Of a stretch of 64,000 nucleotides of DNA, positions 1-64,000 are shown in pieces. The stretch lies in assembly GCA_030148805.1 (NCBI GenBank), contig JASBSS010000035.1:248001-312000 (forward strand). The letters run 5' to 3'. The translations under genes were made by a program, and so were the position numbers. A model generated the notes under the pieces. It made no database searches and was not told the DNA's origin. It saw only the letters and a list, made by a program, of their open reading frames with translations. Every line of letters begins with the position of its first letter. The stretch's first letter is position 1. This DNA is from Thiogranum sp. Lineage in GTDB: Bacteria; Pseudomonadota; Gammaproteobacteria; DSM-19610.

Positions 1-250
1 CATCGTCTACACCGATATCAGCCGCGACGGCATGATGCAGGGGCTGAACGTGGAGGCGACGGCGAAACTGGCGGCGGAAGTGAGCATTCCGGTGATCGCC
101 TCGGGGGGCATCAGCACCCTCGACGATATCAGCGCGCTGCTGGCGGTGGCCGACGAAGGGATTACCGGGGTGATTATCGGGCGGGCGCTGTACGAGGGCA
201 CGGTCGATCTGGCCGCCGCGCAGAAGCTGGTCGAAGGCGCCCGGGGTTAG
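1..250 (+). CDS. hisA: HisA, ProFAR isomerase, 3' part only
   Basis: This is the C-terminal part of phosphoribosylformimino-5-aminoimidazole carboxamide ribotide isomerase, a (beta/alpha)8-barrel enzyme of histidine biosynthesis. The first full codon is at base 2. The visible end carries the barrel motifs [11 protein letters not shown] (catalytic Asp region), VIASGGIS (phosphate-binding Gly-rich loop) and [11 protein letters not shown] (second phosphate site), all characteristic of HisA. hisF starts 4 bp after the stop, so the two are co-transcribed. The 5' part lies outside the window. Confidence 0.95.
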
Positions 251-254
251 TCAG

Positions 255-1034
255 GTGCCGCTGGCCAAACGCATCATCCCTTGCCTCGACGTGGATGCCG
301 GCCGCGTGGTCAAGGGGGTGAAGTTCGTCGATATCCGTGACGCCGGCGATCCGGTGGAGATCGCCAGGCGTTACGACGCCGAGGGCGCCGACGAACTGAC
401 CTTCCTCGATATCACCGCCAGTCACGAGCAGCGCGACACCATGGTGCACGTGGTGGAGCAAGTCGCCGGAGAGGTATTCATCCCGCTGACGGTGGGCGGC
501 GGCATCCGCGAGCTGGCCGATATCCGGCGCATGCTCAACGCCGGCGCCGACAAGGTCGCCATCAACACCGCGGCGGTGTCCAACCCGGAATTCGTGCGCG
601 CCGCCGCCGAGCGTTTCGGTTCCCAGTGCATCGTGGTCGCCATCGATGCCAAGCAGGTCGACGACGGCGTGCAATCCGGCCAGCCGCGCTGGGAAATCTT
701 CACCCATGGCGGGCGCAAGCCGACTGGTCTGGACGCCGTCGAGTGGGCGCGCAAAATGGCCGCTTACGGCGCCGGCGAAATCCTGCTGACCAGCATGGAC
801 CGCGACGGCACGCGCAACGGCTTCGACCTGGCCTTGACGCGCGCGGTCAGCGACGCGGTCGACGTGCCGGTGATCGCCTCGGGCGGGGTGGGGAAGCTGG
901 AGGATCTGGCCGAGGGCGTACTCGCCGGCGGTGCCGACGCCGTGTTGGCGGCCAGTATTTTCCACTTCGGCGAATACAGTATCGCCGAAGCCAAGCGGAC
1001 CCTGGCCGCACGCGCCATCGAGGTCCGGTTGTGA
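255..1034 (+). CDS. hisF: HisF, imidazole glycerol phosphate synthase cyclase subunit
   Basis: The 259-residue product is the normal HisF length. It forms imidazole glycerol phosphate and AICAR from PRFAR, with ammonia supplied by HisH. The start is GTG, 4 bp after the hisA stop. Visible motifs are [15 protein letters not shown] at the N-terminus (catalytic Asp11 equivalent), GGGIRE in the middle, the second catalytic Asp in [11 protein letters not shown], and the phosphate loop PVIASGGVG. The gene sits in the order hisA-hisF-hisI-hisE, with a 124-bp gap before hisI. It is cytoplasmic and shows nothing unusual. Confidence 0.97.
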
Positions 1035-1158
1035 CCGCGCGAGGAGCGCTGGTGGGCGCAGGCGTGCCGGTCGCCGGAGGGCCGCTCGGCTTGCCACCGG
1101 TGCGCTCCCCTGACACCGCCAGCAGCCTGATTTCGCTGGAAGTCTCGAAGGGTGGGGC

Positions 1159-1551
1159 ATGACCGAGGCGTGGCTCGAAAGCGTGAAATGGGACGCCGAT
1201 GGCCTGGTTCCGGCCATCGCCCAGGACAGCGGCGACGGGCGGGTGCTGATGGTCGCCTGGATGAACCGCGAGGCGCTGCGCCTGACCGCCGAGGGCGGCT
1301 ACGCGGTCTATTGGTCGCGCTCGCGCGGGCGCCTCTGGCCCAAGGGTGAGGAATCGGGAAACCGGCAGAGCGTTAAGGAAATCCGCCTGGACTGCGATAA
1401 TGATGTCATTATTCTCCAGATCGAACAGATCGGGGGTATCGCGTGTCATACCGGAAGGCGCAGTTGTTTTTTTCAGCGGCTGGAGAATGGCGAATGGAAA
1501 AGCGTGGAACCGGTGCTGAAGGATCCCGCCGAGATCTACGGGAAAGGCTGA
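1159..1551 (+). CDS. hisI: HisI, phosphoribosyl-AMP cyclohydrolase
   Basis: A 130-residue stand-alone cyclohydrolase catalysing the third step of histidine synthesis, hydrolytic opening of the PR-AMP purine ring. The family signature is complete: [17 protein letters not shown], then the metal-binding LDCDNDV, then the zinc cysteines in [13 protein letters not shown]. The pyrophosphatase function is in a separate gene (hisE) that starts 1 bp after this stop, so this lineage has split rather than fused hisI and hisE. The intergenic gap after hisF holds no obvious extra gene. Confidence 0.97.
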
Positions 1552-1552
1552 G

Positions 1553-1867
1553 ATGAGCCCGCAGACCCTGCAACAGCTCGCCGAAGTGCTGGAACAGCGC
1601 AAGCAGGCCGACCCGGAGACTTCCTATGTCGCCAGTCTCTATCACCAGGGGCTGGACGCCATTTTGAAAAAGGTCGGCGAGGAAGCGACCGAAACGGTGA
1701 TCGCGGCCAAGGGCGGCGACCCCGAGCAGCTGGTGTACGAAACCGCCGATCTGTGGTTTCACACCTTGGTTTTATTGGCCCACCAGGGCATGGGCCCGGA
1801 TGAAGTGTTGCGCGAACTGGCGCGCCGCTTCGGACTTTCCGGCCTGGATGAGAAAGCCGCGCGCTAA
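1553..1867 (+). CDS. hisE: HisE, phosphoribosyl-ATP pyrophosphatase
   Basis: A 104-residue all-alpha MazG-fold enzyme that removes pyrophosphate from PR-ATP, the second step of histidine synthesis. Family features are the [21 protein letters not shown] helix pair with its metal-binding Glu residues, and the [13 protein letters not shown] segment. It starts 1 bp after hisI, so translation is probably coupled. tatA follows after about 48 bp, which is the usual hisIE-tatABC order in Gammaproteobacteria. Confidence 0.96.
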
Positions 1868-1915
1868 GGCGCGCCGCGGCGCTCCAGGCCGCAACGACTC
1901 AGGAGATAGTTCAGT

Positions 1916-2143
1916 ATGGGTATCAGTATCTGGCAACTGTTGATCATTCTCGCCATCGTTCTGGTGCTGTTCGGCGCCAAGCGGCTGCGCAACGTCGGCA
2001 GCGACCTCGGCGGCGCGATCAAGGGCTTTCGTCAGGCCATGAAGGAAGACGACAGCGACAACGGCGACGCCAAGCTGGAAGACCAGGGCAGCGGCAAGGT
2101 CATCGACGGCGAGATCACCTCGAAAAAACACGATCAGGTCTGA
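1916..2143 (+). CDS. tatA: TatA, twin-arginine translocase subunit
   Basis: A 75-residue protein with one N-terminal membrane helix (about residues 5-20), the FGAKRLRN hinge, an amphipathic helix and an acidic, Asp/Glu-rich tail. This is the standard TatA build. TatA oligomers form the size-adaptable pore of the Tat pathway, which exports folded, often cofactor-containing proteins. The start has a clear upstream AGGAG. tatB begins 19 bp downstream. Confidence 0.95.
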
Positions 2144-2162
2144 GCCGCGGCGCTGAGCGACG

Positions 2163-2555
2163 ATGTTCGATATCGGTTTTTGGGAACTGGCGGTGATCGG
2201 CGTGGTGGCGCTGCTGGTCGTCGGCCCCGAACAACTGCCACGCCTGGCGCGCACCGCCGGCTTGTGGGTGGGGCGCGCGCGCCGCTTCGTGTCCTCGGTG
2301 AAAGCCGATATCGATCGCGAACTGGCGGCGGACGAGTTGCGCAAGTCGCTGGCCAAACAGGCCGACTCGGAAAGCCTTTACGAAATCATCGAAGACACCA
2401 AGCGCAGCATAAGCCCGCCGGCCGAGAGCGCGCCGTCGCCCGAACAAGCCAAACCGGCCCGGCCGGCCGAGGACGCCGAGCCGGCCCGCCCAGCCGAGGA
2501 AGCCAGGCCGGCGGCGCCGCCGGTGGCCGACAAGTCACATGACAGCCACGGATAA
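2163..2555 (+). CDS. tatB: TatB, twin-arginine translocase subunit
   Basis: A 130-residue Tat receptor component. It opens with [21 protein letters not shown], a single membrane helix ending in the conserved Glu-Gln-Leu-Pro segment, followed by an amphipathic helix and a Pro/Ala/Glu-rich low-complexity tail (about residues 85-125). TatB pairs with TatC to bind twin-arginine signal peptides. The last 17 bp overlap the start of tatC, so the two are probably translationally coupled. Confidence 0.95.
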
Positions 2556-3402
2556 CCCGCCGCCCGAGACCGACGAGCAGCCGTTTGTTTCCCACCTGAT
2601 CGAGCTGCGCGACCGCCTGCTCAGGATCGTGCTGGTGGTGGTGGTGATCTTTCTCGCCCTGGCGCCTTTCGCCAACTGGCTGTTCAGCCGCCTCGCCGGG
2701 CCGTTGACCGCGCACATGCCCGCGGGCACCTCGATGGTGGCGATCGACGTCGCCTCGCCCTTTTTCACGCCCTTCAAGCTGGCGATGGTGGTGGCGGTGT
2801 TCATCGCCATGCCCTTCATCCTCTACCAGCTTTGGGCCTTCGTCGCGCCCGGCCTGTATCGGCACGAACGCAAACGCGTCATGCCGCTGCTGGTCTCCAG
2901 CACCCTGTTGTTCTACATCGGTGCGGCTTTCGCCTACTTCGTGGTATTCCCGCTGGTGTTCGGGTTCCTCACCAAGACCGCCCCCGAGGGGGTGGCGGTG
3001 ATGACGGATATCAGCCGCTACCTCGATTTCGTGTTGACCATGTTCTTTGCCTTCGGCGTGGCCTTCGAGGTGCCGGTGGCGGTGGTGCTGTTGCTCTGGA
3101 CCGGGGTGGTCTCGGCGGAGTCGCTGAAAAACAAGCGGCCCTATATCATCGTCGCCGCGTTCGTCATCGGCATGGTGCTGACACCCCCCGATATCATTTC
3201 CCAGACCTTGCTGGCGGTGCCGATGTGGTTGCTCTATGAAGTCGGCGTCTTCCTGGGGACCCGCTTTGCGCCCCGGAAAGCCGAAGAAGAGGACGCCAAC
3301 GACAGCGGTCATGGCGAATACGAGCCGCTGAGCGACGCCGAGATGGAGCGCGAATTCGACCGGGCCGAGGCCGAGGAGCACGGTGACCGGCCCGGCGGCT
3401 GA
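2539..3402 (+). CDS. tatC: TatC, Sec-independent translocase core subunit
   Basis: A 287-residue polytopic protein with six predicted membrane helices. Family motifs visible are [15 protein letters not shown] near the N-terminus (signal-peptide binding, with the conserved Glu) and FALAFPLVF-like/LTPPDIISQ segments near the last helices. The cytoplasmic tail is long and charged (about residues 250-287). It recognises the RR motif together with TatB. It is convergent with the pentapeptide gene, with only 9 bp between the stops. Confidence 0.96.
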
Positions 3403-3416
3403 GCGGCCTTCTCAGC
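3398..3416. other. Short inverted repeat between convergent stop codons
   Basis: GCTGAG and CTCAGC form a 6-bp stem with a 7-nt loop spanning the tatC stop and the stop of the opposing pentapeptide gene. There is no T-run on either strand, so it is at best a weak bidirectional transcription end. Confidence 0.3.
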
Positions 3417-3756
3417 GGTAGCGCATGCGGGTGCCGTGCGTCAGCGACAGCGTGATCTCTTCGGCGCTCAGCGCCTTGGGGAAGTAGGCCCCGGAGATCT
3501 TCGCGGCATTGATGCTGGCGCCTTCGAGGTTGGTCTCGGAGAAGTCCACGCCCCTCAGATCCGCCTGACGAAAATAGCAATCGCGCAAATCCAGCCCCTT
3601 GGCGTCGAGCTTGCGCAGGTCCAGGGTGCGGAAATCACAGCCCACCAGATTGCAGGTCTCGCCGGAGGCGCGACGGGAATTGAACTCCTCGACGGCACCT
3701 TCGCGCAGCAGGCGGTACAGGGGGTCGTCGGTGATTTGCGGCGTGTTGGCGGTCAT
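3412..3756 (-). CDS. Pentapeptide-repeat protein
   Basis: A 114-residue protein. The ATG at 3756 is chosen over the upstream one at 3804 because a GAGGA sits 8 nt before it and the preceding residues look non-coding. Residues about 40-95 carry A(D/N)LxX-type pentapeptides (CDFRT LDLRK LDAKG LDLRD CYFRQ ADLRG VDFSE TNLEG ASINA AKISG AYFPK), predicting a short right-handed quadrilateral beta-helix. The function of such short single-domain members is unknown. It is convergent with tatC and lies at the edge of the accessory block. Confidence 0.85.
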   Translation of the reverse strand: MTANTPQITDDPLYRLLREGAVEEFNSRRASGETCNLVGCDFRTLDLRKLDAKGLDLRDCYFRQADLRGVDFSETNLEGASINAAKISGAYFPKALSAEEITLSLTHGTRMRYR

Positions 3757-3994
3757 GACGGATTCCTCTTTTGCCTGGATCAAAAAGGCGATGCTACCTC
3801 TCATTGTCGGCAGATAGTAGGTAAAACTACATAGGAAATGCCATCGCCGGAGGTCCCGGGAGATGTCCTAACCCGGGTTGTGGCGTGATGTCCAGGGGCG
3901 GTTAGACGGCCATGGGGACCAGCGGCCGTCAGTAGGCCTGGTGAGAGCCCCGAACGGTGTTGGCGTGCCAGCGCCCGAGGCGGGGTCGGCGGCG

Positions 3995-4771
3995 TTATGG
4001 TGTCGGCGAAAGCGGGCCGCCACCGGCACCCATGCGGCGGATCGAGATGAGCGGCTCGCTCGCCGCGTCCCGCTCGGGGTGGCGCACGGCGACCCGCACC
4101 GGCGACAGGTGGGGCGTGGCAAGCTCGTCGGGCGCGAGGCTGCACTGGTCGTTGTCGACCTGAATCCATCCGTGCGCCAGGTCCAGGCCCAGGGTCAGAA
4201 CCTGATCCTCGGCCGCCTGGATGACCTCCTGCAGGCAGCGGCCGATCGCGGCCCGGCGCTCGACCTCGAGCCCCTGCGCCGACCAGCATGACAGCGCGCG
4301 CAAAACCCCTGCCGAACCGATGATATGGTAATGGGCCATCAGGCGTTCGTAGACCGTCGCCCCGCCGTGGCGCTCGATGAGGGTTTGCATGATCATCCGG
4401 TTGCTGGGTCTGCGGGGCATCTCGTCGGGTGGCAGGTCGGGGGGGAGAAAGTCGGCCAGGCGCTCGCCGCAATCGCCGCCCAACATCAATTCCTCCACCA
4501 TGAGAGACATACTGGAGTGCGTCGATACCCCGCAACGAAGGGCGTGGAGAGCCACGGCGACGGCTTCGTTGCGGTGACCGCCGATACCCAGCCCGCACAG
4601 CCGGTGATCGACGATATCGTGCACGAACACCGACGTGTCCGAACGTTCACCGACAAACGCCGTCGTCGCGATCACCCGGGGGTCGCCCATTGTCGACGCC
4701 AGTTTCCACCCGCGCGCGCCGAATCCATCCTCCCACTCAGAGCGGTAAACGACATCGACAATGGCGGCCAT
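3995..4771 (-). CDS. Unrecognised protein, last gene of PPOX-GST operon
   Basis: 258 residues from the ATG at 4771, which has a GAGGAGG 8 nt upstream; the longer frame to 5011 runs antiparallel through the GST gene and is not credible. I do not recognise the family. The central part has a striking HDIVDH ... GIGGHRNEA stretch (residues about 51-70) with closely spaced His and Asp that could bind a metal, and there are several cysteines. No signal peptide or membrane helix is seen. It starts 13 bp after the GST stop and probably belongs to the same MarR-controlled transcript as the PPOX and GST genes. Confidence 0.7.
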   Translation of the reverse strand: MAAIVDVVYRSEWEDGFGARGWKLASTMGDPRVIATTAFVGERSDTSVFVHDIVDHRLCGLGIGGHRNEAVAVALHALRCGVSTHSSMSLMVEELMLGGDCGERLADFLPPDLPPDEMPRRPSNRMIMQTLIERHGGATVYERLMAHYHIIGSAGVLRALSCWSAQGLEVERRAAIGRCLQEVIQAAEDQVLTLGLDLAHGWIQVDNDQCSLAPDELATPHLSPVRVAVRHPERDAASEPLISIRRMGAGGGPLSPTP

Positions 4772-4784
4772 GGGATCGCCCTCC

Positions 4785-5396
4785 TCAGGCGACGTTCTGG
4801 GCGCGTTCCAGCATCGGAACGTAGCCCGGTAAGGACTCGATAGCCTCGAACCAGCGGCGGATGTTGGCATAGCCCCGCAAGGACAGATCGGCCTCCTCGG
4901 CGCAGCGCACGTACGGGTAGCAGGCGAGGTCCGCCAGGCTCGACTGTTCACCGGCGAGCCACGGCGAGCGCTCCAGTTGCGACTCGAGCAGATCGAGCGC
5001 GGCCACCCCACGCTTTTGCAGTTCCTGCAGATCGCCCTGGCGGCCGAACTTGAGGCAGGCCCGGGCAGCGGCCAGGCCGTACTGGATTTCGTGTCCGGCG
5101 ACGGCGAGCCACTGCTGCACCCGGCTCATGAGCAGCGGATCGGCCGGCAGCCAGTGGCCCGCGTCATAGCGGCGGGCGAGATACACCAGAATCGCGTGGG
5201 AGTCCCAGACGACTGTGTCGCCGTCCACCAGCACGGGGATTTCGCCGCGGGGATTGAGCCGCAGGAATTTCTCGGTCAGGTGCTCTCCCGATGCCAGATT
5301 GACCGGCACGCGTTCGTGTTCCAGGTTGAGCATCGACAACAGCAGTCGAGCCTTGTAGCAGTTTCCGGAGACATCCAGGTCGTATAGTGTGAGCAT
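4785..5396 (-). CDS. Glutathione S-transferase family protein
   Basis: 203 residues from the ATG at 5396, which has a GAGGAG about 6 nt upstream; the ATG at 5411 overlaps that ribosome site. The N-terminal thioredoxin-fold domain has LYDLDVSGNCYKARLLLSML, the cis-Pro motif GEIPVLVDGD and the glutathione-contacting WDSHAILVYLA. The C-terminal helical domain ends with a conserved WLAGEQSSLADLACYPYV segment. It could conjugate glutathione to, or isomerise, an organic substrate. It is the middle gene of a three-gene unit (PPOX-GST-unknown) divergent from the tautomerase/AsnRS-like operon. Confidence 0.9.
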   Translation of the reverse strand: MLTLYDLDVSGNCYKARLLLSMLNLEHERVPVNLASGEHLTEKFLRLNPRGEIPVLVDGDTVVWDSHAILVYLARRYDAGHWLPADPLLMSRVQQWLAVAGHEIQYGLAAARACLKFGRQGDLQELQKRGVAALDLLESQLERSPWLAGEQSSLADLACYPYVRCAEEADLSLRGYANIRRWFEAIESLPGYVPMLERAQNVA

Positions 5397-5417
5397 GTCG
5401 CTTCTCCTCATAGTTGT

Positions 5418-5948
5418 TTAGGTGTTGGGTTCGGTGGCAGGGATCAGGTGTGGAATGCGTCGTGTGCAGTTGCGTATGACTTCCTCGATTTCGATGCTTA
5501 CGATCAGCCTTGCATTCTCCCAGCGGGTACCGAGCGGGTGTTGCTTCGCGTCCGTCACTTCAGCCCGCCCGTTGATCTTCAGACGGCGTCGGCTCTCGAA
5601 GGAAAGCGCGAGCAGACCGATATGCGGATTGGACAGCATGTTGCCTACCGACAGCATCAGATCGTTGCCTGGAAATTCCGGATAGCAGAGCCTCGTTCGC
5701 GTCTCGGCGATCAGGATGCCGGGGCCACCGCCCTTGAAGTTGCATTGAAGGCGGCCGTTGTGATCCGCCGTGGCCACGAAGAAGAAGGGCAAGGTCTGTA
5801 GGAAGGCGACCTGCTCCTCGTCGAGCTCCGATATCGAGGGCATGGCATTGATGATCCTGTCTGCCCGATCCGGGTCGGCGAAGCGGCTTTGTGCCTCGAG
5901 GGTGCCCTGGTGGAATACCCGGCTTGCGCGTGAATCCGTCGTGTTCAT
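5418..5948 (-). CDS. Pyridoxamine 5'-phosphate oxidase-like FMN-binding protein
   Basis: A 176-residue split-barrel flavoprotein. Residues about 47-75 (FLQTLPFFFVATADHNG ... NFKGGGPG) and LCYPEFPGNDLMLSVGNMLSNPHIGLL match the PPOX-like family that binds FMN (or haem/F420) and reduces small organic molecules. It is the first gene of a leftward operon. A -35 TTGACG (6005-6010) and -10 TACAAT (5983-5988), both on the minus strand with 16-bp spacing, precede it, and a palindrome identical to the block's consensus covers the -10. The substrate is unknown. Confidence 0.85.
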   Translation of the reverse strand: MNTTDSRASRVFHQGTLEAQSRFADPDRADRIINAMPSISELDEEQVAFLQTLPFFFVATADHNGRLQCNFKGGGPGILIAETRTRLCYPEFPGNDLMLSVGNMLSNPHIGLLALSFESRRRLKINGRAEVTDAKQHPLGTRWENARLIVSIEIEEVIRNCTRRIPHLIPATEPNT

Positions 5949-5982
5949 GTCTCGACCTCATACCGTCCAGTCTGCATGTATG

Positions 5983-6010
5983 ATTGTACATACAAAAGAA
6001 CTGTCGTCAA
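5983..6010 (-). promoter_or_regulatory. Promoter of PPOX operon with operator site 1
   Basis: On the minus strand, TTGACG (6005-6010), a 16-bp spacer and TACAAT (5983-5988) form a sigma70-like promoter 35-60 bp before the PPOX start codon. The palindrome TTGTACATACAA (plus strand 5984-5995) overlaps the -10, the position expected for a repressor. A further partial half-site, TGCATGTATG, sits at 5973-5982. The same palindrome recurs at four other promoters of this block. Confidence 0.65.
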
Positions 6011-6067
6011 CCGGTAACAGTTTGAGTGCTTGAGGCAAATTTTAAACGTCCGTTAACAAAAACCCTC

Positions 6068-6096
6068 TTGACAGCGTCCCGCGTGTACGTACACTT
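6068..6096 (+). promoter_or_regulatory. Promoter of tautomerase gene with operator site 2
   Basis: TTGACA (6068-6073), a 16-bp spacer and TACACT (6090-6095) precede the tautomerase gene. A perfect 12-bp palindrome, GTGTACGTACAC (6083-6094), fills the end of the spacer and the -10 box. Its core TGTA-N2-TACA is shared with sites 1, 3 and 4. The transcript leader would be about 105 nt. Confidence 0.65.
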
Positions 6097-6207
6097 CCAT
6101 GCAGCGTCAATGAATGACGCGCCGGCACCCACCGCCGCCAGGCACCATCTTCGCTTGCCGCCGGGGACAAAACAGGAACGCCGGAATCTTCTATGGAGGG
6201 AGTGAAA

Positions 6208-6429
6208 GTGCCGTATGTCAATATCCGTGTCACCAACGAGAAGCTCACCAGGGAAAAAAAAGCCGAGCTCATTGCCGGCGTCACCCAGCTTCTGGTAACC
6301 GTCCTCGACAAAAATCCCGAAACCACCGTGGTCATCATCGATGAAGTCGATACCGACAACTGGGGTATCGGCGGACAGACGGTGACGGTGCGCCGCGCTC
6401 CCAAGACCGACGAAAAAGCCTCTCCCTGA
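6208..6429 (+). CDS. 4-oxalocrotonate tautomerase-like protein
   Basis: A 73-residue small tautomerase. The GTG at 6208 is the likely start: it follows a GGAGGGAG by about 7 nt and places Pro directly after the initiator Met, giving the catalytic N-terminal proline of the 4-OT superfamily (MPYVNIRVTNEKLT). The upstream ATG at 6193 would bury that proline. The ETTVVIIDEVDTDNWGIGG segment matches the oligomer-forming second half. 4-OT enzymes tautomerise enol/keto acids, commonly in aromatic degradation. It has its own predicted operator-controlled promoter and is followed by a second one. Confidence 0.88.
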   Translation: MPYVNIRVTNEKLTREKKAELIAGVTQLLVTVLDKNPETTVVIIDEVDTDNWGIGGQTVTVRRAPKTDEKASP

Positions 6430-6442
6430 TTTTGTGGTCCGC

Positions 6443-6501
6443 TTGACACCGGATTTGAGTGGCTCTTCAATCATATGTATGTACAACCAATAGTTAGGAG
6501 G
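6443..6501 (+). promoter_or_regulatory. Promoter of AsnRS-like operon, operator site 3, strong RBS
   Basis: TTGACA (6443-6448), a 17-bp spacer and TTCAAT (6466-6471) form a probable promoter. TGTATGTACA (6476-6485) lies over the expected transcription start and is an 11/12 match to the block's palindrome when flanks are included. AGGAGG at 6496-6501 is a near-ideal ribosome site 5 nt before the ATG at 6507. Confidence 0.6.
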
Positions 6502-6506
6502 TTTAT

Positions 6507-7766
6507 ATGGATGCGCTATTTGCCGAGAACAACGATGCCCGCGAAGCTCTGTTGATGAGGGGCTGGCTGGAATCCGTCGAGTCAGCCGGCGATGGTGAGA
6601 CGATTATACGGGTGCGTTCCGACAACGCTATCCGTGGTGCCGTGCTCGCCGCCGAGATCGTGGACGTCGGTGAGACGCCGCTGCAAAGCGTCGTCGAGGT
6701 CTACGGCTACCTCGACGAGCATAGCGACATGGGTGTCGCGACGTCGGTGGAGGTCGTCAATCGTGCCGAGCAGTTGCCAGTCGATCTGGAGTGCCCCGAT
6801 CTGGGCAACGATCGCTACCGCCATCTCCACCTGCGCACGCCGGCATTGCGCGCGGCCGTGATGTTTCGTCACTACGTGCAGAAACACGCCCGGTCATTTC
6901 TGGAGGACCGCGGCTTTTTTCACGTCCATACGCCGATCATGACCGAAGCCTCCTGCGTGTGCAGCGGCGATGTCTTCACCTTCCCCTACTACGACAAGAA
7001 AATCGCGACCCTGATCCAGAGTCCTTGGATGTACGCCGACTCCCTGGTCGGTAGCGTGGAAAAAGTCTACGCTCTGAATCCGTCATTCCGCCGGGAGAAA
7101 ACGGCGACCACGACCCACCTGGTCGAGATCTGGCAGCTACAGGTCGACAGTGCCTGGGAGACCAACGAAAGCGTGATGGCGTTGGAGGAAACCTTGGTGC
7201 GGACCTTGGCGCGGGAGTTTCGCCAGCAGCACGGCGATCTCTATGCGCTGGCCGGATTGAGCATGGATCACCTGGCCGCCTTCGAGCAGCCCTATTCCCA
7301 AATCCGCTATCGCGAGGCCGTCGAGCGGATTCGTGCCCTGGGCTTCGCCATGGAATACGGTGACGATTTCGACGACCAGGCCTTGTACGCGCTGGGTCAG
7401 GAGTTCGCCGCGCCGTTCTTCGTGACCCATTATCCCAAGCGTCTGAAGAACTTCTGGTTTCCTTCCTTGGAGGCGGATCCCGAACTGACCCCATCCAACG
7501 ACTTGTTCGCCCACACCGGTCACGGCGAAATCATCGGTGGCGGCGAACGCGTCAGCAGCGCGCAGGAGCTGGCGAGCAATCTTGAATATTACGGTCACGA
7601 TCTCGAGGAATTCGACTGGTTTCTGGAGACGCGCAGGTTCGGCTGTGTACCGCATGCCGGATTCTCCATCGGCTTCGACCGTTTGACGGCCATGTTGATG
7701 GGGACCGATCACATCAACAAGGCCACCGTCTATCCCCGGCTGCCCCACGGCGGTCTCAGGCCGTGA
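6507..7766 (+). CDS. AsnRS/AspRS-like class II aminoacyl-tRNA synthetase paralogue
   Basis: 419 residues with the full class IIb layout: an N-terminal OB-fold-like region (about 15-90), motif 1 (FLEDRGFFHVHTPIMTE, 131-147), motif 2 (FRREKTATTTHLVEIWQL, 194-211), an EIIGGGERV segment (341-349) matching the AsnRS EIIGG(S)QRE, and motif 3 (GFSIGFDRL, 385-393). ATP and amino-acid activation therefore look intact. The gene sits first in a ten-gene metabolic operon under a MarR-type operator rather than with translation genes. It may be a dedicated enzyme (amide- or ester-forming ligase, or a source of charged tRNA for a pathway), or simply the cell's AsnRS moved here. Confidence 0.85.
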   Translation: MDALFAENNDAREALLMRGWLESVESAGDGETIIRVRSDNAIRGAVLAAEIVDVGETPLQSVVEVYGYLDEHSDMGVATSVEVVNRAEQLPVDLECPDLGNDRYRHLHLRTPALRAAVMFRHYVQKHARSFLEDRGFFHVHTPIMTEASCVCSGDVFTFPYYDKKIATLIQSPWMYADSLVGSVEKVYALNPSFRREKTATTTHLVEIWQLQVDSAWETNESVMALEETLVRTLAREFRQQHGDLYALAGLSMDHLAAFEQPYSQIRYREAVERIRALGFAMEYGDDFDDQALYALGQEFAAPFFVTHYPKRLKNFWFPSLEADPELTPSNDLFAHTGHGEIIGGGERVSSAQELASNLEYYGHDLEEFDWFLETRRFGCVPHAGFSIGFDRLTAMLMGTDHINKATVYPRLPHGGLRP

Positions 7767-7810
7767 GCCGGAACTCAAGCCCATCACTTGCTGGAAAAAG
7801 GAGAGGAAAT

Positions 7811-8809
7811 ATGGAAATTCACGTCCCACTGCCGTCGATAGCGGAGTTGCCGGAGCCGCGTTCATGGCGCCACGCGGTGAGCATCATCGACGCCCACGAG
7901 CCGCGTATCACCGAGCTGGCTTCACGCGCCTTCGAGGCCGATGAGCCTGGCGCCTGGTATGACGTACAGTGCATCCTGTATCACTGGAATCTGGAGGAGC
8001 TGGAGCGCAAGACACCGGTCACCAGCTACCCCCGAGCCGTGCGCCAGGCCTTGCGTAACGCGATTCTGCGCGTCGAGGAGAAGGTCCGGCGCTCGACCCT
8101 CGCGCTGGACTGCCTGAGTGATTTTTCGCCCGAGGCGGCGATCGTGGAACTGGAGAAAATCGCCCGTGGCCACCGCATCAATTCGCATCCGCTGCTCAAT
8201 CAGATGGAGGCGAACGGGCTGGATCAGGACGCCTGCCGGTTGCTGTTGGACAACTACTATGTGAACAACCGGGTGTTCCATCTGCACATCGCCGCGCAAA
8301 GTTTGTCCACACCCTTTGAATTGCGCGCCGAACTCTACCAGAACCTTCACGACGAGCTGGGCGCCGGCAGCGCCAGCGAGGCGCACCCGCTGCTCTTCCT
8401 GCGCAGCTACAACTCCCTGGGTGGCCATGATCGCATGGTCGAACCGCTGGTGGGCGCGATTCATCTGCTCAACACCAAGATCTATCACACCCTGTTGTGC
8501 GGCAACTACCGCAACGGCCTCGGCGCGCTCGGGTTCCTGGAGCTGACCATGCCGACGCAGATGAGAAAGCTGCTGGCCGGATTCCAGAAGTCGGGGCTGT
8601 CGCAGGAGGAGACCATCTTCTGGGATCTGCATATCAGCCTGGACGAGGAACATGGCGACGCCTGGTTCGACGAGATGAAGAAGATTCTGAAGACGCCTGA
8701 AGACGCGCTCGCGATTCTCGACGGCGGCCAGTCGGTATTGGATGCGCGTTCCGCCTTCTATGACTCGGTCTACGAAGTCTTGCAGGCGCGCCAGGGTAAA
8801 GCGGCCTGA
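7811..8809 (+). CDS. Haem-oxygenase-like di-iron oxidase (HDO) family protein
   Basis: 332 residues from the ATG at 7811, which follows GGAGAGG by about 6 nt. The C-terminal two thirds match the iron-containing TenA/haem-oxygenase-like fold. Visible are the NNRVFHLHIAA helix (H157, H159), the family hallmark NLHDELGAG (E182) followed by H192, and H274-x3-D278-x2-H281 in HISLDEEH. That spacing equals the H-x3-D-x2-H ligand set known in CADD-type members. I cannot place the first Glu ligand with confidence. Characterised relatives use O2 to oxidise or cleave amino acids and fatty acids (BesC, UndA, SznF, CADD). The substrate here is unknown. Confidence 0.85.
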   Translation: MEIHVPLPSIAELPEPRSWRHAVSIIDAHEPRITELASRAFEADEPGAWYDVQCILYHWNLEELERKTPVTSYPRAVRQALRNAILRVEEKVRRSTLALDCLSDFSPEAAIVELEKIARGHRINSHPLLNQMEANGLDQDACRLLLDNYYVNNRVFHLHIAAQSLSTPFELRAELYQNLHDELGAGSASEAHPLLFLRSYNSLGGHDRMVEPLVGAIHLLNTKIYHTLLCGNYRNGLGALGFLELTMPTQMRKLLAGFQKSGLSQEETIFWDLHISLDEEHGDAWFDEMKKILKTPEDALAILDGGQSVLDARSAFYDSVYEVLQARQGKAA

Positions 8810-8827
8810 GGCCGCGCTTTCGGGTTT

Positions 8828-8872
8828 GGGAGGATCCGGGAAACGCCATGGACGGTGGTCCCGGGTCTTCCT
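8828..8872 (+). other. Long intergenic hairpin between HDO and HAD genes
   Basis: About 14 bp (with three or four G-T pairs) join 8828-8841 to 8859-8872, with a further 4-bp inner stem, filling most of the 80-bp gap. No T-run follows, so it is not a typical terminator. It could stabilise the upstream mRNA segment or attenuate the downstream genes. The HAD ribosome site GAGGA follows directly. Confidence 0.55.
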
Positions 8873-8889
8873 TTCCATGAGGAACGCTG

Positions 8890-9561
8890 ATGTCAATCAA
8901 AGCCATCGTCATCGACGTCGGGCACGTGCTGGTACAGGGAAGCCTGCTCAACGGCATTCTCCGGGAGCGCTACCCGGATCTGCGGCCGAAGGTACTGTAC
9001 GACCCCGAAGTCTACCGTCAGGTGGGCGTCGAGGGCTTCGATCGATGGGTCGAGTCGGCCATGACGGAGAAGATAGAAATGCTGGCGGCAGACCCCGTCT
9101 CGGCGTCGCTGCGCGCGGCCGAGCGTGTCCCGCTCACGCCCTACGCGGCGGAGTTCATCGCCACGGCCCGCGCCCGTGAGCTGGCGCTGACGTGCATCGG
9201 AGCCGTGCCGGATTTTCTCGTCGCCGATCTTTTGCGTCGACTGGACGCTCAGGTCCCGTTCATCAGCTCGCGCGTGGTGATCGACGGTGATCGGATCAGC
9301 TCGGTGGCTTCGATTCTGACACCGAGCCGAAAGCGCTCTGAGCTACGCAAGTGGAAATACCTGCAAGGACTGGCGCCGAACGAGCTGCTGGTGATCGGCG
9401 ATTCGCTCGGCGATCTGCAGATGATGGAGCTGGTGCCGAGGGACAACCGCGTGGCCTTCAACGCCACCGAAAACGCGGTGCTGGAATTCTGTGCCCACCA
9501 CTACCAGGGATCAATGGACCGTCTGTTGGAGAATGTATTTTATGAACAAGCTATTTGTTAA
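8890..9561 (+). CDS. HAD-superfamily hydrolase
   Basis: 223 residues with a C1-type cap. Motif I is IVIDVGHVLV: the nucleophile Asp (D9) is present but the +2 position is Gly instead of Asp, as in YihX-like members. Motif II lies near VPLTPYAAEF, motif III is a Lys in SRKRSELRKWK, and motif IV is complete (VIGDSLGDLQMM). A phosphatase acting on a small organic phosphate is the default guess. The last 20 bp overlap the flavoprotein gene, showing tight coupling within the operon. Confidence 0.85.
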   Translation: MSIKAIVIDVGHVLVQGSLLNGILRERYPDLRPKVLYDPEVYRQVGVEGFDRWVESAMTEKIEMLAADPVSASLRAAERVPLTPYAAEFIATARARELALTCIGAVPDFLVADLLRRLDAQVPFISSRVVIDGDRISSVASILTPSRKRSELRKWKYLQGLAPNELLVIGDSLGDLQMMELVPRDNRVAFNATENAVLEFCAHHYQGSMDRLLENVFYEQAIC

Positions 9562-11185
9562 TCATCTTATGGGGTCGCCGGCGCAGCCGGATCGCTTTTC
9601 CGAGTTCGCCGCGCCGGCCGAGGCGGGCCCGGACGGATTCACCACCGGCAGTTACGCACCAGGCTTCGCCCTGCTGCAGCAAGGCCGCTTCGAAGTGGTG
9701 GTCAATGGGCGGGTGCGCCATGTCGCTGGCCCGGCGTTTGTCGCCTTCAAGCTCTATGCGCACCTCTCGGCGACGGCGCCGGAGGACCAACCGAAGGCGC
9801 AGCTGTGGCGCGTTGGCGCCGATTATCTGGAAACGCTCAAGCACGACGAGCCCTTCAGCGTCTGTCCCCTCGACGCCAGCCTGAAGGCGGCCCGGCGGGC
9901 GCAACGGCCGGTGCCGATTCTACAGGTGCAGGCCGGCGAGTTTGCCGTCTCGTGCGCCGAAAGCGTGCTCGGGTGGGAAACGCTCACCACCATCGATGGC
10001 GGCCCGGGCGAGGAGACGCTGTCTTATCTGTTGTGGCGGGCGTCGCGGCCGCGACCGGCCGAGATCGCCTCCGAGCTGGTCGGTCTGGCGATCATCGGTG
10101 CCGGGCCGGCGGGACTTTCGCTGGCCGCCTGGGCGCAGGAGCAGGGTATCTCCTATCGCATGTTCGGCGAGCCGCTGTCGTTCTGGAAACGGCATATCCC
10201 GCCCCTGCCGCTGCGCTCGCCGCCGGTGGCGACCAATCTGTCCAGTCCGCGCCCCGGGCAGCGTTATCTGGATTTTGCCGAGCGCCACGGAGTGGCCGAC
10301 GCGCCCAAGGTCGAAATGGAGGATTTTCTCGCCTACGCCACGGAGTTCGCCGACACCCACGGCATCCGGGCGTTGAACCCGCGGGTGCAAACGCTCCATC
10401 ATCGGGACGGCCTCTGGTGGTTGGGCTTTGGCGATGAGCTGCTGCGCGCCAAGAACGTCGCCATTGCCGTGGGTCTCAACGGCGCCCAACGCGAGGTCGG
10501 CCTGCCGCCGGATACGGGCCGCGCGTGGGACTATGTCGGCAACGTGCAGGATTACAGCCGCTTCGCCGGGCGCCGCGTGGCTGTGATCGGCGGCGGCCAG
10601 TCGGGCGTGGAGGCGGCCCTGCTGGCGGCGCAGGCCGGTGCCGAGACCCATCTGGTGATTCGCGAGGACGCGCTCAAGTTCCGTTCGCTGCACGTGCCGG
10701 GCGAATGGTGGTATCGCAACCTGTTCCGGCAGTCGCGACGCCTCACCTCCTGGATGCCCGGACCGGTCCAGGATCGGATGCTGACCTACCTGACGGCCGG
10801 TAGCGCCGAACCGGAAACCGAAGCGCAACTGCAACAGGCCGGCGTGGTGGTGCATCCCCGGGCCGAGGTGCGGGCCGACGGCACTACGCCGGCCCGTTTG
10901 GCGGTTCGCCGATCCTCGCAAGCGGAGATTCCCGTCGATTATGCCATCGTCGCCGCAGGCTTCGCCTACGACGTGCGCCGGATTGGGTTACTGGCGAACC
11001 TGCCCATCGCGCAACGCGGCGGGTTTCCGCTGCTGAACCGGTTTGCGATGTCGTCACAGCCGGGGCTGTTCTTCGCCGGCATGGCGGCCCTGCGGCTGCT
11101 GGGACCGCAGTGTCAGTTCGTGTTCGGGTCCGGTCTAGTCTCGCCGCGGATCATCGCGGGTGTGAAGGACCGATTGTCCAAATGA
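9542..11185 (+). CDS. FAD/NAD(P)-dependent oxidoreductase, monooxygenase-like, with extra N-terminal domain
   Basis: 547 residues from the ATG at 9542, overlapping the HAD gene. Residues 1-175 form an unrecognised N-terminal domain. Then come an FAD-binding Rossmann motif, GAGPAGLS (186-193), and an NAD(P)-binding one, GGGQSGVEAAL (350-360), spaced as in flavin monooxygenases and N-hydroxylases. The segment GEPLSFWKRHIPPLPLRS also resembles that group, which oxygenates N or S atoms or ketones. The C-terminal LFFAGMAALRLLGPQCQFVFGSG is the usual FAD-closing strand. The permease ATG overlaps its stop (ATGA). Confidence 0.85.
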   Translation: MNKLFVNHLMGSPAQPDRFSEFAAPAEAGPDGFTTGSYAPGFALLQQGRFEVVVNGRVRHVAGPAFVAFKLYAHLSATAPEDQPKAQLWRVGADYLETLKHDEPFSVCPLDASLKAARRAQRPVPILQVQAGEFAVSCAESVLGWETLTTIDGGPGEETLSYLLWRASRPRPAEIASELVGLAIIGAGPAGLSLAAWAQEQGISYRMFGEPLSFWKRHIPPLPLRSPPVATNLSSPRPGQRYLDFAERHGVADAPKVEMEDFLAYATEFADTHGIRALNPRVQTLHHRDGLWWLGFGDELLRAKNVAIAVGLNGAQREVGLPPDTGRAWDYVGNVQDYSRFAGRRVAVIGGGQSGVEAALLAAQAGAETHLVIREDALKFRSLHVPGEWWYRNLFRQSRRLTSWMPGPVQDRMLTYLTAGSAEPETEAQLQQAGVVVHPRAEVRADGTTPARLAVRRSSQAEIPVDYAIVAAGFAYDVRRIGLLANLPIAQRGGFPLLNRFAMSSQPGLFFAGMAALRLLGPQCQFVFGSGLVSPRIIAGVKDRLSK

Positions 11186-12498
11186 AGACCGCGCGTGCGT
11201 TCATCCGGCACTGGTTCCCCGGGCTGGCGGTAGTGGCCTATCTGGTGGGTGGCTGGCATTCGCCCGGCCTGTGGGAAGCTGTGGCGGCGGCATTATTGAT
11301 CGTGCGCCTGGCCGCCGGCGACGGTGCCTGGTTGAACAAGACCAGCGGACGTGTCGCACTGGCGATGTTGCTCGGTAGCGCGTTGCTGGCCTCCCGCAAC
11401 GGTCACTGGGACGCCTGGTTTGGCGGACTGGACCGCTATGTCGGGGTGGTCGTGCTGGTGCTGTGCGTGTCCTTCCTGCGCTTGCCCTTGCAGCACATTC
11501 GCATTGGCGGCGCGCGGCAGGCGGGCGGGCGCCGCTCGCCGGTGGCTCTGATCGCCACGGCCTCCTCGGCGGTGTCGCCACTGCTGAATCTGGGCACCAT
11601 CGCCCTGCTCGGCGGATTGCTGCAAACCGAGGGCCGTCAGGCCACGTCCGTGTCGGGCGCGGTGACCCGGGGTGTGGGAGCCGCGCTGCTGGTTTCCCCG
11701 ACCTTCGCCCCCAGCGCCATCGTCCTGAGCGAGCTGCCGGGCGTGAGCTGGGTGAGCACCCTGCCGGTGGCGCTACCCTTGTTCTGCAGCCTGCTGGCGA
11801 TGGCCTGGTTGTGCCAGTCGCGCCAATCGGTGACCTGGACGGCCGCGCGCAGCGATGGCCTGCCGGGCTTTCATCTGCTGCTGGTGATCGCCCTGATGGC
11901 GACGCTGCTGGTGGCGCTGCGGGCGCTGGCCGACTGGTCCATCGTGCATTCGGTCAGTGCCGCGGCCGTCGCCAGTGTATTACTGTGGCGTTGGGTGTTC
12001 GCGCGCACTGGTGCCACGCCCGTGTCGATTCGTCCGCGGCAACACCTGAGCGGCTTCTGGCCGGCGATCGAGGCCGAGGCCGCCTTGTTCCTGGCCTCGG
12101 GGGCACTGGCCGGCATTCTCGCGGCCGACCCCGGCTTTCAGGCGTTCGCACAGTCTTTCGTCGCCGCCGCCGCAGACAGCCCGTTGCTGCTGTTCGTCAC
12201 CGTGCTCGTCGGCATGCCGGCGGTCACCGCGTTGGGTATCCACCCGATCGTCCCGTTTGTGATCCTGGTGCATCTGATCGATGCCGCCACCCTGGGGCTG
12301 GCGAGCGCGCAGATGTACGTGCTGTGGGTGTCGGCATGGGTGTTGGCGATGATGGTCTCGCCGGTATCGGCCATCAATATATCGGCGGCGACTTTTTTCC
12401 GCGTCTCGCCCTGGGTTCTGGGGCTGCGCGAAAACGTACCTTACGCTGCGCTGTTCGCCGCCATCGCACTGGCGCTGTTCACCACCATCGGGAGATAG
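11182..12498 (+). CDS. Polytopic permease, ion-transporter (citrate/anion) superfamily-like
   Basis: 438 residues from the ATG at 11182, overlapping the flavoprotein stop as ATGA. Hydrophobicity suggests 11-12 membrane helices. Paired re-entrant-like segments occur as ASSAVSPLLNLGTIALLGG and GMPAVTALGIHPIVPF, with a VSPVSAINISAATFF stretch near the end. That layout recalls IT-superfamily carriers (DASS, TRAP DctM, CitM) for organic or inorganic anions. The assignment to a subfamily is uncertain. As the only inner-membrane carrier inside the operon it is the best candidate for importing or exporting the system's substrate. Confidence 0.7.
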   Translation: MKTARAFIRHWFPGLAVVAYLVGGWHSPGLWEAVAAALLIVRLAAGDGAWLNKTSGRVALAMLLGSALLASRNGHWDAWFGGLDRYVGVVVLVLCVSFLRLPLQHIRIGGARQAGGRRSPVALIATASSAVSPLLNLGTIALLGGLLQTEGRQATSVSGAVTRGVGAALLVSPTFAPSAIVLSELPGVSWVSTLPVALPLFCSLLAMAWLCQSRQSVTWTAARSDGLPGFHLLLVIALMATLLVALRALADWSIVHSVSAAAVASVLLWRWVFARTGATPVSIRPRQHLSGFWPAIEAEAALFLASGALAGILAADPGFQAFAQSFVAAAADSPLLLFVTVLVGMPAVTALGIHPIVPFVILVHLIDAATLGLASAQMYVLWVSAWVLAMMVSPVSAINISAATFFRVSPWVLGLRENVPYAALFAAIALALFTTIGR

Positions 12499-12501
12499 GT
12501 C

Positions 12502-12861
12502 ATGGAAGACAGTGAGATCAAGCAAAGAACTCTTGGCCTGGTGCTGGGCGCGGATTCCTCCGCGGCCGGGATGCGGGTGGCGCTGCGGCTTGCCGGCTGC
12601 GCCCTAGACAAGGGCATCGCCGTGCAGGTCTTTCTCATCGGAGACGCGCTGGCCATCGCCCTCGATACCCAGAGCAACAAGGCGCCTTTCAAGGCGTTCC
12701 GCTCCCTGTTGCAGCGGGGTGCCGATGTCACCTTGTGTTCGGTCATGCTGCGCGATCGGGGGATACCCACCGCCGCGATCTCGACGCAGGTCACCCAGGG
12801 CTCGCTGCTCTATTTCGCCGAGATGGTGCAGCGCTGCGATCGCCTGCTTTATCTGGATTGA
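12502..12861 (+). CDS. DsrE-family sulfur-transfer-like protein (TusD/DsrE-like)
   Basis: 119 residues, starting 3 bp after the permease stop. The fold signature is an N-terminal LGLVLGADSSAAGMRVALRLA strand-helix, then VQVFLIGDAL, then a conserved cysteine, C79, in ADVTLCSVMLRDRG. This is the position of the persulfide-carrying Cys of DsrE/TusD. The C-terminal FAEMVQRCDRLLYL matches the family. It is followed by DsrF- and DsrH-like genes, so a DsrEFH-like hexamer able to relay sulfane sulfur is plausible. It is not part of a dsrABC locus here. Confidence 0.85.
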   Translation: MEDSEIKQRTLGLVLGADSSAAGMRVALRLAGCALDKGIAVQVFLIGDALAIALDTQSNKAPFKAFRSLLQRGADVTLCSVMLRDRGIPTAAISTQVTQGSLLYFAEMVQRCDRLLYLD

Positions 12862-12872
12862 GGATGGACGTC

Positions 12873-13226
12873 ATGTCGAAATCGATTGTCTTTTTGATCA
12901 CCCGCTCCCCCTTTGCCACCGATCGCCCCTACCACCTCACCCGCATGGCGCTGGCCTTGGCCGTGGACGCCCGGCCGACCTTGTTGTTCAGCGGCGATGC
13001 CTTGCTGATCGACCGGGTGGCCCCGGACAAACTCACCGGTCTGCCGGATCTGGTCGGCCAGCTGCGGCTGTTCGATGAAATGGTCGGCAGCGCCTATCGC
13101 ACCGAGCTGATCGCGCCGACGGCTGACTGGGGGCCGCCCGCGACGCCGCTGGATTATCTCAAATCGCTCAGTCCGTCGCAGGCGCGCGCTTGCCTGCGCG
13201 AGGCCAACGCGGTCATTCGCTGTTAG
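12873..13226 (+). CDS. DsrF/TusC-like protein
   Basis: 117 residues from the second ATG at 12873, which has GAGG 9 nt upstream; the ATG at 12864 lies directly against that site. The N-terminal IVFLITRSPFATDRPYHLTRMALALAVD segment matches TusC/DsrF (normally beginning KKIAFVFRSAPYG-like), followed by LLFSGDALLID. TusC-type subunits are structural partners that usually lack the active cysteine; the Cys residues here lie near the C-terminus (about 109 and 117). It is placed between the DsrE-like and DsrH-like genes in canonical order. Confidence 0.78.
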   Translation: MSKSIVFLITRSPFATDRPYHLTRMALALAVDARPTLLFSGDALLIDRVAPDKLTGLPDLVGQLRLFDEMVGSAYRTELIAPTADWGPPATPLDYLKSLSPSQARACLREANAVIRC

Positions 13227-13238
13227 GAGGATCACCCC

Positions 13239-13481
13239 ATGGCATTGGTTTTATGTCTACACCCGCATTCACCGCAGGCCGCGCTCGGTTGTGGCCTGTC
13301 ACCCGCGCAAGGCGATCTGTTCGTCTGCCTGGAGGACAGCGTGCTGACCGATCCGCCGGACGGCGCGCGGCTCGGCGCGGCGGATCAGGCCGCGCGGGGT
13401 CGCTCTGCCGACGCGTCCGGCCTGCACGACGAGCAATTGCTTGAGCTGATATTCGAACACCCTGTCACATTCATCTGCTAG
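13239..13481 (+). CDS. DsrH/TusB-like protein
   Basis: 80 residues with a GGAGG about 9 nt before the start. LVLCLHPHSPQAALGCGLSPAQGDLFVCLEDSV follows the DsrH/TusB pattern (hydrophobic strand, Ser-Pro, a helix carrying a Cys, then Gly-Asp and an LLIEDGV-like strand). C18 is close to the catalytic Cys20 position of DsrH. It ends in PVTFIC. It completes the trio DsrE-F-H, and its small size is normal for the family. Confidence 0.75.
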   Translation: MALVLCLHPHSPQAALGCGLSPAQGDLFVCLEDSVLTDPPDGARLGAADQAARGRSADASGLHDEQLLELIFEHPVTFIC

Positions 13482-13492
13482 AGGCATTCATC

Positions 13493-13864
13493 ATGGAACA
13501 GACTCAGATCGCCACCGAACCGGCAGCCGTTGCCGTCAAACGGCCCGCGTCGGACTCCTATTACGACATCCACCTGTTCATTTGCACCAATCGCCGCAGT
13601 AACTCGAAAAGCTGTGGCGGCAACGGCGCCGAGCGGATACTGCGCCACGCCAAGCGGCGGGTACAGGCGCTGGAGGACAGCGTCAATCTTAGTATCCGGG
13701 TGAGCTCGTCGGGTTGCATGGGCCGGTGCGAACTCGGGCCCCTGCTGGTGATCTACCCCGAAGGCACGTGGTACCGCTGCAACAGCACGCACGACCTCGA
13801 CGAGATCATCAGCGAGCACGTCATCGGCGGCGGCAGGGCCCAGCGATTGATGGCCTCGCTTTGA
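13493..13864 (+). CDS. Thioredoxin-fold [2Fe-2S] ferredoxin
   Basis: 123 residues. Four cysteines, C31, C41, C75 and C79, have the spacing C-x9-C-x33-C-x3-C typical of Aquifex/Azotobacter-type thioredoxin-like ferredoxins (HLFICTNRR ... SKSCGG ... SGCMGRCELGP). The family's LVIYPEGTWYRC and DLDEIISEHV segments are also present. Its likely role is to pass electrons to an oxygenase such as the HDO or the flavoprotein encoded upstream. It starts 11 bp after the DsrH-like gene. Confidence 0.88.
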   Translation: MEQTQIATEPAAVAVKRPASDSYYDIHLFICTNRRSNSKSCGGNGAERILRHAKRRVQALEDSVNLSIRVSSSGCMGRCELGPLLVIYPEGTWYRCNSTHDLDEIISEHVIGGGRAQRLMASL

Positions 13865-13906
13865 CGCGGATTTCACATCGACCCGACAACAAGATAAGGA
13901 CAGACA

Positions 13907-15223
13907 ATGAGCACGAAAGGACTCAACCGCGTTTTGCGCATCCTCATCGCCGCGGCAAGCTTGGCTGCGCCGGCGGTGAAGGCGGAAAACTGGTTCATCA
14001 AGGACGGTACGGAAAAGCCCGATGCCAAACCGCTGCGCGTCTACGGTTTGGTGCAACCCACCTTCCAGGCCGATTTTTCCGACAAGCTCGAGGGGCTTGG
14101 CGGCGCCGAGGCGCAACACAACGGCGAGCATTCGGCCTATTCCTCGATTCCGCCGGGGCAGAGTTCGACGTCGAGCTTCTACCTGTTCCGGGTGCGCCTC
14201 GGGGTGCGCGGGCTGATCGAGCCGAAGATCAATTATGAAGTCGTCGGCGAGTACGGCGTCAACGCGCTGACCACCAAGGCCCAGAACGACTTCAACGTCG
14301 AGCTGGCCGAAGGCTCGGTCACCCTGAACCACATCCCCGGCGTGCGGGTGCGCATGGGGCTGTTCAAGGTGCCCGGCCCCGAGGAGGCAATGCGCACGGC
14401 GATCGACTACGTCAACTTCACCAATGTGACTTTCCGCCTGATCAATTACCAACCGGTCGAGCGCAACCCCAATGTGAGTTCGCTAAAGGGCGTTCCGGCC
14501 GACGCCAAGACCGGCGTGCGGGCCTTCCGCGACACCGGCGTTCAGCTATTTGACGCCTTTCGTTTCGGTCAGCAGGAGTTCACCTACGCGGCCATGCTGG
14601 CCAACGGCTCATCGCTCAATCAGATCGACGACAACCGCAACAAGGCGGTCTATGGCCGCTTGCAGTGGTCGTGGATATTCGACGACACGCAGGATCATTA
14701 CTACGATACCGCACGTCAGGACCTGAGTCTGTTCGGCTGGTATCAGCGCGGCGATCAGGCCTTTGACGACAAGAACTACAAGGCCGTGCGTCAGGGCGTG
14801 GGTTTCAGTTACGTGAAACAGCCCTACCACCTCACCGCCGAATACATGTGGGGCGAAGGCATGATCGTGCTCTCCTCGTCGTTCCGCAACGAACCCTACC
14901 TGGTGTTTCCGGAGTCCGAGAACGAGGGGCGCGGCTGGTATGTCGACGCCGGCATGTTCGTCACCCGCAACATCGCCCTGGAGGCGCGCTACGACGTGCT
15001 CGAGCTGCTGCCCAACGACCGGCAGATGGAGACGACGTTCAAGACCACCACGCTCGGCCTGCAGTATTATTTCTCCAAGCGCAACCGGATCGCGCTGAAC
15101 TACGAGTTCCGCGATTACGATCTCGCCGCCGTCCCGGTGAGCGCCGAGTTCGCCAATAACACCCGGCAGCTGAATCGATCGCTGGACGACCGCCTGGCCA
15201 TCCAATATACTCTACGCTTCTAA
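13907..15223 (+). CDS. Outer-membrane porin, OprO/OprP-like beta-barrel
   Basis: 438 residues with a signal peptide (cleavage likely after KAE or VKA, residues about 22-26). Alternating hydrophobic strands run through the mature part and the protein ends in Phe (AIQYTLRF), the BAM recognition signature. RVRLGVRG ... NYEVVGEYG and RMGLFKVPGPEEAM resemble phosphate-selective-porin-type barrels. It is the last gene of the ten-gene operon and gives the system an outer-membrane entry or exit route. Solute specificity cannot be read from sequence. Confidence 0.82.
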   Translation: MSTKGLNRVLRILIAAASLAAPAVKAENWFIKDGTEKPDAKPLRVYGLVQPTFQADFSDKLEGLGGAEAQHNGEHSAYSSIPPGQSSTSSFYLFRVRLGVRGLIEPKINYEVVGEYGVNALTTKAQNDFNVELAEGSVTLNHIPGVRVRMGLFKVPGPEEAMRTAIDYVNFTNVTFRLINYQPVERNPNVSSLKGVPADAKTGVRAFRDTGVQLFDAFRFGQQEFTYAAMLANGSSLNQIDDNRNKAVYGRLQWSWIFDDTQDHYYDTARQDLSLFGWYQRGDQAFDDKNYKAVRQGVGFSYVKQPYHLTAEYMWGEGMIVLSSSFRNEPYLVFPESENEGRGWYVDAGMFVTRNIALEARYDVLELLPNDRQMETTFKTTTLGLQYYFSKRNRIALNYEFRDYDLAAVPVSAEFANNTRQLNRSLDDRLAIQYTLRF

Positions 15224-15240
15224 AGATGCATGTACATACA
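15183..15240 (+). promoter_or_regulatory. Possible EamA promoter with operator site 4
   Basis: TGGACG (15183-15188), 17 bp and TATACT (15206-15211) within the end of the porin gene could form a promoter. TGTACATACA (15231-15240), core-identical to site 1, overlaps codons 2-5 of the EamA gene at about +13 to +22. Repression from within the coding start is therefore possible. The promoter boxes lie in coding sequence, so they are less certain than the palindrome. Confidence 0.45.
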
Positions 15241-16176
15241 GAAAAATTCAAGGGCGCGCTGTTTCTGCTGCTGGCGACCACCGCCTGGGGTGGCATGTTC
15301 CCCGTGGCCAAGGAGGCGGTGCAGAGCCTCGACCCCGTGTTCGTGACCCTGGTGCGCTATGCCAGCGTGGCCCTCATCCTGACGGCCATTCTGGGCGCGC
15401 TCGAAGGGCTCGGGGCGCTGGCGCTGGAGGGGCGGGCGTGGCCGCTGGCGCTGTTCGGTGTCTCCGGCATGGTGGGTTTCAACGTGCTCGCCCTCTACGG
15501 GCTGAAATCCGCCGCGCCGGCCAAGGCCGCCATGATCATGTTGACGCTGCCGTTTCTGTCCTCGCTGGTCAAATGGGCGCTCGACGGCACCCGCCCGCGG
15601 GCCGGTCTGTTGGGCTGCATGTTGCTGGCCATGGGCGGGGTGTTTCTGGTGGTGACCCACGGCGACCTCGCCAGCATCCTGCACCAGCGCACGGGCAGCG
15701 GCGAGTTGCTGGTGCTCCTGGGGGCCTGCTTCTGGGCCGTCTACACGGTGGGACGCGAGCGCTTCCCCCATTGGTCGGCGTTGCGCTACGGCGCGCTGTC
15801 CACCGCGCTGGGCTCGCTCGGCCTGATCAGCCTCTGGTCGCTGCTCCTGGCTCTGGGGGTGTTGAGCGTCCCGTCGGCGGCGGCCATCGGGTCGGTGGGT
15901 TACCAACTGGTCTATCTGATTCTGGTCGCCGGGGTGATGGCGATCATGGCCTGGGCGGCGGGCATCAGCCGTGTCGGTGCCGTCAACGCCTCGTTGTTCA
16001 TCTGTTTCGTTCCGATCACCGCTTTCGCGGTGGAGATCGCCCGCGGCTACCGGCCGCACGCGATCGAGCTGGTTGGCGCCTCGATGGCGATCGCCGCGCT
16101 GTTCATCAACCATCATCTGGCCTCGCGGCGGGCCGCGGCGCTGGCCGCGTCCGGGCTCAGTCCGGAGGCGAAATAA
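15226..16176 (+). CDS. EamA/DMT-family transporter
   Basis: 316 residues with ten predicted membrane helices in two EamA repeats; each repeat begins in the family way (LLLATTAWGGMFPVAKEAV, and LLVLLGACFWAVYTVGRERFP). DMT carriers of this type usually export amino acids or other metabolites. The start is 2 bp after the porin stop, and an operator palindrome lies over codons 2-5. The 3' end overlaps the opposing marR gene by 20 bp. An export role for the block's product or a toxic intermediate is inference. Confidence 0.88.
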   Translation: MHVHTEKFKGALFLLLATTAWGGMFPVAKEAVQSLDPVFVTLVRYASVALILTAILGALEGLGALALEGRAWPLALFGVSGMVGFNVLALYGLKSAAPAKAAMIMLTLPFLSSLVKWALDGTRPRAGLLGCMLLAMGGVFLVVTHGDLASILHQRTGSGELLVLLGACFWAVYTVGRERFPHWSALRYGALSTALGSLGLISLWSLLLALGVLSVPSAAAIGSVGYQLVYLILVAGVMAIMAWAAGISRVGAVNASLFICFVPITAFAVEIARGYRPHAIELVGASMAIAALFINHHLASRRAAALAASGLSPEAK

Positions 16177-16582
16177 GCTCCCGCACCGCCCGTAACTCCT
16201 TGACGAAATTGTCGAAGCGGCGCGCGCCCAGCGTCTTGCGCATGTCCTTGTAGAGCTCGTTGCCAGTCTGCTCCAGTTCCTTGTGCAGCGCCTTGCCGCG
16301 CGCCGTCGGCACCACCGTGGACTCGCGCGCGTTGTCCTTGCTCGGCCGGCGCTCGACCAAGCGGCGGGTGCTGAGCGCGTCGATGAAGCGGGTGATGGTG
16401 GAGGGGTCCAGCAACAGCTCGTCGGCCAGTTCCTTCTGCGACATGCCCGGGTTTGCCAGCACCGCGCGCAGCAGATAGCCGTGCGCCGGCGACAGCCCGT
16501 GACGTTTGAACGCCTCGTCCCAGAGCTTGTTGATGTTCCGGGTCAGCGTGTTCAGGTTGAAATAGATGCAGCGGGTGAACAT
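16157..16582 (-). CDS. MarR-family transcriptional regulator
   Basis: 141 residues. The winged helix is clear: ELWDEAFKRHGLSPAHGYLLRAVL-like helices, then the recognition helix in MSQKELADELLLDPSTITRFIDALSTRRLVERRPSKDNARES (the wing has the usual D-x-R). A C-terminal dimerisation helix follows. It faces the EamA gene convergently. Palindromes of the type it would be expected to bind occur at its own promoter and four other sites in the block, so I infer it is the local repressor. The ligand is unknown. Confidence 0.92.
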   Translation of the reverse strand: MFTRCIYFNLNTLTRNINKLWDEAFKRHGLSPAHGYLLRAVLANPGMSQKELADELLLDPSTITRFIDALSTRRLVERRPSKDNARESTVVPTARGKALHKELEQTGNELYKDMRKTLGARRFDNFVKELRAVRELISPPD

Positions 16583-16586
16583 GCGA

Positions 16587-16617
16587 AGATTATATAGTCA
16601 ATAGTTGTGCATGCAAG
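16587..16617 (-). promoter_or_regulatory. marR promoter with operator site 5
   Basis: On the minus strand a TATAAT (plus 16591-16596) lies close before the marR start. The palindrome TTGTGCATGCAA (16606-16617), a 10/12 match to the block's consensus, covers the spacer and -35 region. This is the layout of an autorepressed MarR gene. Confidence 0.6.
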
Positions 16618-17075
16618 TGTAAGCTCGGTGCGACGCAAACTTGCATACGCGTTCGGTTTGCAGGCCTGTCTTGGCGTGTCACAGGTCACGAACGGCCGTC
16701 AGCGTGCGCCGACATGATGTCACCAAGGTAGAGATGTCGGCGCTGCTTGCGCGTTTGCGTAGGCTATTCCTGTTTGCCTTGATACCGCCGTGAAAGGGGT
16801 CCCGTTGCAAGAAGACGGACTGCGTTGTTTGCCGCTGTTACGGGATGTGCTTGGTTTTTTTGTAGTATGTCAGCTTAGAGGCCGGACAATTCGCTGGTTT
16901 GCGGCGTATGACGTTGAATACCGAAGGCCCCTGGTTTCCTGGCCCGCCATGACCAGGCGGTCTTTGGTGGGGTAGGGATTTTGTGTCTTTGCGCGCAATG
17001 CGCAACAAGCATTCCCGGCCGCTGCTGAAAAAGCGCCGGCACCGCTGGTTTGGCATAGGGTCAATATGCTTGAAG
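16618..17075. other. Gene-poor gap between marR and tRNA-Ile
   Basis: About 460 bp with lower GC than the surroundings. Beyond a TTGCATACG half-site at about 16640 I see no convincing gene, repeat or terminator. One 61-codon open frame (16790-16975, plus strand) has no ribosome site or recognisable protein features. No integrase or transposase remnant was seen. Confidence 0.5.
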
Positions 17076-17152
<77 letters not shown>

Positions 17153-17179
17153 TGAACAGGGCGGGAGTGTACCGTCAAC

Positions 17180-17213
17180 GAAAGGGCGCGTCACCTGCCA
17201 GGGGTGACGCGCC
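17180..17213 (-). terminator. Terminator after rpoD
   Basis: GGCGCGTCACC and GGTGACGCGCC (17185-17213) form a perfect 11-bp stem with a 7-nt loop, just after the rpoD stop. On the minus strand it is followed by CTTTCGTT. The T-run is short but the stem is strong. Confidence 0.75.
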
Positions 17214-17221
17214 GGAGGGGT

Positions 17222-19060
<1,839 letters not shown>

Positions 19061-19114
19061 CTGGATGTATCCCCGTGCTTGCAGACTTTATGCGGCAAAA
19101 TCCAAACGACCCAT

Positions 19115-19134
19115 TATAGCGGAAATCCGCTATA
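19115..19134 (-). other. Hairpin between dnaG and rpoD
   Basis: TATAGCGG-AAAT-CCGCTATA is a perfect 8-bp stem with a 4-nt loop in the 94-bp dnaG-rpoD gap. There is no T-run on the transcribed strand, so an mRNA processing or stability element is more likely than a terminator. In E. coli the corresponding gap holds an RNase processing site. Confidence 0.55.
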
Positions 19135-19154
19135 TTAGCCAGTTATGTTAGATG

Positions 19155-20915
19155 TCAAGCACCCTGCCCCGATGTGGGGCGTGTGCCGGCAACTAACTGT
19201 CTAAGCTCATCTTTTTCTGCCGCTGTGAGGCCCGACCGGCGCTCTTTCTGCAGCAGATATTCCACTTTTCGGCTGTTGCGCTGCTCAATGAGACGTTGGA
19301 CAGCACCCTGGAATTCCGGTTCAAAACCGTCATGGCCGATGGCCACCGGAGTGGCCGCCAGGCGCGCCAGATGAGGCTCCTCCGTCCGTCCCCGCCAGTG
19401 TTCGAGGATGCCACCGGTGGTCATATGTGGGTGGCGGCGCGTCAGTTCAAGCAGCTCGAGCAACAGCGACACACCGGGCAGCTCCAGATCCTCCAGGCCG
19501 CAGGGGGTGGCCAGCGTCGCGCCCAGCGCGGGCTGCTCCAGCAGCAGCCGGATGGCCGTGCGTACCGGGCTGCGCTCCGAGGCGCGCCGGGGGGCGGGCG
19601 GCGCGGGCGTCGGCGCGGCCGGGCGACCCTCGATCCGTGCACGCAACTGGGCGCTGTTCAGGCCGCTGAGCTGCGCCAGGCGCTCCAGCATCAGGTCGCG
19701 AAAGACCGAGTCGGGCAGCCGCGCCAGCAACGGCCGCGCCAGCTCCACCAGCCGGGCGCGCCCGTCGACACTGGCGGTATCGACCTGTTTTGACAGCGAT
19801 TCAAACAGAAACTGCGAAAGTGGAACCGACTCGACAGTTTTTTGCCGGAACGCTTGTGCGCCGAGGCGCCTGACCAGGCTGTCGGGGTCCTCGCCTTCGG
19901 GCAGGAACAAAAAGCGCGCCTCGCGGCCGTCGCGCATCGCCGGCAGGGCGTTTTCCAGCGCGCGCCAGGCGGCACGCCGGCCGGCGGCGTCGCCGTCGAA
20001 ACAGAACACCACTTCGTCGACGGTGCGGTAGAGCCGCTCCAGGTGCTCCTGGGTGGTGGCGGTGCCGAGCGTGGCGACGGCCTCGGTGAGGCCGAACTGG
20101 GCCAAGGCCACCACGTCCATATAGCCCTCGACCACCAGCAGCCGCTCGAGTTTCTGTCCCGCCTTGCGCGCCTCGAACAGGCCGTAGAGTTCCTGGCCTT
20201 TGTGGAATACGGGGCTCTCCGGGCTGTTCATGTACTTGGGGCTCTCGTCGCCCAGCACCCGGCCGCCGAAGCCGATGCAGCGGCCGCGCCGGTCGCGGAT
20301 GGGGAACATGATGCGGTCGCGGAACCGGTCGTAGAGGCTGCCGTCGTCTTTTTTCACCAGCAATCCGAGTTCGCAGGCCAGTTCCCGGTCGGCCTGGGCG
20401 GTGAGCTGGCGCAACAGGTTGTCCCAGCCCGGGGGCGCGTAACCGAGGCCGAAGGTCTGGGCGATCTCGCCGCTAAGGCCGCGCGCCTTCAGATAGTCGA
20501 CGGCGCGCTCGGCCTGCCGGTGGTGGCGCAGTTGCTGACGAAAATAGCGCTCGACCTTCTCCAGCAGACCATAATGATCGAGTCGCCGCGAGTCCTCGCC
20601 GCCGGCACCGCCGGCTTCGCGCGGCACCTCCAGGCCGATCGCGCGGGCCAGTTCCTCGATCGCCTCGGGGAAATCCAGGTTCTCGTATTCCATGAGAAAG
20701 CCCACCGCGCTGCCGTGTGCGCCGCAGCCGAAACAGTGGTAGAACTGCTTGCCGGGGCTGACGGTGAACGAGGGGGTCTTTTCATTGTGGAAGGGGCAGC
20801 AGGCCTGGAATTCGCGCCCGGCCTTTTTCAGCGGCACACGCGCCTCGATGACCTCGACGATGTCGACGCGGTTGAGCAGCTCGTCGATAAAATGCTGGGG
20901 AATGCGGCCGGCCAT
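19155..20915 (-). CDS. dnaG: DnaG, DNA primase
   Basis: 586 residues, the usual length. The N-terminal zinc-binding domain has C40-x2-H43 (CPFHNEKTPSF) and a later C-x2-C in YHCFGCG. The TOPRIM core shows LLVVEGYMDVVAL and the acidic FCFDGDAAGRRAA. The C-terminal helicase-binding domain is present. Primase lays RNA primers at the fork and is recruited by DnaB. The gene follows yqeY at 65 bp in the macromolecular synthesis operon. Confidence 0.97.
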   Translation of the reverse strand: MAGRIPQHFIDELLNRVDIVEVIEARVPLKKAGREFQACCPFHNEKTPSFTVSPGKQFYHCFGCGAHGSAVGFLMEYENLDFPEAIEELARAIGLEVPREAGGAGGEDSRRLDHYGLLEKVERYFRQQLRHHRQAERAVDYLKARGLSGEIAQTFGLGYAPPGWDNLLRQLTAQADRELACELGLLVKKDDGSLYDRFRDRIMFPIRDRRGRCIGFGGRVLGDESPKYMNSPESPVFHKGQELYGLFEARKAGQKLERLLVVEGYMDVVALAQFGLTEAVATLGTATTQEHLERLYRTVDEVVFCFDGDAAGRRAAWRALENALPAMRDGREARFLFLPEGEDPDSLVRRLGAQAFRQKTVESVPLSQFLFESLSKQVDTASVDGRARLVELARPLLARLPDSVFRDLMLERLAQLSGLNSAQLRARIEGRPAAPTPAPPAPRRASERSPVRTAIRLLLEQPALGATLATPCGLEDLELPGVSLLLELLELTRRHPHMTTGGILEHWRGRTEEPHLARLAATPVAIGHDGFEPEFQGAVQRLIEQRNSRKVEYLLQKERRSGLTAAEKDELRQLVAGTRPTSGQGA

Positions 20916-20980
20916 TGCCTAATGGTATGAGAAGGCGGCCGCGGCGTCAGCCGAATCCGCGTTGCCGCGCGCAAGCGGTC

Positions 20981-21427
20981 TCAGGCGGACAGGCGGCTCT
21001 TGATGCGGGCGCTGACCGCGCCCATGTCGGCGCGCCCGGCCAGCTGGCCTTTGAGCTGGGCCATGACCTTGCCCATGTCCTTGAGGCTGGCCGCGCCGGT
21101 GGCGCTGATCGCGGTGGCGATCAGGGCGTCGATTTCGTCCTCGGAAAGCGGCTCCGGCAGATAGTCGGCCAGCACGCCGAGTTCGAAGGTCTCCTGTGCC
21201 GCCAGATCGTCGCGCCCGGCCTGCTGATACTGGTCGACGGACTCGCGCCGCTGTTTGGCCATTTTGTCCAGCACGGCAGTGACCTGGGCGTCGTCCAGGG
21301 TGATGCGCTCGTCGACTTCGCGCTGTTTGATGGCGGCGTTGATCAGCCGGATCACGGCCAGCCGGCGCTTGTCGCCGGCGCGCATGGCGGCCTTCATATC
21401 CTCCTGGAGTCTATCCTTCAGGGACAT
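20981..21427 (-). CDS. YqeY / GatB-Yqey domain protein
   Basis: 148 residues matching the stand-alone GatB/YqeY tail domain family: MSLKDRLQEDMKAAMRAGDKRRLAVIRLINAAIKQ at the N-terminus and the GAASLKDMGKVMAQLKGQLAGRADMGAVS C-terminal helix set. Members may bind tRNA, but the cellular role is unsettled. Placement between rpsU and dnaG is common in Pseudomonas-like Gammaproteobacteria. Confidence 0.93.
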   Translation of the reverse strand: MSLKDRLQEDMKAAMRAGDKRRLAVIRLINAAIKQREVDERITLDDAQVTAVLDKMAKQRRESVDQYQQAGRDDLAAQETFELGVLADYLPEPLSEDEIDALIATAISATGAASLKDMGKVMAQLKGQLAGRADMGAVSARIKSRLSA

Positions 21428-21447
21428 GAGGGTGGCGGCGACGGGGA

Positions 21448-21663
21448 TCAGTACAGGCGGGTGCGGCGCGCGGTTTCGCGCGAGACTTTCTTGGCGTGGC
21501 GTTTGACGGCGGCGGCCTGCTTGCGCTTGCGCTCCTGGGTGGGCTTTTCGTAGAACTCCCGGCGGCGGACCTCGGACAGAATGCCCGCTTTTTCACAGGA
21601 GCGCTTGAAGCGGCGCAGGGCGACTTCAAAAGGCTCGTTTTCGCGTACTTTAACTTGTGGCAA
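21448..21663 (-). CDS. rpsU: Ribosomal protein bS21, TTG start
   Basis: The 71-residue product begins [21 protein letters not shown] and ends RRTRLY, the full S21 length. The only start that gives this N-terminus is TTG at 21663, preceded by GAGGA about 8 nt upstream. The longer open frame continuing to 22737 is antisense to tsaD and not credible. S21 aids initiation on the 30S subunit. It heads the yqeY-dnaG-rpoD operon and is divergent from tsaD. Confidence 0.95.
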
Positions 21664-21783
21664 AGCCGTTTTCCTCGTTAATACGGGTGCAAAAGGGCGC
21701 GTATTGTAACAGCGCCGGGCGCAAAGGTAAAACCCTGATGCGGGTAAGGAACTAGCCGGCACGGAGACGGCTACCATAGCGGC

Positions 21784-22809
21784 ATGCTGATACTGGGCAT
21801 TGAATCCTCGTGTGACGAAACCGGCGTGGCGCTGTTCGACAGCGAGCGCGGGCTGCTTGGGCACGCGCTGCACAGTCAGATCGCGTTGCACGCCGATTAT
21901 GGCGGCGTGGTGCCGGAGCTGGCCTCGCGCGATCACGTGCGCAAGACCTTGCCGCTGTTGGAGCGGCTGCTGGCCGCTAGCGGCTGCACGCGTCAGGATA
22001 TCGACGCCGTGGCCTACACCGCCGGGCCCGGACTGATTGGCGCCCTGCTGGTGGGCGCCAGCATCGGTCGCAGCCTGGCCTGGAGCCTGGGCGTGCCGGC
22101 GCTGGGCGTCCACCATATGGAAGGCCACCTGTTGGCGCCGATGCTGGAGGACCCGGCGCCGGCGTTTCCCTTCATCGCCTTGTTGGTCTCGGGCGGACAC
22201 ACCCTGCTGGTGCGGGTCGAGGCGCTCGGCGTCTATGAGATTCTGGGCGACACCCTCGACGACGCCGCCGGCGAGGCCTTCGACAAAACCGCCAAGCTGC
22301 TCGGTCTGGACTATCCCGGCGGCCCGCAGCTGGCGCGCCTGGCCGAGGGAGGCGACCCGGGCCGCTTCCATTTCCCCCGGCCGATGACCAACCGGCCCGG
22401 ACTGGACTTCAGTTTCAGCGGTCTGAAGACCTTCGCCCTGACCACCCGTCGCGAGGCCGGCGACGATCCGCAGACGCGGGCCGATATCGCCCGCGCCTTC
22501 CAGGACGCCGTGGTCGACACCCTGATCATCAAATGCCGCCGGGCCTTGCAGCAGACCGGCCTGACCCGGCTGGTGGTGGCCGGCGGCGTCGGCGCCAACC
22601 GGGCCTTGCGCCAGGGCCTGCAGAGCATGACCGCCCGGCGCGGCGCCCAGGTGTTCTATCCCCGGTTGGAGTTCTGCACCGACAACGGGGCCATGATCGC
22701 CTATGCCGGCGCCTGCCGCCTGCGCGCCGGGCAGCACGACGGCCTGGAGGTCGAGGTGCGCCCGCGCTGGTCGCTGGAGGAACTGCCGGCGATTACGCCC
22801 GCCGATTGA
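21784..22809 (+). CDS. tsaD: TsaD, tRNA t6A threonylcarbamoyltransferase
   Basis: 341 residues of the ASKHA fold, the normal length. It opens with [18 protein letters not shown], has the metal-binding [10 protein letters not shown], the nucleotide loop [11 protein letters not shown], and the C-terminal [13 protein letters not shown] and [13 protein letters not shown]. It transfers threonylcarbamoyl to A37 of ANN-decoding tRNAs with TsaB/TsaE. Divergence from rpsU is the classical gammaproteobacterial arrangement. Confidence 0.97.
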
Positions 22810-22821
22810 GCCCGGCGTCCC

Positions 22822-23415
22822 TCAGTCTTTGTCCCCGATGTGCCCTTCGGTACCCTGGATCAGGTTTCTGATGTTGCTGCGATGGCGCCAGAACAGCAGC
22901 GCGACCATGAACAGCAGCGCGACCAGCACGGCCTTCTCCGGTAGCAGCAGCCACAGATACAGCGGCGCCACCGCCAGGGACAGCAGCGCGGCCAAGGAGG
23001 AGATTTTGAACAGCTTGGCGATCACCAGCCAGGTGGCGATGGTGAGCAGGCCGGCGACCCAGTGCAGCCCCAGTAACACGCCGAGCGCGGTAGCCACGCC
23101 CTTGCCGCCGCGAAAGCCGAAAAACAGCGGATAGAGGTGGCCGAGAAAGGCCGCCAGCGCCACCAGCGCCTGCACCGCGGCATTGGCGCCGAGCAGTTTG
23201 GCCAGCAACACCGGCAGCAGGCCCTTGAGCATGTCGCCGACCAGGGTGATGGCCGCGGCCTTCTTGCCGCCGATACGCAGTACGTTGGTGGCGCCGGGGT
23301 TGCCCGAGCCCTCGCCCCGCGGATCGGGCAGGCCCATGAGGCGGCACACGACAATGGCCGAAGAGATCGAACCGAGCAGGTAAGCGAAGGCGATGAGGAA
23401 CGATTCGAGGCGCAT
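22822..23415 (-). CDS. plsY: PlsY, glycerol-3-phosphate acyltransferase
   Basis: A 197-residue polytopic membrane enzyme that acylates glycerol-3-phosphate with acyl-phosphate. Family motifs are LLGSISSAIVVCRL near the N-terminus, GSGNPGATNVLR (motif 1), GHLYPLFFGFRGGKGVATALG (motif 2) and the C-terminal HRSNIRNLIQGTE (motif 3). It is convergent with tsaD and divergent from folB, as in many Gammaproteobacteria. Confidence 0.96.
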   Translation of the reverse strand: MRLESFLIAFAYLLGSISSAIVVCRLMGLPDPRGEGSGNPGATNVLRIGGKKAAAITLVGDMLKGLLPVLLAKLLGANAAVQALVALAAFLGHLYPLFFGFRGGKGVATALGVLLGLHWVAGLLTIATWLVIAKLFKISSLAALLSLAVAPLYLWLLLPEKAVLVALLFMVALLFWRHRSNIRNLIQGTEGHIGDKD

Positions 23416-23515
23416 GAGGTGCTATTGGACTGCTTGCGGCGGTTGCGGTCAAGCTGGAGGTGCCGCTGCAGCTGTAATATAGTGGCGGCACCTAACGGGC
23501 GGCATACACGACAGC

Positions 23516-23872
23516 ATGGATATCATTTTTATCCGCGACCTGCGCATAGACACGGTGATCGGCATCTATGACTGGGAGCGGGCCATCCGGCAGACACTGA
23601 GCTTCAATCTGGAGATGGCCACTGATATCGCCCGCGCCGCCGCCAGCGATCATATCGACGACACGCTCAACTACAAGGCCGTCGCCAAGCGGGTGATCGC
23701 CTTCGTCGAAGCCAGTGAATTCCAGTTGGTGGAAACGCTCGCCGAGCGGGTCGCGCAGTTGGTGCGCGAGGAATTCGCGGTGTCCTGGCTGCGTCTGACG
23801 CTTAACAAGGGTGGTGCCGTGCGCGGTGCCAATGGGGTGGGGGTGATCATCGAGCGCGGCGAGAGGAGTTGA
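23516..23872 (+). CDS. folB: FolB, dihydroneopterin aldolase
   Basis: 118 residues of the tunnelling fold. MDIIFIRDLRIDTVIGIYDWER carries the family start and the active-site Tyr/Glu region; HIDDTLNYKAVAKRV and FQLVETLAERVAQLV include the conserved Glu; the catalytic Lys lies in LTLNKGGAVRGA. It converts dihydroneopterin to hydroxymethyl-dihydropterin for folate. It is followed by folK with 5 bp between stop and start. Confidence 0.95.
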   Translation: MDIIFIRDLRIDTVIGIYDWERAIRQTLSFNLEMATDIARAAASDHIDDTLNYKAVAKRVIAFVEASEFQLVETLAERVAQLVREEFAVSWLRLTLNKGGAVRGANGVGVIIERGERS

Positions 23873-23877
23873 CAACG

Positions 23878-24363
23878 GTGGCCAGAGTCTACGTCAGTAT
23901 CGGCAGTAATATCGACCGGGAACAGAACGTGCGCAGCGCGCTGACCGCGCTGCGGGAAGCTTACGGCGAATTGCAGCAATCGCGCATCTATGAAACCAAA
24001 TCCGTCGGTTTTGTCGGCGACGCGTTCTACAATCTGGTGGTCGGTTTCGACACCGGGCAGACGCCGCAGGAAGTCGCCGCCGGCCTCAACGCCATCGAGG
24101 ACGCGCACGGGCGCGATCGCAGCGAGGGCAAATTCAGCGACCGCACGCTTGACCTGGACCTGTTGCTCTACGATGACCTGGTCCTGGACGAACCGGGCCT
24201 GCGCTTGCCGCGCAAGGAAATCACCGAATACGCCTTTGTGCTGCGGCCCTTGGCGGAAATCGCCGGTGATATGAAACACCCGCTGAGCGGCTTCCGTTTT
24301 GCCGCCATCTGGGATCAGTTCGATCCCACCGCGCAGCCCATGTGGCCCGTCGAGCTCGGCTAG
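23878..24363 (+). CDS. folK: FolK, HPPK pyrophosphokinase
   Basis: 161 residues from the GTG at 23878, which follows GAGAGGAG by about 10 nt; a TTG at 23869 would lie on the ribosome site. It begins ARVYVSIGSNIDREQNVRSAL, with FVGDAFYNLVVGFDT and the Mg-binding DRTLDLDLLLYDDLVL typical of HPPK, then LPRKEITEYAFVLRPLAEIAG. It pyrophosphorylates 6-hydroxymethyl-dihydropterin, directly after FolB in the folate pathway. Confidence 0.95.
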   Translation: MARVYVSIGSNIDREQNVRSALTALREAYGELQQSRIYETKSVGFVGDAFYNLVVGFDTGQTPQEVAAGLNAIEDAHGRDRSEGKFSDRTLDLDLLLYDDLVLDEPGLRLPRKEITEYAFVLRPLAEIAGDMKHPLSGFRFAAIWDQFDPTAQPMWPVELG

Positions 24364-24372
24364 CCGGCGCGC

Positions 24373-25536
24373 ATGGCGCACGCTTTGCCGTCCCCCGGCG
24401 TCGAGGCCCGGGCCGTCAGCGACGCGCTGCGGGCCAAAATCCAGCAACGGTGTGAGTCTCAGCAAGGCTGTCTGCCGTTCGACAGTTACATGGATCTCGC
24501 CTTGTACGAGCCGGGCCTGGGTTATTACAGCAACGGTTTGACACCCTTCGGCGAGGCCGGCGACTTCATCACCGCGCCGGAATCGGGCGCGCTGTTCGCG
24601 CGCTGCCTGGCGCGCGCCGTGGGCTCGGTGTTGCAGCAGCTCGATCAAGCTTGGGTGTTGGAGCTGGGCGCCGGCAGCGGCGCGCTGGCGCGCAGTTTGT
24701 TGCCGGCGCTGGAGGCGCTCGACTGCCTGCCTGCGCGCTATTGCATCCTAGAGCGCAGCGCCTCGATGCGCGCTCTGCAGGAGGCGGCGCTGGCGCAGAT
24801 CCCGCACCTGGCCGGGCGGGTGGAATGGTTGCAGCAGGTGCCCGCGCAACCTTTCGAAGGCGTCATCCTTGGCAACGAAGTGGCCGACGCGCTTCCCGTG
24901 CGCCTGTTCTGCTGGCGCGATGGCGAAGTGATGCTCAAGGGGGTCAGCGGCGGTGAGAGCCTGGGCTGGTGTACGCGCCCCGCCGACGGCGATACCGAGG
25001 CCCTGGTCAGGGGTTGGGCGGCGGACTACGGCTGGTCCGGGGTCTACACGTCTGAATACTGCCCGCCGTTGCGGCCGTGGGTGCGCGACCTGGCGCAGGC
25101 GTTGGGCCGCGGTGCGTTGTTGTTGATAGACTATGGCTACGGGCGTCCCGAGTATTATCATCCGCAGCGCAGCATGGGGACGTTGAGTTGCCATTACCGC
25201 CATCAGGTCCACGACGATCCGCTGCGTTTCCCGGGTTTGCAGGACATCACCGCGTTCGTGGACTTCACCGCAGTCGCCGAAGCGGCCACTGGGGCTGGCC
25301 TGCGCATGCTGGGCTACAGCAGTCAGGCACAGTTTTTGTTGGCTTGCGGCATCGACCGTCTGCTGGCGGCGCTCGACCCGGACGACGTGCGCAGCTACCT
25401 GCCGCTGAGCAACGAGGCCAAGCGCCTGCTGCTGCCCGGCGAAATGGGGGAGCGGTTCAAGGTGATGGGATATTCACGCGATCTTGAACGCGACGTGGTA
25501 GGCTTTACGCCGCGCGACTTGCGCGGCCGCCTGTAG
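24373..25536 (+). CDS. MidA/NDUFAF7-family SAM-dependent methyltransferase
   Basis: 387 residues. The early motif FDSYMDLALYEPGLGYYSNG and EAGDFITAPESGALFARCLA identify the PF02636 group. The SAM site is VLELGAGSGALARSLLPAL, and FEGVILGNEVADALPVRLF matches the conserved NEALDALP-like stretch. The mitochondrial homologue methylates an Arg of a complex I subunit, while bacterial targets are not settled. It starts 9 bp after folK. Confidence 0.92.
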   Translation: MAHALPSPGVEARAVSDALRAKIQQRCESQQGCLPFDSYMDLALYEPGLGYYSNGLTPFGEAGDFITAPESGALFARCLARAVGSVLQQLDQAWVLELGAGSGALARSLLPALEALDCLPARYCILERSASMRALQEAALAQIPHLAGRVEWLQQVPAQPFEGVILGNEVADALPVRLFCWRDGEVMLKGVSGGESLGWCTRPADGDTEALVRGWAADYGWSGVYTSEYCPPLRPWVRDLAQALGRGALLLIDYGYGRPEYYHPQRSMGTLSCHYRHQVHDDPLRFPGLQDITAFVDFTAVAEAATGAGLRMLGYSSQAQFLLACGIDRLLAALDPDDVRSYLPLSNEAKRLLLPGEMGERFKVMGYSRDLERDVVGFTPRDLRGRL

Positions 25537-25552
25537 GCAAGCAGACACATCC

Positions 25553-26350
25553 ATGGACATGTTCCACGCCATCGTCCTTGCTTTGGTGCAGGGACTCACC
25601 GAATTCCTTCCCATCTCCAGCTCGGCCCATCTGATCCTGGTGCCGGTATTGACCGGCTGGCCCGACCAGGGGCTGGCGTTCGACGTCGCGGTGCACTTCG
25701 GCACCCTGGCGGCGGTGGTGGTGTATTTCCGCGTCGAGCTCTCGGCGATGGCGGCGTCGTGGGCGCAATCGTTGGTGAGCCGCAACCCCGATGACGAGGC
25801 CAGGCTCGCCTGGGCGGTGCTCCTCGGCACGATACCGTTGGGGCTGGCCGGTTTGTTGCTGCACAGCTACGTCGAAACCGTGCTGCGCTCGCCGCTGGTT
25901 ATCGCCACCACCACGGTGGTGTTCGGTCTGTTGCTGGGGTACGCCGATCGGGTGGGCGCGCAGACGCGCTGTGAATACCGGCTGGGCGCCGGGCGGGTCG
26001 CCCTCATCGCGCTGTCGCAGGTGCTGGCGTTGATTCCGGGCACGTCGCGCTCGGGCATTACCATCACCGCCGGATTGCTGGTGGGTATGGAGCGCAAGGC
26101 GGCGGCGCGTTTTTCGTTTCTGCTTTCGGTGCCGGCGATCGCCATGGCGGGACTGTATGAAGTCCTCAACCTGATCGAGTCCAGCGAACCGGTGGCATGG
26201 GGCGATCTGTCGCTGGGGGTGGTGGTCTCGGGCGTGAGCGCTTATCTGTGCATTCACTACTTTCTCAAGTTGCTGGATCGCGTCGGCATGATGCCGTTCG
26301 TGGTCTACCGGCTGTTGCTCGGGGCGGTGTTATTCGCGCTCTTTCTCTGA
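25553..26350 (+). CDS. uppP: UppP/BacA, undecaprenyl-diphosphate phosphatase
   Basis: 265 residues with about eight membrane helices. Both catalytic signatures are visible: QGLTEFLPISSSAHLIL near the N-terminus and the PGTSRSGITITAGLLVGM segment near residue 165. It recycles the lipid carrier for peptidoglycan synthesis and can confer bacitracin tolerance. The end overlaps the convergent cca gene by about 20 bp. Confidence 0.96.
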   Translation: MDMFHAIVLALVQGLTEFLPISSSAHLILVPVLTGWPDQGLAFDVAVHFGTLAAVVVYFRVELSAMAASWAQSLVSRNPDDEARLAWAVLLGTIPLGLAGLLLHSYVETVLRSPLVIATTTVVFGLLLGYADRVGAQTRCEYRLGAGRVALIALSQVLALIPGTSRSGITITAGLLVGMERKAAARFSFLLSVPAIAMAGLYEVLNLIESSEPVAWGDLSLGVVVSGVSAYLCIHYFLKLLDRVGMMPFVVYRLLLGAVLFALFL

Positions 26351-27502
26351 GTCCGCGCCAGCGCCGGCCAGCATGCCGGCAAGGTGGCGGCGGCGCGCCT
26401 CGGCGATAGCCCGCCCCAGTTCGGGGCCGTTCAGATCCTGTCGCTCGAGGTCGGCGGCGCGGATGGCCGCGGTCTCGTCGCGGGCCTGTTCCAGGGTGCG
26501 CGCATAGTCTGGCGAAATCAATCCGCACAGGCGGTAGATTTCGAGTAGTTGCAACCAGCGGTTGCGCGCGCGAAACGCGCCGCTACGCTCCAGCGATTGC
26601 AACACGGCATCGGCGCCACCCTGGGCAACGGCCGGCTGCAATGCGATGGCGAGCCGTGCCACCCGGGCATAGTCCCTGGGAACGCGGAAACGTTGGCACA
26701 GTTGTTCCGCCTGGTCGATCCGGACCTGGGGTTCCAGGTCGGCGCCAAGAGAGAACATCAACACGGCGAAGCGAATCAGGGGGTCGCCGCTCGCGCGCGC
26801 GCCGGTGGCCAGGCATTGCAGGGGCGCCGGCAAGGTCTGGCCATGGCCGTCGGCGCCGGCGTATTCCCGTTCGATTTCCGGAAACAGGACCGCCAGGGCA
26901 TGACAGCCGTGCAGGACGGAGAAAAACCGCTCCGGGGTGTCACAGCCGAGCGCCTTGAGCAGTTCCGCCCATACCCGTTCGGCCACCAGATGGTCGACTT
27001 CGCCCTCGGCGACCATGCGTCGCATAAGCGCATTGGTCCCGTGGGCGACGCTGAAGCCCCATTTGCCGAAGCGGGCGGCAAAGCGCGCCACGCGCAGGAT
27101 GCGCACCGGGTCCTCGGCGAACGCCGGGCTGACATGGCGCAGGCGCCCGGCGTCGAGATCGGCGCGCCCACCGTAAGGGTCGATAATGCGGCCGTCGGGG
27201 GCTTGCGCCATGGCGTTGATGGTCAGGTCGCGGCGCAGCAGGTCCTCCTCCAGCGTCACCCCGGGGTCGGCGTGGAATTCGAATCCGTGGTAGCCGGGCG
27301 CGGTTTTGCGTTCGGTGCGCGCCAGCGCGTATTCCTCCTTACTTTGCGGGTGCAGGAACACCGGAAAGTCCTTGCCCACCTGGGTGTAGCCCAGCGCCAG
27401 CATTTCCTGGGGGGTGGCGCCGACGACCACCCAGTCGCGTTCGCCCACCGGCAGTCCGAGGAGGGTGTCGCGCACCGCGCCGCCGACCAGGAAGATTTCC
27501 AT
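26330..27502 (-). CDS. cca: Cca, tRNA CCA-adding enzyme with degenerate HD domain
   Basis: 390 residues. The class II nucleotidyltransferase head is intact: LVGGAVRDTLLGLPVGERDWVVVG, the RRDLTINAMA motif, and EDPVRILRVARFAARFG. It closely parallels E. coli Cca. The downstream HD phosphohydrolase domain is decayed: the E. coli RFATLCHDLGKGL segment reads RFAVLMFSLGADL here, losing the His-Asp pair and Lys. CCA addition should work, but the phosphatase/phosphodiesterase activity of the E. coli-type enzyme probably not. It abuts the SDR gene start. Confidence 0.93.
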   Translation of the reverse strand: MEIFLVGGAVRDTLLGLPVGERDWVVVGATPQEMLALGYTQVGKDFPVFLHPQSKEEYALARTERKTAPGYHGFEFHADPGVTLEEDLLRRDLTINAMAQAPDGRIIDPYGGRADLDAGRLRHVSPAFAEDPVRILRVARFAARFGKWGFSVAHGTNALMRRMVAEGEVDHLVAERVWAELLKALGCDTPERFFSVLHGCHALAVLFPEIEREYAGADGHGQTLPAPLQCLATGARASGDPLIRFAVLMFSLGADLEPQVRIDQAEQLCQRFRVPRDYARVARLAIALQPAVAQGGADAVLQSLERSGAFRARNRWLQLLEIYRLCGLISPDYARTLEQARDETAAIRAADLERQDLNGPELGRAIAEARRRHLAGMLAGAGADSEKERE

Positions 27503-28461
27503 CAGGACGCGCGGCGTGCCCGCGAGCGGTATTCGTCATAGCGCGCCCGGCTGGCATTGGTGCCCAGATACAGCGGCGCCATCGCCTCCACCGAGCTCGG
27601 CGCGACGCCCATCTTGACCAGCGCCGACTGCCCGCACACGCTGTCCTTCTTGAGCGAGTAATAGTTGTCCAGCGTGAACGGCTTGCCGGGCAGCCAGCCC
27701 ATGATCCTGCCCTGCAGCCGTGCCGCGAAATCCGGCAGACCCAGTACCCGGGTGCGCCGTCCGATCAGGGCGGCGGTGAATTCGACCAGTTCGCCCAGGC
27801 GGTATTCGCGCGGGCCGCACAGATCCAGTCGCTGGCCGGCGGTGGCCGGGTGCTCCAGGGCGTAGACAAAAGCCGTCACCACATCGCCAACGTACACGGG
27901 CGCGAAGCGGGCGTCGGCGCAGGCGAGCGGAAACACCGGCCCCGGCAGCGCCCGCAGCAGGCTGGCAAAGCGGCGCAGGAAGCTGTCGCCGGGTCCGAAG
28001 ATCACCGAAGGCCTGAAGCTGGTCACCTCGACCCCCGGCGATTGATGCACCAGGTTTTCCCCCTCCCCCTTGGTCTTGAGATAGCGGCCGTGGGTTTCGT
28101 TGACATCGGCGTTCAGCGCGCTCATATGCAGCAGCCGGCTCACGCTGGCGTCGCGCATGCCTCTGACCACGCTGCGCGGGAGATCGACATGGGCGCGACT
28201 GAAGGTGTTGCGACCGCTTTCGTTGAGGATACCGACCAGATTGACGACGCAATCGTGACCGGCGAACACGTCCGCCAGCTGCGCCGGATCGTAGGGATTG
28301 CCCTGGAGCAATTGCACCTTGGCACCGATACGGAAATCGCGATGCCGTTCCGGGCGGCGGGTGAGCACGCTGACGCGGTGTCCGAGGGCGGCCAGGCGGT
28401 GGACGAGATGGCCGCCGACAAAGCCGGTGCCGCCGATCACGATAATACGTTTAGCCGTCAT
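27502..28461 (-). CDS. NDUFA9-like NAD(P)-binding SDR protein
   Basis: 319 residues from the ATG at 28461 (a GTG 9 nt earlier is possible). RIIVIGGTGFVGGHLVHRLA is an extended-SDR Rossmann motif. FRPSVIFGPGDSFLRRF, PVYVGDVVTAF and LCGPREYRLGELV follow the atypical SDR/NDUFA9 subgroup, which usually lacks the full YxxxK site. Bacterial members are linked to complex I or quinone-related roles without a proven reaction. The last base is shared with the cca start. Confidence 0.88.
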   Translation of the reverse strand: MTAKRIIVIGGTGFVGGHLVHRLAALGHRVSVLTRRPERHRDFRIGAKVQLLQGNPYDPAQLADVFAGHDCVVNLVGILNESGRNTFSRAHVDLPRSVVRGMRDASVSRLLHMSALNADVNETHGRYLKTKGEGENLVHQSPGVEVTSFRPSVIFGPGDSFLRRFASLLRALPGPVFPLACADARFAPVYVGDVVTAFVYALEHPATAGQRLDLCGPREYRLGELVEFTAALIGRRTRVLGLPDFAARLQGRIMGWLPGKPFTLDNYYSLKKDSVCGQSALVKMGVAPSSVEAMAPLYLGTNASRARYDEYRSRARRAS

Positions 28462-28544
28462 GGGTCTCACTTGTTGCGCGCGGCCCTATAGCCTGCGCAT
28501 AAGCCAGGCGCAGGTCAACCCTGCGCGGCGGGCACACGAGGCCT

Positions 28545-30467
28545 TCAATAGCGTTGCTGGACGCTCGGCAGGCGGTTGCTCAAACGGACGAAGGGCTGCT
28601 CCAGCCGCCAATCGAAAATCGTGGCGTAGGTCAGCACCCGGCGCACGTACTTGCGCGTCTCCCGGAACGGGATCAGTTCGGTCCATAGCGTGGCGTCCAT
28701 GTCCTGGTCCTCGGGCAGCCAGCGCGATACCCGGCTCGGGCCGGCGTTGTAGGCGGCGGCGGCCAGCACCGGCGAGCCGTTGTAGCGGGTCATCAGCTTG
28801 TTGAGATAGGCGCTGCCCAGCTGGATGTTCTGTTCCGAATGCAACAAGGCCGCGTTGCCGCGATAGCGGATGTTCAGCGCCCGTGCCGTCTGTTTGCCGG
28901 TCGCCGGCATCAGCTGCATCAGGCCCAGGGCGCCGACCGAGGAGACGGCGTCCTCCATGAAGGCGCTCTCCTGGCGGATCACGCCATAGATCAGTGCCGG
29001 ATCGAGGTCGTAACGCCGGGCATTGGCGAAGATGGATTCGCGGTGCGGCAGCGGGAAGCGCAGGCTCAGGTCGGACCAGTATTTGGCCTGGGCGGCGGCG
29101 ATAATGGCGCGGTCGTGCCAGCCCCAGCGGTGGGCGAGCAGCGCCGCGGCGCGCAATTGGTCGGCGCCAAGACCGCGGGTGGCGTGGAACCACTCGCGCC
29201 TCGCGTCGAGACGGTTGCCGGTGAAGAACAGCTCGCGCGCGCGCGCGATGCCGGGCAGGGACTCGACCGTCTCCAGCGTCTGGGGCGTGCTCGGGGCGCG
29301 GTTGTCGCCCATCTGATAGGGGCGTTGCAGCCGGTCGGCGGCGAGAAAGCCGAAGTAGCTGCGCTCGCCACTGAGACGCGCGTACTCGGTATAGGCATCA
29401 CCGGTGGCGCCGGCGGCGTCGAGGGCACGGGCGCGCCAGTAACGCCAGTTGTCCTCATCGCGACTGCGTGCATCCAGTTCGTCGATGCGCTGCACGGCGG
29501 TGCGCCAGTCGCGGTGCGACAGGGCAATACGCACGCGCCATTGACGGATGTCGCTGTCGGCGGCGACATCGGGTACGGCGTCGAGCCAGCGGGCGGCCTC
29601 GGCATAGCCGCTGACCGCCCCATTGAGCGCGATCCGGCGCACAATCGCGCCGCGCTGCTGGGCGCTGAAGTGATGTTGCGCCGCCAACGCCTGCCAGTGC
29701 TTCCAGGCCTGGTCGGGTTTGTAGCGCGCCAGGCGCTGCAAGGCGTGCGCCAGGATTTCACGTACCAGGGGGGAGTCCTGCTGCGCCCATGGCGCTTTGA
29801 TCGCCGCGGTGGGGCGCCGATGGGCCTGTTGCCAGCGCTCGACCCAGCGTCGGTCCTGCGCCGAAAGCCCCTTGGCGAGATAGGCGGCAAGACTGGATTT
29901 CTGGTTGGCGAAGGCCAGCCGGATGCGCTGCCAGATCAAGTCGCTGTTGATCATGCCCTGGGCGTAGAGCTGGTCGAAGGCCGGGTCGCAGGCGTCGGGT
30001 TGCGAGCGTCCCACCAGCCACAGCTGCAACGCCTCCTGCAGCGCCGCCTTGCGCTCGCCGGTTTGCAGGCGCGCGCGCACGGCGTAGCACTGCAGGGTGG
30101 TGGATGACTGCGGCGTATAGAACGCCAGATAGGTTGTCCAGTCCTTTTGCCGGCCAAGCCGGTGCAACCAGCTGGCCTGCAGACGCCCGGCCACCGGTTG
30201 GTCCTGATAGCGATCGAGAAAATCCTTCACCCGGCCCGCTTTGGCGGTGGGTAGCGCGGCGCGCAGTTCCCAGTACTCCAGATAGGAATAAAGCGCGTAG
30301 TCTTCCAGCGAATGTTTCAGTTTGCGGTACTCGGCGCTCTTGCCGGCGCGCAGCGCCGCTTCGGCCTGTTGGAACTGCTCGCGTTCTTTGTCGAGACGGT
30401 CGGCATAACCGCTGTGGGTCAACAGCAGCAGCGTGAGCGCCGAGAAACATTGTAAGTACCGCAGCAT
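28545..30467 (-). CDS. slt: Soluble lytic murein transglycosylase, Slt70-like
   Basis: 640 residues with a signal peptide (MLRYLQCFSALTLLLLTHSGYA). A long alpha-superhelical ring domain (residues about 25-440) precedes the C-terminal SLT domain, where YGVIRQESAFMEDAVSSVGALGLMQLMPAT holds the catalytic Glu. AAYNAGPSRVSRWLP is the family's second signature. It cleaves peptidoglycan glycan strands in the periplasm to 1,6-anhydro ends. Confidence 0.95.
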   Translation of the reverse strand: MLRYLQCFSALTLLLLTHSGYADRLDKEREQFQQAEAALRAGKSAEYRKLKHSLEDYALYSYLEYWELRAALPTAKAGRVKDFLDRYQDQPVAGRLQASWLHRLGRQKDWTTYLAFYTPQSSTTLQCYAVRARLQTGERKAALQEALQLWLVGRSQPDACDPAFDQLYAQGMINSDLIWQRIRLAFANQKSSLAAYLAKGLSAQDRRWVERWQQAHRRPTAAIKAPWAQQDSPLVREILAHALQRLARYKPDQAWKHWQALAAQHHFSAQQRGAIVRRIALNGAVSGYAEAARWLDAVPDVAADSDIRQWRVRIALSHRDWRTAVQRIDELDARSRDEDNWRYWRARALDAAGATGDAYTEYARLSGERSYFGFLAADRLQRPYQMGDNRAPSTPQTLETVESLPGIARARELFFTGNRLDARREWFHATRGLGADQLRAAALLAHRWGWHDRAIIAAAQAKYWSDLSLRFPLPHRESIFANARRYDLDPALIYGVIRQESAFMEDAVSSVGALGLMQLMPATGKQTARALNIRYRGNAALLHSEQNIQLGSAYLNKLMTRYNGSPVLAAAAYNAGPSRVSRWLPEDQDMDATLWTELIPFRETRKYVRRVLTYATIFDWRLEQPFVRLSNRLPSVQQRY

Positions 30468-30539
30468 ATTTTATCGTGCGTCGGGCGTGCTTCGGGCACG
30501 TTTCGCCATTAACAATAAAAGACTCATCGAGCGGGTACA

Positions 30540-31361
30540 ATGGCGGCGATGAATATTTTTTTCCTGCTGTTCGCCTGTCTGTTGCTGGGGGCTTTTGCCG
30601 GTACGCTGGCCGGCCTGCTCGGCATCGGCGGCGGTCTGATCATCGTGCCGATACTCGCGGCGCTGTTTCAGCTGCAGGGCTTCGCCGGCGATCACCTCAT
30701 GCAACTGGCGGTGGGCACTTCGCTGGCGAGCATCCTGTTCACCGCCCTGGCCTCGGCCTGGGCGCATCACCGCCACGGGGCCGTCGCCTGGCCGCTGGTG
30801 TGGCAGCTCGCTGTGGGCATCGCTGCCGGCGCCTGGGCCGGCGGGTGGCTGGCGCGGTGGCTGGGCGGGCAGCGCCTGGCGCTGGTGTTCGCGGTCTTCG
30901 AGCTCCTGGTGGCGGCGCAACTGGCCTTCGGCGGCGCGCCGGCGGCGCATCGCCGCGCGCCCGGGGCCCTACGCAACGGCGTGGCCGGCGGCGGCATCGG
31001 CCTGTTGTCGGCGCTGTTAGGGATTGGCGGTGGCACGATGACCGTGCCCTGGTTGGTGTGGCACAACCTCGAGATGCGCCGCGCCGTGGCGACAGCCGCG
31101 GCTTGTGGCCTGCCCATTGCGCTGGTGGGGTCGCTGAGTTTTCTGACCGCCGGCTGGAATCAGGCAGGCTTGCCCGCCGGTGCGACCGGTTACATCTACT
31201 GGCCCGCGGTGGCGGCCATCAGCGCCGCCAGCGTCCTGGGCGCGCCGCTCGGCGCCCACCTGGCGCATCGGTTGCCACAGCGCCGTCTGCGGCACCTGTT
31301 CGCGGGCTTCTTGACGCTGTTGGGGTTGTGGATGCTCTACAGCGGGTTGCGGGCGGCGTGA
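30540..31361 (+). CDS. TauE/SafE-family anion exporter
   Basis: 273 residues with eight predicted membrane helices in two repeats, each with the glycine-rich family motif (GTLAGLLGIGGGLIIVPIL near residue 20, GGIGLLSALLGIGGGTMTVPWL near 155). Family members export sulfite, sulfoacetate or related anions. Its position a few kb from soeABC, sat and aprBA makes sulfite a reasonable guess. It is divergent from slt. Confidence 0.9.
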   Translation: MAAMNIFFLLFACLLLGAFAGTLAGLLGIGGGLIIVPILAALFQLQGFAGDHLMQLAVGTSLASILFTALASAWAHHRHGAVAWPLVWQLAVGIAAGAWAGGWLARWLGGQRLALVFAVFELLVAAQLAFGGAPAAHRRAPGALRNGVAGGGIGLLSALLGIGGGTMTVPWLVWHNLEMRRAVATAAACGLPIALVGSLSFLTAGWNQAGLPAGATGYIYWPAVAAISAASVLGAPLGAHLAHRLPQRRLRHLFAGFLTLLGLWMLYSGLRAA

Positions 31362-31384
31362 GTCGCCGCCCTGTTCGCGGCGTC

Positions 31385-32365
31385 TCAGCCGCCGGTCAGC
31401 GACATGAAACGCACCACCTGTTCGGGCTTTTCGGTGAACTCATGCCGCTCGGGTTTTTTGGCGATGGCCGCCACCAGGGTCTGTTCGAGTTCCCGGTCGC
31501 TGATCCCTTGACGCAACAGGGTTCGCAGTTCGACCTTGTCGTCCTGGCCGAGGCAGAGATAGAGGGTGCCGTCGACCGCCAGCCGCACCCGATTGCAACT
31601 GGCGCAGAAATGTTGCGAGATCGGCGTGATGAAGCCGATCCTGAGCGCCGTCCCGGCCACCTGTACGTAGCGTGCCGGTCCACCCCCGGGCATGACGCCC
31701 GGAATCAGTTCGAAACGTTTCTCCAGGCGGGCGCGCACCGTCTGCAAGTCGACGTAGCGCGCACTGGCGGCGCGCCCGGTCGTCCCCATCGGCATGGTTT
31801 CGATGAAGCGCAGGGTGAAGTCGTGTTCGAGACAGAATTCGACCATGTCCTCGACTTCGTCGTCGTTGACGCCGCCCATCACCACCATGTTGATCTTGAT
31901 CGGCGCGAACCCCGCCTGCTTGCCGGCCATCAAGCCGCGCAGCACCTTGTCCAGCTTGCCCTGGGTGATGGCCTTGAAGCGCTCGGCGCGCAGACTGTCC
32001 AGGCTGACGTTGATACGCGAGACGCCCGCGGCTTTCAGCGCCGTGGCCTGTTTGTCCAGGCGGGTAGCGTTGGTGCTGAGGGAGAGGTCCTCGACACCGG
32101 GCAGGGCGCGCAGGCGTTGTGCCAATAAAGGGATGTCCTTGCGTACCAGCGGTTCGCCGCCGGTCAGGCGTATGCGGCTGACGCCCAGGCGCGCGAAGGC
32201 GCCGATGACGCGTTCGATCTCGGCGAAGCTCAGCCAGTGCTCGGGCACCTCGAAATCGCTGAAACCGCGCGGCATGCAATAGTCGCAGCGCAGGTCGCAG
32301 CGGTCGGTGACCGACAGCCGCACGTAGTCGATGCTTCTGCCAAACGGGTCGCGCAGGGATTTCAT
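31385..32365 (-). CDS. moaA: MoaA, GTP 3',8-cyclase
   Basis: 326 residues. The radical-SAM cluster motif is VTDRCDLRCDYC near the N-terminus. GGEPLVR, FIETMPMG and the C-terminal second cluster CASCNRVRLAVDGTLYLCL are all present, and the protein ends in the functional Gly-Gly. It makes the first molybdopterin intermediate. Lying 132 bp downstream of soeC on the same strand, it may help supply cofactor for the SoeA subunit. Confidence 0.96.
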   Translation of the reverse strand: MKSLRDPFGRSIDYVRLSVTDRCDLRCDYCMPRGFSDFEVPEHWLSFAEIERVIGAFARLGVSRIRLTGGEPLVRKDIPLLAQRLRALPGVEDLSLSTNATRLDKQATALKAAGVSRINVSLDSLRAERFKAITQGKLDKVLRGLMAGKQAGFAPIKINMVVMGGVNDDEVEDMVEFCLEHDFTLRFIETMPMGTTGRAASARYVDLQTVRARLEKRFELIPGVMPGGGPARYVQVAGTALRIGFITPISQHFCASCNRVRLAVDGTLYLCLGQDDKVELRTLLRQGISDRELEQTLVAAIAKKPERHEFTEKPEQVVRFMSLTGG

Positions 32366-32497
32366 GGAATCAGCATAGTCCCGGGTGGTGAAAACGGCAA
32401 CCGCGTCGTCCCAAGTCGCCGCGGCCGCCGCCCAGTGTGGGGGTTGGGCCGCAGTGGCGGCGCGCCAGGCCGGGGCGCCGCCGGTCGCGCCACGCCT

Positions 32498-33478
32498 TCA
32501 GCCCACCGTCTGGTAATACAGGTTCTGGGGGTGGTTGGCCTGGGCAAAGAAGAACCAACGGTCGGCCAGCAGGCCGACGTACTGGATGGCGAAGGCGAGG
32601 GCGAAAATCAGCACCGCGCCGCCGCCCATTCCCAACGCCAGCAGGATCACCGGAAGCGGGAAGACGGTCACCAGGAAGAACCATTTGATGCTCTTGAACA
32701 CCGCCTGCGGCGCCCCGTGGAAGAACTCGCGCGTATTGAACGAGCCGGTCATGAAACCCTGCGACTTCTGCGTGATGCGGCTGTGGCGGATGCCGATGGC
32801 CGTGCGCAGCGAGGACTTGTGCTTGATGCGCTTGTTGCGGATCAGGCTGGCCACCCGCGTGACCATCGCCGCCAGCGTCAGCAGGACCGCCCAGCCGGCG
32901 TAGAAGTCGGTCAACTGCGAGTGCTGATAGGCGGCAAACGCGGTAGCGAGCGTGAAGCCCGAGGCCGAACCGAGCAGGGTATAGTTGACCACTGTCAGCG
33001 GCGTCGCCCATTCCTGCAGAAATTTGATACAGGCGTAGATCATGCCGGTGCAGAGAAACAGCAGGAAGGCCACCACCGTGGTCAGCGCGCCGATCACCAG
33101 CGACAGGTCGACCCGAAAGGTTTCGCGAAATGTGAACAGCACCGGGTTGAGGTCGAAATAGTGCACCAGCCCGTAGAGTGTCACCAGCCCCATGAACGCC
33201 GGCAACACGATGACTTCGCGCGACAGCCAGGAGGTGCGCCAGCGGGCGATGGCGCGCCAGCCGCGCTCCGGGTGTCCGAGGTGGAAAAAAGACGCCAACA
33301 GGCCGGCGGCCAGGAACGCGAGCGCGATCAGCGAGCCAATGCCGTAGTGGGTGTGCGAGTCCTCCACCGGCACCACCTCGACGACTGAATACAACTGCCC
33401 GGTATACAGGGCCAGAAACAGACCCTGGCCGACGCCGATCAGGGTGGTTAGGAAAATAACGGAAAATGCGGGATGCAT
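32498..33478 (-). CDS. soeC: SoeC, membrane anchor of sulfite dehydrogenase (DmsC-type)
   Basis: 326 residues from the ATG at 33478, with CAGGAG upstream; the frame continuing to 33535 lacks a ribosome site. Eight or nine membrane helices and the HPAFSVIFLTTLIGVGQGLF, FFHLGHPERGWRAI and FLCTGMIYACIKFL segments match the DmsC/SoeC anchor family rather than NrfD. It should pass electrons from SoeB to the quinone pool. It is the last gene of soeABC, 22 bp after soeB. Confidence 0.9.
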   Translation of the reverse strand: MHPAFSVIFLTTLIGVGQGLFLALYTGQLYSVVEVVPVEDSHTHYGIGSLIALAFLAAGLLASFFHLGHPERGWRAIARWRTSWLSREVIVLPAFMGLVTLYGLVHYFDLNPVLFTFRETFRVDLSLVIGALTTVVAFLLFLCTGMIYACIKFLQEWATPLTVVNYTLLGSASGFTLATAFAAYQHSQLTDFYAGWAVLLTLAAMVTRVASLIRNKRIKHKSSLRTAIGIRHSRITQKSQGFMTGSFNTREFFHGAPQAVFKSIKWFFLVTVFPLPVILLALGMGGGAVLIFALAFAIQYVGLLADRWFFFAQANHPQNLYYQTVG

Positions 33479-33500
33479 GCGGGTTGTGCTCCTGAAGCTA

Positions 33501-34232
33501 TTACCACGAGGTGACGTCGTCGAGGGTCGGCGCATCCTTGTCCGGCATGGGCAGCTGGCGCTCTTTCTTCAACGGGTTGTCGACGCGCGTCAGCTCGTCT
33601 TCGTGAATGGTGATACGGGTCTTGCTGCGCGGCAGGTAGTGGTTGGCCGGGCGGGTGCCCCACTCGGGCATCAACTGGTAGCCGCCACGCTCGCGGATGG
33701 CCTCGGCCACTTCCGAATCGGGGTCGTCGACATCGCCGAACAGCCGGGCGTTGGTCGGGCAGGCCATGACACAAGCCGGTTTGCGCTCGTTTTCCGGCAG
33801 CGAGTGATCGTAGATCCGATCCACGCACAGGGTGCACTTCTTCATCACCTTCTGGTGCTCGTCGAGTTCGCGCACGCCGTAGGGGCAGGCCCAGGAGCAG
33901 TACTTGCAGCCGATGCACTTGTCGTAGTCGACCAGCACGATGCCGTCCTCGTCGCGCTTGTAGCTGGCGCCGGTGGGGCAGACCGGCACGCACGGCGGGT
34001 CCTCGCAGTGCAGGCAGCTCTTGGGGAAGTGGACCGTTTCGGTGTTGGGGAATTCGCCGACTTCGAAGGTCTGTACCCGGTTGAAGAATGTGCCGGTCGG
34101 ATCGTGACTGAAGGGGTTCATGTCCGACAGGTAACCGGCGCTGCCGGAGGTGTTCCATTCCTTGCAGCTGGTGACACAGGCGTGGCAGCCCACGCAGACG
34201 TTGAGGTCGATAACCAATGCGAGTTGAGTCAT
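33501..34232 (-). CDS. soeB: SoeB, iron-sulfur subunit of sulfite dehydrogenase
   Basis: 243 residues with four ferredoxin-type cysteine clusters: CVGCHACVTSCKEWN, CEDPPCVPVCPTGAS, CIGCKYCSWACPYG and CTLCVDRI. This is the DmsB/SoeB pattern that moves electrons from the molybdenum subunit to the membrane anchor. No signal peptide is present. It starts 3 bp after the soeA stop. Confidence 0.95.
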   Translation of the reverse strand: MTQLALVIDLNVCVGCHACVTSCKEWNTSGSAGYLSDMNPFSHDPTGTFFNRVQTFEVGEFPNTETVHFPKSCLHCEDPPCVPVCPTGASYKRDEDGIVLVDYDKCIGCKYCSWACPYGVRELDEHQKVMKKCTLCVDRIYDHSLPENERKPACVMACPTNARLFGDVDDPDSEVAEAIRERGGYQLMPEWGTRPANHYLPRSKTRITIHEDELTRVDNPLKKERQLPMPDKDAPTLDDVTSW

Positions 34233-34235
34233 GAT

Positions 34236-37148
34236 TCAGGCCTTCTTCCGGCCGGCGAAATACTTCAGCCAGCGCGTGCTTCGTTTTTCCCCGGGCTGGC
34301 CGGGCACGGTGTGCAGGGGTTCGAACTGCGGCGAGGACACCGCCGGTTCGTCGGCGGCGGCCGGGTAGATGCGCACATGGACGTCGTACCAGCCGGCCTG
34401 GCCGGTCACCGGGTCGGAGTTCGACAGGTGGGCACCGGCCTCGCAGGCGGGCAGCTCTTCGCTGATCACATGGTTGAGCAGAAAACCCTGCGTCGCCTCG
34501 TTGGCGTCGCGCTCCAGCCCCCAGGCGCCGGAGGCCTTGCCGATGGCGTTCCAGGTCCACACGGTGCCCGGTTCCACCGATTCGGAATAGCGGCACAGAC
34601 AACGCACTTTGCCGTGCATCGATTCCACCCACATCCAGGCGCCGTCCTCGATGCCGGCCTCGCGCGCGGTCTTGCTGTTCACATACAAATAGTTGTAGGT
34701 GTGAATTTGGCGCAACCAGGCGTTCTGCGAATCCCAGGAGTGGTACATCGCCATCGGGCGCTGGGTGATGGCGTTGAGCGGGTACTTGTGCAGGTCGGTG
34801 GCCTGCGATTCCAGCGGCTGCGAATAGAACGGCAGCGGATCGAAATGGGTTTCTATGCGCTTGCGCAGGCGCTCGGGCGGCTGTTTGCCGTCGGACTTGC
34901 CCTGCGCCGCCAGGCGGAATTTCTGCAGGACTTCCGAATAGATGTGGATGTTGATCGGCTCGGCATAGCGGGTCAGGCTGTGGCGCTTGGCCCATTCGAG
35001 GTAGCCCTGGTTCCAGTTGCGCATATATTGGTAGGACTTGGGCAGCTCGTAGTGGAACACGCAGTTGTTCTTTTCGTACATTTCCCACTGCTGCGGGTTG
35101 GGCTCGCCCTTCATGAACTTCTCGCCGCCCTTGCCGCGCCAGCCGGCGAGAAAGCCGATACCCGAGTCGGGCGCGGTCTCGTAGTTGATGACGAAGTCGG
35201 GGTAGTCGCGGAACTTGCGGCTGCCGTCGGCGTTGGTGAAGGCCGGCAGCTTCAGCCGCGAGCCCAGTTCGATCAGCACTTCCTGGAACGGCCGGCACTC
35301 GCCGGTTGGCGGTACCACCGGGATGCGCACCGAATCCACCGGTCCGTCGAATTCGGAAATGGGCCGGTCGAGCATCGACATGCAGTCGTGGCGCTCCAGA
35401 TAGGTCGTGTCGGGCAACACCAGATCGGCATAGGCCACCATCTCCGACTGGAAGGCGTCGGCGACGATCAGGAACGGAATCTTGTACTCGCCGTTCTCGT
35501 CCTTGTCGTTGAGCATCTTGCGCACTTCGGCGGTGTTCATCGACGAGTTCCAGGCCATGTTGGCCATGAAAATCAACAAGGTATCGATACGGTAGGGGTC
35601 GCCGCGCCAGGCGTTGGTGATGGCGTTGTGCATCATGCCGTGCACGGAGAGCGGGTACTCCCAGGAGAAGGCCTTGTCCAGGCGTACCGCTTCGCCCTGG
35701 TCGTCGACGAACAGATCGTCGGGGTCGGCCGGCCAGCCCAGCGGCATGCCGTTGAGCGGGGTGTTGGGCTGCACGTCATCCGGGCTGGTGGGCGTCTTGG
35801 CGCAGGGCGGAATCGGCCGCGGGAACGGGGCTTTGTGACGGAAGCCGCCGGGGCGGTCGATGGTGCCGAGAATGCTCATCAGGATGGACATGGCGCGAAT
35901 GGTCTGAAAACCGTTGGAGTGCGCCGCCAGTCCGCGCATGGCGTGGAAGGCCACCGGATTGCCGGTGACATGGTCGTGCTCCTTGCCCCAGACGTCGGTC
36001 CAGGAGATCGGCAGCTCGATTTTCTCGTCGCGCGCGGTGATGCCCATTTCGTGGGCCAGGCGCTTGATGGTCTCGGTCGGGATGCCGGTGATTTTGGACG
36101 CCCACTCGGCGGTGTACTGCTTGACGCGGTCGACCAGCAGCTGGAAGGCCGGTTTGACCGGGGTGCCGTCTTCCAGGGTGAAGTCGCCCAGCAGATAGGG
36201 GTCGGCGCCCTCGGTGTGCATGGAAATGGGTTTGTCCAGTTCCCGATCCCACCAGAGTTTGTTCTGGGGATCGAAGCAGCCTTCCTCGGGCGGCACCTCG
36301 AAGCGCACGAACATGCCGTATTCGCTGGAGTTCGGGTCCAGATTGACCAGTTCGGCGGCGTTGGAGTACTGCACCAGATAGTCGCGGTCGTACAGCCCCT
36401 GGCGGATGATCTCGTTGGTCAGGGCCAGGAACAGGGCGCCGTCGGTGCCCGGCTTGATCGGGATCCACTCGTCGGCGATGGCCGAGTAGCCGGTGCGCAC
36501 CGGGTTGATGGAAATGAACTTGCCGCCCTGGCGCTTGAACTTGGAAATCGCCATCTTCAGCGGATTGGAGTGGTGGTCCTCGGCGGTGCCGATCATCACG
36601 AACAGGCGCGCCCGGTCCAGGTCGGGACCGCCGAACTCCCAGAACGAGCCGCCGATGGTGTAGATCATGCCCGCGGCCATGTTGACCGAGCAGAAGCCGC
36701 CGTGGGCGGCGTAGTTGGGGGTGCCGTACTGGCGCGCGAACAAGCCGGTCATGGCCTGCATCTGGTCGCGGCCGGTGAACAGCGCGAACTTCTTCGGATC
36801 GGTGGCGCGGATATCCGCCAGGCGCTCTTCCAGCATGCCCAGCGCCTTGTCCCAGGAGATTTCCACGAACTCGTTGTCGCCGCGGTCGCTGCCGGGTTTG
36901 CGCAGCAGCGGCTTGGTCAGGCGCGCCGGCGAATACTGTTTCATGATGCCCGAGGACCCCTTGGCGCAGATCACGCCCTTGTTCAGGGGGTGGTCGGGAT
37001 TTCCCTGGATGTAGCGGACCTCGCCGTCGCGCAAGGTGACGCGGATGCCACAGCGGCAGGCGCACATGTAGCAGGTGGTGTTCTTGACTTCGATGCGGCT
37101 GTTTTCGTCGATCGACTTCGACAGCGGATCGTGCAGCGGACTGGACAT
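34236..37148 (-). CDS. soeA: SoeA, molybdopterin subunit of cytoplasmic sulfite dehydrogenase
   Basis: 970 residues of the DMSO-reductase superfamily. The N-terminus has no Tat signal and carries the [4Fe-4S] ligands C26, C29, C33 and a later Cys in GVICAKGSSG, so the enzyme is cytoplasmic. Moco-binding segments such as FTGRDQMQAMTGLFARQYGTPN and the C-terminal dinucleotide-binding stretch YLYVNSKTAREAGIEDG follow. The gene order soeA-B-C and proximity to sat/aprBA match the sulfite oxidation module of purple sulfur bacteria. Polysulfide or thiosulfate reductase activity is the alternative, but is less likely. Confidence 0.9.
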   Translation of the reverse strand: MSSPLHDPLSKSIDENSRIEVKNTTCYMCACRCGIRVTLRDGEVRYIQGNPDHPLNKGVICAKGSSGIMKQYSPARLTKPLLRKPGSDRGDNEFVEISWDKALGMLEERLADIRATDPKKFALFTGRDQMQAMTGLFARQYGTPNYAAHGGFCSVNMAAGMIYTIGGSFWEFGGPDLDRARLFVMIGTAEDHHSNPLKMAISKFKRQGGKFISINPVRTGYSAIADEWIPIKPGTDGALFLALTNEIIRQGLYDRDYLVQYSNAAELVNLDPNSSEYGMFVRFEVPPEEGCFDPQNKLWWDRELDKPISMHTEGADPYLLGDFTLEDGTPVKPAFQLLVDRVKQYTAEWASKITGIPTETIKRLAHEMGITARDEKIELPISWTDVWGKEHDHVTGNPVAFHAMRGLAAHSNGFQTIRAMSILMSILGTIDRPGGFRHKAPFPRPIPPCAKTPTSPDDVQPNTPLNGMPLGWPADPDDLFVDDQGEAVRLDKAFSWEYPLSVHGMMHNAITNAWRGDPYRIDTLLIFMANMAWNSSMNTAEVRKMLNDKDENGEYKIPFLIVADAFQSEMVAYADLVLPDTTYLERHDCMSMLDRPISEFDGPVDSVRIPVVPPTGECRPFQEVLIELGSRLKLPAFTNADGSRKFRDYPDFVINYETAPDSGIGFLAGWRGKGGEKFMKGEPNPQQWEMYEKNNCVFHYELPKSYQYMRNWNQGYLEWAKRHSLTRYAEPINIHIYSEVLQKFRLAAQGKSDGKQPPERLRKRIETHFDPLPFYSQPLESQATDLHKYPLNAITQRPMAMYHSWDSQNAWLRQIHTYNYLYVNSKTAREAGIEDGAWMWVESMHGKVRCLCRYSESVEPGTVWTWNAIGKASGAWGLERDANEATQGFLLNHVISEELPACEAGAHLSNSDPVTGQAGWYDVHVRIYPAAADEPAVSSPQFEPLHTVPGQPGEKRSTRWLKYFAGRKKA

Positions 37149-37483
37149 AAGGCAATGATCTCTGTAGGCGTATGGCGACAGCCAAAAGGCCGAGTAATTT
37201 ACTCGACTATTTGCGGCGATGGCTAATAAGCGTTACTGAACGACGCATAAAATATCATAATATGCTAATATACTGCCGACGGTTTAAGCAAGTCAGAACA
37301 ATCGCTTGCGTATAGGTTATAGCATAAACAAAACAATAAGGTGGCTTTATGCTTGAGTAAATTAAACCTGCTGGATTTCCCCCGACACATCAGTAAGGTA
37401 ACACCCCCTGCGGGGCGCCGTTGTCGGCGGCAGGCCCGGCGCATAATTCTTTTAAAGATAAAGTCAGGTTGTTAAGGAGTCTC
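37149..37483. promoter_or_regulatory. Divergent soeABC / sat-aprBA control region
   Basis: A 335-bp AT-rich gap between soeA and sat. It contains CATAATATG and other small palindromes at 37240-37275, an A/T-rich promoter-like stretch near 37300-37340, and two adjacent GC hairpins in the sat leader (CCCCCTGCGGGG at about 37404-37415, then GCCGTTGTCGGC at about 37417-37430). AAGGAG at 37474-37479 is the sat ribosome site. No operator could be assigned. Confidence 0.5.
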
Positions 37484-38701
37484 ATGTCCAGTCTTGTGAA
37501 GCCGCACGGTGGCGGTGAGCTGAAGCCGCTACTGCTCGAGGGCGACGCGCTGAGCGCGGAAAAGCAGCGCGCAGCCGGGTTGCCACGCATAACCATCTCG
37601 TCGCGCGAAGCCGGCGACATCATTATGATGGGGATTGGCGGTTTCACGCCCCTGGAAGGTTTCATGACCCACGCCGACTGGGAAGGCGTGTGCGACGGCA
37701 TGAAAATGGCCAACGGCCTGTTCTGGCCCATCCCCGTGACCCTTTCCACCGATCAGGCGACCGCCGAGGGGATCAAGGAGGGCGACAGCGTCGCGCTCTA
37801 CGACAGCGAGCGCGATGAAGTGCTGGCCACCATGACGGTCACCGAGAAATACAGCATCGACAAGAACTACGAGTGCATGATGGTCTACAAGACCACCGAT
37901 TTGGAGCACCCGGGGGTCAAGATGGTGATGGAGCAGGGCGAGGTCAACCTGGCCGGGCCGATCAAGGTGCTGTCCCAGGGCGGTTTCCCCGAGCAGTACG
38001 GTGATCAGTTCATGACCCCCGCCCAGACCCGCGCCGAGTTTGAAAAGCGCGGCTGGAAAACCATCGCCGCCTTCCAGACGCGCAATCCGATGCACCGCTC
38101 GCACGAATACCTGGCGAAGATCGCCATCGAGACGCTCGACGGGGTCTTGATCCACTCGCTGTTGGGCAAGCTCAAACCCGGCGATATCCCCGCCGACGTG
38201 CGCAGCAACGCCATCGGCACCCTGATAAAGAACTATTTTTCCGACAATACCGTGATCCAGGCAGGGTATCCGCTGGACATGCGCTATGCGGGGCCGCGCG
38301 AGGCGTTGTTGCACGCGTTGTTCCGGCAGAATTACGGTTGCTCGCACCAGATCGTCGGTCGCGATCACGCCGGTGTGGGCGATTATTACGGCCCCTTCGA
38401 TGCGCACCACATCTTCGACGAGATTCCCGCCGACGCGCTGGAAACCGAGCCGTTGAAGATCGACTGGACCTTCTGGTGCAACAAGTGCGACGGCATGGCG
38501 TCGATGAAGACCTGCCCGCACGAAGGCTCCGATCGCATTCTGTTGTCCGGTACCAAGTTGCGCAAGGCGCTGTCCGAAGGCGAAGAGGTTTCGGACAAGT
38601 TCTCGCGCCCCGAGGTCCTGGAAATCCTGCGTGCCTACTACGGCAGCCTGAAGGACGAGGACAAAGTCGAAATAAAAATGTCCGGGCACTCGGCCAAGTA
38701 A
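37484..38701 (+). CDS. sat: Sat, dissimilatory sulfate adenylyltransferase
   Basis: 405 residues from the ATG at 37484 with AAGGAG just upstream. The active-site motif [11 protein letters not shown] (the T/QxRNPxHxxH of homo-oligomeric Sat) and [16 protein letters not shown] are visible, and the C-terminal zinc-like site has [15 protein letters not shown]. In sulfur oxidisers it runs toward ATP, releasing sulfate from APS made by AprBA. It is followed by aprB after 91 bp. Confidence 0.95.
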
Positions 38702-38792
38702 GCAACCAACACCAATCGACTCTAGAGACCGTTGGCGGGTAGCTGTCAGCGGATGATATATCACTGAAGCAAAGTAAAACGGAGATAAAACC

Positions 38793-39260
38793 ATGCCAAC
38801 ATTTGTGCGTACTGATAAGTGCGATGGCTGCAAGGGTCAGGACAAAACCGCCTGCATGTACATCTGCCCCCACGACCTGATGAAGCTCGACAAGGACGGC
38901 TCGGAAACCGGCCACGCCATGCGTGCCTTCAACCAGGAGCCGGAGCAGTGCTGGGAGTGCTACTCCTGCGTGAAGATCTGCCCGCAGCAGGCGATTGAAG
39001 CCCGTCATTACGCCGACATCGTGCCGCTGGGCGGTTCCGTGCAGCCGCTGCGTGGTTCCGACTCCATCATGTGGACCATCAAGTTCCGCAATGGCACCAT
39101 GAAGCGTTTCAAATTCCCCATCCGTACCACCCCGGAAGGTTCCATCGATCCGTACGCCGGCAAACCGGCCGCCGACATGGCGAAAATCGAGGATATCGGC
39201 TTTTTCAACCAGGAAAACGGTTTCCGCGCGGGTGATCGCAGCGAGCTGATCAAGCTGTAA
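38793..39260 (+). CDS. aprB: AprB, APS reductase beta subunit
   Basis: 155 residues with two [4Fe-4S] clusters: CDGCKGQDKTACMYICP in the first 25 residues (with the extra spacing typical of AprB) and CWECYSCVKICPQQAIE near residue 52. The C-terminal tail wraps AprA in known structures. It transfers electrons between AprA and the membrane partner. Located between sat and aprA, 44 bp before the latter. Confidence 0.96.
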   Translation: MPTFVRTDKCDGCKGQDKTACMYICPHDLMKLDKDGSETGHAMRAFNQEPEQCWECYSCVKICPQQAIEARHYADIVPLGGSVQPLRGSDSIMWTIKFRNGTMKRFKFPIRTTPEGSIDPYAGKPAADMAKIEDIGFFNQENGFRAGDRSELIKL

Positions 39261-39304
39261 GTCCCGGATAACAGATTCATTCAGTTTTTTAGAGGTAATT
39301 GCAA

Positions 39305-41287
39305 ATGGCAGGAGAATTCGGAAATCCTGAAGTCGTCGAAGAAGAAGTCGATATTCTTCTCATCGGCGGTGGTATGGCTTGCTGCGGCGCCGGTTTTGAA
39401 ATCATGCGCTGGGCCGAAGGGACCGACCTGAAAATCAAATTGGTGGACAAGGCCGCCATGGACCGTTCCGGCGCCGTGGCGCAGGGTCTGTCGGCCATCA
39501 ACACCTACATCGGCACCGAGCAGGATCCGGCCGACTACGCGCGCATGGTCTCCAACGACCTGATGGGCATCACCCGCGACGATCTGGCCTACGACCTGGG
39601 TCGCCACGTCGATGAATCGGTGCACCTGTTCGAGGAATGGGGTCTGCCGATCTGGAAGACCGACGAAAACGGCGAGCGCCACGACGGCTCCAAGGGCATG
39701 ACCCCGCTGAAAGATGGCGGCAAGCCCGTGCGTTCCGGTAAGTGGCAGATCATGATCAACGGCGAATCCTACAAGTGGATCGTCGCCGAAGCCGCCAAGA
39801 AGGCCCTGGGCGTGGACAACATCCAGGAGCGTATCTTCATCGTCAAGCTGGTCAACGACAAGAACGACAAGAACCGCATCGCCGGTGCCGTCGGTTTCTC
39901 CACCCGTGACCACAAGGTGTTCGTCTACAAGTTCAAGGCCTGCCTGCTGGCCGCCGGTGGCTGCGTCAACCTGTTCCGTCCCCGCTCCGTCGGTGAGGGC
40001 CAGGGCCGCGCCTGGTACCCGGTTTGGAACGCCGGTTCCACCTACGCCATGGCCGCCCAGGCCGGTGCCGAGCTGACCATGATGGAAAACCGCTTCGTGC
40101 CGACCCGCTTCAAGGACGGTTACGGCCCGGTGGGTGCCTGGTTCCTGCTGTTCAAATCCAAGGCCACCAACGCCTTCGGAGAAGTCTACATGGACCGCAA
40201 CAAGGACATGCTGGACGACTACCCGCCTTACGGCAAGGCGGCGGTGCCGGCTTCCTGCCTGCGCAACCACCTCATGCTCAAGGAGATGAAGGAAGGCCGC
40301 GGTCCGATCTACATGGATACCGTCACGGCGCTGGCCAATCTGCGCGAAACCCTGTCGCCGCGCGAAGTCAAGCACCTCGAGGCCGAGGCCTGGGAGGACT
40401 TCCTCGACATGTGCGTCGGTCAGTGCGGTATCTGGGTGGGCGAGAACATCGAGCCGGAGAAGAAGAACTCCGAGCTGATGCCGACCGAACCCTACCTGCT
40501 GGGTTCGCACTCCGGATGCTGCGGCATCTGGGTGTCGGGTCCGACCGATGTCGGCGCGCCGACCGACGAAGAGTTCGGCGATATCCCCGAGCACCTGCCC
40601 AAGGGCTGGAACTGGGGCTATCGCTCCATGACCACGGTCAAGGGTCTGTTCACCGCCGGTGACGGCGTGGGCGCCTCCGGTCACAAGTTCTCCTCGGGTT
40701 CGCACGCCGAAGGTCGCATGGCCGCCAAGGCCATGGTCAAGTACTGCCTCGACAACAAAGACCTGAAGCCGGAGCTGGACACCTCGGTGGAAGAGCTGGT
40801 GGCGGATATCTATCAGCCGGTGAAGACCTATCTGGAACACAAGGACTACACCACGGCCATCGACATCAACCCGCACTACATCACGCCCAAGATGCTGCAG
40901 TTCCGTCTGCAGAAGATCATGGACGAGTATGTCGCCGGTGTCGCCACCTACTACAGCACCAACGCCAAGATGCTGGAAGTGGCCGAAGAGAAGCTGACCA
41001 TGCTCAAGGAAGACGCCGCGAAGATGCGCGCCAAGGACCTGCACGAGCTGCTGCGTGCCTGGGAGAACTACCACCGCATCCTGACGGCCGAAGCCCACAT
41101 GAAGCACATCCAGTTCCGCGAGGAATCCCGCTACCCGGGCTTCTACTACCGCATGGACAAGAACTTCGTCGATGAGGAGAACTGGAAGTGTTTCGTCAAC
41201 TCGGTTTACGACAAGGACAGCCAGAGCTGGACCTGCTTCAAGCGCAAGCACGTCGACCTGGTCGACAAGAGCAAGCTGTTCAAGTAA
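39305..41287 (+). CDS. aprA: AprA, APS reductase alpha subunit
   Basis: 660 residues from the ATG at 39305 with GAGG about 12 nt upstream. The FAD-binding motif is VDILLIGGGMACCGAGFEIMRWAEG. DRSGAVAQGLSAINTY, the active-site region NRFVPTRFKDGYGPVGAWFL and the GCCGIWVSGPTDVGAP stretch are typical of AprA. It forms APS from sulfite and AMP when running oxidatively. No aprM or qmo genes are present in the window. Confidence 0.97.
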   Translation: MAGEFGNPEVVEEEVDILLIGGGMACCGAGFEIMRWAEGTDLKIKLVDKAAMDRSGAVAQGLSAINTYIGTEQDPADYARMVSNDLMGITRDDLAYDLGRHVDESVHLFEEWGLPIWKTDENGERHDGSKGMTPLKDGGKPVRSGKWQIMINGESYKWIVAEAAKKALGVDNIQERIFIVKLVNDKNDKNRIAGAVGFSTRDHKVFVYKFKACLLAAGGCVNLFRPRSVGEGQGRAWYPVWNAGSTYAMAAQAGAELTMMENRFVPTRFKDGYGPVGAWFLLFKSKATNAFGEVYMDRNKDMLDDYPPYGKAAVPASCLRNHLMLKEMKEGRGPIYMDTVTALANLRETLSPREVKHLEAEAWEDFLDMCVGQCGIWVGENIEPEKKNSELMPTEPYLLGSHSGCCGIWVSGPTDVGAPTDEEFGDIPEHLPKGWNWGYRSMTTVKGLFTAGDGVGASGHKFSSGSHAEGRMAAKAMVKYCLDNKDLKPELDTSVEELVADIYQPVKTYLEHKDYTTAIDINPHYITPKMLQFRLQKIMDEYVAGVATYYSTNAKMLEVAEEKLTMLKEDAAKMRAKDLHELLRAWENYHRILTAEAHMKHIQFREESRYPGFYYRMDKNFVDEENWKCFVNSVYDKDSQSWTCFKRKHVDLVDKSKLFK

Positions 41288-41323
41288 GTAAGTCGTTTAG
41301 TTAACAGTCGCTTGCAGACTGTG

Positions 41324-41361
41324 AAGTCCGGGTGCCGTCAGGTGCCCGGACTTTTCTTTTT
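41324..41361 (+). terminator. Rho-independent terminator after aprA
   Basis: AAGTCCGGG and CCCGGACTT plus inner pairs form a stem of about 13 bp with loop GTCA (41324-41353), followed directly by TTTCTTTTT. This is a textbook intrinsic terminator closing sat-aprBA. Confidence 0.92.
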
Positions 41362-41453
41362 GCGGCAAAGGCGGTCTTTTCCCTGTTATCAGTAGGAATA
41401 CCGACGGCCTTGCTACGTGCTACCCTAAAATTGTGCGCAACAGAGGTGATGAC

Positions 41454-42335
41454 ATGGCCGACGTGAAAATCGATATCAAGGAATCCCCTTTCGTCGAAAG
41501 CCCGGTGGTGCCGCAGCAGTTCGATGAAAACCATGTCATCAGTTTCAATTGCTACAAGGGCATCGAGTGCTTCAACGCCTGCTGCCGCAATATCGACATC
41601 ACCCTCACGCCCTACGATATCCTGCGCCTGAAAAAACGTCTGGGTCTCAGTTCGGGGGAATTCCTCAAGCGTTACACCTACCCGTTCGAGTTCAACAAGA
41701 ACAGTATCGCCGGCGTGAAAATGGAGCCCGTCGAGGGCGGTACCGAATGCCAGTTCATGACCGACGAAGGTTGCAGCGTGTACACCGACCGGCCCACGGC
41801 CTGCCGCTATTACCCGGTGGGTCTGCTGTCGACCCGCCGTGCCGACGAGAACGTCGACCGGATGTCGTACGCGATCGTGCGCGAGGACCACTGCAAGGGC
41901 CATCTGGAGCCGCGGGAAATCAGCATCCGGGATTACCGCAAGGAGCAGGGGCTGGAGGACTACGACGATCACGGCCGTGGTTGGCGCCAGCTGGTGTTGA
42001 AAATGAAATCCGCGGGTCCGGCGATCGGCACGCCCTCGCGCGCCAGCCTGCAGTTCTTCTTCATGGCCTGCTACGACCTCGATCGTTTCCGCGAATTCAT
42101 CAAGAGCGAGGGTTTCAACGCGACCTTCGTCATCGACGAGGCCACGCGCGAGTCGCTCCTGCAAGATGACCTCGCGTTGCTCAAGTTCGGTGAACGCATG
42201 GTCCGCCAGATCATGTTCGGCGAGGAAAGCATCGAAAGAAGAGCCGATGCCTTGCACGCCTTGGCCCAACGGCGCGAGGAACAGCGCCGCCTGCGCGAGG
42301 AGCTCGAAGGCGACGATATCGCCCCCGAGGCCTAG
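41454..42335 (+). CDS. YkgJ-type cysteine-cluster protein
   Basis: 293 residues from the ATG at 41454, with GAGG upstream. The N-terminal part contains the PF03692 cysteine pattern: C in SFNCYKGIECFNACC, then CQFMTDEGCSVYTDRPTACRYYP, a putative Zn/Fe-S-binding CxxxCxxCC-like cluster. The C-terminal half is charged and helical, ending in an Arg/Glu-rich tail. No function is established. It sits downstream of the apr terminator with its own likely promoter. Confidence 0.82.
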   Translation: MADVKIDIKESPFVESPVVPQQFDENHVISFNCYKGIECFNACCRNIDITLTPYDILRLKKRLGLSSGEFLKRYTYPFEFNKNSIAGVKMEPVEGGTECQFMTDEGCSVYTDRPTACRYYPVGLLSTRRADENVDRMSYAIVREDHCKGHLEPREISIRDYRKEQGLEDYDDHGRGWRQLVLKMKSAGPAIGTPSRASLQFFFMACYDLDRFREFIKSEGFNATFVIDEATRESLLQDDLALLKFGERMVRQIMFGEESIERRADALHALAQRREEQRRLREELEGDDIAPEA

Positions 42336-42341
42336 CTTCCG

Positions 42342-43289
42342 CTACCAGATTCCGCTCAACAGCGCGACGCCGTGCGCATTGTGGCGCATGGCCTCGTCCA
42401 GCATGTCGGTGCGCATTCCGCCCAGGGCGAACACGGGCATGGGAAGGCCCCGGCACAGCTCGCCGAAGGTCTCCCAACCCAAGGTCGCCGCGCCGGGGTG
42501 GGTGCGCGTCGGCAGCACCGGCGAGAGCACGGCAAAGTCGACGCCAAGGTTCGCGGCGTGCAGCAGCTCCTCGCGATCGTGGCAGGAGGCGGCGCACAGC
42601 GGGACCGACGGGCGCTCGCGGCAGCGCATCAGTTGCGCGCTTTGCAGGTGGATGCCGTCGACGCCGGCGATGAACTCATGGGCGCTGTTGAGCAACACCC
42701 GTGCGCCATAGTCGTGGGCCAGTGCACAGACCGCGCCGGCCAATTGCGCCAGCGCCGGGCCCGGCAGCGAAGGTTCGCGCAATTGCACCAGTCGCAAGCC
42801 CTTTTCCAGCGCGCCGCGCAGGCGCTGCAGGAATTCCTGTTCGCCAAACGCCGCTGCTTTGCTGATGGCATAGATCCGTGGCAGGGCCAATGCCCGCAGG
42901 ATCCCGTGATTGGCCTCCAGCAAGGGCGCGGCGGCGACGGCCCCCGGATTTTCCCACCGCAGTCGCTGGCCCTCGCGCCCCTGCGGGGTGCCGCGCCAGC
43001 GCGGGATTCGGAACAGATGCAGCCTGGCGGTGAAGCGGGAGTAGGCGTGCTCGCGGCTGATCCAGGGTTGCGCCTCGAGGGCGTCGACACCGAGTTCCTC
43101 GTGCAATTCCCGTTTCAGCGCCGCCACCCGCTCCTCGCCGGCTTCGATTTTGCCCCCCGGGAATTCCCAGAAACCGGCCGCGGGCTTGCCGGCGGGGCGT
43201 TGTGCCAGCAATACCCGGCCGTCGGGACGTTGGAGCACGCCGACGGCGACATCGAGGGTCGGGGTGGGGTTGTCGCTACGCTGGGGCAT
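42342..43289 (-). CDS. Nudix hydrolase fused to ThiE-like domain
   Basis: 315 residues. The N-terminal Nudix domain (about 1-130) begins VAVGVLQRPDGRVLLAQRP and has the box GGKIEAGEERVAALKRELHEELG, as in MutT. The C-terminal domain (about 140-315) resembles thiamine-phosphate synthase (LVQLREPSLPG, GVDGIHLQSAQL, FAVLSPVLPTRTHPGAATLGW). Such MutT-ThiE fusions are common in Gammaproteobacteria; thiamine synthesis by this domain is doubtful. The gene converges with the YkgJ-type gene. Confidence 0.92.
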   Translation of the reverse strand: MPQRSDNPTPTLDVAVGVLQRPDGRVLLAQRPAGKPAAGFWEFPGGKIEAGEERVAALKRELHEELGVDALEAQPWISREHAYSRFTARLHLFRIPRWRGTPQGREGQRLRWENPGAVAAAPLLEANHGILRALALPRIYAISKAAAFGEQEFLQRLRGALEKGLRLVQLREPSLPGPALAQLAGAVCALAHDYGARVLLNSAHEFIAGVDGIHLQSAQLMRCRERPSVPLCAASCHDREELLHAANLGVDFAVLSPVLPTRTHPGAATLGWETFGELCRGLPMPVFALGGMRTDMLDEAMRHNAHGVALLSGIW

Positions 43290-43373
43290 GGTCTGTCTGG
43301 CCTTTGGGGTGGGGGGCTCAGGGTACGGCGTAAACGATGCCGAGTATAGCGGCCGGCGACGCCGGGTCCAGCT

Positions 43374-43389
43374 ATAGATTACAATCTAT
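43374..43389. promoter_or_regulatory. Palindrome ATAGA-N6-TCTAT upstream of csoS1D
   Basis: ATAGATTACAATCTAT has 7-bp perfect arms (ATAGATT/AATCTAT) around AC. The same ATAGA-N6-TCTAT outline occurs before cbbL (44785-44800) and, with one mismatch, before dabB (60853-60868). An inverted repeat of this size suits a LysR-type regulator such as CbbR, though the T-N11-A form is not exact. It lies in the 283-bp gap between the Nudix/ThiE gene and csoS1D. Confidence 0.45.
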
Positions 43390-43572
43390 CATTGGTCGTT
43401 ATATGACTTATTGGTATCGAAGTTTCCTCTTGTTTTAAGCTTCGCCTTTAATTGATAGCGGCCGGTCTGCGGTTGGCCGGGGTATTCGGGTGCACATGTC
43501 CTGACGGACGCCGGGGCAGCCGCGGGCCTCGTGACCGCGGCTTCGCGTCCAGCCACCGGTGACCCTACAGGC

Positions 43573-44187
43573 ATGGTAAAGCTCAGAACCTACGTGTACA
43601 TCGACTCGCTGCAGCCGCAACTGGCGGAGCTGATGGCGTCGGTGTCGCAGGGCTTTCCCCCGGTGCCGGGGGATTCGTGCCTGTGGGTGGAGGTCGCCCC
43701 GGGCATGGCCATCCACCGGGTGACGGACATCGCGCTGAAAGCCACCCAGGTGAAGTTGACCCAGCAGGTGGTGGAGCGCGCCTTCGGTTCGATGGTGATC
43801 CATCATCGCGACCAGAGCGACGTGCGCGAGGCCGGACGCATTCTGCTCTCGCGTCTGGGCGCCGAACTGGGCGATCGCGAGCAGTGTAGCGTGGCATGGC
43901 AGGAGATCATTCGCGGCATGAGTTCAGATCACACCGTACTGATCAACCGGCAGCACCGCGGCGGCTCCATGATGCTGCCAGGCGAGAGCATGTTCATTCT
44001 CGAGACCGAGCCGGCCGGTTATATCGTCTACGCGGCCAACCAGGCCGAAAAAGCGGCCAATATCACCTTGATCGACGTACGCGCGGTGGGCGCGTTCGGT
44101 CGTCTGACCCTGTCCGGGCGCGAGGCCGACGTCGAGGAAGCGGCCGCCGCCGCCATCAGCGCGGTGCAGAATCCGCCCGGGACCTGA
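43573..44187 (+). CDS. csoS1D: CsoS1D-like tandem-BMC carboxysome shell protein
   Basis: 204 residues from the ATG at 43573. Two BMC-like halves are present; the second ([47 protein letters not shown]) is a clear BMC fold, and the first carries [12 protein letters not shown] with Glu68-Arg69 equivalent to the gating Glu-Arg pair of CsoS1D. Such trimers stack to form a shell pore that can open or close. It precedes the Rubisco operon here, as in Prochlorococcus, rather than following it as in Halothiobacillus. Confidence 0.88.
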
Positions 44188-44189
44188 GC

Positions 44190-44765
44190 ATGCATCGTCA
44201 GGCGCTCATCAGGTTGTTGTCCGAATACAAGCCCTATTTTATGGACGAGGCCGGTTTCGTGCAGCGCGCGCTGGCCTTTGTGCGCGCCCACGAGAACTGT
44301 TTCGACCGCCAGCACCTGCCGGTGCACGTCACCGGTTCGGCCTGGGTGGTCAACCCGCCGTGCAGCCGCGTGCTGATGGTGCACCACGGCAAACACCATC
44401 AATGGTTCCAGCCCGGCGGGCACGCCGACGGCGACGGCGACATCCTGCGGGTGGCGCTGCGCGAAACGGCCGAGGAGAGCGGCCTCGATCCGAGCCTGAT
44501 CCGCCTGCTCGGCGAGCGTATCTTCGACGTCGATATCCACGCCATTGCGGCCGGTCACGGCTGTCCGGCGCATCATCACATCGACATCCGTTTTCTGGTG
44601 GAGATCGACGATCGGCACCCGGTGCCGGGCAGCGACGAGTCGCACGCGGTGGCCTGGATCGACTTGCACCAGGTGCCGGCGTTCAACAGCAATCGATCGA
44701 CCTACCGCATGTTGGAAAAAACGCGCAGATTGAAAAACACGTTGCGCTTCAAGGCAATAGCCTGA
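44190..44765 (+). CDS. Nudix hydrolase in carboxysome locus
   Basis: 191 residues from the ATG at 44190, 2 bp after csoS1D. The Nudix box reads GGHADGDGDILRVALRETAEESG: the REUXEE core is intact, while the Glu of G-x5-E is Asp. The preceding VLMVHHGKHHQWFQPGGH and following CPAHHHIDIRFLVEI are His-rich. The substrate is unknown; coupling to csoS1D suggests a carboxysome or CO2-fixation housekeeping role. Confidence 0.85.
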   Translation: MHRQALIRLLSEYKPYFMDEAGFVQRALAFVRAHENCFDRQHLPVHVTGSAWVVNPPCSRVLMVHHGKHHQWFQPGGHADGDGDILRVALRETAEESGLDPSLIRLLGERIFDVDIHAIAAGHGCPAHHHIDIRFLVEIDDRHPVPGSDESHAVAWIDLHQVPAFNSNRSTYRMLEKTRRLKNTLRFKAIA

Positions 44766-44784
44766 TTATGCGGATATGAAACCT

Positions 44785-44852
44785 ATAGAGCAGTTTCTAT
44801 GATATCCAAATGTAATATCGATTTGTGCTTAGTTGGTGCGCGCCTCTATGAT
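44785..44852 (+). promoter_or_regulatory. cbbL promoter region with ATAGA-N6-TCTAT palindrome
   Basis: ATAGAGCAGTTTCTAT (44785-44800) shares its arms with the csoS1D site. Next to it GATAT-N9-ATATC (44801-44819) forms another inverted repeat. A plausible promoter is TTGTGC (44823-44828), 18 bp, TATGAT (44847-44852), putting the palindromes just upstream of -35, as expected for an activator such as CbbR. GGAG precedes the cbbL ATG. Confidence 0.5.
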
Positions 44853-44918
44853 GGGCGCTGATTTTATAAAGTCGCACCAGTTTTCTATTTAGCCAGGTTA
44901 ACGAAACAGGAGACGAAT

Positions 44919-46334
44919 ATGTCTACAAAATCCTATCAGGCGGGCGTTAAGGAGTACCGCGACAAATACTGGACCCCGGATTATGTGCCGCTCGACACCG
45001 ACCTGCTGGCCTGTTTCAAGGTCACCGGCCAGCCGGGCGTGCCGCGCGAAGAGGTGGCGGCTGCGGTGGCCGCCGAGAGCTCGACCGGTACCTGGAGTAC
45101 GGTGTGGTCGGAGCTGCTGACCGACCTCGAATACTATAAAGGACGCGCCTACCGCATCGAGGACGTGCCGGGAGACTCCGAATCCTTCTACGCCTTCGTC
45201 GCCTACCCGCTCGATCTGTTCGAAGAGGGCTCGGTGGTGAACGTGCTGACCTCCCTGGTGGGTAACGTATTCGGCTTCAAGGCCCTCAAGCACCTGCGAC
45301 TGGAAGACATCCGTTTCCCGATCGCCTACATCAAGACCTGTGGCGGCCCGCCTGCCGGTATCCAGGTCGAGCGCGATCGCCTGAACAAGTACGGCCGGCC
45401 GATGCTGGGCGCGACCATCAAACCGAAACTCGGCCTTTCGGCCAAGAACTACGGCCGCGCCGTCTACGAGTGCCTGCGCGGCGGTCTCGATCTGACCAAG
45501 GACGACGAGAACGTCAACTCGCAGCCGTTCATGCGCTGGCGCGATCGTTTCGAGTTCGTGGCCGAGGCCATCAACAAGGCGCAGCAGGAAACCGGTGAAC
45601 GCAAGGGTCACTACCTGAACGTCACCGCCTCGACGCCGGAAGAGATGTACAAGCGCGCCGAGTTCGCCAAGGAAGTCGGTTGCCCGATCATCATGCACGA
45701 CTTCCTCACCGGTGGCTTCACCGCCAACACCGGCCTGGCCAACTGGTGCCGCAACAACGGCATGCTGCTGCACATCCACCGCGCCATGCACGCGGTCATC
45801 GACCGTCATCCGAAGCACGGTATCCATTTCCGCGTTCTGGCCAAGTGCCTGCGTCTGTCCGGTGGCGACCACCTGCACACCGGTACCGTGGTCGGCAAGC
45901 TCGAAGGCGACCGCAACTCCACCCTGGGCTTCGTGGATCAGCTGCGTGAGTCCTTTGTCCCTGAGGATCGTTCGCGCGGTGTGTTCTTCGATCAGGATTG
46001 GGGCTCGATGCCGGGTGTGTTCGCCGTCGCTTCCGGTGGTATCCACGTCTGGCACATGCCGGCGCTGGTGACCATTTTCGGTGACGATTCGGTACTGCAG
46101 TTCGGTGGTGGTACCCAGGGTCACCCGTGGGGCAACGCTGCCGGCGCCGCCGCCAACCGTGTGGCGTTGGAAGCCTCCGTCAAGGCGCGTAACGAGGGTC
46201 GCGAAATCGAGAAGGAAGCTCGCGACATCCTCACCGACGCCGCCCGCACCAGCCCGGAACTGGCGATCGCGATGGAAACCTGGAAAGAGATCAAGTTCGA
46301 ATTCGAGACCGTAGACAAACTGGACGTGGGTTAA
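44919..46334 (+). CDS. cbbL: Form IA Rubisco large subunit
   Basis: 471 residues. The active-site [33 protein letters not shown] includes the carbamylated Lys (in LTKDDEN). IKPKLGLS carries the catalytic Lys, [11 protein letters not shown] is loop 6, and [15 protein letters not shown] is the phosphate site. The N-terminal [16 protein letters not shown] is of form I. Linkage to csoS2 marks the carboxysomal (IAc) type. It fixes CO2 on ribulose-1,5-bisphosphate inside the shell. Confidence 0.98.
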
Positions 46335-46388
46335 TCCCGCTCATCGCTTAACACTGTATCGATTCTGAATCATTACGAGGATTAAACC

Positions 46389-46730
46389 ATGGCACAAACG
46401 AACACGACGGGTGACTACCAGACCACCCAGACGCTCGAAACTTTCGGATTCCTGCCGAAGATGGACGCCAGCGAGATCCAGGCGCAGGTCGCCTACATCA
46501 TCGCCAACGGCTGGTCGCCGGCGATCGAGCACGAACATCCGAGCAACGCTTTCGATCACTACTGGACCATGTGGAAGCTGCCCTTCTTCGGCGAGACCGA
46601 CATCGGTACCGTGCTGGCGGAGCTGGAAGCCTGTCATCGCACCTATCCCGATCACCACGTGCGTTTGCTCGGTTACGACAGCTACACCCAGAGCCAGGGC
46701 TCCGCTTTCGTGGTATTCGAGGCGCGCTGA
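46389..46730 (+). CDS. cbbS: Form IA Rubisco small subunit
   Basis: 113 residues, starting 54 bp after cbb[34 protein letters not shown], the EHEHPSN loop and [13 protein letters not shown] are standard form I small-subunit segments. It caps the L8 core and, with CbbL, provides the CsoS2 N-terminal binding site. csoS2 starts 84 bp downstream. Confidence 0.98.
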
Positions 46731-46814
46731 GTCACGGCGATGAGGCTAGGGTCCGGTCAGCGCACGACAGGCCGACTGCATACTGGAGAACCTTGAAGAG
46801 GCAATGGGATAACG

Positions 46815-49118
46815 ATGGCGCAAACAGCTAACAACATGAGTGCTCGCGAGTACGTTCTCGCCAGGCGCAAAGCGATGTCCACCACGGGCAAAGCGGCGCT
46901 GAATGCCGCTGCGTCGGGAAACCAGGCCCGGGCGCCTCGCCCGGCGGCGGCTGCGCCCAAGGCGGCCGCCGCGCGGCCGGCTCCCGTTCCCGCCACCAGG
47001 GGCGTGGGTCGAGCCACGCCTTCGAGTAGCAGTCGCGCCGCTTCCATGGCGCGCCGCCTGGCGATGTCCAGCGGTGGCAAGGCGGCGGTGCAGAGCAAAG
47101 ACCGGGTGCGCGACGCGCAGACGGTCCAGTCGGCGCCGGCCGCGCAACCGGCCCAGGCCGCGCAAAGTACCGAGCAGCCGAAAAAAGGCTGTGGTTGTGG
47201 GTGTGATGGCACCCGTGCCGAGTGCAAGACGCGTATGCGCAAGGCGGACAAGCCGATGTCGAGCGCGGCCGTGCGTAGCGCCAAGCAGCATGTCAGCCGC
47301 TCGCCCGGTCGGGCCGCCTCGCTCGCGCGGCGCGAAGCCATGTCCACGCGGGGCAAGGCCGGGGTCGGCAAGAACGGCATGTCGGCGGCGCAGACCGCGC
47401 GCGCCGGCAATCCCAATCTCTCCAGCCGCGACCTGGCCAAGATCCTGCGCGAACAGCGCAGCAAGAACGGTGGCGTGGGGCAGAAGAAATCGCAGCCCTG
47501 CGGGCGCACCCGCGCCAAGGCCGACGCGCATCCGGGTGGCGCGCAGGATGCCCCCTGGAAGGTGGGCGCCAGCGAAACCGTGCGTGGTCAGATTGTGACC
47601 GGCACCATGGTGGGGCGCAGCCCGGATGTGACCGGCGACGAGCCGAGCACCTGCCGCCCGATCACGGGTACCGAATACCTCGGCGCGGATATTTTCAAGC
47701 AGTTCTGCCAGGCCGAGCCAGTCGGCGCGCCGCGCAAGGTGATGCTGAGCCCCACGTCCCACGGCAACAGCGTGACCGGCAATCGCATTGGCCGCGGCGT
47801 CAATGTGACCGGCGACGAACCCGGGACGTGCAAGAACGTCACCGGCACCGAATATGTCGGCGCCGATCAATCGCAGGCCTATTGCGGCACCGCCCCCGGG
47901 CGTGCCCCGGGCAAGGTGACGCAGAGCCAGACGCACAAAGGCAAGAGCTTGACCGGCAACAATGTCGGCCGCTCGGAAAAGGTCACCGGCGACGAGCCCG
48001 GCTCGGGCCGCGTCCTGACCGGGACCCAGTACGCGCCGGCGGCCGAAATCGGCATGGCGCCGGCCAAGGTCGGGCGCAGCGCGACTCTGCGCGGCGGCGC
48101 CGTCACCGGCACCCTGGTGGGCCGCTCCACCCGGATGACGGGCGACGAACCGGGCTCGTGCCGCAATGTCACCGGTGACGATTACATCGGTCAGGAACAG
48201 TACGGCGAGTTCTGTGAGAGCGTGCCCAAACCCACCGATCAGAAGATCGGAGTTTCGGCCACGCCCAAGGGCCTGGCGGTGACCGGCACGATGACCGGAC
48301 GCGCCAGCAAGGTCACGGGTGACGAGCCCGGCACCTGCAAGGCCATCACGGGTACGCCCTACGCCGGTGTCGAGCAGTACCAGGGGTTCTGCGAAACCAC
48401 CGACCGAGCCATGGCGAAGGTGCGCAACCGCCAGCTGCGCAGCACGCCGGGTCCGAGCATGACCGGTCTGCAGCCGGGTCTGGGTGGGGTCATGACTGGT
48501 GACCGGAAAGGCGCCTGCGAGCCGCTGACCGGCACGCCCTATGTCGGCGCCGACCAGTTTGCCGATGCCTGTCCGGCGACGCCGGCCGACAGCGCCAGTC
48601 CGGATTTCCCCCAGCCCATGAGTCCGGTGCCCTGGCAGCAGTTCAGTATTTCGCCGCCGGCCGGCGCCGCCAGCGCTGCCGGGTCCACCGGCGTGACCGG
48701 GAACCGCTACGAGCAGGGCCATATCACCGGTCCGTTCGGCATGGCGCCCGGCAAGGTCACCGGTACGGAAGAGGCGCGTTTCGGCCACAAGAACGTCCAG
48801 GCCGAGGAGTTGCGTCCGACGCCGATCGGCGAGGTCGACGGGCGCGTGAAGTCGCGCATCACCGGCGAAGGTATGGACGCGGGGCTGACGATCACCGGCG
48901 ACGACTGGGACCGGGGCAGCAACATCACCGGTACCGAGGGCATGTCGGCGGTGCGGCGCAACCCCACGCGGCGCGCCGCCGGCGCTCCGTCCAACGCCAT
49001 GGCGATGGCGCAAAAACGCAACGAGGAAGTCGCCGCGCCGGTGAGCAAGGTGACCGGCGGCAGCGGAAACACCGATCGCGGTGCTCTGATCACTTATTCG
49101 GGAGGTGCGCGCGGCTAA
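46815..49118 (+). CDS. csoS2: CsoS2, carboxysome assembly scaffold
   Basis: 767 residues, largely disordered and basic. Four N-terminal Rubisco-binding helices are visible (about 10-29, 72-91, 164-183 and 201-219; pattern xARxxLARRxAMSxxGKAA). A Cys-rich CGCGC segment lies at 125-129. Six M-repeats with VTGxxxGRSxxVTGDEPGxC follow from about 252 to 585, and then the C-terminal ITG-rich region ending in GNTDRGALITYSGGARG, which anchors to the shell. The third M-repeat lacks the cysteines present in the others. It links Rubisco to the shell and is essential for assembly. Confidence 0.96.
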   Translation: MAQTANNMSAREYVLARRKAMSTTGKAALNAAASGNQARAPRPAAAAPKAAAARPAPVPATRGVGRATPSSSSRAASMARRLAMSSGGKAAVQSKDRVRDAQTVQSAPAAQPAQAAQSTEQPKKGCGCGCDGTRAECKTRMRKADKPMSSAAVRSAKQHVSRSPGRAASLARREAMSTRGKAGVGKNGMSAAQTARAGNPNLSSRDLAKILREQRSKNGGVGQKKSQPCGRTRAKADAHPGGAQDAPWKVGASETVRGQIVTGTMVGRSPDVTGDEPSTCRPITGTEYLGADIFKQFCQAEPVGAPRKVMLSPTSHGNSVTGNRIGRGVNVTGDEPGTCKNVTGTEYVGADQSQAYCGTAPGRAPGKVTQSQTHKGKSLTGNNVGRSEKVTGDEPGSGRVLTGTQYAPAAEIGMAPAKVGRSATLRGGAVTGTLVGRSTRMTGDEPGSCRNVTGDDYIGQEQYGEFCESVPKPTDQKIGVSATPKGLAVTGTMTGRASKVTGDEPGTCKAITGTPYAGVEQYQGFCETTDRAMAKVRNRQLRSTPGPSMTGLQPGLGGVMTGDRKGACEPLTGTPYVGADQFADACPATPADSASPDFPQPMSPVPWQQFSISPPAGAASAAGSTGVTGNRYEQGHITGPFGMAPGKVTGTEEARFGHKNVQAEELRPTPIGEVDGRVKSRITGEGMDAGLTITGDDWDRGSNITGTEGMSAVRRNPTRRAAGAPSNAMAMAQKRNEEVAAPVSKVTGGSGNTDRGALITYSGGARG
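47568..48572 (+). repeat. Six M-region repeats of csoS2
   Basis: About six imperfect repeats of roughly 150-170 bp encode VTG-x4-GR-x3-(V/M)TGDEPG-x-C units, each followed by a (I/V)TGTxYxG unit. Repeats 1, 2, 4 and 5 are the most alike; repeat 3 is Cys-less and repeat 6 is the most diverged. Confidence 0.85.
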
Positions 49119-49139
49119 GCCGCGGCTCACTGGGCTGAC

Positions 49140-50675
49140 ATGATGAATGCACGCAACAAACCGCTGCGCAACCGTGCCTGGAGCCAGGCCACGGCTCCGC
49201 TCGGCCGCCCGGGCGACCGCGGCGCGGTTGCTGCTGCCTCCGTGTCGCGCACCGCTGCGACGCGTGTCTTGGGCAATTCCAGCCTGCACGCGTTGGCCGA
49301 CGGCAATGAAAACGCGCGTCTGTATGCCTATGAAAGTGGCGTGAAAGAGGCTTTTGACGCCATCGTGCCGACCCTGAAGCAGATTTCCGCGCTGCAACAC
49401 GAAGCCGACTTCGAGCAGCGCGCGCAACAAATCGCGCGTCAGCAGCTGGGCTTCGCGTTGCCGGAAACGTTGCTGGCGGATGCCTGGGTCGAACAGCTGG
49501 ATATGCGGGCCTTGTTCGCCTGGTGTGTGTTCGAGACCTATCAGCGTTTTTGCGATGAGGTGTTCACGCGTGATCCGCTGGGTAACAGCAGCGAGGCGGC
49601 GTTCCAGTCGCTGTTGCAGGAGTGCGGTTTCCACATGCTGGACATCTCGCCCTGTGCCGACGGTCGCCTGGCGCATGTGATCCGCTACGTGTTGCGGCTG
49701 CCGTACAAGGCGGTGCGTCGGCGCTCCTATGCCGGTGCCATGTTCGATATCGAAGACAGCCTGGACAAGTGGGTCAGCACGGAACTGGATCGCTTTCGCG
49801 AGGGCGTGCCCAATACCGCCGACGAGCCGACCCGTTACCTCAAGGCGGTGGTGTATCACCACAGCTCGGTGGATCCGCGGCACGAGGGTTGCGCGGCCCA
49901 CGGTTCGGACACGGCGCGCGCGGCGCGCGGCGGATTGGAGCGGCTGACGGCTTTCCGCGAAGCGGTTGAAAACACGTACTGCTGCGGTGCCTCCATCGGC
50001 TGTATGTTGATCGGGCTGGATACGGATACCGATGCGATCCGCATCCACATTCCGGATGGCGACGGTGCGATCAGCCCGGACGATTATTTCGACGCCCGCG
50101 AGATGTACGCCCACACGCGGCGCCTGGACGCCGCCGCCGCCGAACGCTGGATCGCCGAGCAGGTGGCCAGCCGCGCGCCCGGTGCGAGCGAAGGCATGGC
50201 GCGCCTGATCCGGCAGTTGCTGGTGAACAATATTTCGCAGATCGAATATGTGTGTGCCTATCACGGTGGCCAATACAGCGATGTCGGTCACGCCGAGCGT
50301 TTCATCGGCGCGGGCATCGGTTTCGAGGAAGTCCAGTTGCGTAACCTGACCTTCTTCGCCTATCTGCACACGGTGGAAGAGGCCGCCGGCGATCTGGACG
50401 TCGGTATCAAGATCTTCAGCGGACTGAACGTCTCTCACGGTCTGCCGGTGCCGGTGGTGGTGCGCTTTGACTATCACGGCCAGGTTCCGGGAGCGCGCGA
50501 GCGCGCCGAGGAACGCTGTCGCCGGGTGGCCGACGCCCTGCACAGCCGCTACCGCGATTTGTCCGAGCGGGGCCTGCTGCACACCCTGCAGGCCGTGCGC
50601 GACATCCAGGGCGGCGGCAGTATCGAAATACTGGATTGTTCCGTGAATGTCGCGGCGACCGCGGGGGCGCACTGA
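49140..50675 (+). CDS. csoS3: CsoSCA, carboxysomal beta-type carbonic anhydrase
   Basis: 511 residues. The zinc ligands and partners map to C172-x-D174-x-R176 (PCADGR), H240 and C251 (HHSSVDPRHEGC), equal in spacing to the Halothiobacillus enzyme (C173, D175, R177, H242, C253). The N-terminal 50-60 residues are Arg/Ala-rich and unstructured, consistent with a Rubisco-binding tail. It dehydrates bicarbonate to CO2 inside the shell. The stop overlaps the csoS4A start (TGATG). Confidence 0.97.
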   Translation: MMNARNKPLRNRAWSQATAPLGRPGDRGAVAAASVSRTAATRVLGNSSLHALADGNENARLYAYESGVKEAFDAIVPTLKQISALQHEADFEQRAQQIARQQLGFALPETLLADAWVEQLDMRALFAWCVFETYQRFCDEVFTRDPLGNSSEAAFQSLLQECGFHMLDISPCADGRLAHVIRYVLRLPYKAVRRRSYAGAMFDIEDSLDKWVSTELDRFREGVPNTADEPTRYLKAVVYHHSSVDPRHEGCAAHGSDTARAARGGLERLTAFREAVENTYCCGASIGCMLIGLDTDTDAIRIHIPDGDGAISPDDYFDAREMYAHTRRLDAAAAERWIAEQVASRAPGASEGMARLIRQLLVNNISQIEYVCAYHGGQYSDVGHAERFIGAGIGFEEVQLRNLTFFAYLHTVEEAAGDLDVGIKIFSGLNVSHGLPVPVVVRFDYHGQVPGARERAEERCRRVADALHSRYRDLSERGLLHTLQAVRDIQGGGSIEILDCSVNVAATAGAH

Positions 50676-50938
50676 TGAAAATCTGTCAAGTCGAAAAACC
50701 GCTGGTGGCGACCAACCGCATTCCCGGGTTGGAGCACAAACACATGCAGGTGGTGCGCGACGGCAGTTCGCTGCTGGTGGCGGTCGATGCCGTCGGCTGT
50801 ATCCCCGGCGACTGGGTGATCTGCGTGGGCAGTTCGGCGGCGCGCGAGGCCGCGGGGAGCAAGGAATATCCGAGCGATCTGACCATTGTCGGCATCATCG
50901 ATCACTGGGAACCGGAACCGGCCACGGGAGACAGCTGA
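50675..50938 (+). CDS. csoS4A: CsoS4A, pentameric shell vertex protein
   Basis: 87 residues of the EutN/CcmL (BMC-P) family from the ATG at 50675 that overlaps the csoS3 stop. VATNRIPGLEHKHMQVVRD, LLVAVDAVGCIPGDWVICVGSSAAREA and DLTIVGIIDHW are the family's strand motifs. Pentamers cap the icosahedral vertices. Its last base is shared with the csoS4B start. Confidence 0.95.
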   Translation: MKICQVEKPLVATNRIPGLEHKHMQVVRDGSSLLVAVDAVGCIPGDWVICVGSSAAREAAGSKEYPSDLTIVGIIDHWEPEPATGDS

Positions 50939-51225
50939 TGGAGATACTACAGGTAGAACAGCCGCTGGTTTGTACCCGCCGCATAGCCGGGTTGCGCGAT
51001 GTCAGTCTGCGCGTGCTGCGCGATCGCAGCGGCAAGCGACAGGTGGCCGTCGATACCATCGGCGCGCGCGAGGGCAACTGGGTTTTCACCGTAAGCGGCT
51101 CGGCCGCGCGTTACGCCGCCGACGATTTCAGAATCCTCACGGATCTGACCATTGGCGGCATTATCGATTTCTGGGAGACGGGCGAGAGCCCATCGACCGA
51201 GAAAGCTGGCGCAACGATCGTATAG
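50938..51225 (+). CDS. csoS4B: CsoS4B, pentameric shell vertex protein
   Basis: 95 residues of the same BMC-P family as the gene before it; CTRRIAGLRDVSLRVLRD, VAVDTIGAREGNWVFTVSGSAARYA and DLTIGGIIDFW align with CsoS4A. The ATG at 50938 overlaps the csoS4A stop (TGATG). A short acidic tail follows the BMC-P fold. Confidence 0.95.
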   Translation: MEILQVEQPLVCTRRIAGLRDVSLRVLRDRSGKRQVAVDTIGAREGNWVFTVSGSAARYAADDFRILTDLTIGGIIDFWETGESPSTEKAGATIV

Positions 51226-51282
51226 ACGTTGCAAGCATAGGTTCAGTAATTCAACCAAGTCTACACTCAGGAGAACTTAGAG

Positions 51283-51588
51283 ATGGCAAATGACAACTAC
51301 GGCATAGCACTGGGCATGATCGAAACCCGTGGCTTAGTCCCCGCGATCGAAGCGGCCGACGCCATGACGAAAGCAGCGGAAGTGCGCCTGATCGGTCGTG
51401 AATTCGTCGGCGGTGGTTATGTGACCGTCCTCGTTCGCGGCGAAACCGGTGCCGTCAACGCCGCTGTTCGCGCCGGCGCTGACGCCTGTGAACGCGTTGG
51501 TGACGGTCTGGTTGCCGCCCACATCATTGCGCGTCCGCATCGTGAAGTCGAGCCGGTGCTGCCGACCGGTGGTAACGCGGCCGACTAA
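51283..51588 (+). CDS. csoS1: CsoS1, hexameric BMC shell protein (copy 1)
   Basis: 101 residues with the single BMC fold: YGIALGMIETRGLVPAIEAADAM at the N-terminus and the pore loop region REFVGGGYVTVLVRGETGAV. Hexamers tile the shell facets with a small positive pore. Residues from YGIA to EVEPVL (88 in all) are identical to the next gene; only the first five and the last eight residues differ. A good ribosome site (CAGGAG) precedes it. Confidence 0.96.
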   Translation: MANDNYGIALGMIETRGLVPAIEAADAMTKAAEVRLIGREFVGGGYVTVLVRGETGAVNAAVRAGADACERVGDGLVAAHIIARPHREVEPVLPTGGNAAD

Positions 51589-51629
51589 AGGCACTTTTTA
51601 CCCAACTGAATCGATAGGAGAAACAGACC

Positions 51630-51944
51630 ATGGCCGACGTAAAGTACGGCATCGCTCTGGGCATGATAGAGACACGCGGACTGGTACCCGCCATTGAAGC
51701 GGCCGATGCCATGACAAAAGCCGCCGAAGTACGCCTGATCGGGCGTGAGTTCGTCGGCGGTGGCTACGTCACCGTCCTCGTGCGTGGTGAAACCGGTGCG
51801 GTCAACGCCGCCGTGCGCGCGGGTGCAGATGCCTGTGAACGTGTCGGTGATGGCCTGGTAGCGGCGCACATTATCGCCCGTCCGCATCGCGAGGTGGAAC
51901 CGGTACTGAGCGATTCGAGTGATAATCGTCCGGCGCGCAGTTAA
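51630..51944 (+). CDS. csoS1: CsoS1, hexameric BMC shell protein (copy 2)
   Basis: 104 residues. The 88-residue BMC core equals that of the preceding gene, while codons differ at many third positions, so the duplication is not recent or the codons were free to drift. The C-terminal tail (SDSSDNRPARS) is longer and more polar than that of copy 1. Gap to copy 1 is 41 bp with a GGAG ribosome site. Confidence 0.96.
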   Translation: MADVKYGIALGMIETRGLVPAIEAADAMTKAAEVRLIGREFVGGGYVTVLVRGETGAVNAAVRAGADACERVGDGLVAAHIIARPHREVEPVLSDSSDNRPARS

Positions 51945-51980
51945 AGTGACTGGTTGCTGAACGACCTATGATCCATCGGC

Positions 51981-52418
51981 ATGCTGCCCGCTCAAGCTGA
52001 TCAGCGCGTCCTTGGGTACCTGGGCAGGGCTCTGAGTCTGGAGCTCTCCGCGGTACAGCTCTACAGTACCCAGGCGGCGCTGGTCGCCACCTGGGGCCTG
52101 TCCGAGGTGGCGAAGAAGTTCCGCGCTGAAGCCGGCGAGGAGCTGGGGCATGCCGAGCGGATTATTACTCGGATGCTGGCGCTGGGCGTGGCGCCGAACG
52201 CCTCGCAGCTGCGACCGGTACGCCTGGGCCAGAATCTGGCGCAATTGCTGGAGCACGACTATGCGTTCGAGCTCGAGCTGGTATCGCTATATACCCAGGC
52301 CAGTGGACATTGCGCCAGAATCGGCGACCAGGAAAACCGTGTGCTGTTCGAGTCGCTGCTGGCCGAGGAGCAGGAGCACGCGCAGGTATTGTTGCAATGG
52401 CAACAGGACATGCAATAA
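51981..52418 (+). CDS. Ferritin-like/bacterioferritin-like protein of carboxysome locus
   Basis: 145 residues forming a four-helix bundle. Metal-ligand patterns are LGRALSLELSAVQLY (Glu in helix 1), EEL-GHAERI (ExxH) and EEQEHAQVLL (second ExxH), as in bacterioferritins. A gene of this kind is regularly found after csoS1 in Proteobacteria. Its function there is not established; iron handling or redox protection is a guess. Confidence 0.88.
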   Translation: MLPAQADQRVLGYLGRALSLELSAVQLYSTQAALVATWGLSEVAKKFRAEAGEELGHAERIITRMLALGVAPNASQLRPVRLGQNLAQLLEHDYAFELELVSLYTQASGHCARIGDQENRVLFESLLAEEQEHAQVLLQWQQDMQ

Positions 52419-52469
52419 TCCGGCTGTGACCTTTTGTTGACGGCAGACTCACCCAACGCGGGACCAGTC

Positions 52470-52730
52470 ATGAACCAGCAATGGCGAGAACGAACCCGCC
52501 CGGTACGACTAGAGAGGCGGTACGAATTCAAGGATTACAATACCTTACGTGATTTCCTCGATCGTGCGGCGGAATTGTCCGAGCGCGAGGGCCTCTACCC
52601 CGACATGGGCTTTGGCCACGACTACGTCAACATCACCATCCACGTCGACGAGGGCGACGAAGCCCTGGGCGAGCACCAGCACCGTTTCGCCCGCGAGCTC
52701 GACGTCCTGGCCGAACAGACCACGCACTGA
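52470..52730 (+). CDS. acRAF, PCD-like Rubisco assembly factor
   Basis: 86 residues from the ATG at 52470 (TTG codons 36 nt earlier are possible). The pterin carbinolamine dehydratase-like fold is visible in LERRYEFKDYNTLRDFLDRAAELSEREG and DMGFGHDYVNITIHVD; the catalytic His-His pair of true dehydratases is altered. This matches the alpha-carboxysome Rubisco assembly factor. It precedes mcdA by 11 bp. Confidence 0.88.
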   Translation: MNQQWRERTRPVRLERRYEFKDYNTLRDFLDRAAELSEREGLYPDMGFGHDYVNITIHVDEGDEALGEHQHRFARELDVLAEQTTH

Positions 52731-52741
52731 GTGTCTCCCGA

Positions 52742-53368
52742 ATGCCCATCATCGCGGTAGTCGGGAACAAAGGGGGCGCTGGTAAGACCACCCTCAGTAT
52801 CAACCTGGCCTCGGGCATGAGCCGGCGCGGCGGGATCGCCGTGATCGACGCCGATCCGCAGGGCTCGTCATTGCACTGGCGCGCGGTGGCCAATCACGAC
52901 GGCGCTTTCGCGGTTCATTCCGCCAACGGGGAGATGCGCGCTCAGGCCCAAGAGCTGGCGGCGCAATATCCCGACGTGCTGATCGATTGTCCGCCGTCGG
53001 TCCATGCGCCTCAGACCATCGCCGCGCTCGCGTTTGCCGATGTCGCCCTGATACCGGTGCAGCCTTCGCCGGTGGATCTGTGGGCGACCGTTCATATAGA
53101 GAGGGCCATCGCCGAGGCCAACGCGGAGAATCCGTCGCTCAAGGCGCTGCTGGTGATCAACCAGCTGGAATCGCGCACCACCTTGTCCGGTCTGGTGCGG
53201 GAAGTGCTGGACGAAATCGCCCTGCCGGTGGCGCGGGTGGCGATCCGCCGGCGCGCGGTCTATCGCAACAGCGCGCTGGAAGGCAAGAGCGTCTTTGACG
53301 TGGGAAGCCGCGGGGCGGACGCGGTGGAAGAGATCAATGCACTGATTCAGGAGCTGAAAACACAATGA
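52742..53368 (+). CDS. mcdA: McdA, ParA-type carboxysome positioning ATPase
   Basis: 208 residues. The deviant Walker A motif is VVGNKGGAGKTTLS, with the signature Lys10 and catalytic Lys15. VIDADPQGSSLHW is Walker A', and VLIDCPPSVHAPQT is Walker B. It binds nucleoid DNA with ATP and, with McdB, spaces carboxysomes. It overlaps mcdB by 4 bp (ATGA). Confidence 0.95.
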   Translation: MPIIAVVGNKGGAGKTTLSINLASGMSRRGGIAVIDADPQGSSLHWRAVANHDGAFAVHSANGEMRAQAQELAAQYPDVLIDCPPSVHAPQTIAALAFADVALIPVQPSPVDLWATVHIERAIAEANAENPSLKALLVINQLESRTTLSGLVREVLDEIALPVARVAIRRRAVYRNSALEGKSVFDVGSRGADAVEEINALIQELKTQ

Positions 53369-53610
53369 CAGAGACAGACAAGACACGCCAGAAACTGGTC
53401 GAGTCGATGCGTATGAGCAAGTCCGCGGGGTCCTCCGGAGGCGCTTCGTCCGCCAGCGGTGCCGCTGCCCAGTCGGGCGCGGTGAAAAAGGCGCCGGCGA
53501 AGAAAAAGGCGCCGGCGCGCAGCAGCACCCGCAAAACCGCCCGGGGCCAGAAAGCCACTCCCTCCGGCGACGACCGCTATCAGTCCCCCGGGCGTATCTG
53601 GCCGGATTGA
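53365..53610 (+). CDS. mcdB: McdB, carboxysome positioning adaptor
   Basis: 81 residues, low complexity: Ser/Gly/Ala-rich centre, Lys/Arg/Ala-rich stretch (about 40-65) and a C-terminus YQSPGRIWPD with the near-invariant Trp of alpha-McdB. The start overlaps the mcdA stop. McdB loads on carboxysomes and stimulates McdA ATPase; proteobacterial forms tend to phase-separate. Confidence 0.9.
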   Translation: MTETDKTRQKLVESMRMSKSAGSSGGASSASGAAAQSGAVKKAPAKKKAPARSSTRKTARGQKATPSGDDRYQSPGRIWPD

Positions 53611-53694
53611 TGCCGCTGCGCCCGGGCAAGCGGTGCCCGCTCTGCCCGATACACCGAGCGCTCGCCCGGCTTGCCGCCGTGTGGCCGAGGACCC

Positions 53695-54744
53695 ATGTCC
53701 TCCGATAATCCCAGTAACAGCTCGCGGGCCTCGATACCGGACTATTTGATTCGTCACGCGACCCTGCGTCAGTTGCAGGTTTTCGAGGCGGTGGTGCGGC
53801 TGGGGAGCTTCACCCGCGCGGCCGAAGAGCTGTTTCTTACCCAGCCGACCGTCTCGATGCAGACGCGCAAGCTGGGCGAGGCCATGGGCCTGCCCTTGTT
53901 CGAACACATCGGGCGCAACGTAAAGCCCACCGAGGCCGGGCTCGAGCTCTACGATGCCTGTCGGCGCATGTTCGAGACCCTGGCCAATCTGGAGATGAAA
54001 CTGGCCGATCTCAAGGGCATGCGCCGTGGTCGCCTGCGTCTGGGCGTGATCACCACGGCGAAATACCTGGCGCCGGAAATACTCGGCCAGTTCAGCCGCC
54101 TTTACCCGGGCGTCGATCTGACGTTGAAGGTGACCAACCGCGAACGCATCATCGAGCGCATGCACGCCAACGAGGACGATCTGTATATCACCGGCTTCGT
54201 GCCCAAGGACGAGATCGAGGTCGAGGCCTTTCCCTTCGCCCCCAACCCGCTGGTGATCATCGCGCCGCGTGGACATCCGCTGGTGGGCAAGAAGCGCATC
54301 AAACTCGCGCAGATCTGCAAGGAGCCCTTCATTCTGCGCGAGCCGGGCTCCGGGATCCGCGACGCCGCGTTGAAGGTGTTCAAGGCCCACGGCCTGCAGC
54401 CACTGGTGCGCATGGAACTGGGCAGTAACGAGGCGATCAAGCATGCGGTCGTCGGCGGCCTGGGCCTGGCGGTGTTGTCATTGCACACGCTGATGCTCGA
54501 CGGCGTCGACGGCGCGGTCGCGGTCCTGGATGTGGAAAACTTTCCCATTGTCCGCCACTGGGACATCGTCTACCCCAAGGGCAAGGAGCTGTCGCTGGTG
54601 GCGCGCACCTTTCTCGATTTCGCCATTGCCAGCCAGCCGGAAATCCACAAGCGTATGGAAACGCTCTGGCCGGCCTTGCGTCACCAGTTGAAGGCGCCGA
54701 AAAAGCGCGCCGACAACGCCAAGGGCGGCGCCGGCAAGGGCTGA
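53695..54744 (+). CDS. cbbR: CbbR, LysR-type regulator of CO2 fixation
   Basis: 349 residues from the ATG at 53695 with GAGGA upstream. The winged helix is ATLRQLQVFEAVVRLGSFTRAAEELFLTQPTVSMQTRKLGEAMG, followed by the CbbR-like effector domain (GVITTAKYLAPEILGQFSRLYPGVDLTLKVTNRE). The C-terminal region is close to CbbR/CfxR proteins. It lies between the carboxysome and DAB clusters and could act on both. Confidence 0.92.
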   Translation: MSSDNPSNSSRASIPDYLIRHATLRQLQVFEAVVRLGSFTRAAEELFLTQPTVSMQTRKLGEAMGLPLFEHIGRNVKPTEAGLELYDACRRMFETLANLEMKLADLKGMRRGRLRLGVITTAKYLAPEILGQFSRLYPGVDLTLKVTNRERIIERMHANEDDLYITGFVPKDEIEVEAFPFAPNPLVIIAPRGHPLVGKKRIKLAQICKEPFILREPGSGIRDAALKVFKAHGLQPLVRMELGSNEAIKHAVVGGLGLAVLSLHTLMLDGVDGAVAVLDVENFPIVRHWDIVYPKGKELSLVARTFLDFAIASQPEIHKRMETLWPALRHQLKAPKKRADNAKGGAGKG

Positions 54745-54762
54745 ACCCGCGACGGCGGTCGT

Positions 54763-55092
54763 TCAGTTCTTGAACTTGACCAGTCGCGTCACCTGGATGT
54801 CGGACACGAACACCACGCCCGAGTGCTTGTTGAAGAACGGCGCGAAGCCTTCCAGAATGGGCTCGACCAATTCTTCGGGAATGGCAGCGATGATCATGTT
54901 CAACACGGCATCCTCATTGAACATCAGATGGCCTTCGTGGAAACCGTGCCGGCCCTTGCCGGAGAGGTTGTTGACGATGGTATAGCCTTTGACCCCGGCG
55001 CGATCGAGCAAATCGGTGGCGAATTCCTGATGTTCGCCCTCGAGAATGATTTCGACCTTTTTGAGCTGACTGAGATTGACGTTTTTCATCAT
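54763..55092 (-). CDS. PII-like signalling protein beside dabA
   Basis: 109 residues from the ATG at 55092, which overlaps the dabA stop (ATGATGA). The ferredoxin-like PII fold is suggested by LKKVEIILEGEHQEFATDLLDRAGVKGYTIVNNLSGKGRHG and the C-terminal HSGVVFVSDIQVTRLV. The T-loop Tyr region is absent and replaced by GFHEGHLMFNED. It resembles the SbtB/CPII-type members tied to bicarbonate transport and may sense adenylate or bicarbonate state to gate DabAB. Confidence 0.85.
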   Translation of the reverse strand: MMKNVNLSQLKKVEIILEGEHQEFATDLLDRAGVKGYTIVNNLSGKGRHGFHEGHLMFNEDAVLNMIIAAIPEELVEPILEGFAPFFNKHSGVVFVSDIQVTRLVKFKN

Positions 55093-58000
55093 GCGATCGG
55101 CTCCAAGAGCGGGTTGGGATGGGTGGCGGATGCCAGCGGACGGTGTCGCCATTGACCGTCCTCAAACAGGGATACCTGGGCGCTTTGCGGATCGACCACC
55201 AGCATTTTCAACCAGCCGTTCTCCACCAGGTGCTTGACCGCGACCACGCTTTCGATGGCGCGCAGGGCGTGCTCGAAGGGCGCTTCGATGAGGGTGATCA
55301 GGCGCAGCGGTTCGTGAAAAGGCCGGCCGTCTTTCAATACCGTCTGTGACGGCAGGCCGGTACGCAGATCGCTGAGATTGCCGGTCATCACACCGAAGCG
55401 GCCGGCGACGTTATGGTAGACCTTGCTGCCGCTGCCGAAGCTTTCGTTGTCGACGGTCGAAAAATAGTGTTCCATGTTGATCCACTGCCCGACCACCAGC
55501 GGACCGGTCAGGATGGTCGCCAGCAGCCGCTGGCGCGAATCGAGGCGATAATCGTAGGAGTGCAGAAAAGCGCGTCCCTCCAAGGCCAGTCCCTGGGTCA
55601 GGTGGCGCCGCCCGATGACGAAATAGGCGTTGCGCGACAAGCCCCATTCCGGTCGTACCTGCGACCAGTCCATGGCGTTGCGCAACGCTCGGCGGTAGGC
55701 GTCCGACGGGTCGCGCGTCTGGCTGCCAGGTGTCTCCAGCGTCGGCATGCGCTCGGCCGCGCACAGTCGCGAGGCCGCGGCCAGGCCGTTGCGCAGACGG
55801 TCCAGGTACACCAGATGCGAGGGTGGCAGCAGCTCCAGATCGTACAGTTTCAGCTCATCGGTGGTGGTGTTGTGTAGCGCCGGCACGAACCAGGCATCGT
55901 CGGGAATGTCGATCCCCTGGCGCTGCAAGCGGCGGCGCACTTCCGCTTTGTTGGCCATCTGCGCCAGCACCCGGGCGCTGACCAGTCCGTGATTGCCGCC
56001 GCAGGCGCCACAGTCGAGGGCCGATTCGTAGGGGTTGTTTTCCGAGCTGCTGCCGTGTCCGACCAGCAGAATGAAGCGCGAGAACCCTTTGTCCAGGCCG
56101 ATGGCGCGCAACGCCTGGCCGACGAAAAGCGTCTGTTCGTCGACACTGAAACCGATGCGTCCCAGCCGCTCGAGCTGCACCTGGGCGAAGGAGGGGTTGA
56201 TGCGGTATTCAGTTCTCAGCCGGTCGACGAAGGCGCCCTCACCCTCGCGATCGAGGCCCAATTCGCAGGCCACCAGTTCCGAGCTTTGCTGATGACCCAG
56301 AGCGGTCTCGCGCAGTTCGCGGATCATGGCATCGGTGATGCGCTCCGGCTCCAGCCCGAACTCCTGTTCGACCGCCTTGACGATGACCGCCCGCTGCACG
56401 GCGCGCACGATGGAGTCGGCCTGTTCCCGGCTGAGCTTGTCGAGGAGCAGTCGGGTGGGCGGCTTGTCCGGGTGCAACCGCTTGCGCCAGCGATTGTAGG
56501 ATTGCGGAATGAGCGTCTTGCCGATCATGTCGAAACCGAACAGCAAGCCGATCGCCTCGACGGTGACAAAGGGTGTGAGCACCGACTCCTTGAGTTCGTG
56601 CATCGCCTTTTCCAGCGCGGTCACCGCCGGTTCGTCCTGGGTGGTGGCGGCGCTGATTTCCGGCACCAGATTCTTGGGTGTGAGCAGCACCGGGCACAGA
56701 TGGGTCTCGCTGCCCTTGCCGATGTCCATGAAGCTCACCGGTACGCCGAAGAAACCGGCGATACCGAAAGTCTGATAGTCGCCCACGCCTTCGAGCTGGC
56801 GGCGAATACGCTCGGAGCGCGTGTCGATGCAAAACAGGGCTTGCACGAACGGCCGTTTCTCGCGCGTGGGCGGCGTTCTCAGATCGATGCCTTGCAGCAG
56901 GCGTCCCATGGCGTGGGCCTCCATGGCGTCCAGCCATAGGCTGCCTTCGTGCTGTTCGAAAACACGCAGTGTCTGCAACAGCCGGCCGAGATCCTCGGCC
57001 GCCAGCCCGCTCAATTCGCTCTCCTGGCCCGCGGCCTGAGCCAGCACGCGCAGCCGGTGCGCCTGCCTGGCGGCTTCGTCGGCACGTTGACATGCGCAGT
57101 ATTCGTCGAAGACGCGGCCGATACGCCGCTTCTCGCCCAGAGCCAGCGCCCGTTCCACCTTGGCCGCCATCGCGGGAATCAGGTGACCCCCATGAAACTG
57201 TTGGCGGAGATAGACTTCCTCGTGACGGGTTTCAATCGCCTCTGCGATGGCCGTCGCGGTGCAACTCATGTTGCGGCGTCCGCGCTCGTTGAGCAGCGCC
57301 AGCGCCAGTGTCAGGCGGATCGCCATGAAATCGACCAGATCGCCCGGATAGTGCTGGTTCCAGTAATAGTGCTTGGCGCTGGCGCGCCAGCGGATGAAGC
57401 CGGCCCAGCCGTGCAGGCGCGCCAATTCACGGGTGAAACACTCCATCCAGCGGTCCTGCTCGATGCCGAGGGTGTGCATCACGTGGGCGATGATGCCTTC
57501 GGCGGTATCGGCCTGGTCGAGGATGCGGTTGATGTGCAAGCCGCGCAGAAACAGGCGAACGTTGCGCCGCGCGACGTCGCGCCAAGCGGTGAAAAAGCCC
57601 TGCTCGCGCTCGGGCATGCCCCACACCGACTGCCCTTCATCGAAGAAGTCGAGGCAGCTCTTGATCACCAGTTCGTCCAGTTCGCTGCCGATATCGGTGC
57701 CATAGAGGGCATCGACGGCCTCGTACACCGGCCGGTCGCCCAACAGTTCGGCGCGCAGCCGCTGGCGTATTTCCTCGGCCGCAAGCGGCGCGGCGGTCGC
57801 GGGGGCGGCGTCGAGCGCCGCCCGTACGTCCGCGGCGCCGGCCAATGACCGGGCCGGGCAGGTGGTTTCCCGCGCGTCGTCTAGAGCGGCCAGCAACCAG
57901 CGCTCCAGATCGATCTCCGGGATGGCGGTGCGCGCGGCGGCGAACGCGGCCACCCGCGCGACCAGGCGCTCGCGATCCACCTTGCCCTCGGCCAGATACT

Positions 58001-58205
58001 GTTGATAGGCCGAGCGCGGCAAAAAGCCGCGGGCATGGAACAGGCGCTCGCCCTGTTGCACCGCCTCGGTGAAAGGCAGGTGTTCCAGACCGTGGAGCGG
58101 ATTGTGGTGGATGAAGGTGCGCATCGGCCAGAAGAACGGAATGGGTTCGGCGGCCACGTGCACCATGGCGCGAATCTTCAGGCTCTGGCCGAGCGAAAGG
58201 CTCAT
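55089..58205 (-). CDS. dabA: DabA, catalytic subunit of DAB inorganic carbon pump
   Basis: 1038 residues from the ATG at 58205 (the frame runs on to 58856 but that part is antisense-type shadow of the membrane gene). The zinc site fits DabA: C459-x-D461 in LFCIDTRSE, and H717 with C732 in LVGHGSSSENNPYESALDCGACGG; the 15-residue H-to-C spacing equals that of Halothiobacillus DabA2. N-terminal FIHHNPLHGLEHLPF is also typical. It is a beta-carbonic-anhydrase-like subunit making bicarbonate, energised by DabB. Length matches the longer DabA1-like group. Confidence 0.95.
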   Translation of the reverse strand: MSLSLGQSLKIRAMVHVAAEPIPFFWPMRTFIHHNPLHGLEHLPFTEAVQQGERLFHARGFLPRSAYQQYLAEGKVDRERLVARVAAFAAARTAIPEIDLERWLLAALDDARETTCPARSLAGAADVRAALDAAPATAAPLAAEEIRQRLRAELLGDRPVYEAVDALYGTDIGSELDELVIKSCLDFFDEGQSVWGMPEREQGFFTAWRDVARRNVRLFLRGLHINRILDQADTAEGIIAHVMHTLGIEQDRWMECFTRELARLHGWAGFIRWRASAKHYYWNQHYPGDLVDFMAIRLTLALALLNERGRRNMSCTATAIAEAIETRHEEVYLRQQFHGGHLIPAMAAKVERALALGEKRRIGRVFDEYCACQRADEAARQAHRLRVLAQAAGQESELSGLAAEDLGRLLQTLRVFEQHEGSLWLDAMEAHAMGRLLQGIDLRTPPTREKRPFVQALFCIDTRSERIRRQLEGVGDYQTFGIAGFFGVPVSFMDIGKGSETHLCPVLLTPKNLVPEISAATTQDEPAVTALEKAMHELKESVLTPFVTVEAIGLLFGFDMIGKTLIPQSYNRWRKRLHPDKPPTRLLLDKLSREQADSIVRAVQRAVIVKAVEQEFGLEPERITDAMIRELRETALGHQQSSELVACELGLDREGEGAFVDRLRTEYRINPSFAQVQLERLGRIGFSVDEQTLFVGQALRAIGLDKGFSRFILLVGHGSSSENNPYESALDCGACGGNHGLVSARVLAQMANKAEVRRRLQRQGIDIPDDAWFVPALHNTTTDELKLYDLELLPPSHLVYLDRLRNGLAAASRLCAAERMPTLETPGSQTRDPSDAYRRALRNAMDWSQVRPEWGLSRNAYFVIGRRHLTQGLALEGRAFLHSYDYRLDSRQRLLATILTGPLVVGQWINMEHYFSTVDNESFGSGSKVYHNVAGRFGVMTGNLSDLRTGLPSQTVLKDGRPFHEPLRLITLIEAPFEHALRAIESVVAVKHLVENGWLKMLVVDPQSAQVSLFEDGQWRHRPLASATHPNPLLEPIA

Positions 58206-58948
58206 GCGAGGCCTCCGGGGAGAGCGGCGCCAAGGGCTATCAGTGCCACCAGGGCGGCGGTGTAGACCCAGGCGCCGGAAGGTTTCAGATCGGCCTGCGA
58301 GCGACAATTGCCCGGGCCTACGATCAAGCCTTGCAGCAGCCGCGCGGCCGCCCAAGTCCATAGCAGCCAGAGCGCGGCCAGGCCCAGCATCAGCATGGGT
58401 GTCGCGTTCAGGAAAGCCGACAGCATGCTGAAGAACGACGGTGCCGGCGGAGTGGCGACCGCCGCCAGGACGGTGACCACCAGAATGGCGGAAAAGCGCG
58501 GCATCCCTTGCGCCAGCCCCTGATAGATGCCGGTGTAGGCGCCGCCGAAACGGCGTTCCAGCGAGGCGCCCAGTAACGCCAGCATCACCAGGGGCAGGCT
58601 GAACCAGAGTGCGTGCAGCGAGAGCCCGCCCGCCGCCGGTGCCTGCGCCAGGAGCCAGAGCAATCCCCAGGCGGCGGTCGCCAGGAACGCGATCCAGCCG
58701 CCAAGTTCCCGCATGGCGAGCAGCCGCAGACTGTAGAGCAGCGCCGTGGCCATCGCCCAGGTCAGTATCCAGTGCGGCGGTGGGACGTCGGCGCGGGCCA
58801 GCAAGGCCAGGCCTATCTGTGGCCACACGAGCAGCAGCGCCAGGCGCAGCGGCCAATGATTGACGCGCGTGAACAGGACATTGAAACCGATACTGAAGGG
58901 AAACAGCGGCAGGAAGAATCCGACCAGCAGGTAGGTCAGGTTCGACAT
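58202..58948 (-). CDS. Membrane protein between dabB and dabA
   Basis: 248 residues with about seven membrane helices and no charged soluble domain. The segment LAAVATPPAPSFFSMLSAFLNATPMLMLGLAALWLLWTWAAARLLQG recalls the end of NuoM/NuoL-type antiporter subunits (LPGTSGFVGE-like region), suggesting a shortened relative. It overlaps dabA by 4 bp and follows dabB after 1 bp, so it is probably a third subunit or an assembly partner of the pump. Confidence 0.75.
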   Translation of the reverse strand: MSNLTYLLVGFFLPLFPFSIGFNVLFTRVNHWPLRLALLLVWPQIGLALLARADVPPPHWILTWAMATALLYSLRLLAMRELGGWIAFLATAAWGLLWLLAQAPAAGGLSLHALWFSLPLVMLALLGASLERRFGGAYTGIYQGLAQGMPRFSAILVVTVLAAVATPPAPSFFSMLSAFLNATPMLMLGLAALWLLWTWAAARLLQGLIVGPGNCRSQADLKPSGAWVYTAALVALIALGAALPGGLA

Positions 58949-58949
58949 C

Positions 58950-60626
58950 TCATACCCACCTTAGCCAGACGTTGAGGCGCTGTGAGATCGACAGCAGCGA
59001 GCGGGTCAGGCGGCTGTAGAGATCGACGATATAGAACTCGCGCGAAAACAGCGCGTACAGGTTCAGCCACACCGGGCCCGGTCGCTTTACCCCGGCGTTG
59101 CGTTCGGCGTAATAGGCGCGCAGCCAGCCGACGACGATCACCGCGCTGACGATACCGACCAGGGTGTCGAACCAACGCAGGTCGATACCGGCCGCAGCGT
59201 AGATGCTGGCGCGGAAGTGTTCGTCGGGGTAGAGGAAGACGTCGAAGACGTGGCTGATCATGGTGTAACCCAGCACCACCACCGTGAAGGAGAAAATAAT
59301 CAGCGCGATCAGTCGCCAGGGATTTTCCGATTGCATCCGGTAGGTGGAAAACAGCAACTGGGCGCCGGTGACCCAGCCGAAGAACAGCAGCACCACGGCG
59401 CCCTGCTTCTGGAAAAAGTCCTCGGCCACCAGCCAGTGGGCCAGCACCAGGACCACGATCGGCACCGCCAGGGTGATGGCGGCCATCAGCAACCAGGGTT
59501 GACGGCTGCGCGCCGGCCTGCGTTGCACCACGAAGGTGTAGAGATCGTCTTTCGGTACGCCGTCGTTTTGCCGCGCCTCGCCGATCACGGTGCCGGCGCT
59601 GAGGAACAGGGTGCCCTTGAACACCCCATGGGCGATCAAATGATAGATGGCCAGCGAGAAGGCGCCGACGCCGCACTCCATGATCATGAACCCCATCTGG
59701 CCCATGGTCGAATAACCGAGCGACTTCTTGACATCGTTCTGGGTCAGCATCAGTACCGAGCCGATGACCGCGGTGAGCAGCCCGACAATGAATATCCAGT
59801 GCAGCACGCCGCCGGTGTGGACATAGATCGCGGCGAAGCGGTTGATGAGGAAGCCGCCCGCGTTGACGATGCCGGCGTGCATCAGCGCCGAGACGGGCGT
59901 CGGTCCCTCCATGGTGTAGGGCAGCCAGGTGTGGAGCAGGAACTGCGCCGAACGGGCGAACGCCGCCAGCGCTATCAGCGCGGCGACGACCTCCGCCAGC
60001 GGCAGGCCGAAATAAGTCTGGATATGCGGATCGCGCGCGATGGCCTCGAAGATTCCGGGCAGCGACCAGGTGCCGAAGGCCTGATAGAGCAACACCGCCG
60101 CCAGCACCAGTGGCAGATCGCCGATGCGGTAGGTGATCAGCGTCCAGAAACCGTAACGATAGGCCGACTGGCTCCGCGTATCCTGCCCCAGGAGGAAATA
60201 CAGCAGGACCCCGATCAGGTGCCAGGCGACCAGCAGGGTCACCAGATCGGCGGCCGCCACCATGACCAGCAGCGCCGCCGTCATCAGGTCGAGGAGCGCG
60301 AAAAAGCGCGCATAGCCCTGTTCCTCGGCCATGTAGCGCACCGAATAGACGTGCACGATGAGACTGATGCCGGCGATGACCAACGCCATCAGACTGCTCA
60401 GGGGGTCGAAAATCAGGCTGCCGGCGCCAGCGCCGCCGACCGGCGTGAATACCTGTGTGGGTGCGCCGCTCAGGCTCAGGCCGAGCAGCACGGCGGTCAG
60501 TAGAAACGTGAGGCTGGCAGCGGTGATACTGACGCGCGCCACACGGGTGCGCGTGTTCGCGGCGAGCACGATCAGGAACGCGGACGCCAACGGGACCACG
60601 GGCAACAGGAGAATAAGCTGGTCCAT
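58950..60626 (-). CDS. dabB: DabB, proton-conducting subunit of DAB pump
   Basis: 558 residues with about 14 membrane helices, homologous to NuoL. VAWHLIGVLLYFLLG, HTWLPYTMEGPTPVSALMHAGIVNAGGFLI and KKSLGYSTMGQMGFMIMECG are the conserved proton-channel segments. It couples cation flow to the DabA carbonic anhydrase. Gene order is dabB, membrane protein, dabA, PII-like, all on the minus strand with 1-4 bp junctions. Confidence 0.94.
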   Translation of the reverse strand: MDQLILLLPVVPLASAFLIVLAANTRTRVARVSITAASLTFLLTAVLLGLSLSGAPTQVFTPVGGAGAGSLIFDPLSSLMALVIAGISLIVHVYSVRYMAEEQGYARFFALLDLMTAALLVMVAAADLVTLLVAWHLIGVLLYFLLGQDTRSQSAYRYGFWTLITYRIGDLPLVLAAVLLYQAFGTWSLPGIFEAIARDPHIQTYFGLPLAEVVAALIALAAFARSAQFLLHTWLPYTMEGPTPVSALMHAGIVNAGGFLINRFAAIYVHTGGVLHWIFIVGLLTAVIGSVLMLTQNDVKKSLGYSTMGQMGFMIMECGVGAFSLAIYHLIAHGVFKGTLFLSAGTVIGEARQNDGVPKDDLYTFVVQRRPARSRQPWLLMAAITLAVPIVVLVLAHWLVAEDFFQKQGAVVLLFFGWVTGAQLLFSTYRMQSENPWRLIALIIFSFTVVVLGYTMISHVFDVFLYPDEHFRASIYAAAGIDLRWFDTLVGIVSAVIVVGWLRAYYAERNAGVKRPGPVWLNLYALFSREFYIVDLYSRLTRSLLSISQRLNVWLRWV

Positions 60627-61010
60627 GGGGGTCTATGCGGCGGCTGCCGGGGGCAGGCCAGGTTCGGGCGGGGATGCGGCCGCCGTGCGACCCGGGAGCG
60701 TCTTCCCGGGAAGGGTCTGTGCAGCGGTATCTTTGAGCGGCTTGGTATTGTTGTCGTCAGGCATCGGCCTAGCTTATGCTCCGTGGGAACGTTGCCGAAC
60801 GAGTTTAGAAGCTGTCCAGCCAAAACAGAAATCGATTATTCGAATGTTCTGAATCGATGATTGTCTATATTAATCATCTCTTCAATGCTATGCCGGACGC
60901 GTTGCCGTTCGCTTGACGGGAATACGCTCGCCGGCTGTACAATATCTTAACAAACATTCGCGGCGCGGCCGGCATCGGTCCCGCGATGACGCTTAGTTCA
61001 GGGTGCAAAC
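60627..61010. promoter_or_regulatory. Control region between dabB and the next gene
   Basis: 384 bp with an AT-rich centre. ATCGATGATTGTCTAT (60853-60868) is a one-mismatch match to the ATAGA-N6-TCTAT palindrome of csoS1D and cbbL. Overlapping it, GATGATT-N9-AATCATC (60856-60878) is a 7-bp perfect inverted repeat. It lies about 230 bp before dabB and 130-150 bp before the plus-strand gene, so it could serve either. A possible small frame is listed separately. Confidence 0.45.
60633..60764 (-). CDS. Possible small 43-residue ORF before dabB
   Basis: An ATG at 60764 opens a 43-codon frame (MPDDNNTKPLKDTAAQ then a Pro/Gly/Ala-rich tail) ending 6 bp before dabB. The ribosome site is weak and the composition could arise by chance in GC-rich DNA. 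It could be a leader peptide for dabB or nothing. Confidence 0.25.
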   Translation of the reverse strand: MPDDNNTKPLKDTAAQTLPGKTLPGRTAAASPPEPGLPPAAAA

Positions 61011-61322
61011 ATGCGTAGCCGGAATACCCGCAAACCTTACGTCGGTCTCGACAAGGACAGCAACAACGGTATGACCGAAGTCGGTCGGATTATTCGCGAT
61101 GCGCGCGTGTTCGGGCTCATCGACGAGGACGAGACCTGCGCGGGCTGGTTGCAGCCGGGCCTGGAGGATCTGTGGCATCGGGTGCAGGGCGAGTGGGACA
61201 AATATGGTTGCCAGGTCAGCGGTCTGCCCGCGGACCTGCAGGAGCGTTATCTGCGGATACAGGGTGAGGCGGTGAAACAGGCGCTGGCCGCGGGATGGAC
61301 CCCGGGGGGAGACGAGGAGTAG
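61011..61322 (+). CDS. Unrecognised small protein near dab locus
   Basis: 103 residues, soluble, with Trp and acidic residues (MTEVGRIIRDARVFGLI, CAGWLQPGLEDLWHRVQGEWDKYG). Helical content is likely throughout. No domain is recognised. It is followed by another unknown gene in the same direction and faces away from dabB, so shared regulation with the dab operon is possible. Confidence 0.7.
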   Translation: MRSRNTRKPYVGLDKDSNNGMTEVGRIIRDARVFGLIDEDETCAGWLQPGLEDLWHRVQGEWDKYGCQVSGLPADLQERYLRIQGEAVKQALAAGWTPGGDEE

Positions 61323-61359
61323 ATCGGGCCGGCGCGGGTGCGTCCTTTGGAGCCGGATC

Positions 61360-61773
61360 ATGAGACAGACATTCGAGCGCGGCCCGGAGCTGGAGCGCGA
61401 AACCCGACAATTGCCGGTCGAGTTTTACCGGAAGATCCTCTCGCTGCGCGCGCGTAATGACGACGATCGTTTGTTCGTCCTGATCGCGAGCATGCAATAT
61501 GTGGCTGTTTTCGACCAAGAGGAAATCCTGTTCCTCGACGCGCAGGGACCCCGTTTCGTCGAGCTGGCGTGGTGTGATTTCCACCCGGGCAATCGGGCCC
61601 AACTGAACGCGCCGGTCGGTTACACCTGCATCTACTACAAAGCCCAGGCCCGCGCCACCATGCAACGCCTGCAGGGGGAGTTCTATAAATCGTTGGCGCG
61701 CCAGCTCGACCGGCGTTTGCACCCGGTGCAAGCGGCCAGCGTGACCTCGCTCAAGGGTCGCGGCGAACCCTGA
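61360..61773 (+). CDS. Unrecognised small protein
   Basis: 137 residues. A mixed alpha/beta sequence: LRARNDDDRLFVLIASMQYVAVFDQEEILFLDA then FVELAWCDFHPGNRAQLNAPVGYTCIYY. No membrane segment, signal peptide or known motif is seen. It starts 37 bp after the preceding unknown gene and ends almost against the convergent sixA gene. Confidence 0.7.
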   Translation: MRQTFERGPELERETRQLPVEFYRKILSLRARNDDDRLFVLIASMQYVAVFDQEEILFLDAQGPRFVELAWCDFHPGNRAQLNAPVGYTCIYYKAQARATMQRLQGEFYKSLARQLDRRLHPVQAASVTSLKGRGEP

Positions 61774-62271
61774 TCAGTCGGCAGGACGACGGGGATAGTC
61801 ATAGCGGACCAAGCGGCCGGTGTCGCGCCATAGCGCTTCCCAACTGTCCTGCTCGAACTCGATCCGCGCGCTGGCGCAGGTCGGAAGATTGTCGCTGCCG
61901 GCACCGCTGAGGTAGTCACACAGCGAGGTGATCCCGGGGTTGTGACCGATCAGCGCCACGTCGCGGCAAGTGCCCGGCAGCGCGTGAATCACGCGCATCA
62001 ATTGCGCGACCGTGGCCTCATAGATGCTGCTGTCGAGACGGATGCGTTGCGGCGCATAGCCGAGCGCCGCGGCGATCAGGCGCGCCGTGTCCTGCGCGCG
62101 CCGTGCCGGACTGCTGACGATGAGATCAAAGCATACGCCCTGTTGCTTCAGGCGGGCCCCCATCATGGGGGCGTTGTCCCGTCCGCGCGCGTTCAGCGGG
62201 CGCTCGAAGTCGCTCAAACGGCTGTCTTTCCAGCTCGACTTGGCGTGCCGGATCAGCGTCAGCGCGCGCAT
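61774..62271 (-). CDS. sixA: SixA-like phosphohistidine phosphatase
   Basis: 165 residues from the ATG at 62271, which overlaps the ATPase stop (TGATG). LTLIRHAKSSWKDS carries the catalytic RH(A/G) of the histidine phosphatase fold, and DVALIGHNPGITSLCDYLSG holds the second active-site His. SixA proteins dephosphorylate histidine phosphotransfer domains such as ArcB or PtsN. The coding frame upstream of 62271 belongs to the antisense of the ATPase gene. Confidence 0.92.
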   Translation of the reverse strand: MRALTLIRHAKSSWKDSRLSDFERPLNARGRDNAPMMGARLKQQGVCFDLIVSSPARRAQDTARLIAAALGYAPQRIRLDSSIYEATVAQLMRVIHALPGTCRDVALIGHNPGITSLCDYLSGAGSDNLPTCASARIEFEQDSWEALWRDTGRLVRYDYPRRPAD

Positions 62272-64000
62272 CAGCCTGGCCGTACTGCCCGGTCGCGGTG
62301 TCGCAGCCAGGCTTTCTCCAATTCTACCGCGAGGAACACCGCCAACCCCGCGCCCAGCGACAATAGCCAATGGAAGGGTTCCAGTGTCCGGGTCTGGAAG
62401 AGCGACTGCAGCGGGCCGCTATAGGTGAACAGCAACTGGAACAGCACCACGACGGCCAGGGCGATCAGGGCATAACGGTTGCCCGTCAGGGCGCGCCAGT
62501 TCAAGGAAGACGCCTTCAGGTAGCGCGTGTTGAACAAATAGAAAGCCTCGCCCACCACCAGCGTGTTGACGGCTAGGGTTCGGGCCAACTCGATCGACTG
62601 CCCCTGCTCGCGTGCCCAGATGAACAGGCCGAAGGTCGCGATCACCATCAGCAGTGACACCAAGGTGATGCGCTCGAGTAATAATCCGGAAAGCAGCGAT
62701 TCCTGCGCGCGTCGGGGTGGGCGGCGCATGACATCCTTCTCGGCGGGTTCGAAGGCCAGCGACAGGGCCAGCGTCACGGCGGTTATCATGTTCACCCAGA
62801 GTATCTGCACCGGCGTGATCGGCAACAGGTATCCCAGCAACACGGCCGCCACGATGACCAGAGCCTCGGCGCCGTTGGTCGGCAGGATGAATAGAATCGA
62901 TTTGCGGATGTTGTCATAGACGCGGCGTCCCTCCTCGACGCCGGCGACGATCGAGGCGAAGTTGTCGTCGGTGATCACCATCTCGGCGGCTTCTTTCGCC
63001 GCCTCGGTGCCCTTGCGCCCCATCGCCACCCCGACATCGGCGCGTTTGAGCGCCGGGGAGTCGTTGACGCCGTCGCCGGTCATGGCGGTGACCTGCGCGC
63101 GCGCCTGCAGCGCCTGCACCAGGCGCAGTTTGTGCTCGGGGCTGGCGCGGGCGAACACATCGGTTTCGAGCACCAGTTGCTGTAGCACCGTATCGTCCAG
63201 CGATTCGAGTTGTTCGCCGGTGATCGCCGTGGTTCCGGCATGGATACCCAGGCGCGCGCCTATAGCGCGCGCGGTGGTGATATGATCGCCGGTGATCATC
63301 TTTACCGCGATTCCCGCCTGGTGACAGGCGGCGATCGCTTGCTGGGCGTCCTCGCGGGGCGGGTCGGAAAAGCCGAACAGACCCAGCAGCGTCAGGCCTT
63401 GCTGGACATCGTCGAAGGCCAGCGAGCGGCAATGATCCTGCGCGCCGCGAAACGCGACGGCCAACACCCGTTGCCCTTGTTCGCCCAAGTCCTGTTGTTT
63501 GCGGTGCCAGTAGTCCAGGTGCAGTGGGCGCTCTTCGCCCTCGCAGCGTTCGCTGGAGCACATGGCGAACAACCGCTCCGGTGCGCCCTTGATATAGACG
63601 AACGCGTGGCCGGCATGATCGTGATGCAGGGTGGCCATGAAGCGGTGGGCGGAATCGAACGGAATGCTGTCATCGCGCGGCCATTCCCGGCGCTCGTGCT
63701 CCTCATCAAGACCGCTTTTGCGCGCCAGCGAAACCAGCGCGGCATCCATGGTGTCACCGTGCGGCTGCCACTGCTGGGCTGAGTCGCAATGCAACTCGGC
63801 GTCGTTACACAGCACGCCGGCGCGCACCAGCTCCGCTAGTCCCGGGCAATCGGATAAGGCTATCGGCGCCCCCCGGCTCAGTAATTCGCCTTCGGGGGCG
63901 TAACCGGCGCCACTGACTTCGACATCGCACTCGGCGTTCACGAGACGGGTGACCGTCATTTCGTTGCGCGTCAAGGTGCCGGTTTTGTCCGAGCAGATCA
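62271..64000 (-). CDS. P2-type cation-transporting ATPase, N-terminal part outside window
   Basis: At least 576 residues of the C-terminal part. The edge carries ICSDKTGTLTRNEMT with the phosphorylated Asp. The nucleotide domain shows FVYIKGAPERLF, and the P-domain TGDGVNDSPALKRADVGVAMG. Six C-terminal helices follow, with LPTNGAEALVIVAAVLL and LWVNMITAVTLALSLAFEP, as in Ca2+- or PMR1/MgtA-like pumps. Ion specificity cannot be decided here. It is coupled to sixA by overlapping codons. Confidence 0.92.
   Translation of the reverse strand, partial: ICSDKTGTLTRNEMTVTRLVNAECDVEVSGAGYAPEGELLSRGAPIALSDCPGLAELVRAGVLCNDAELHCDSAQQWQPHGDTMDAALVSLARKSGLDEEHERREWPRDDSIPFDSAHRFMATLHHDHAGHAFVYIKGAPERLFAMCSSERCEGEERPLHLDYWHRKQQDLGEQGQRVLAVAFRGAQDHCRSLAFDDVQQGLTLLGLFGFSDPPREDAQQAIAACHQAGIAVKMITGDHITTARAIGARLGIHAGTTAITGEQLESLDDTVLQQLVLETDVFARASPEHKLRLVQALQARAQVTAMTGDGVNDSPALKRADVGVAMGRKGTEAAKEAAEMVITDDNFASIVAGVEEGRRVYDNIRKSILFILPTNGAEALVIVAAVLLGYLLPITPVQILWVNMITAVTLALSLAFEPAEKDVMRRPPRRAQESLLSGLLLERITLVSLLMVIATFGLFIWAREQGQSIELARTLAVNTLVVGEAFYLFNTRYLKASSLNWRALTGNRYALIALAVVVLFQLLFTYSGPLQSLFQTRTLEPFHWLLSLGAGLAVFLAVELEKAWLRHRDRAVRPG

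Follow-up and report, generated by a model that had tools for sequence, protein, structure and literature searches.

More than 10,000 heme-oxygenase-like dimetal oxidases (HDOs) are recognised, yet about a dozen have been functionally validated, and their reactions are widely spread (PMC13108848). What does such an enzyme do when its gene lies beside a paralog of an aminoacyl-tRNA synthetase (AsnRS) and a sulfur-relay-like trio? The question is raised by a locus of Thiogranum sp. (assembly GCA_030148805.1, contig JASBSS010000035.1), of which we analysed a stretch of 64,000 nucleotides, hereafter the window. Among the matches listed in the open-licence PMC literature we found no description of an HDO paired with an AsnRS paralog or a TusDCB-type trio, in line with the uncharacterised gene context that the preliminary description had proposed. 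The AsnRS paralog, the trio and a tautomerase are additions to that description. Together with the HDO, the AsnRS paralog, a ferredoxin and the sulfur-relay-like trio point to an undescribed small-molecule pathway.

The HDO exceeds the curated cut-off of Pfam Haem_oxygenas_2 (PF14518; E = 1.1e-25, 90.9 bits versus a cut-off of 28.9) and has all six expected ligands, E182, H192, E244, H274, D278 and H281. E182 (in NLHDELGAG), H274, D278 and H281 had been numbered correctly before, and H192 and E244 complete the set. The E-H-E-H-D-H columns do not vary among the 10 rows of an alignment (A3) that comprises the window HDO and nine relatives of 62% to 19% identity and leaves out the broken copies of loci L014 and L010, L009 (whose contig is shared with L016), the weak match in genome G313 (L006) and all plasmid matches except H1 and H2. 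The ligands are in register with E181/H191/E244/H274/V278/R281 of FlcD (FlcD positions from an excerpt of PMC11363339), and the motif is also in register with HrmI. Translation from ATG 7811 is the better choice, in agreement with the ribosome-binding site and the relatives, although the mechanical open reading frame begins at GTG 7763. Between the window and the same-genus metagenome-assembled genome (MAG) L014 the HDO gene is under strong purifying selection, with dN/dS of 0.052 over the first 110 codons and 0.034 over the last 209, the two parts being compared on their own because the L014 copy occupies two reading frames. The combined signal of family match, ligands and selection is far beyond chance, and the protein is almost certainly a working dimetal enzyme, most likely with a di-iron site. 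One helix carries N148, Y149 and H157, where the HrmI-like relatives L011 and L012 have Q, E and D. SznF-type 3H/4C sites draw a seventh ligand, a Glu, from an auxiliary helix; the window HDO has no Glu at residues 148-159, which D147 precedes.

The AlphaFold (AF2) model of the HDO (pLDDT 85.8) has an N-terminal helical domain at about residues 1-105, with helices at 19-42, 46-65 and 73-94. HrmI is the best structural match (Z = 28.3 over 316 residues, 17% identity; TM 0.70-0.75 for four HrmI entries) and FlcD the second (Z = 25.5 over 304 residues), aligned over residues 7..326 and 6..326, respectively, followed by RohS (Z = 20.4, model residues 40-329) and SznF (Z = 20.3, model residues 1-332). 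BesC, UndA and CADD (Z = 20.4 over 208 residues) align only with the HDO domain (about 102-332), whereas HrmI, FlcD and SznF align with the whole protein, and the model thus places the window HDO in the two-domain type of the latter three. In a profile search FlcD (2.7e-18, nearly full length) precedes HrmI (3.1e-13) and BesC (5.2e-11), FlcD and HrmI both being distant, and the sequence similarity to SznF is at noise level (E ~0.06). Structure prediction, suggested earlier as a check, gave the HDO fold, with HrmI and FlcD rather than CADD as the top matches. The original label 'CADD-like' is not retained, since H-x3-D-x2-H is part of E-H-X-H-(D/E)-H, a motif predicted for about 85% of the HDO groups analysed (PMC11363339), the sacrificial residues are absent and the whole protein is nearer to HrmI and FlcD.

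Table 1 Features of the HDO locus (positions in the window).
Feature	Position	Strand	Evidence and occurrence
Glutathione S-transferase-like protein	4785..5411	-	PF02798 E 5.6e-15; also in L008, L014
PNPOx-like split-barrel protein, transcribed divergently from the operon	5418..5948	-	PF01243 E 1.4e-8; also in L008, L014
4-Oxalocrotonate tautomerase-like protein, 73 aa	6208..6429	+	PF01361 E 1.5e-20
AsnRS paralog, class II, 419 aa, directly upstream of HDO	6507..7766	+	Pfam tRNA-synt_2 E 5.4e-56
GGAGAGG, likely ribosome-binding site for HDO	7800..7806	+	Read in sequence
HDO, 332 aa	7811..8809	+	PF14518, ligand columns, AF2 model
HAD-superfamily hydrolase, 223 aa	8890..9561	+	PF12710 E 1.1e-7; 4/5 context-A loci
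FAD/NAD(P)H flavoprotein, 547 aa	9542..11185	+	PF13738 E 5.4e-19; 5/5 context-A loci
438-aa protein without family match	11182..12498	+	Homologues in L008, L014, L015
TusD/DsrE-like sulfur-relay protein	12502..12861	+	PF02635 E 3.2e-8; conserved C79
TusC/DsrF-like protein (weak assignment)	12873..13226	+	Via L013 homologue; D-C-B order
TusB/DsrH-like protein, 80 aa (weak assignment)	13239..13481	+	Via L013 homologue; position
Thioredoxin-like [2Fe-2S] ferredoxin	13493..13864	+	NF041612 E 6.2e-16; four Cys
OprO/OprP-like porin	13907..15223	+	PF07396 E 1.3e-6; 4/5 context-A loci
EamA-family transporter	15226..16176	+	PF00892 E 6.5e-25; also in L008, L014

The cluster in Table 1 is rare and conserved. 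Its core, comprising the AsnRS paralog, HDO, flavoprotein, TusD-TusC-TusB-like trio and [2Fe-2S] ferredoxin (context A), recurs in five loci, or four if the window and L014, a MAG likewise assigned to Thiogranum, are counted as one. The AsnRS paralog lies directly upstream of the HDO in all five, and the ferredoxin gene is present in all five and on the same strand as the HDO in four; the exception is L015, where the AsnRS-HDO pair points one way and the genes for the flavoprotein, the Tus-like proteins and the ferredoxin point the other. Two gammaproteobacterial MAGs (context B) have different neighbours, except that the ferredoxin directly follows the HDO in both. Both context-B loci also contain a nitronate-monooxygenase-family gene (PF03060, E = 3.1e-85 in L009; a homologue in L017), and both context-C loci an HPP gene, which in L010 alone adjoins the HDO. 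A cyanobacterial HPP protein is reported to be a nitrite transporter, and the PF03060 and HPP genes together make a circumstantial case for a nitro/nitrite theme. Other functions also occur among PF03060 and HPP proteins. Because the neighbours differ, the HDOs of contexts A, B and C may have different substrates. A sequence search found a single HDO copy in the window's genome, which was also the only one in a phylum-level search (1/398, E <= 1e-25), and order-level searches around genomes G166 and G026 gave no further copy (1/2 and 1/31, both already known). HDO relatives occur in 22 plasmid records, and among the five inspected only the one from Nostoc is close. Phage or viral origin was rejected, with no match in phages and no confirmation in viral contigs for any of 60 pattern stretches. 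A composition island was rejected as well, GC content being 0.633 inside the cluster and 0.641 in the rest of the window (1-kb s.d. 0.031).

Several members are less sharply defined. Neither Pfam nor NCBIfam matches the 438-aa protein, its homologues have no match above cut-off, and from the appearance of its sequence it may be a membrane protein (permease); a dN/dS of 0.96 (40% identity) came from ungapped, probably shifted sequences and was discarded. About 165 N-terminal residues of the flavoprotein lie outside all family matches, its best NCBIfam match, the disulfide reductase YpdA, is far under the cut-off (52 of 340 bits) with monooxygenases weaker still, and its structure model is poor (pLDDT 54, pTM 0.49). 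At E <= 1e-25, flavoprotein relatives occur in 4 of 369 genomes of the class, including G085 and G209 (30-31% identical). The tautomerase-like protein, with a GTG start giving Met-Pro, has relatives in L014, L008, L010 and L020, and the porin is only 212 aa long in L013 and split into two open reading frames in L014.

The AsnRS paralog resembles archaeal AsnRS (PDB 1x54, E = 2.4e-76) and falls below the asnS cut-off (TIGR00457; 191.2 versus 342.6 bits) and also below the NCBIfam cut-offs for AspRS and AS-A; the copies of the four other loci are 47-89% identical to it. Arginines in motifs 2 and 3 define class II adenylate-forming enzymes. The paralog keeps R195 and E197 of motif 2 and R392 of motif 3, both arginines being present in 5/5 copies, and by family membership it should be adenylate-forming. 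Its pocket is changed at W174, A/C177 and Q212, with W174 and Q212 in all five; position 212 is Glu in two solved AsnRSs (E228 in PhAsnRS), a residue that we take to be the AsnRS pocket Glu. A relatives search of the host genome found AspRS- and LysRS-like proteins and no other AsnRS, and GatB is present, so an AsnRS should be dispensable for the host. A housekeeping AsnRS that adjoins the HDO by accident was rejected on the grounds of its place directly upstream in 5/5 loci, the changed pocket, the presence of GatB and the lack of a match (E <= 1e-60) in 18 of 20 same-order genomes. The paralog is indeed patchy (2/20 genomes of the order at this threshold, 2/369 of the class at E <= 1e-70), and its plasmid matches, 4 records at 29-30% identity, were all ordinary AsnRS.

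In the trio, the TusD-like protein has C79 in 5/5 copies, aligned (E = 1e-5) with a Cys of PDB 2d1p_A (yheN), which we take to be TusD and its relay Cys. Relatives match the TusD family TIGR03012 at 2.1e-7 and 3.1e-4, with the best at 30.9 bits versus the cut-off of 89.25, and the window protein gives no match. The TusC- and TusB-like proteins have no direct family match, and their assignments are weak, coming through L013 homologues: one for TusC matching PF02635 (E = 1.2e-6) and TIGR03010 (E = 0.0043), and one for TusB (1.6e-7) leading to TIGR03011 (E = 0.0096). A canonical TusD is encoded elsewhere in the host genome, and no DsrC/TusE-like acceptor was recognised in the annotation of the cluster.

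The ferredoxin scores 58.8 of 150 bits against NF041612, its family profile finds PDB 1f37 (E = 3e-23), and the cluster-binding cysteines C31, C41, C75 and C79 are present in 6/6 sequences. The idea that it is the electron donor had been raised before and is strengthened: its gene is present in 5/5 context-A loci and comes next after the HDO in 2/2 context-B loci. The flavoprotein, proposed alongside it, is a possible donor. It is the best candidate for a redox partner because it keeps this place in two context-B MAGs with differing neighbours.

We propose that the HDO may be a ferredoxin-fed N-oxygenase, a reaction to which we give about an even chance and which we infer from structural neighbours only. 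The diferrous site would bind O2 as a peroxide and oxygenate the amine nitrogen of a small amino acid, yielding a hydroxylamine, oxime or nitro group, and the thioredoxin-like [2Fe-2S] ferredoxin would re-reduce the site between turnovers. This would be one step of an undescribed small-molecule pathway in which the AsnRS paralog may adenylate a carboxylate, probably that of an Asp/Asn-like amino acid, the TusD-TusC-TusB-like trio may deliver persulfide sulfur, the tautomerase and flavoprotein may adjust the product, and the porin and transporters may move it across the envelope. We infer the metal, the O2 chemistry, the electron donor, the substrate class and the sulfur transfer alike. The cluster is probably biosynthetic, and a sulfur-bearing product is speculative. 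In favour of this reading, the top structural matches (HrmI, FlcD, RohS and SznF) extend over the N-terminal domain. Three of them, HrmI, RohS and SznF, are N-oxygenases; FlcE is an N-hydroxylating enzyme, and the oxime that results is the substrate of FlcD (PMC11363339, excerpt; PMC13108848). The invariant ligands, the ferredoxin of contexts A and B, the AsnRS paralog with its altered pocket and the conserved TusD-like Cys speak for it too, whereas the weak TusC- and TusB-like assignments and the opposed strands in L015 speak against it. Against it, the fold alone does not settle the reaction, given that PqqC, for which a metal is not needed (PMC13108848), reaches Z = 20.0, and HDOs with identical ligands catalyse different chemistry (PMC13108848). 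The helix with N148, Y149 and H157 is also unlike that of the HrmI-like relatives, and BesC, which cleaves C-C bonds, follows FlcD and HrmI closely by profile.

BesC leads to a reading that is possible and clearly tentative, in which the HDO acts on the carbon skeleton of an amino acid and not on its nitrogen, breaking or desaturating bonds (BesC, UndA or VarO/MboA type), and the cluster builds an unsaturated or shortened amino acid. It is the first match in a single-sequence PDB search (E = 1.2e-8) and the best in NCBIfam (NF042919, E = 1.2e-9), although its cut-off is not approached (38 versus 500 bits) and the similarity of BesC, UndA and CADD is confined to the HDO domain. Both N-oxidation and carbon-bond chemistry are known for 3H/3C HDOs (PMC13108848), and the ferredoxin fits here too: MboA requires a dedicated partner carrying flavin and Fe2S2, and a ferredoxin is therefore no specific sign of N-oxygenation. 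FlcD, the best profile match, with almost the same ligand numbering, suggests instead that an amino acid would be turned into an oxime by oxidative decarboxylation or excision of a carbon, toward a thiohydroxamate metal chelator with sulfur from the TusDCB-like trio and not from cysteine. Two HDOs take part in making the thiohydroxamate fluopsin C (PMC11363339, excerpt), and the trio, porin and transporter would suit such a product. This overlaps with N-oxygenation and is in our view unlikely, given that FlcD is mononuclear with V278/R281 where the window HDO has D278/H281, that a sequence search found a single copy of the HDO in the genome, that FlcA-, FlcB- and FlcC-like genes were not recognised among the annotated neighbours and that no FlcE structure is among the PDB matches. 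A self-sacrificing p-aminobenzoate synthase of the CADD/PabS type has scarcely any probability and was rejected: TIGR04305 matches weakly (E = 3.1e-9, 36.7 bits versus a cut-off of 200), the sacrificial Tyr (Y27/Y25) and Lys (K152/K159) of CADD/PabS (PMC11965152, excerpt) are missing, Tyr25 and Lys159 of NePabS (9pj4, chain numbering +21) falling on L129 and L254, and no folate gene is among the annotated neighbours.

Of two further alternatives, one concerns the cluster as a whole. The locus could degrade or import a sulfur- or nitrogen-containing compound, with the HDO as a catabolic oxygenase, which would be compatible with N-oxygenation. One relative is in a MAG of Thiogranum, a sulfur-oxidising genus, and the porin and the putative membrane protein could work in uptake. 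In Allochromatium, DsrEFH functions in the oxidation of sulfur (PMC3397948, excerpt). We consider catabolism improbable, however, as an adenylate-forming AsnRS paralog suits biosynthesis better, its distribution is patchy and a canonical TusD is present elsewhere in the genome. Antibiotic producers can have a second, resistant synthetase (PMC9437257, excerpt), and the AsnRS paralog might likewise be a drug-resistant AsnRS for self-protection only, leaving the HDO with a task unrelated to amino-acid activation; this is very improbable in a GatB-containing host without another AsnRS found and with the pocket rebuilt in 5/5 copies.

One complete scheme, which we consider unlikely, also builds on N-oxygenation: the HDO would N-oxygenate an amino acid, the repurposed AsnRS would adenylate its carboxylate and a TusDCB-type relay would swap AMP for sulfur. 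If true, the cluster would be the first of a class, and its product a thiocarboxylate or thiohydroxamate-like metal-binding metabolite made without an NRPS and with cysteine not the direct sulfur donor. The core proteins are few and hence amenable to reconstitution, and the ferredoxin is a candidate redox partner that accompanies the HDO even where its other neighbours change.

Compared with known systems, the window HDO shares all six ligands and the spacings E-x9-H and H-x3-D-x2-H with the lysine N-oxygenases HrmI and BelK, although HrmI is only 17-19% identical to it. With FlcD/FlcE of fluopsin C biosynthesis in Pseudomonas aeruginosa it has in common the N-terminal domain, a putatively sulfur-related pathway and near-identical ligand numbering, whereas FlcD replaces the last two ligands and has mononuclear iron (PMC11363339, excerpt). 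The folds of SznF and RohS are shared including the N-terminal part, and SznF carries in addition a cupin domain and one more ligand, a Glu (PMC13108848). CADD and NePabS share the fold of the HDO domain and the ligand motif, and CADD differs in being without the N-terminal domain. Like TusBCD and DsrEFH, the cluster trio consists of three small proteins, with the D-C-B order and a TusD-type Cys, but it is far below the TusB, TusC and TusD cut-offs. The class II catalytic arginines of the AsnRS paralog are shared with AsnRS and with the AS-A and AS-AR asparagine synthetases; AS-A is without a tRNA-binding domain (PMC9437257, excerpt), whereas the paralog keeps an N-terminal extension that aligns with AsnRS.

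The heme-oxygenase-like dimetal oxidase (HDO) gene encodes a Haem_oxygenas_2 protein (iron-containing redox enzyme; Pfam, E 1.1e-25), and a sequence search of the window's own genome returned this gene as its single match, with no second copy. The preliminary description had named E182, H274, D278 and H281 as ligands; its numbering is correct, and H192 and E244 complete the full HDO set E-H-E-H-D-H. All six are invariant across a 10-row alignment of the window protein and nine relatives, even in members with 19-23% identity to the query; this alignment excludes broken copies (L014, L010), L009 as a duplicate contig, the weak hit G313 and most of the plasmid hits. Excerpts of PMC11363339 give the FlcD counterparts as E181, H191, E244, H274, V278 and R281, and profile alignment places both sets in the same register. 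Strong purifying selection acts on these genes between the window and the same-genus MAG L014, with dN/dS values of 0.052 and 0.034 for the two HDO pieces, 0.070 for the adjoining AsnRS paralog, 0.103 and 0.150 for TusD- and TusC-like genes, 0.107 for a ferredoxin and 0.120 for a HAD gene. The split of the L014 gene is a frameshift or assembly error, and both pieces are under strong purifying selection.

Coordinates of the features discussed, by sequence
Sequence	Position	Strand	Feature
Window	~3995-4771	-	conserved protein without Pfam match
Window	6208-6429		tautomerase gene, 73 aa, 77 bases upstream of the eleven-gene run
Window	6507-16176		eleven codirectional genes
Window	7811-8809	+	HDO, 332 aa, clear ribosome-binding site
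Window	9542-10040		first ~165 residues of the flavoprotein, outside family matches
L014 (Thiogranum sp. MAG)	5741-6737		HDO split over two frames
L013 (Proteobacteria MAG)	16046-16753		homologue of window ~3995-4771, adjoining the cluster on its other side
L008 (genome G026)	17412-17771		119-aa protein
L015 (Chromatiales MAG)	12087-12446		119-aa protein
L010 (genome G128)	9482-10503		HDO relative with two in-frame stops
L030 (Burkholderia stagnalis plasmid)	2525-11708		different HDO and neighbours
L021 (Paraburkholderia aromaticivorans plasmid)	1808-7894		HDO, 23% identity to the window's, and neighbours

With the window protein and four relatives as input, AlphaFold2 gives a good model (pLDDT 85.8, pTM 0.86), and Foldseek ranks HrmI first and FlcD second among its PDB matches. 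CADD, BesC and UndA, the structures that the preliminary description proposed for an overlay, align only over residues ~102-332, whereas alignments with HrmI, FlcD and SznF take in the N-terminal helical domain and that with RohS most of it. The HDO-type fold alone is no proof of metal, because PqqC, metal-independent according to excerpts of PMC13108848, aligns well too. In a profile search against the PDB, FlcD (2.7e-18) precedes HrmI (3.1e-13), BesC (5.2e-11) and NePabS (1.4e-9), with CADD (0.036) and SznF (~0.06) weakest; a single-sequence search ranks BesC first (1.2e-8).

Realignment (VIA) of known structures with the HDO model
Structure	Z	Residues
HrmI	28.3	316
FlcD	25.5	304
RohS	20.4	268
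CADD	20.4	208
SznF	20.3	300
BesC	20.1	213
PqqC	20.0	231
UndA	18.8	220

The H-x3-D-x2-H ligands had also been called CADD-like, a label that does not hold. This spacing sits in a motif predicted for ~85% of analysed HDO groups (PMC11363339, excerpts). CADD and NePabS each sacrifice a Tyr (27/25) and a Lys (152/159) of the protein itself, as described in PMC11965152; in the profile alignment NePabS Tyr25 and Lys159 (chain numbering offset 21, derived from F148 and K159) fall on window L129 and L254, and the CADD family model scores 36.7 bits against a cut-off of 200.

The HDO gene is second in a run whose gaps are at most 80 bases or overlaps, by ORF coordinates with some starts chosen by hand. 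In order, the run encodes the AsnRS paralog, the HDO, a HAD hydrolase, a flavoprotein, a 438-aa protein of membrane-protein appearance, TusD-, TusC- and TusB-like proteins, a [2Fe-2S] ferredoxin, an OprO/P-like porin and an EamA transporter; GST and PNPOx-like genes lie upstream, divergent. This neighbourhood, context A, comprises five loci (the window, L014, L008, L013 and L015), or four if the window and L014 are merged. L014 is identical over its AsnRS-HDO stretch to genome G758, which belongs to the window's genus (overlap 4,257 bases). The AsnRS paralog stands immediately 5' of the HDO gene in all five, and each locus has the flavoprotein, TusD-like and ferredoxin genes. Four have the HAD and 438-aa genes, both absent from L013 (the latter is two ORFs in L015); the porin occurs in four (212 aa in L013, two ORFs in L014), and EamA, GST, PNPOx and tautomerase each in three by similarity. 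L015 differs in layout, with the AsnRS-HDO pair on one strand and the remaining porin, HAD, flavoprotein, membrane, Tus-like and ferredoxin genes on the other, up to the contig end; absences in L015 and L013 may be partly due to contig ends. The setting had been termed uncharacterised, and no described counterpart of the cluster was among the matches listed by searches of open-licence literature.

The flavoprotein's N-terminal segment is beta-rich and perhaps cupin-like in a low-confidence model. The 119-aa proteins near the L008 and L015 clusters are related (150 bits mutual); that of L008 has a weak DsrE match just under cut-off and adjoins a rubredoxin-reductase-like flavoprotein. In L015 the HDO gene is followed by one encoding a MOSC domain.

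The TusD-like protein matches DsrE (3.2e-8), and its family profile finds 2d1p_A (yheN; 1e-5, with aligned Cys), YchN (4e-4) and DsrE only at 0.08. Weak matches link a relative of the TusC-like protein to TIGR03010 (0.0043) and a relative of the TusB-like protein to TIGR03011 (0.0096); none of the other TusC- and TusB-like proteins tested matched a Tus model of its own kind. These assignments are supported by the D-C-B order, and rest on similarity in some context-A loci and on position in others (TusB-like in L008 and L015, TusC-like in L015). A canonical TusD lies elsewhere in the window's genome (164.9 bits), hence the cluster's set is extra.

The HDO subfamily is rare, occurring in 7 of 369 class genomes at E <= 1e-10, with at least 39% identity in four of them, the window's own included; 5 HDO loci were confirmed out of 58 pattern hits in genome contigs. 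In context B, comprising L017 (Legionella sp. MAG) and L016 (unclassified gammaproteobacterial MAG; same genes as L009 of G166, whose order has two genomes in the collection), the HDO gene overlaps at its end with a ferredoxin gene in both loci, after which come genes for a DUF4286 protein and a member of the nitronate-monooxygenase family; similarity comparison found no match to the AsnRS paralog in either. Context C, L010 and L020 (Nostoc plasmid; HDO 36% identity over 89% of query), has in both loci an HPP membrane protein, AMP-binding ligase, tautomerase, ChrR-like cupin and TetR regulator. An adenylate-forming enzyme and a tautomerase thus recur in A and C, and a ferredoxin in A and B. 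The L010 HDO relative, beside an acyl-ligase/aldolase/tautomerase/cupin set, is probably a decaying gene or reflects sequencing errors. On L030, a second diiron oxygenase, ketosynthases, acyl carrier proteins and an aldolase adjoin the HDO, by appearance a separate polyketide or fatty-acid-type cluster; near the L021 HDO lie a PGM1-type peptide ligase, 2OG-Fe dioxygenase, haloacid dehalogenase and Asp/Asn hydroxylase-like gene.

The AsnRS paralog, found in 2 of 20 genomes at order level and in 2 of 369 at class level, is probably not a housekeeping enzyme. In the window's genome it otherwise matches an 802-codon frame (C6), in two pieces, and a 577-codon frame (C14); judging by length and segments, we take these for AspRS and LysRS; no canonical AsnRS is among its relatives in that whole genome. 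GatB is present there and in 18 of the 20 genomes searched, so tRNA-Asn can be charged indirectly, and Asn-tRNA is probably made by transamidation. R195, E197 and R392 are kept in all five paralogs. Q212 replaces a Glu of two solved AsnRSs, which we take to be the reader of the asparagine side chain in PhAsnRS, and W174 lies within a QSPWMY stretch; given this pocket, the paralog probably acts on some other amino acid or acid.

What the HDO does is close to a coin toss between N-oxygenation and carbon chemistry. We prefer N-oxygenation for two reasons: the nearest full-length enzymes either oxidise nitrogen or take N-oxidised substrates, and a nitro or nitrite step would suit the nitronate-monooxygenase-family genes of context B and the HPP genes of context C. 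Reportedly, one cyanobacterial HPP protein transports nitrite. The diferrous site would bind O2 as peroxide, established for HDOs in excerpts of PMC13108848, and the thioredoxin-like ferredoxin (four Cys in 6 of 6) would pass electrons to it. As its pairing with the HDO persists while other genes change, this ferredoxin is most likely the natural donor. Characterised HDOs except FlcD require reductant for multiple turnovers (PMC11363339, excerpts), and MboA has a dedicated redox partner carrying flavin and Fe2S2 (PMC13185094, excerpts). The window HDO is a new subfamily member within a known superfamily, and it is the partner genes that make its cluster a novel variant.
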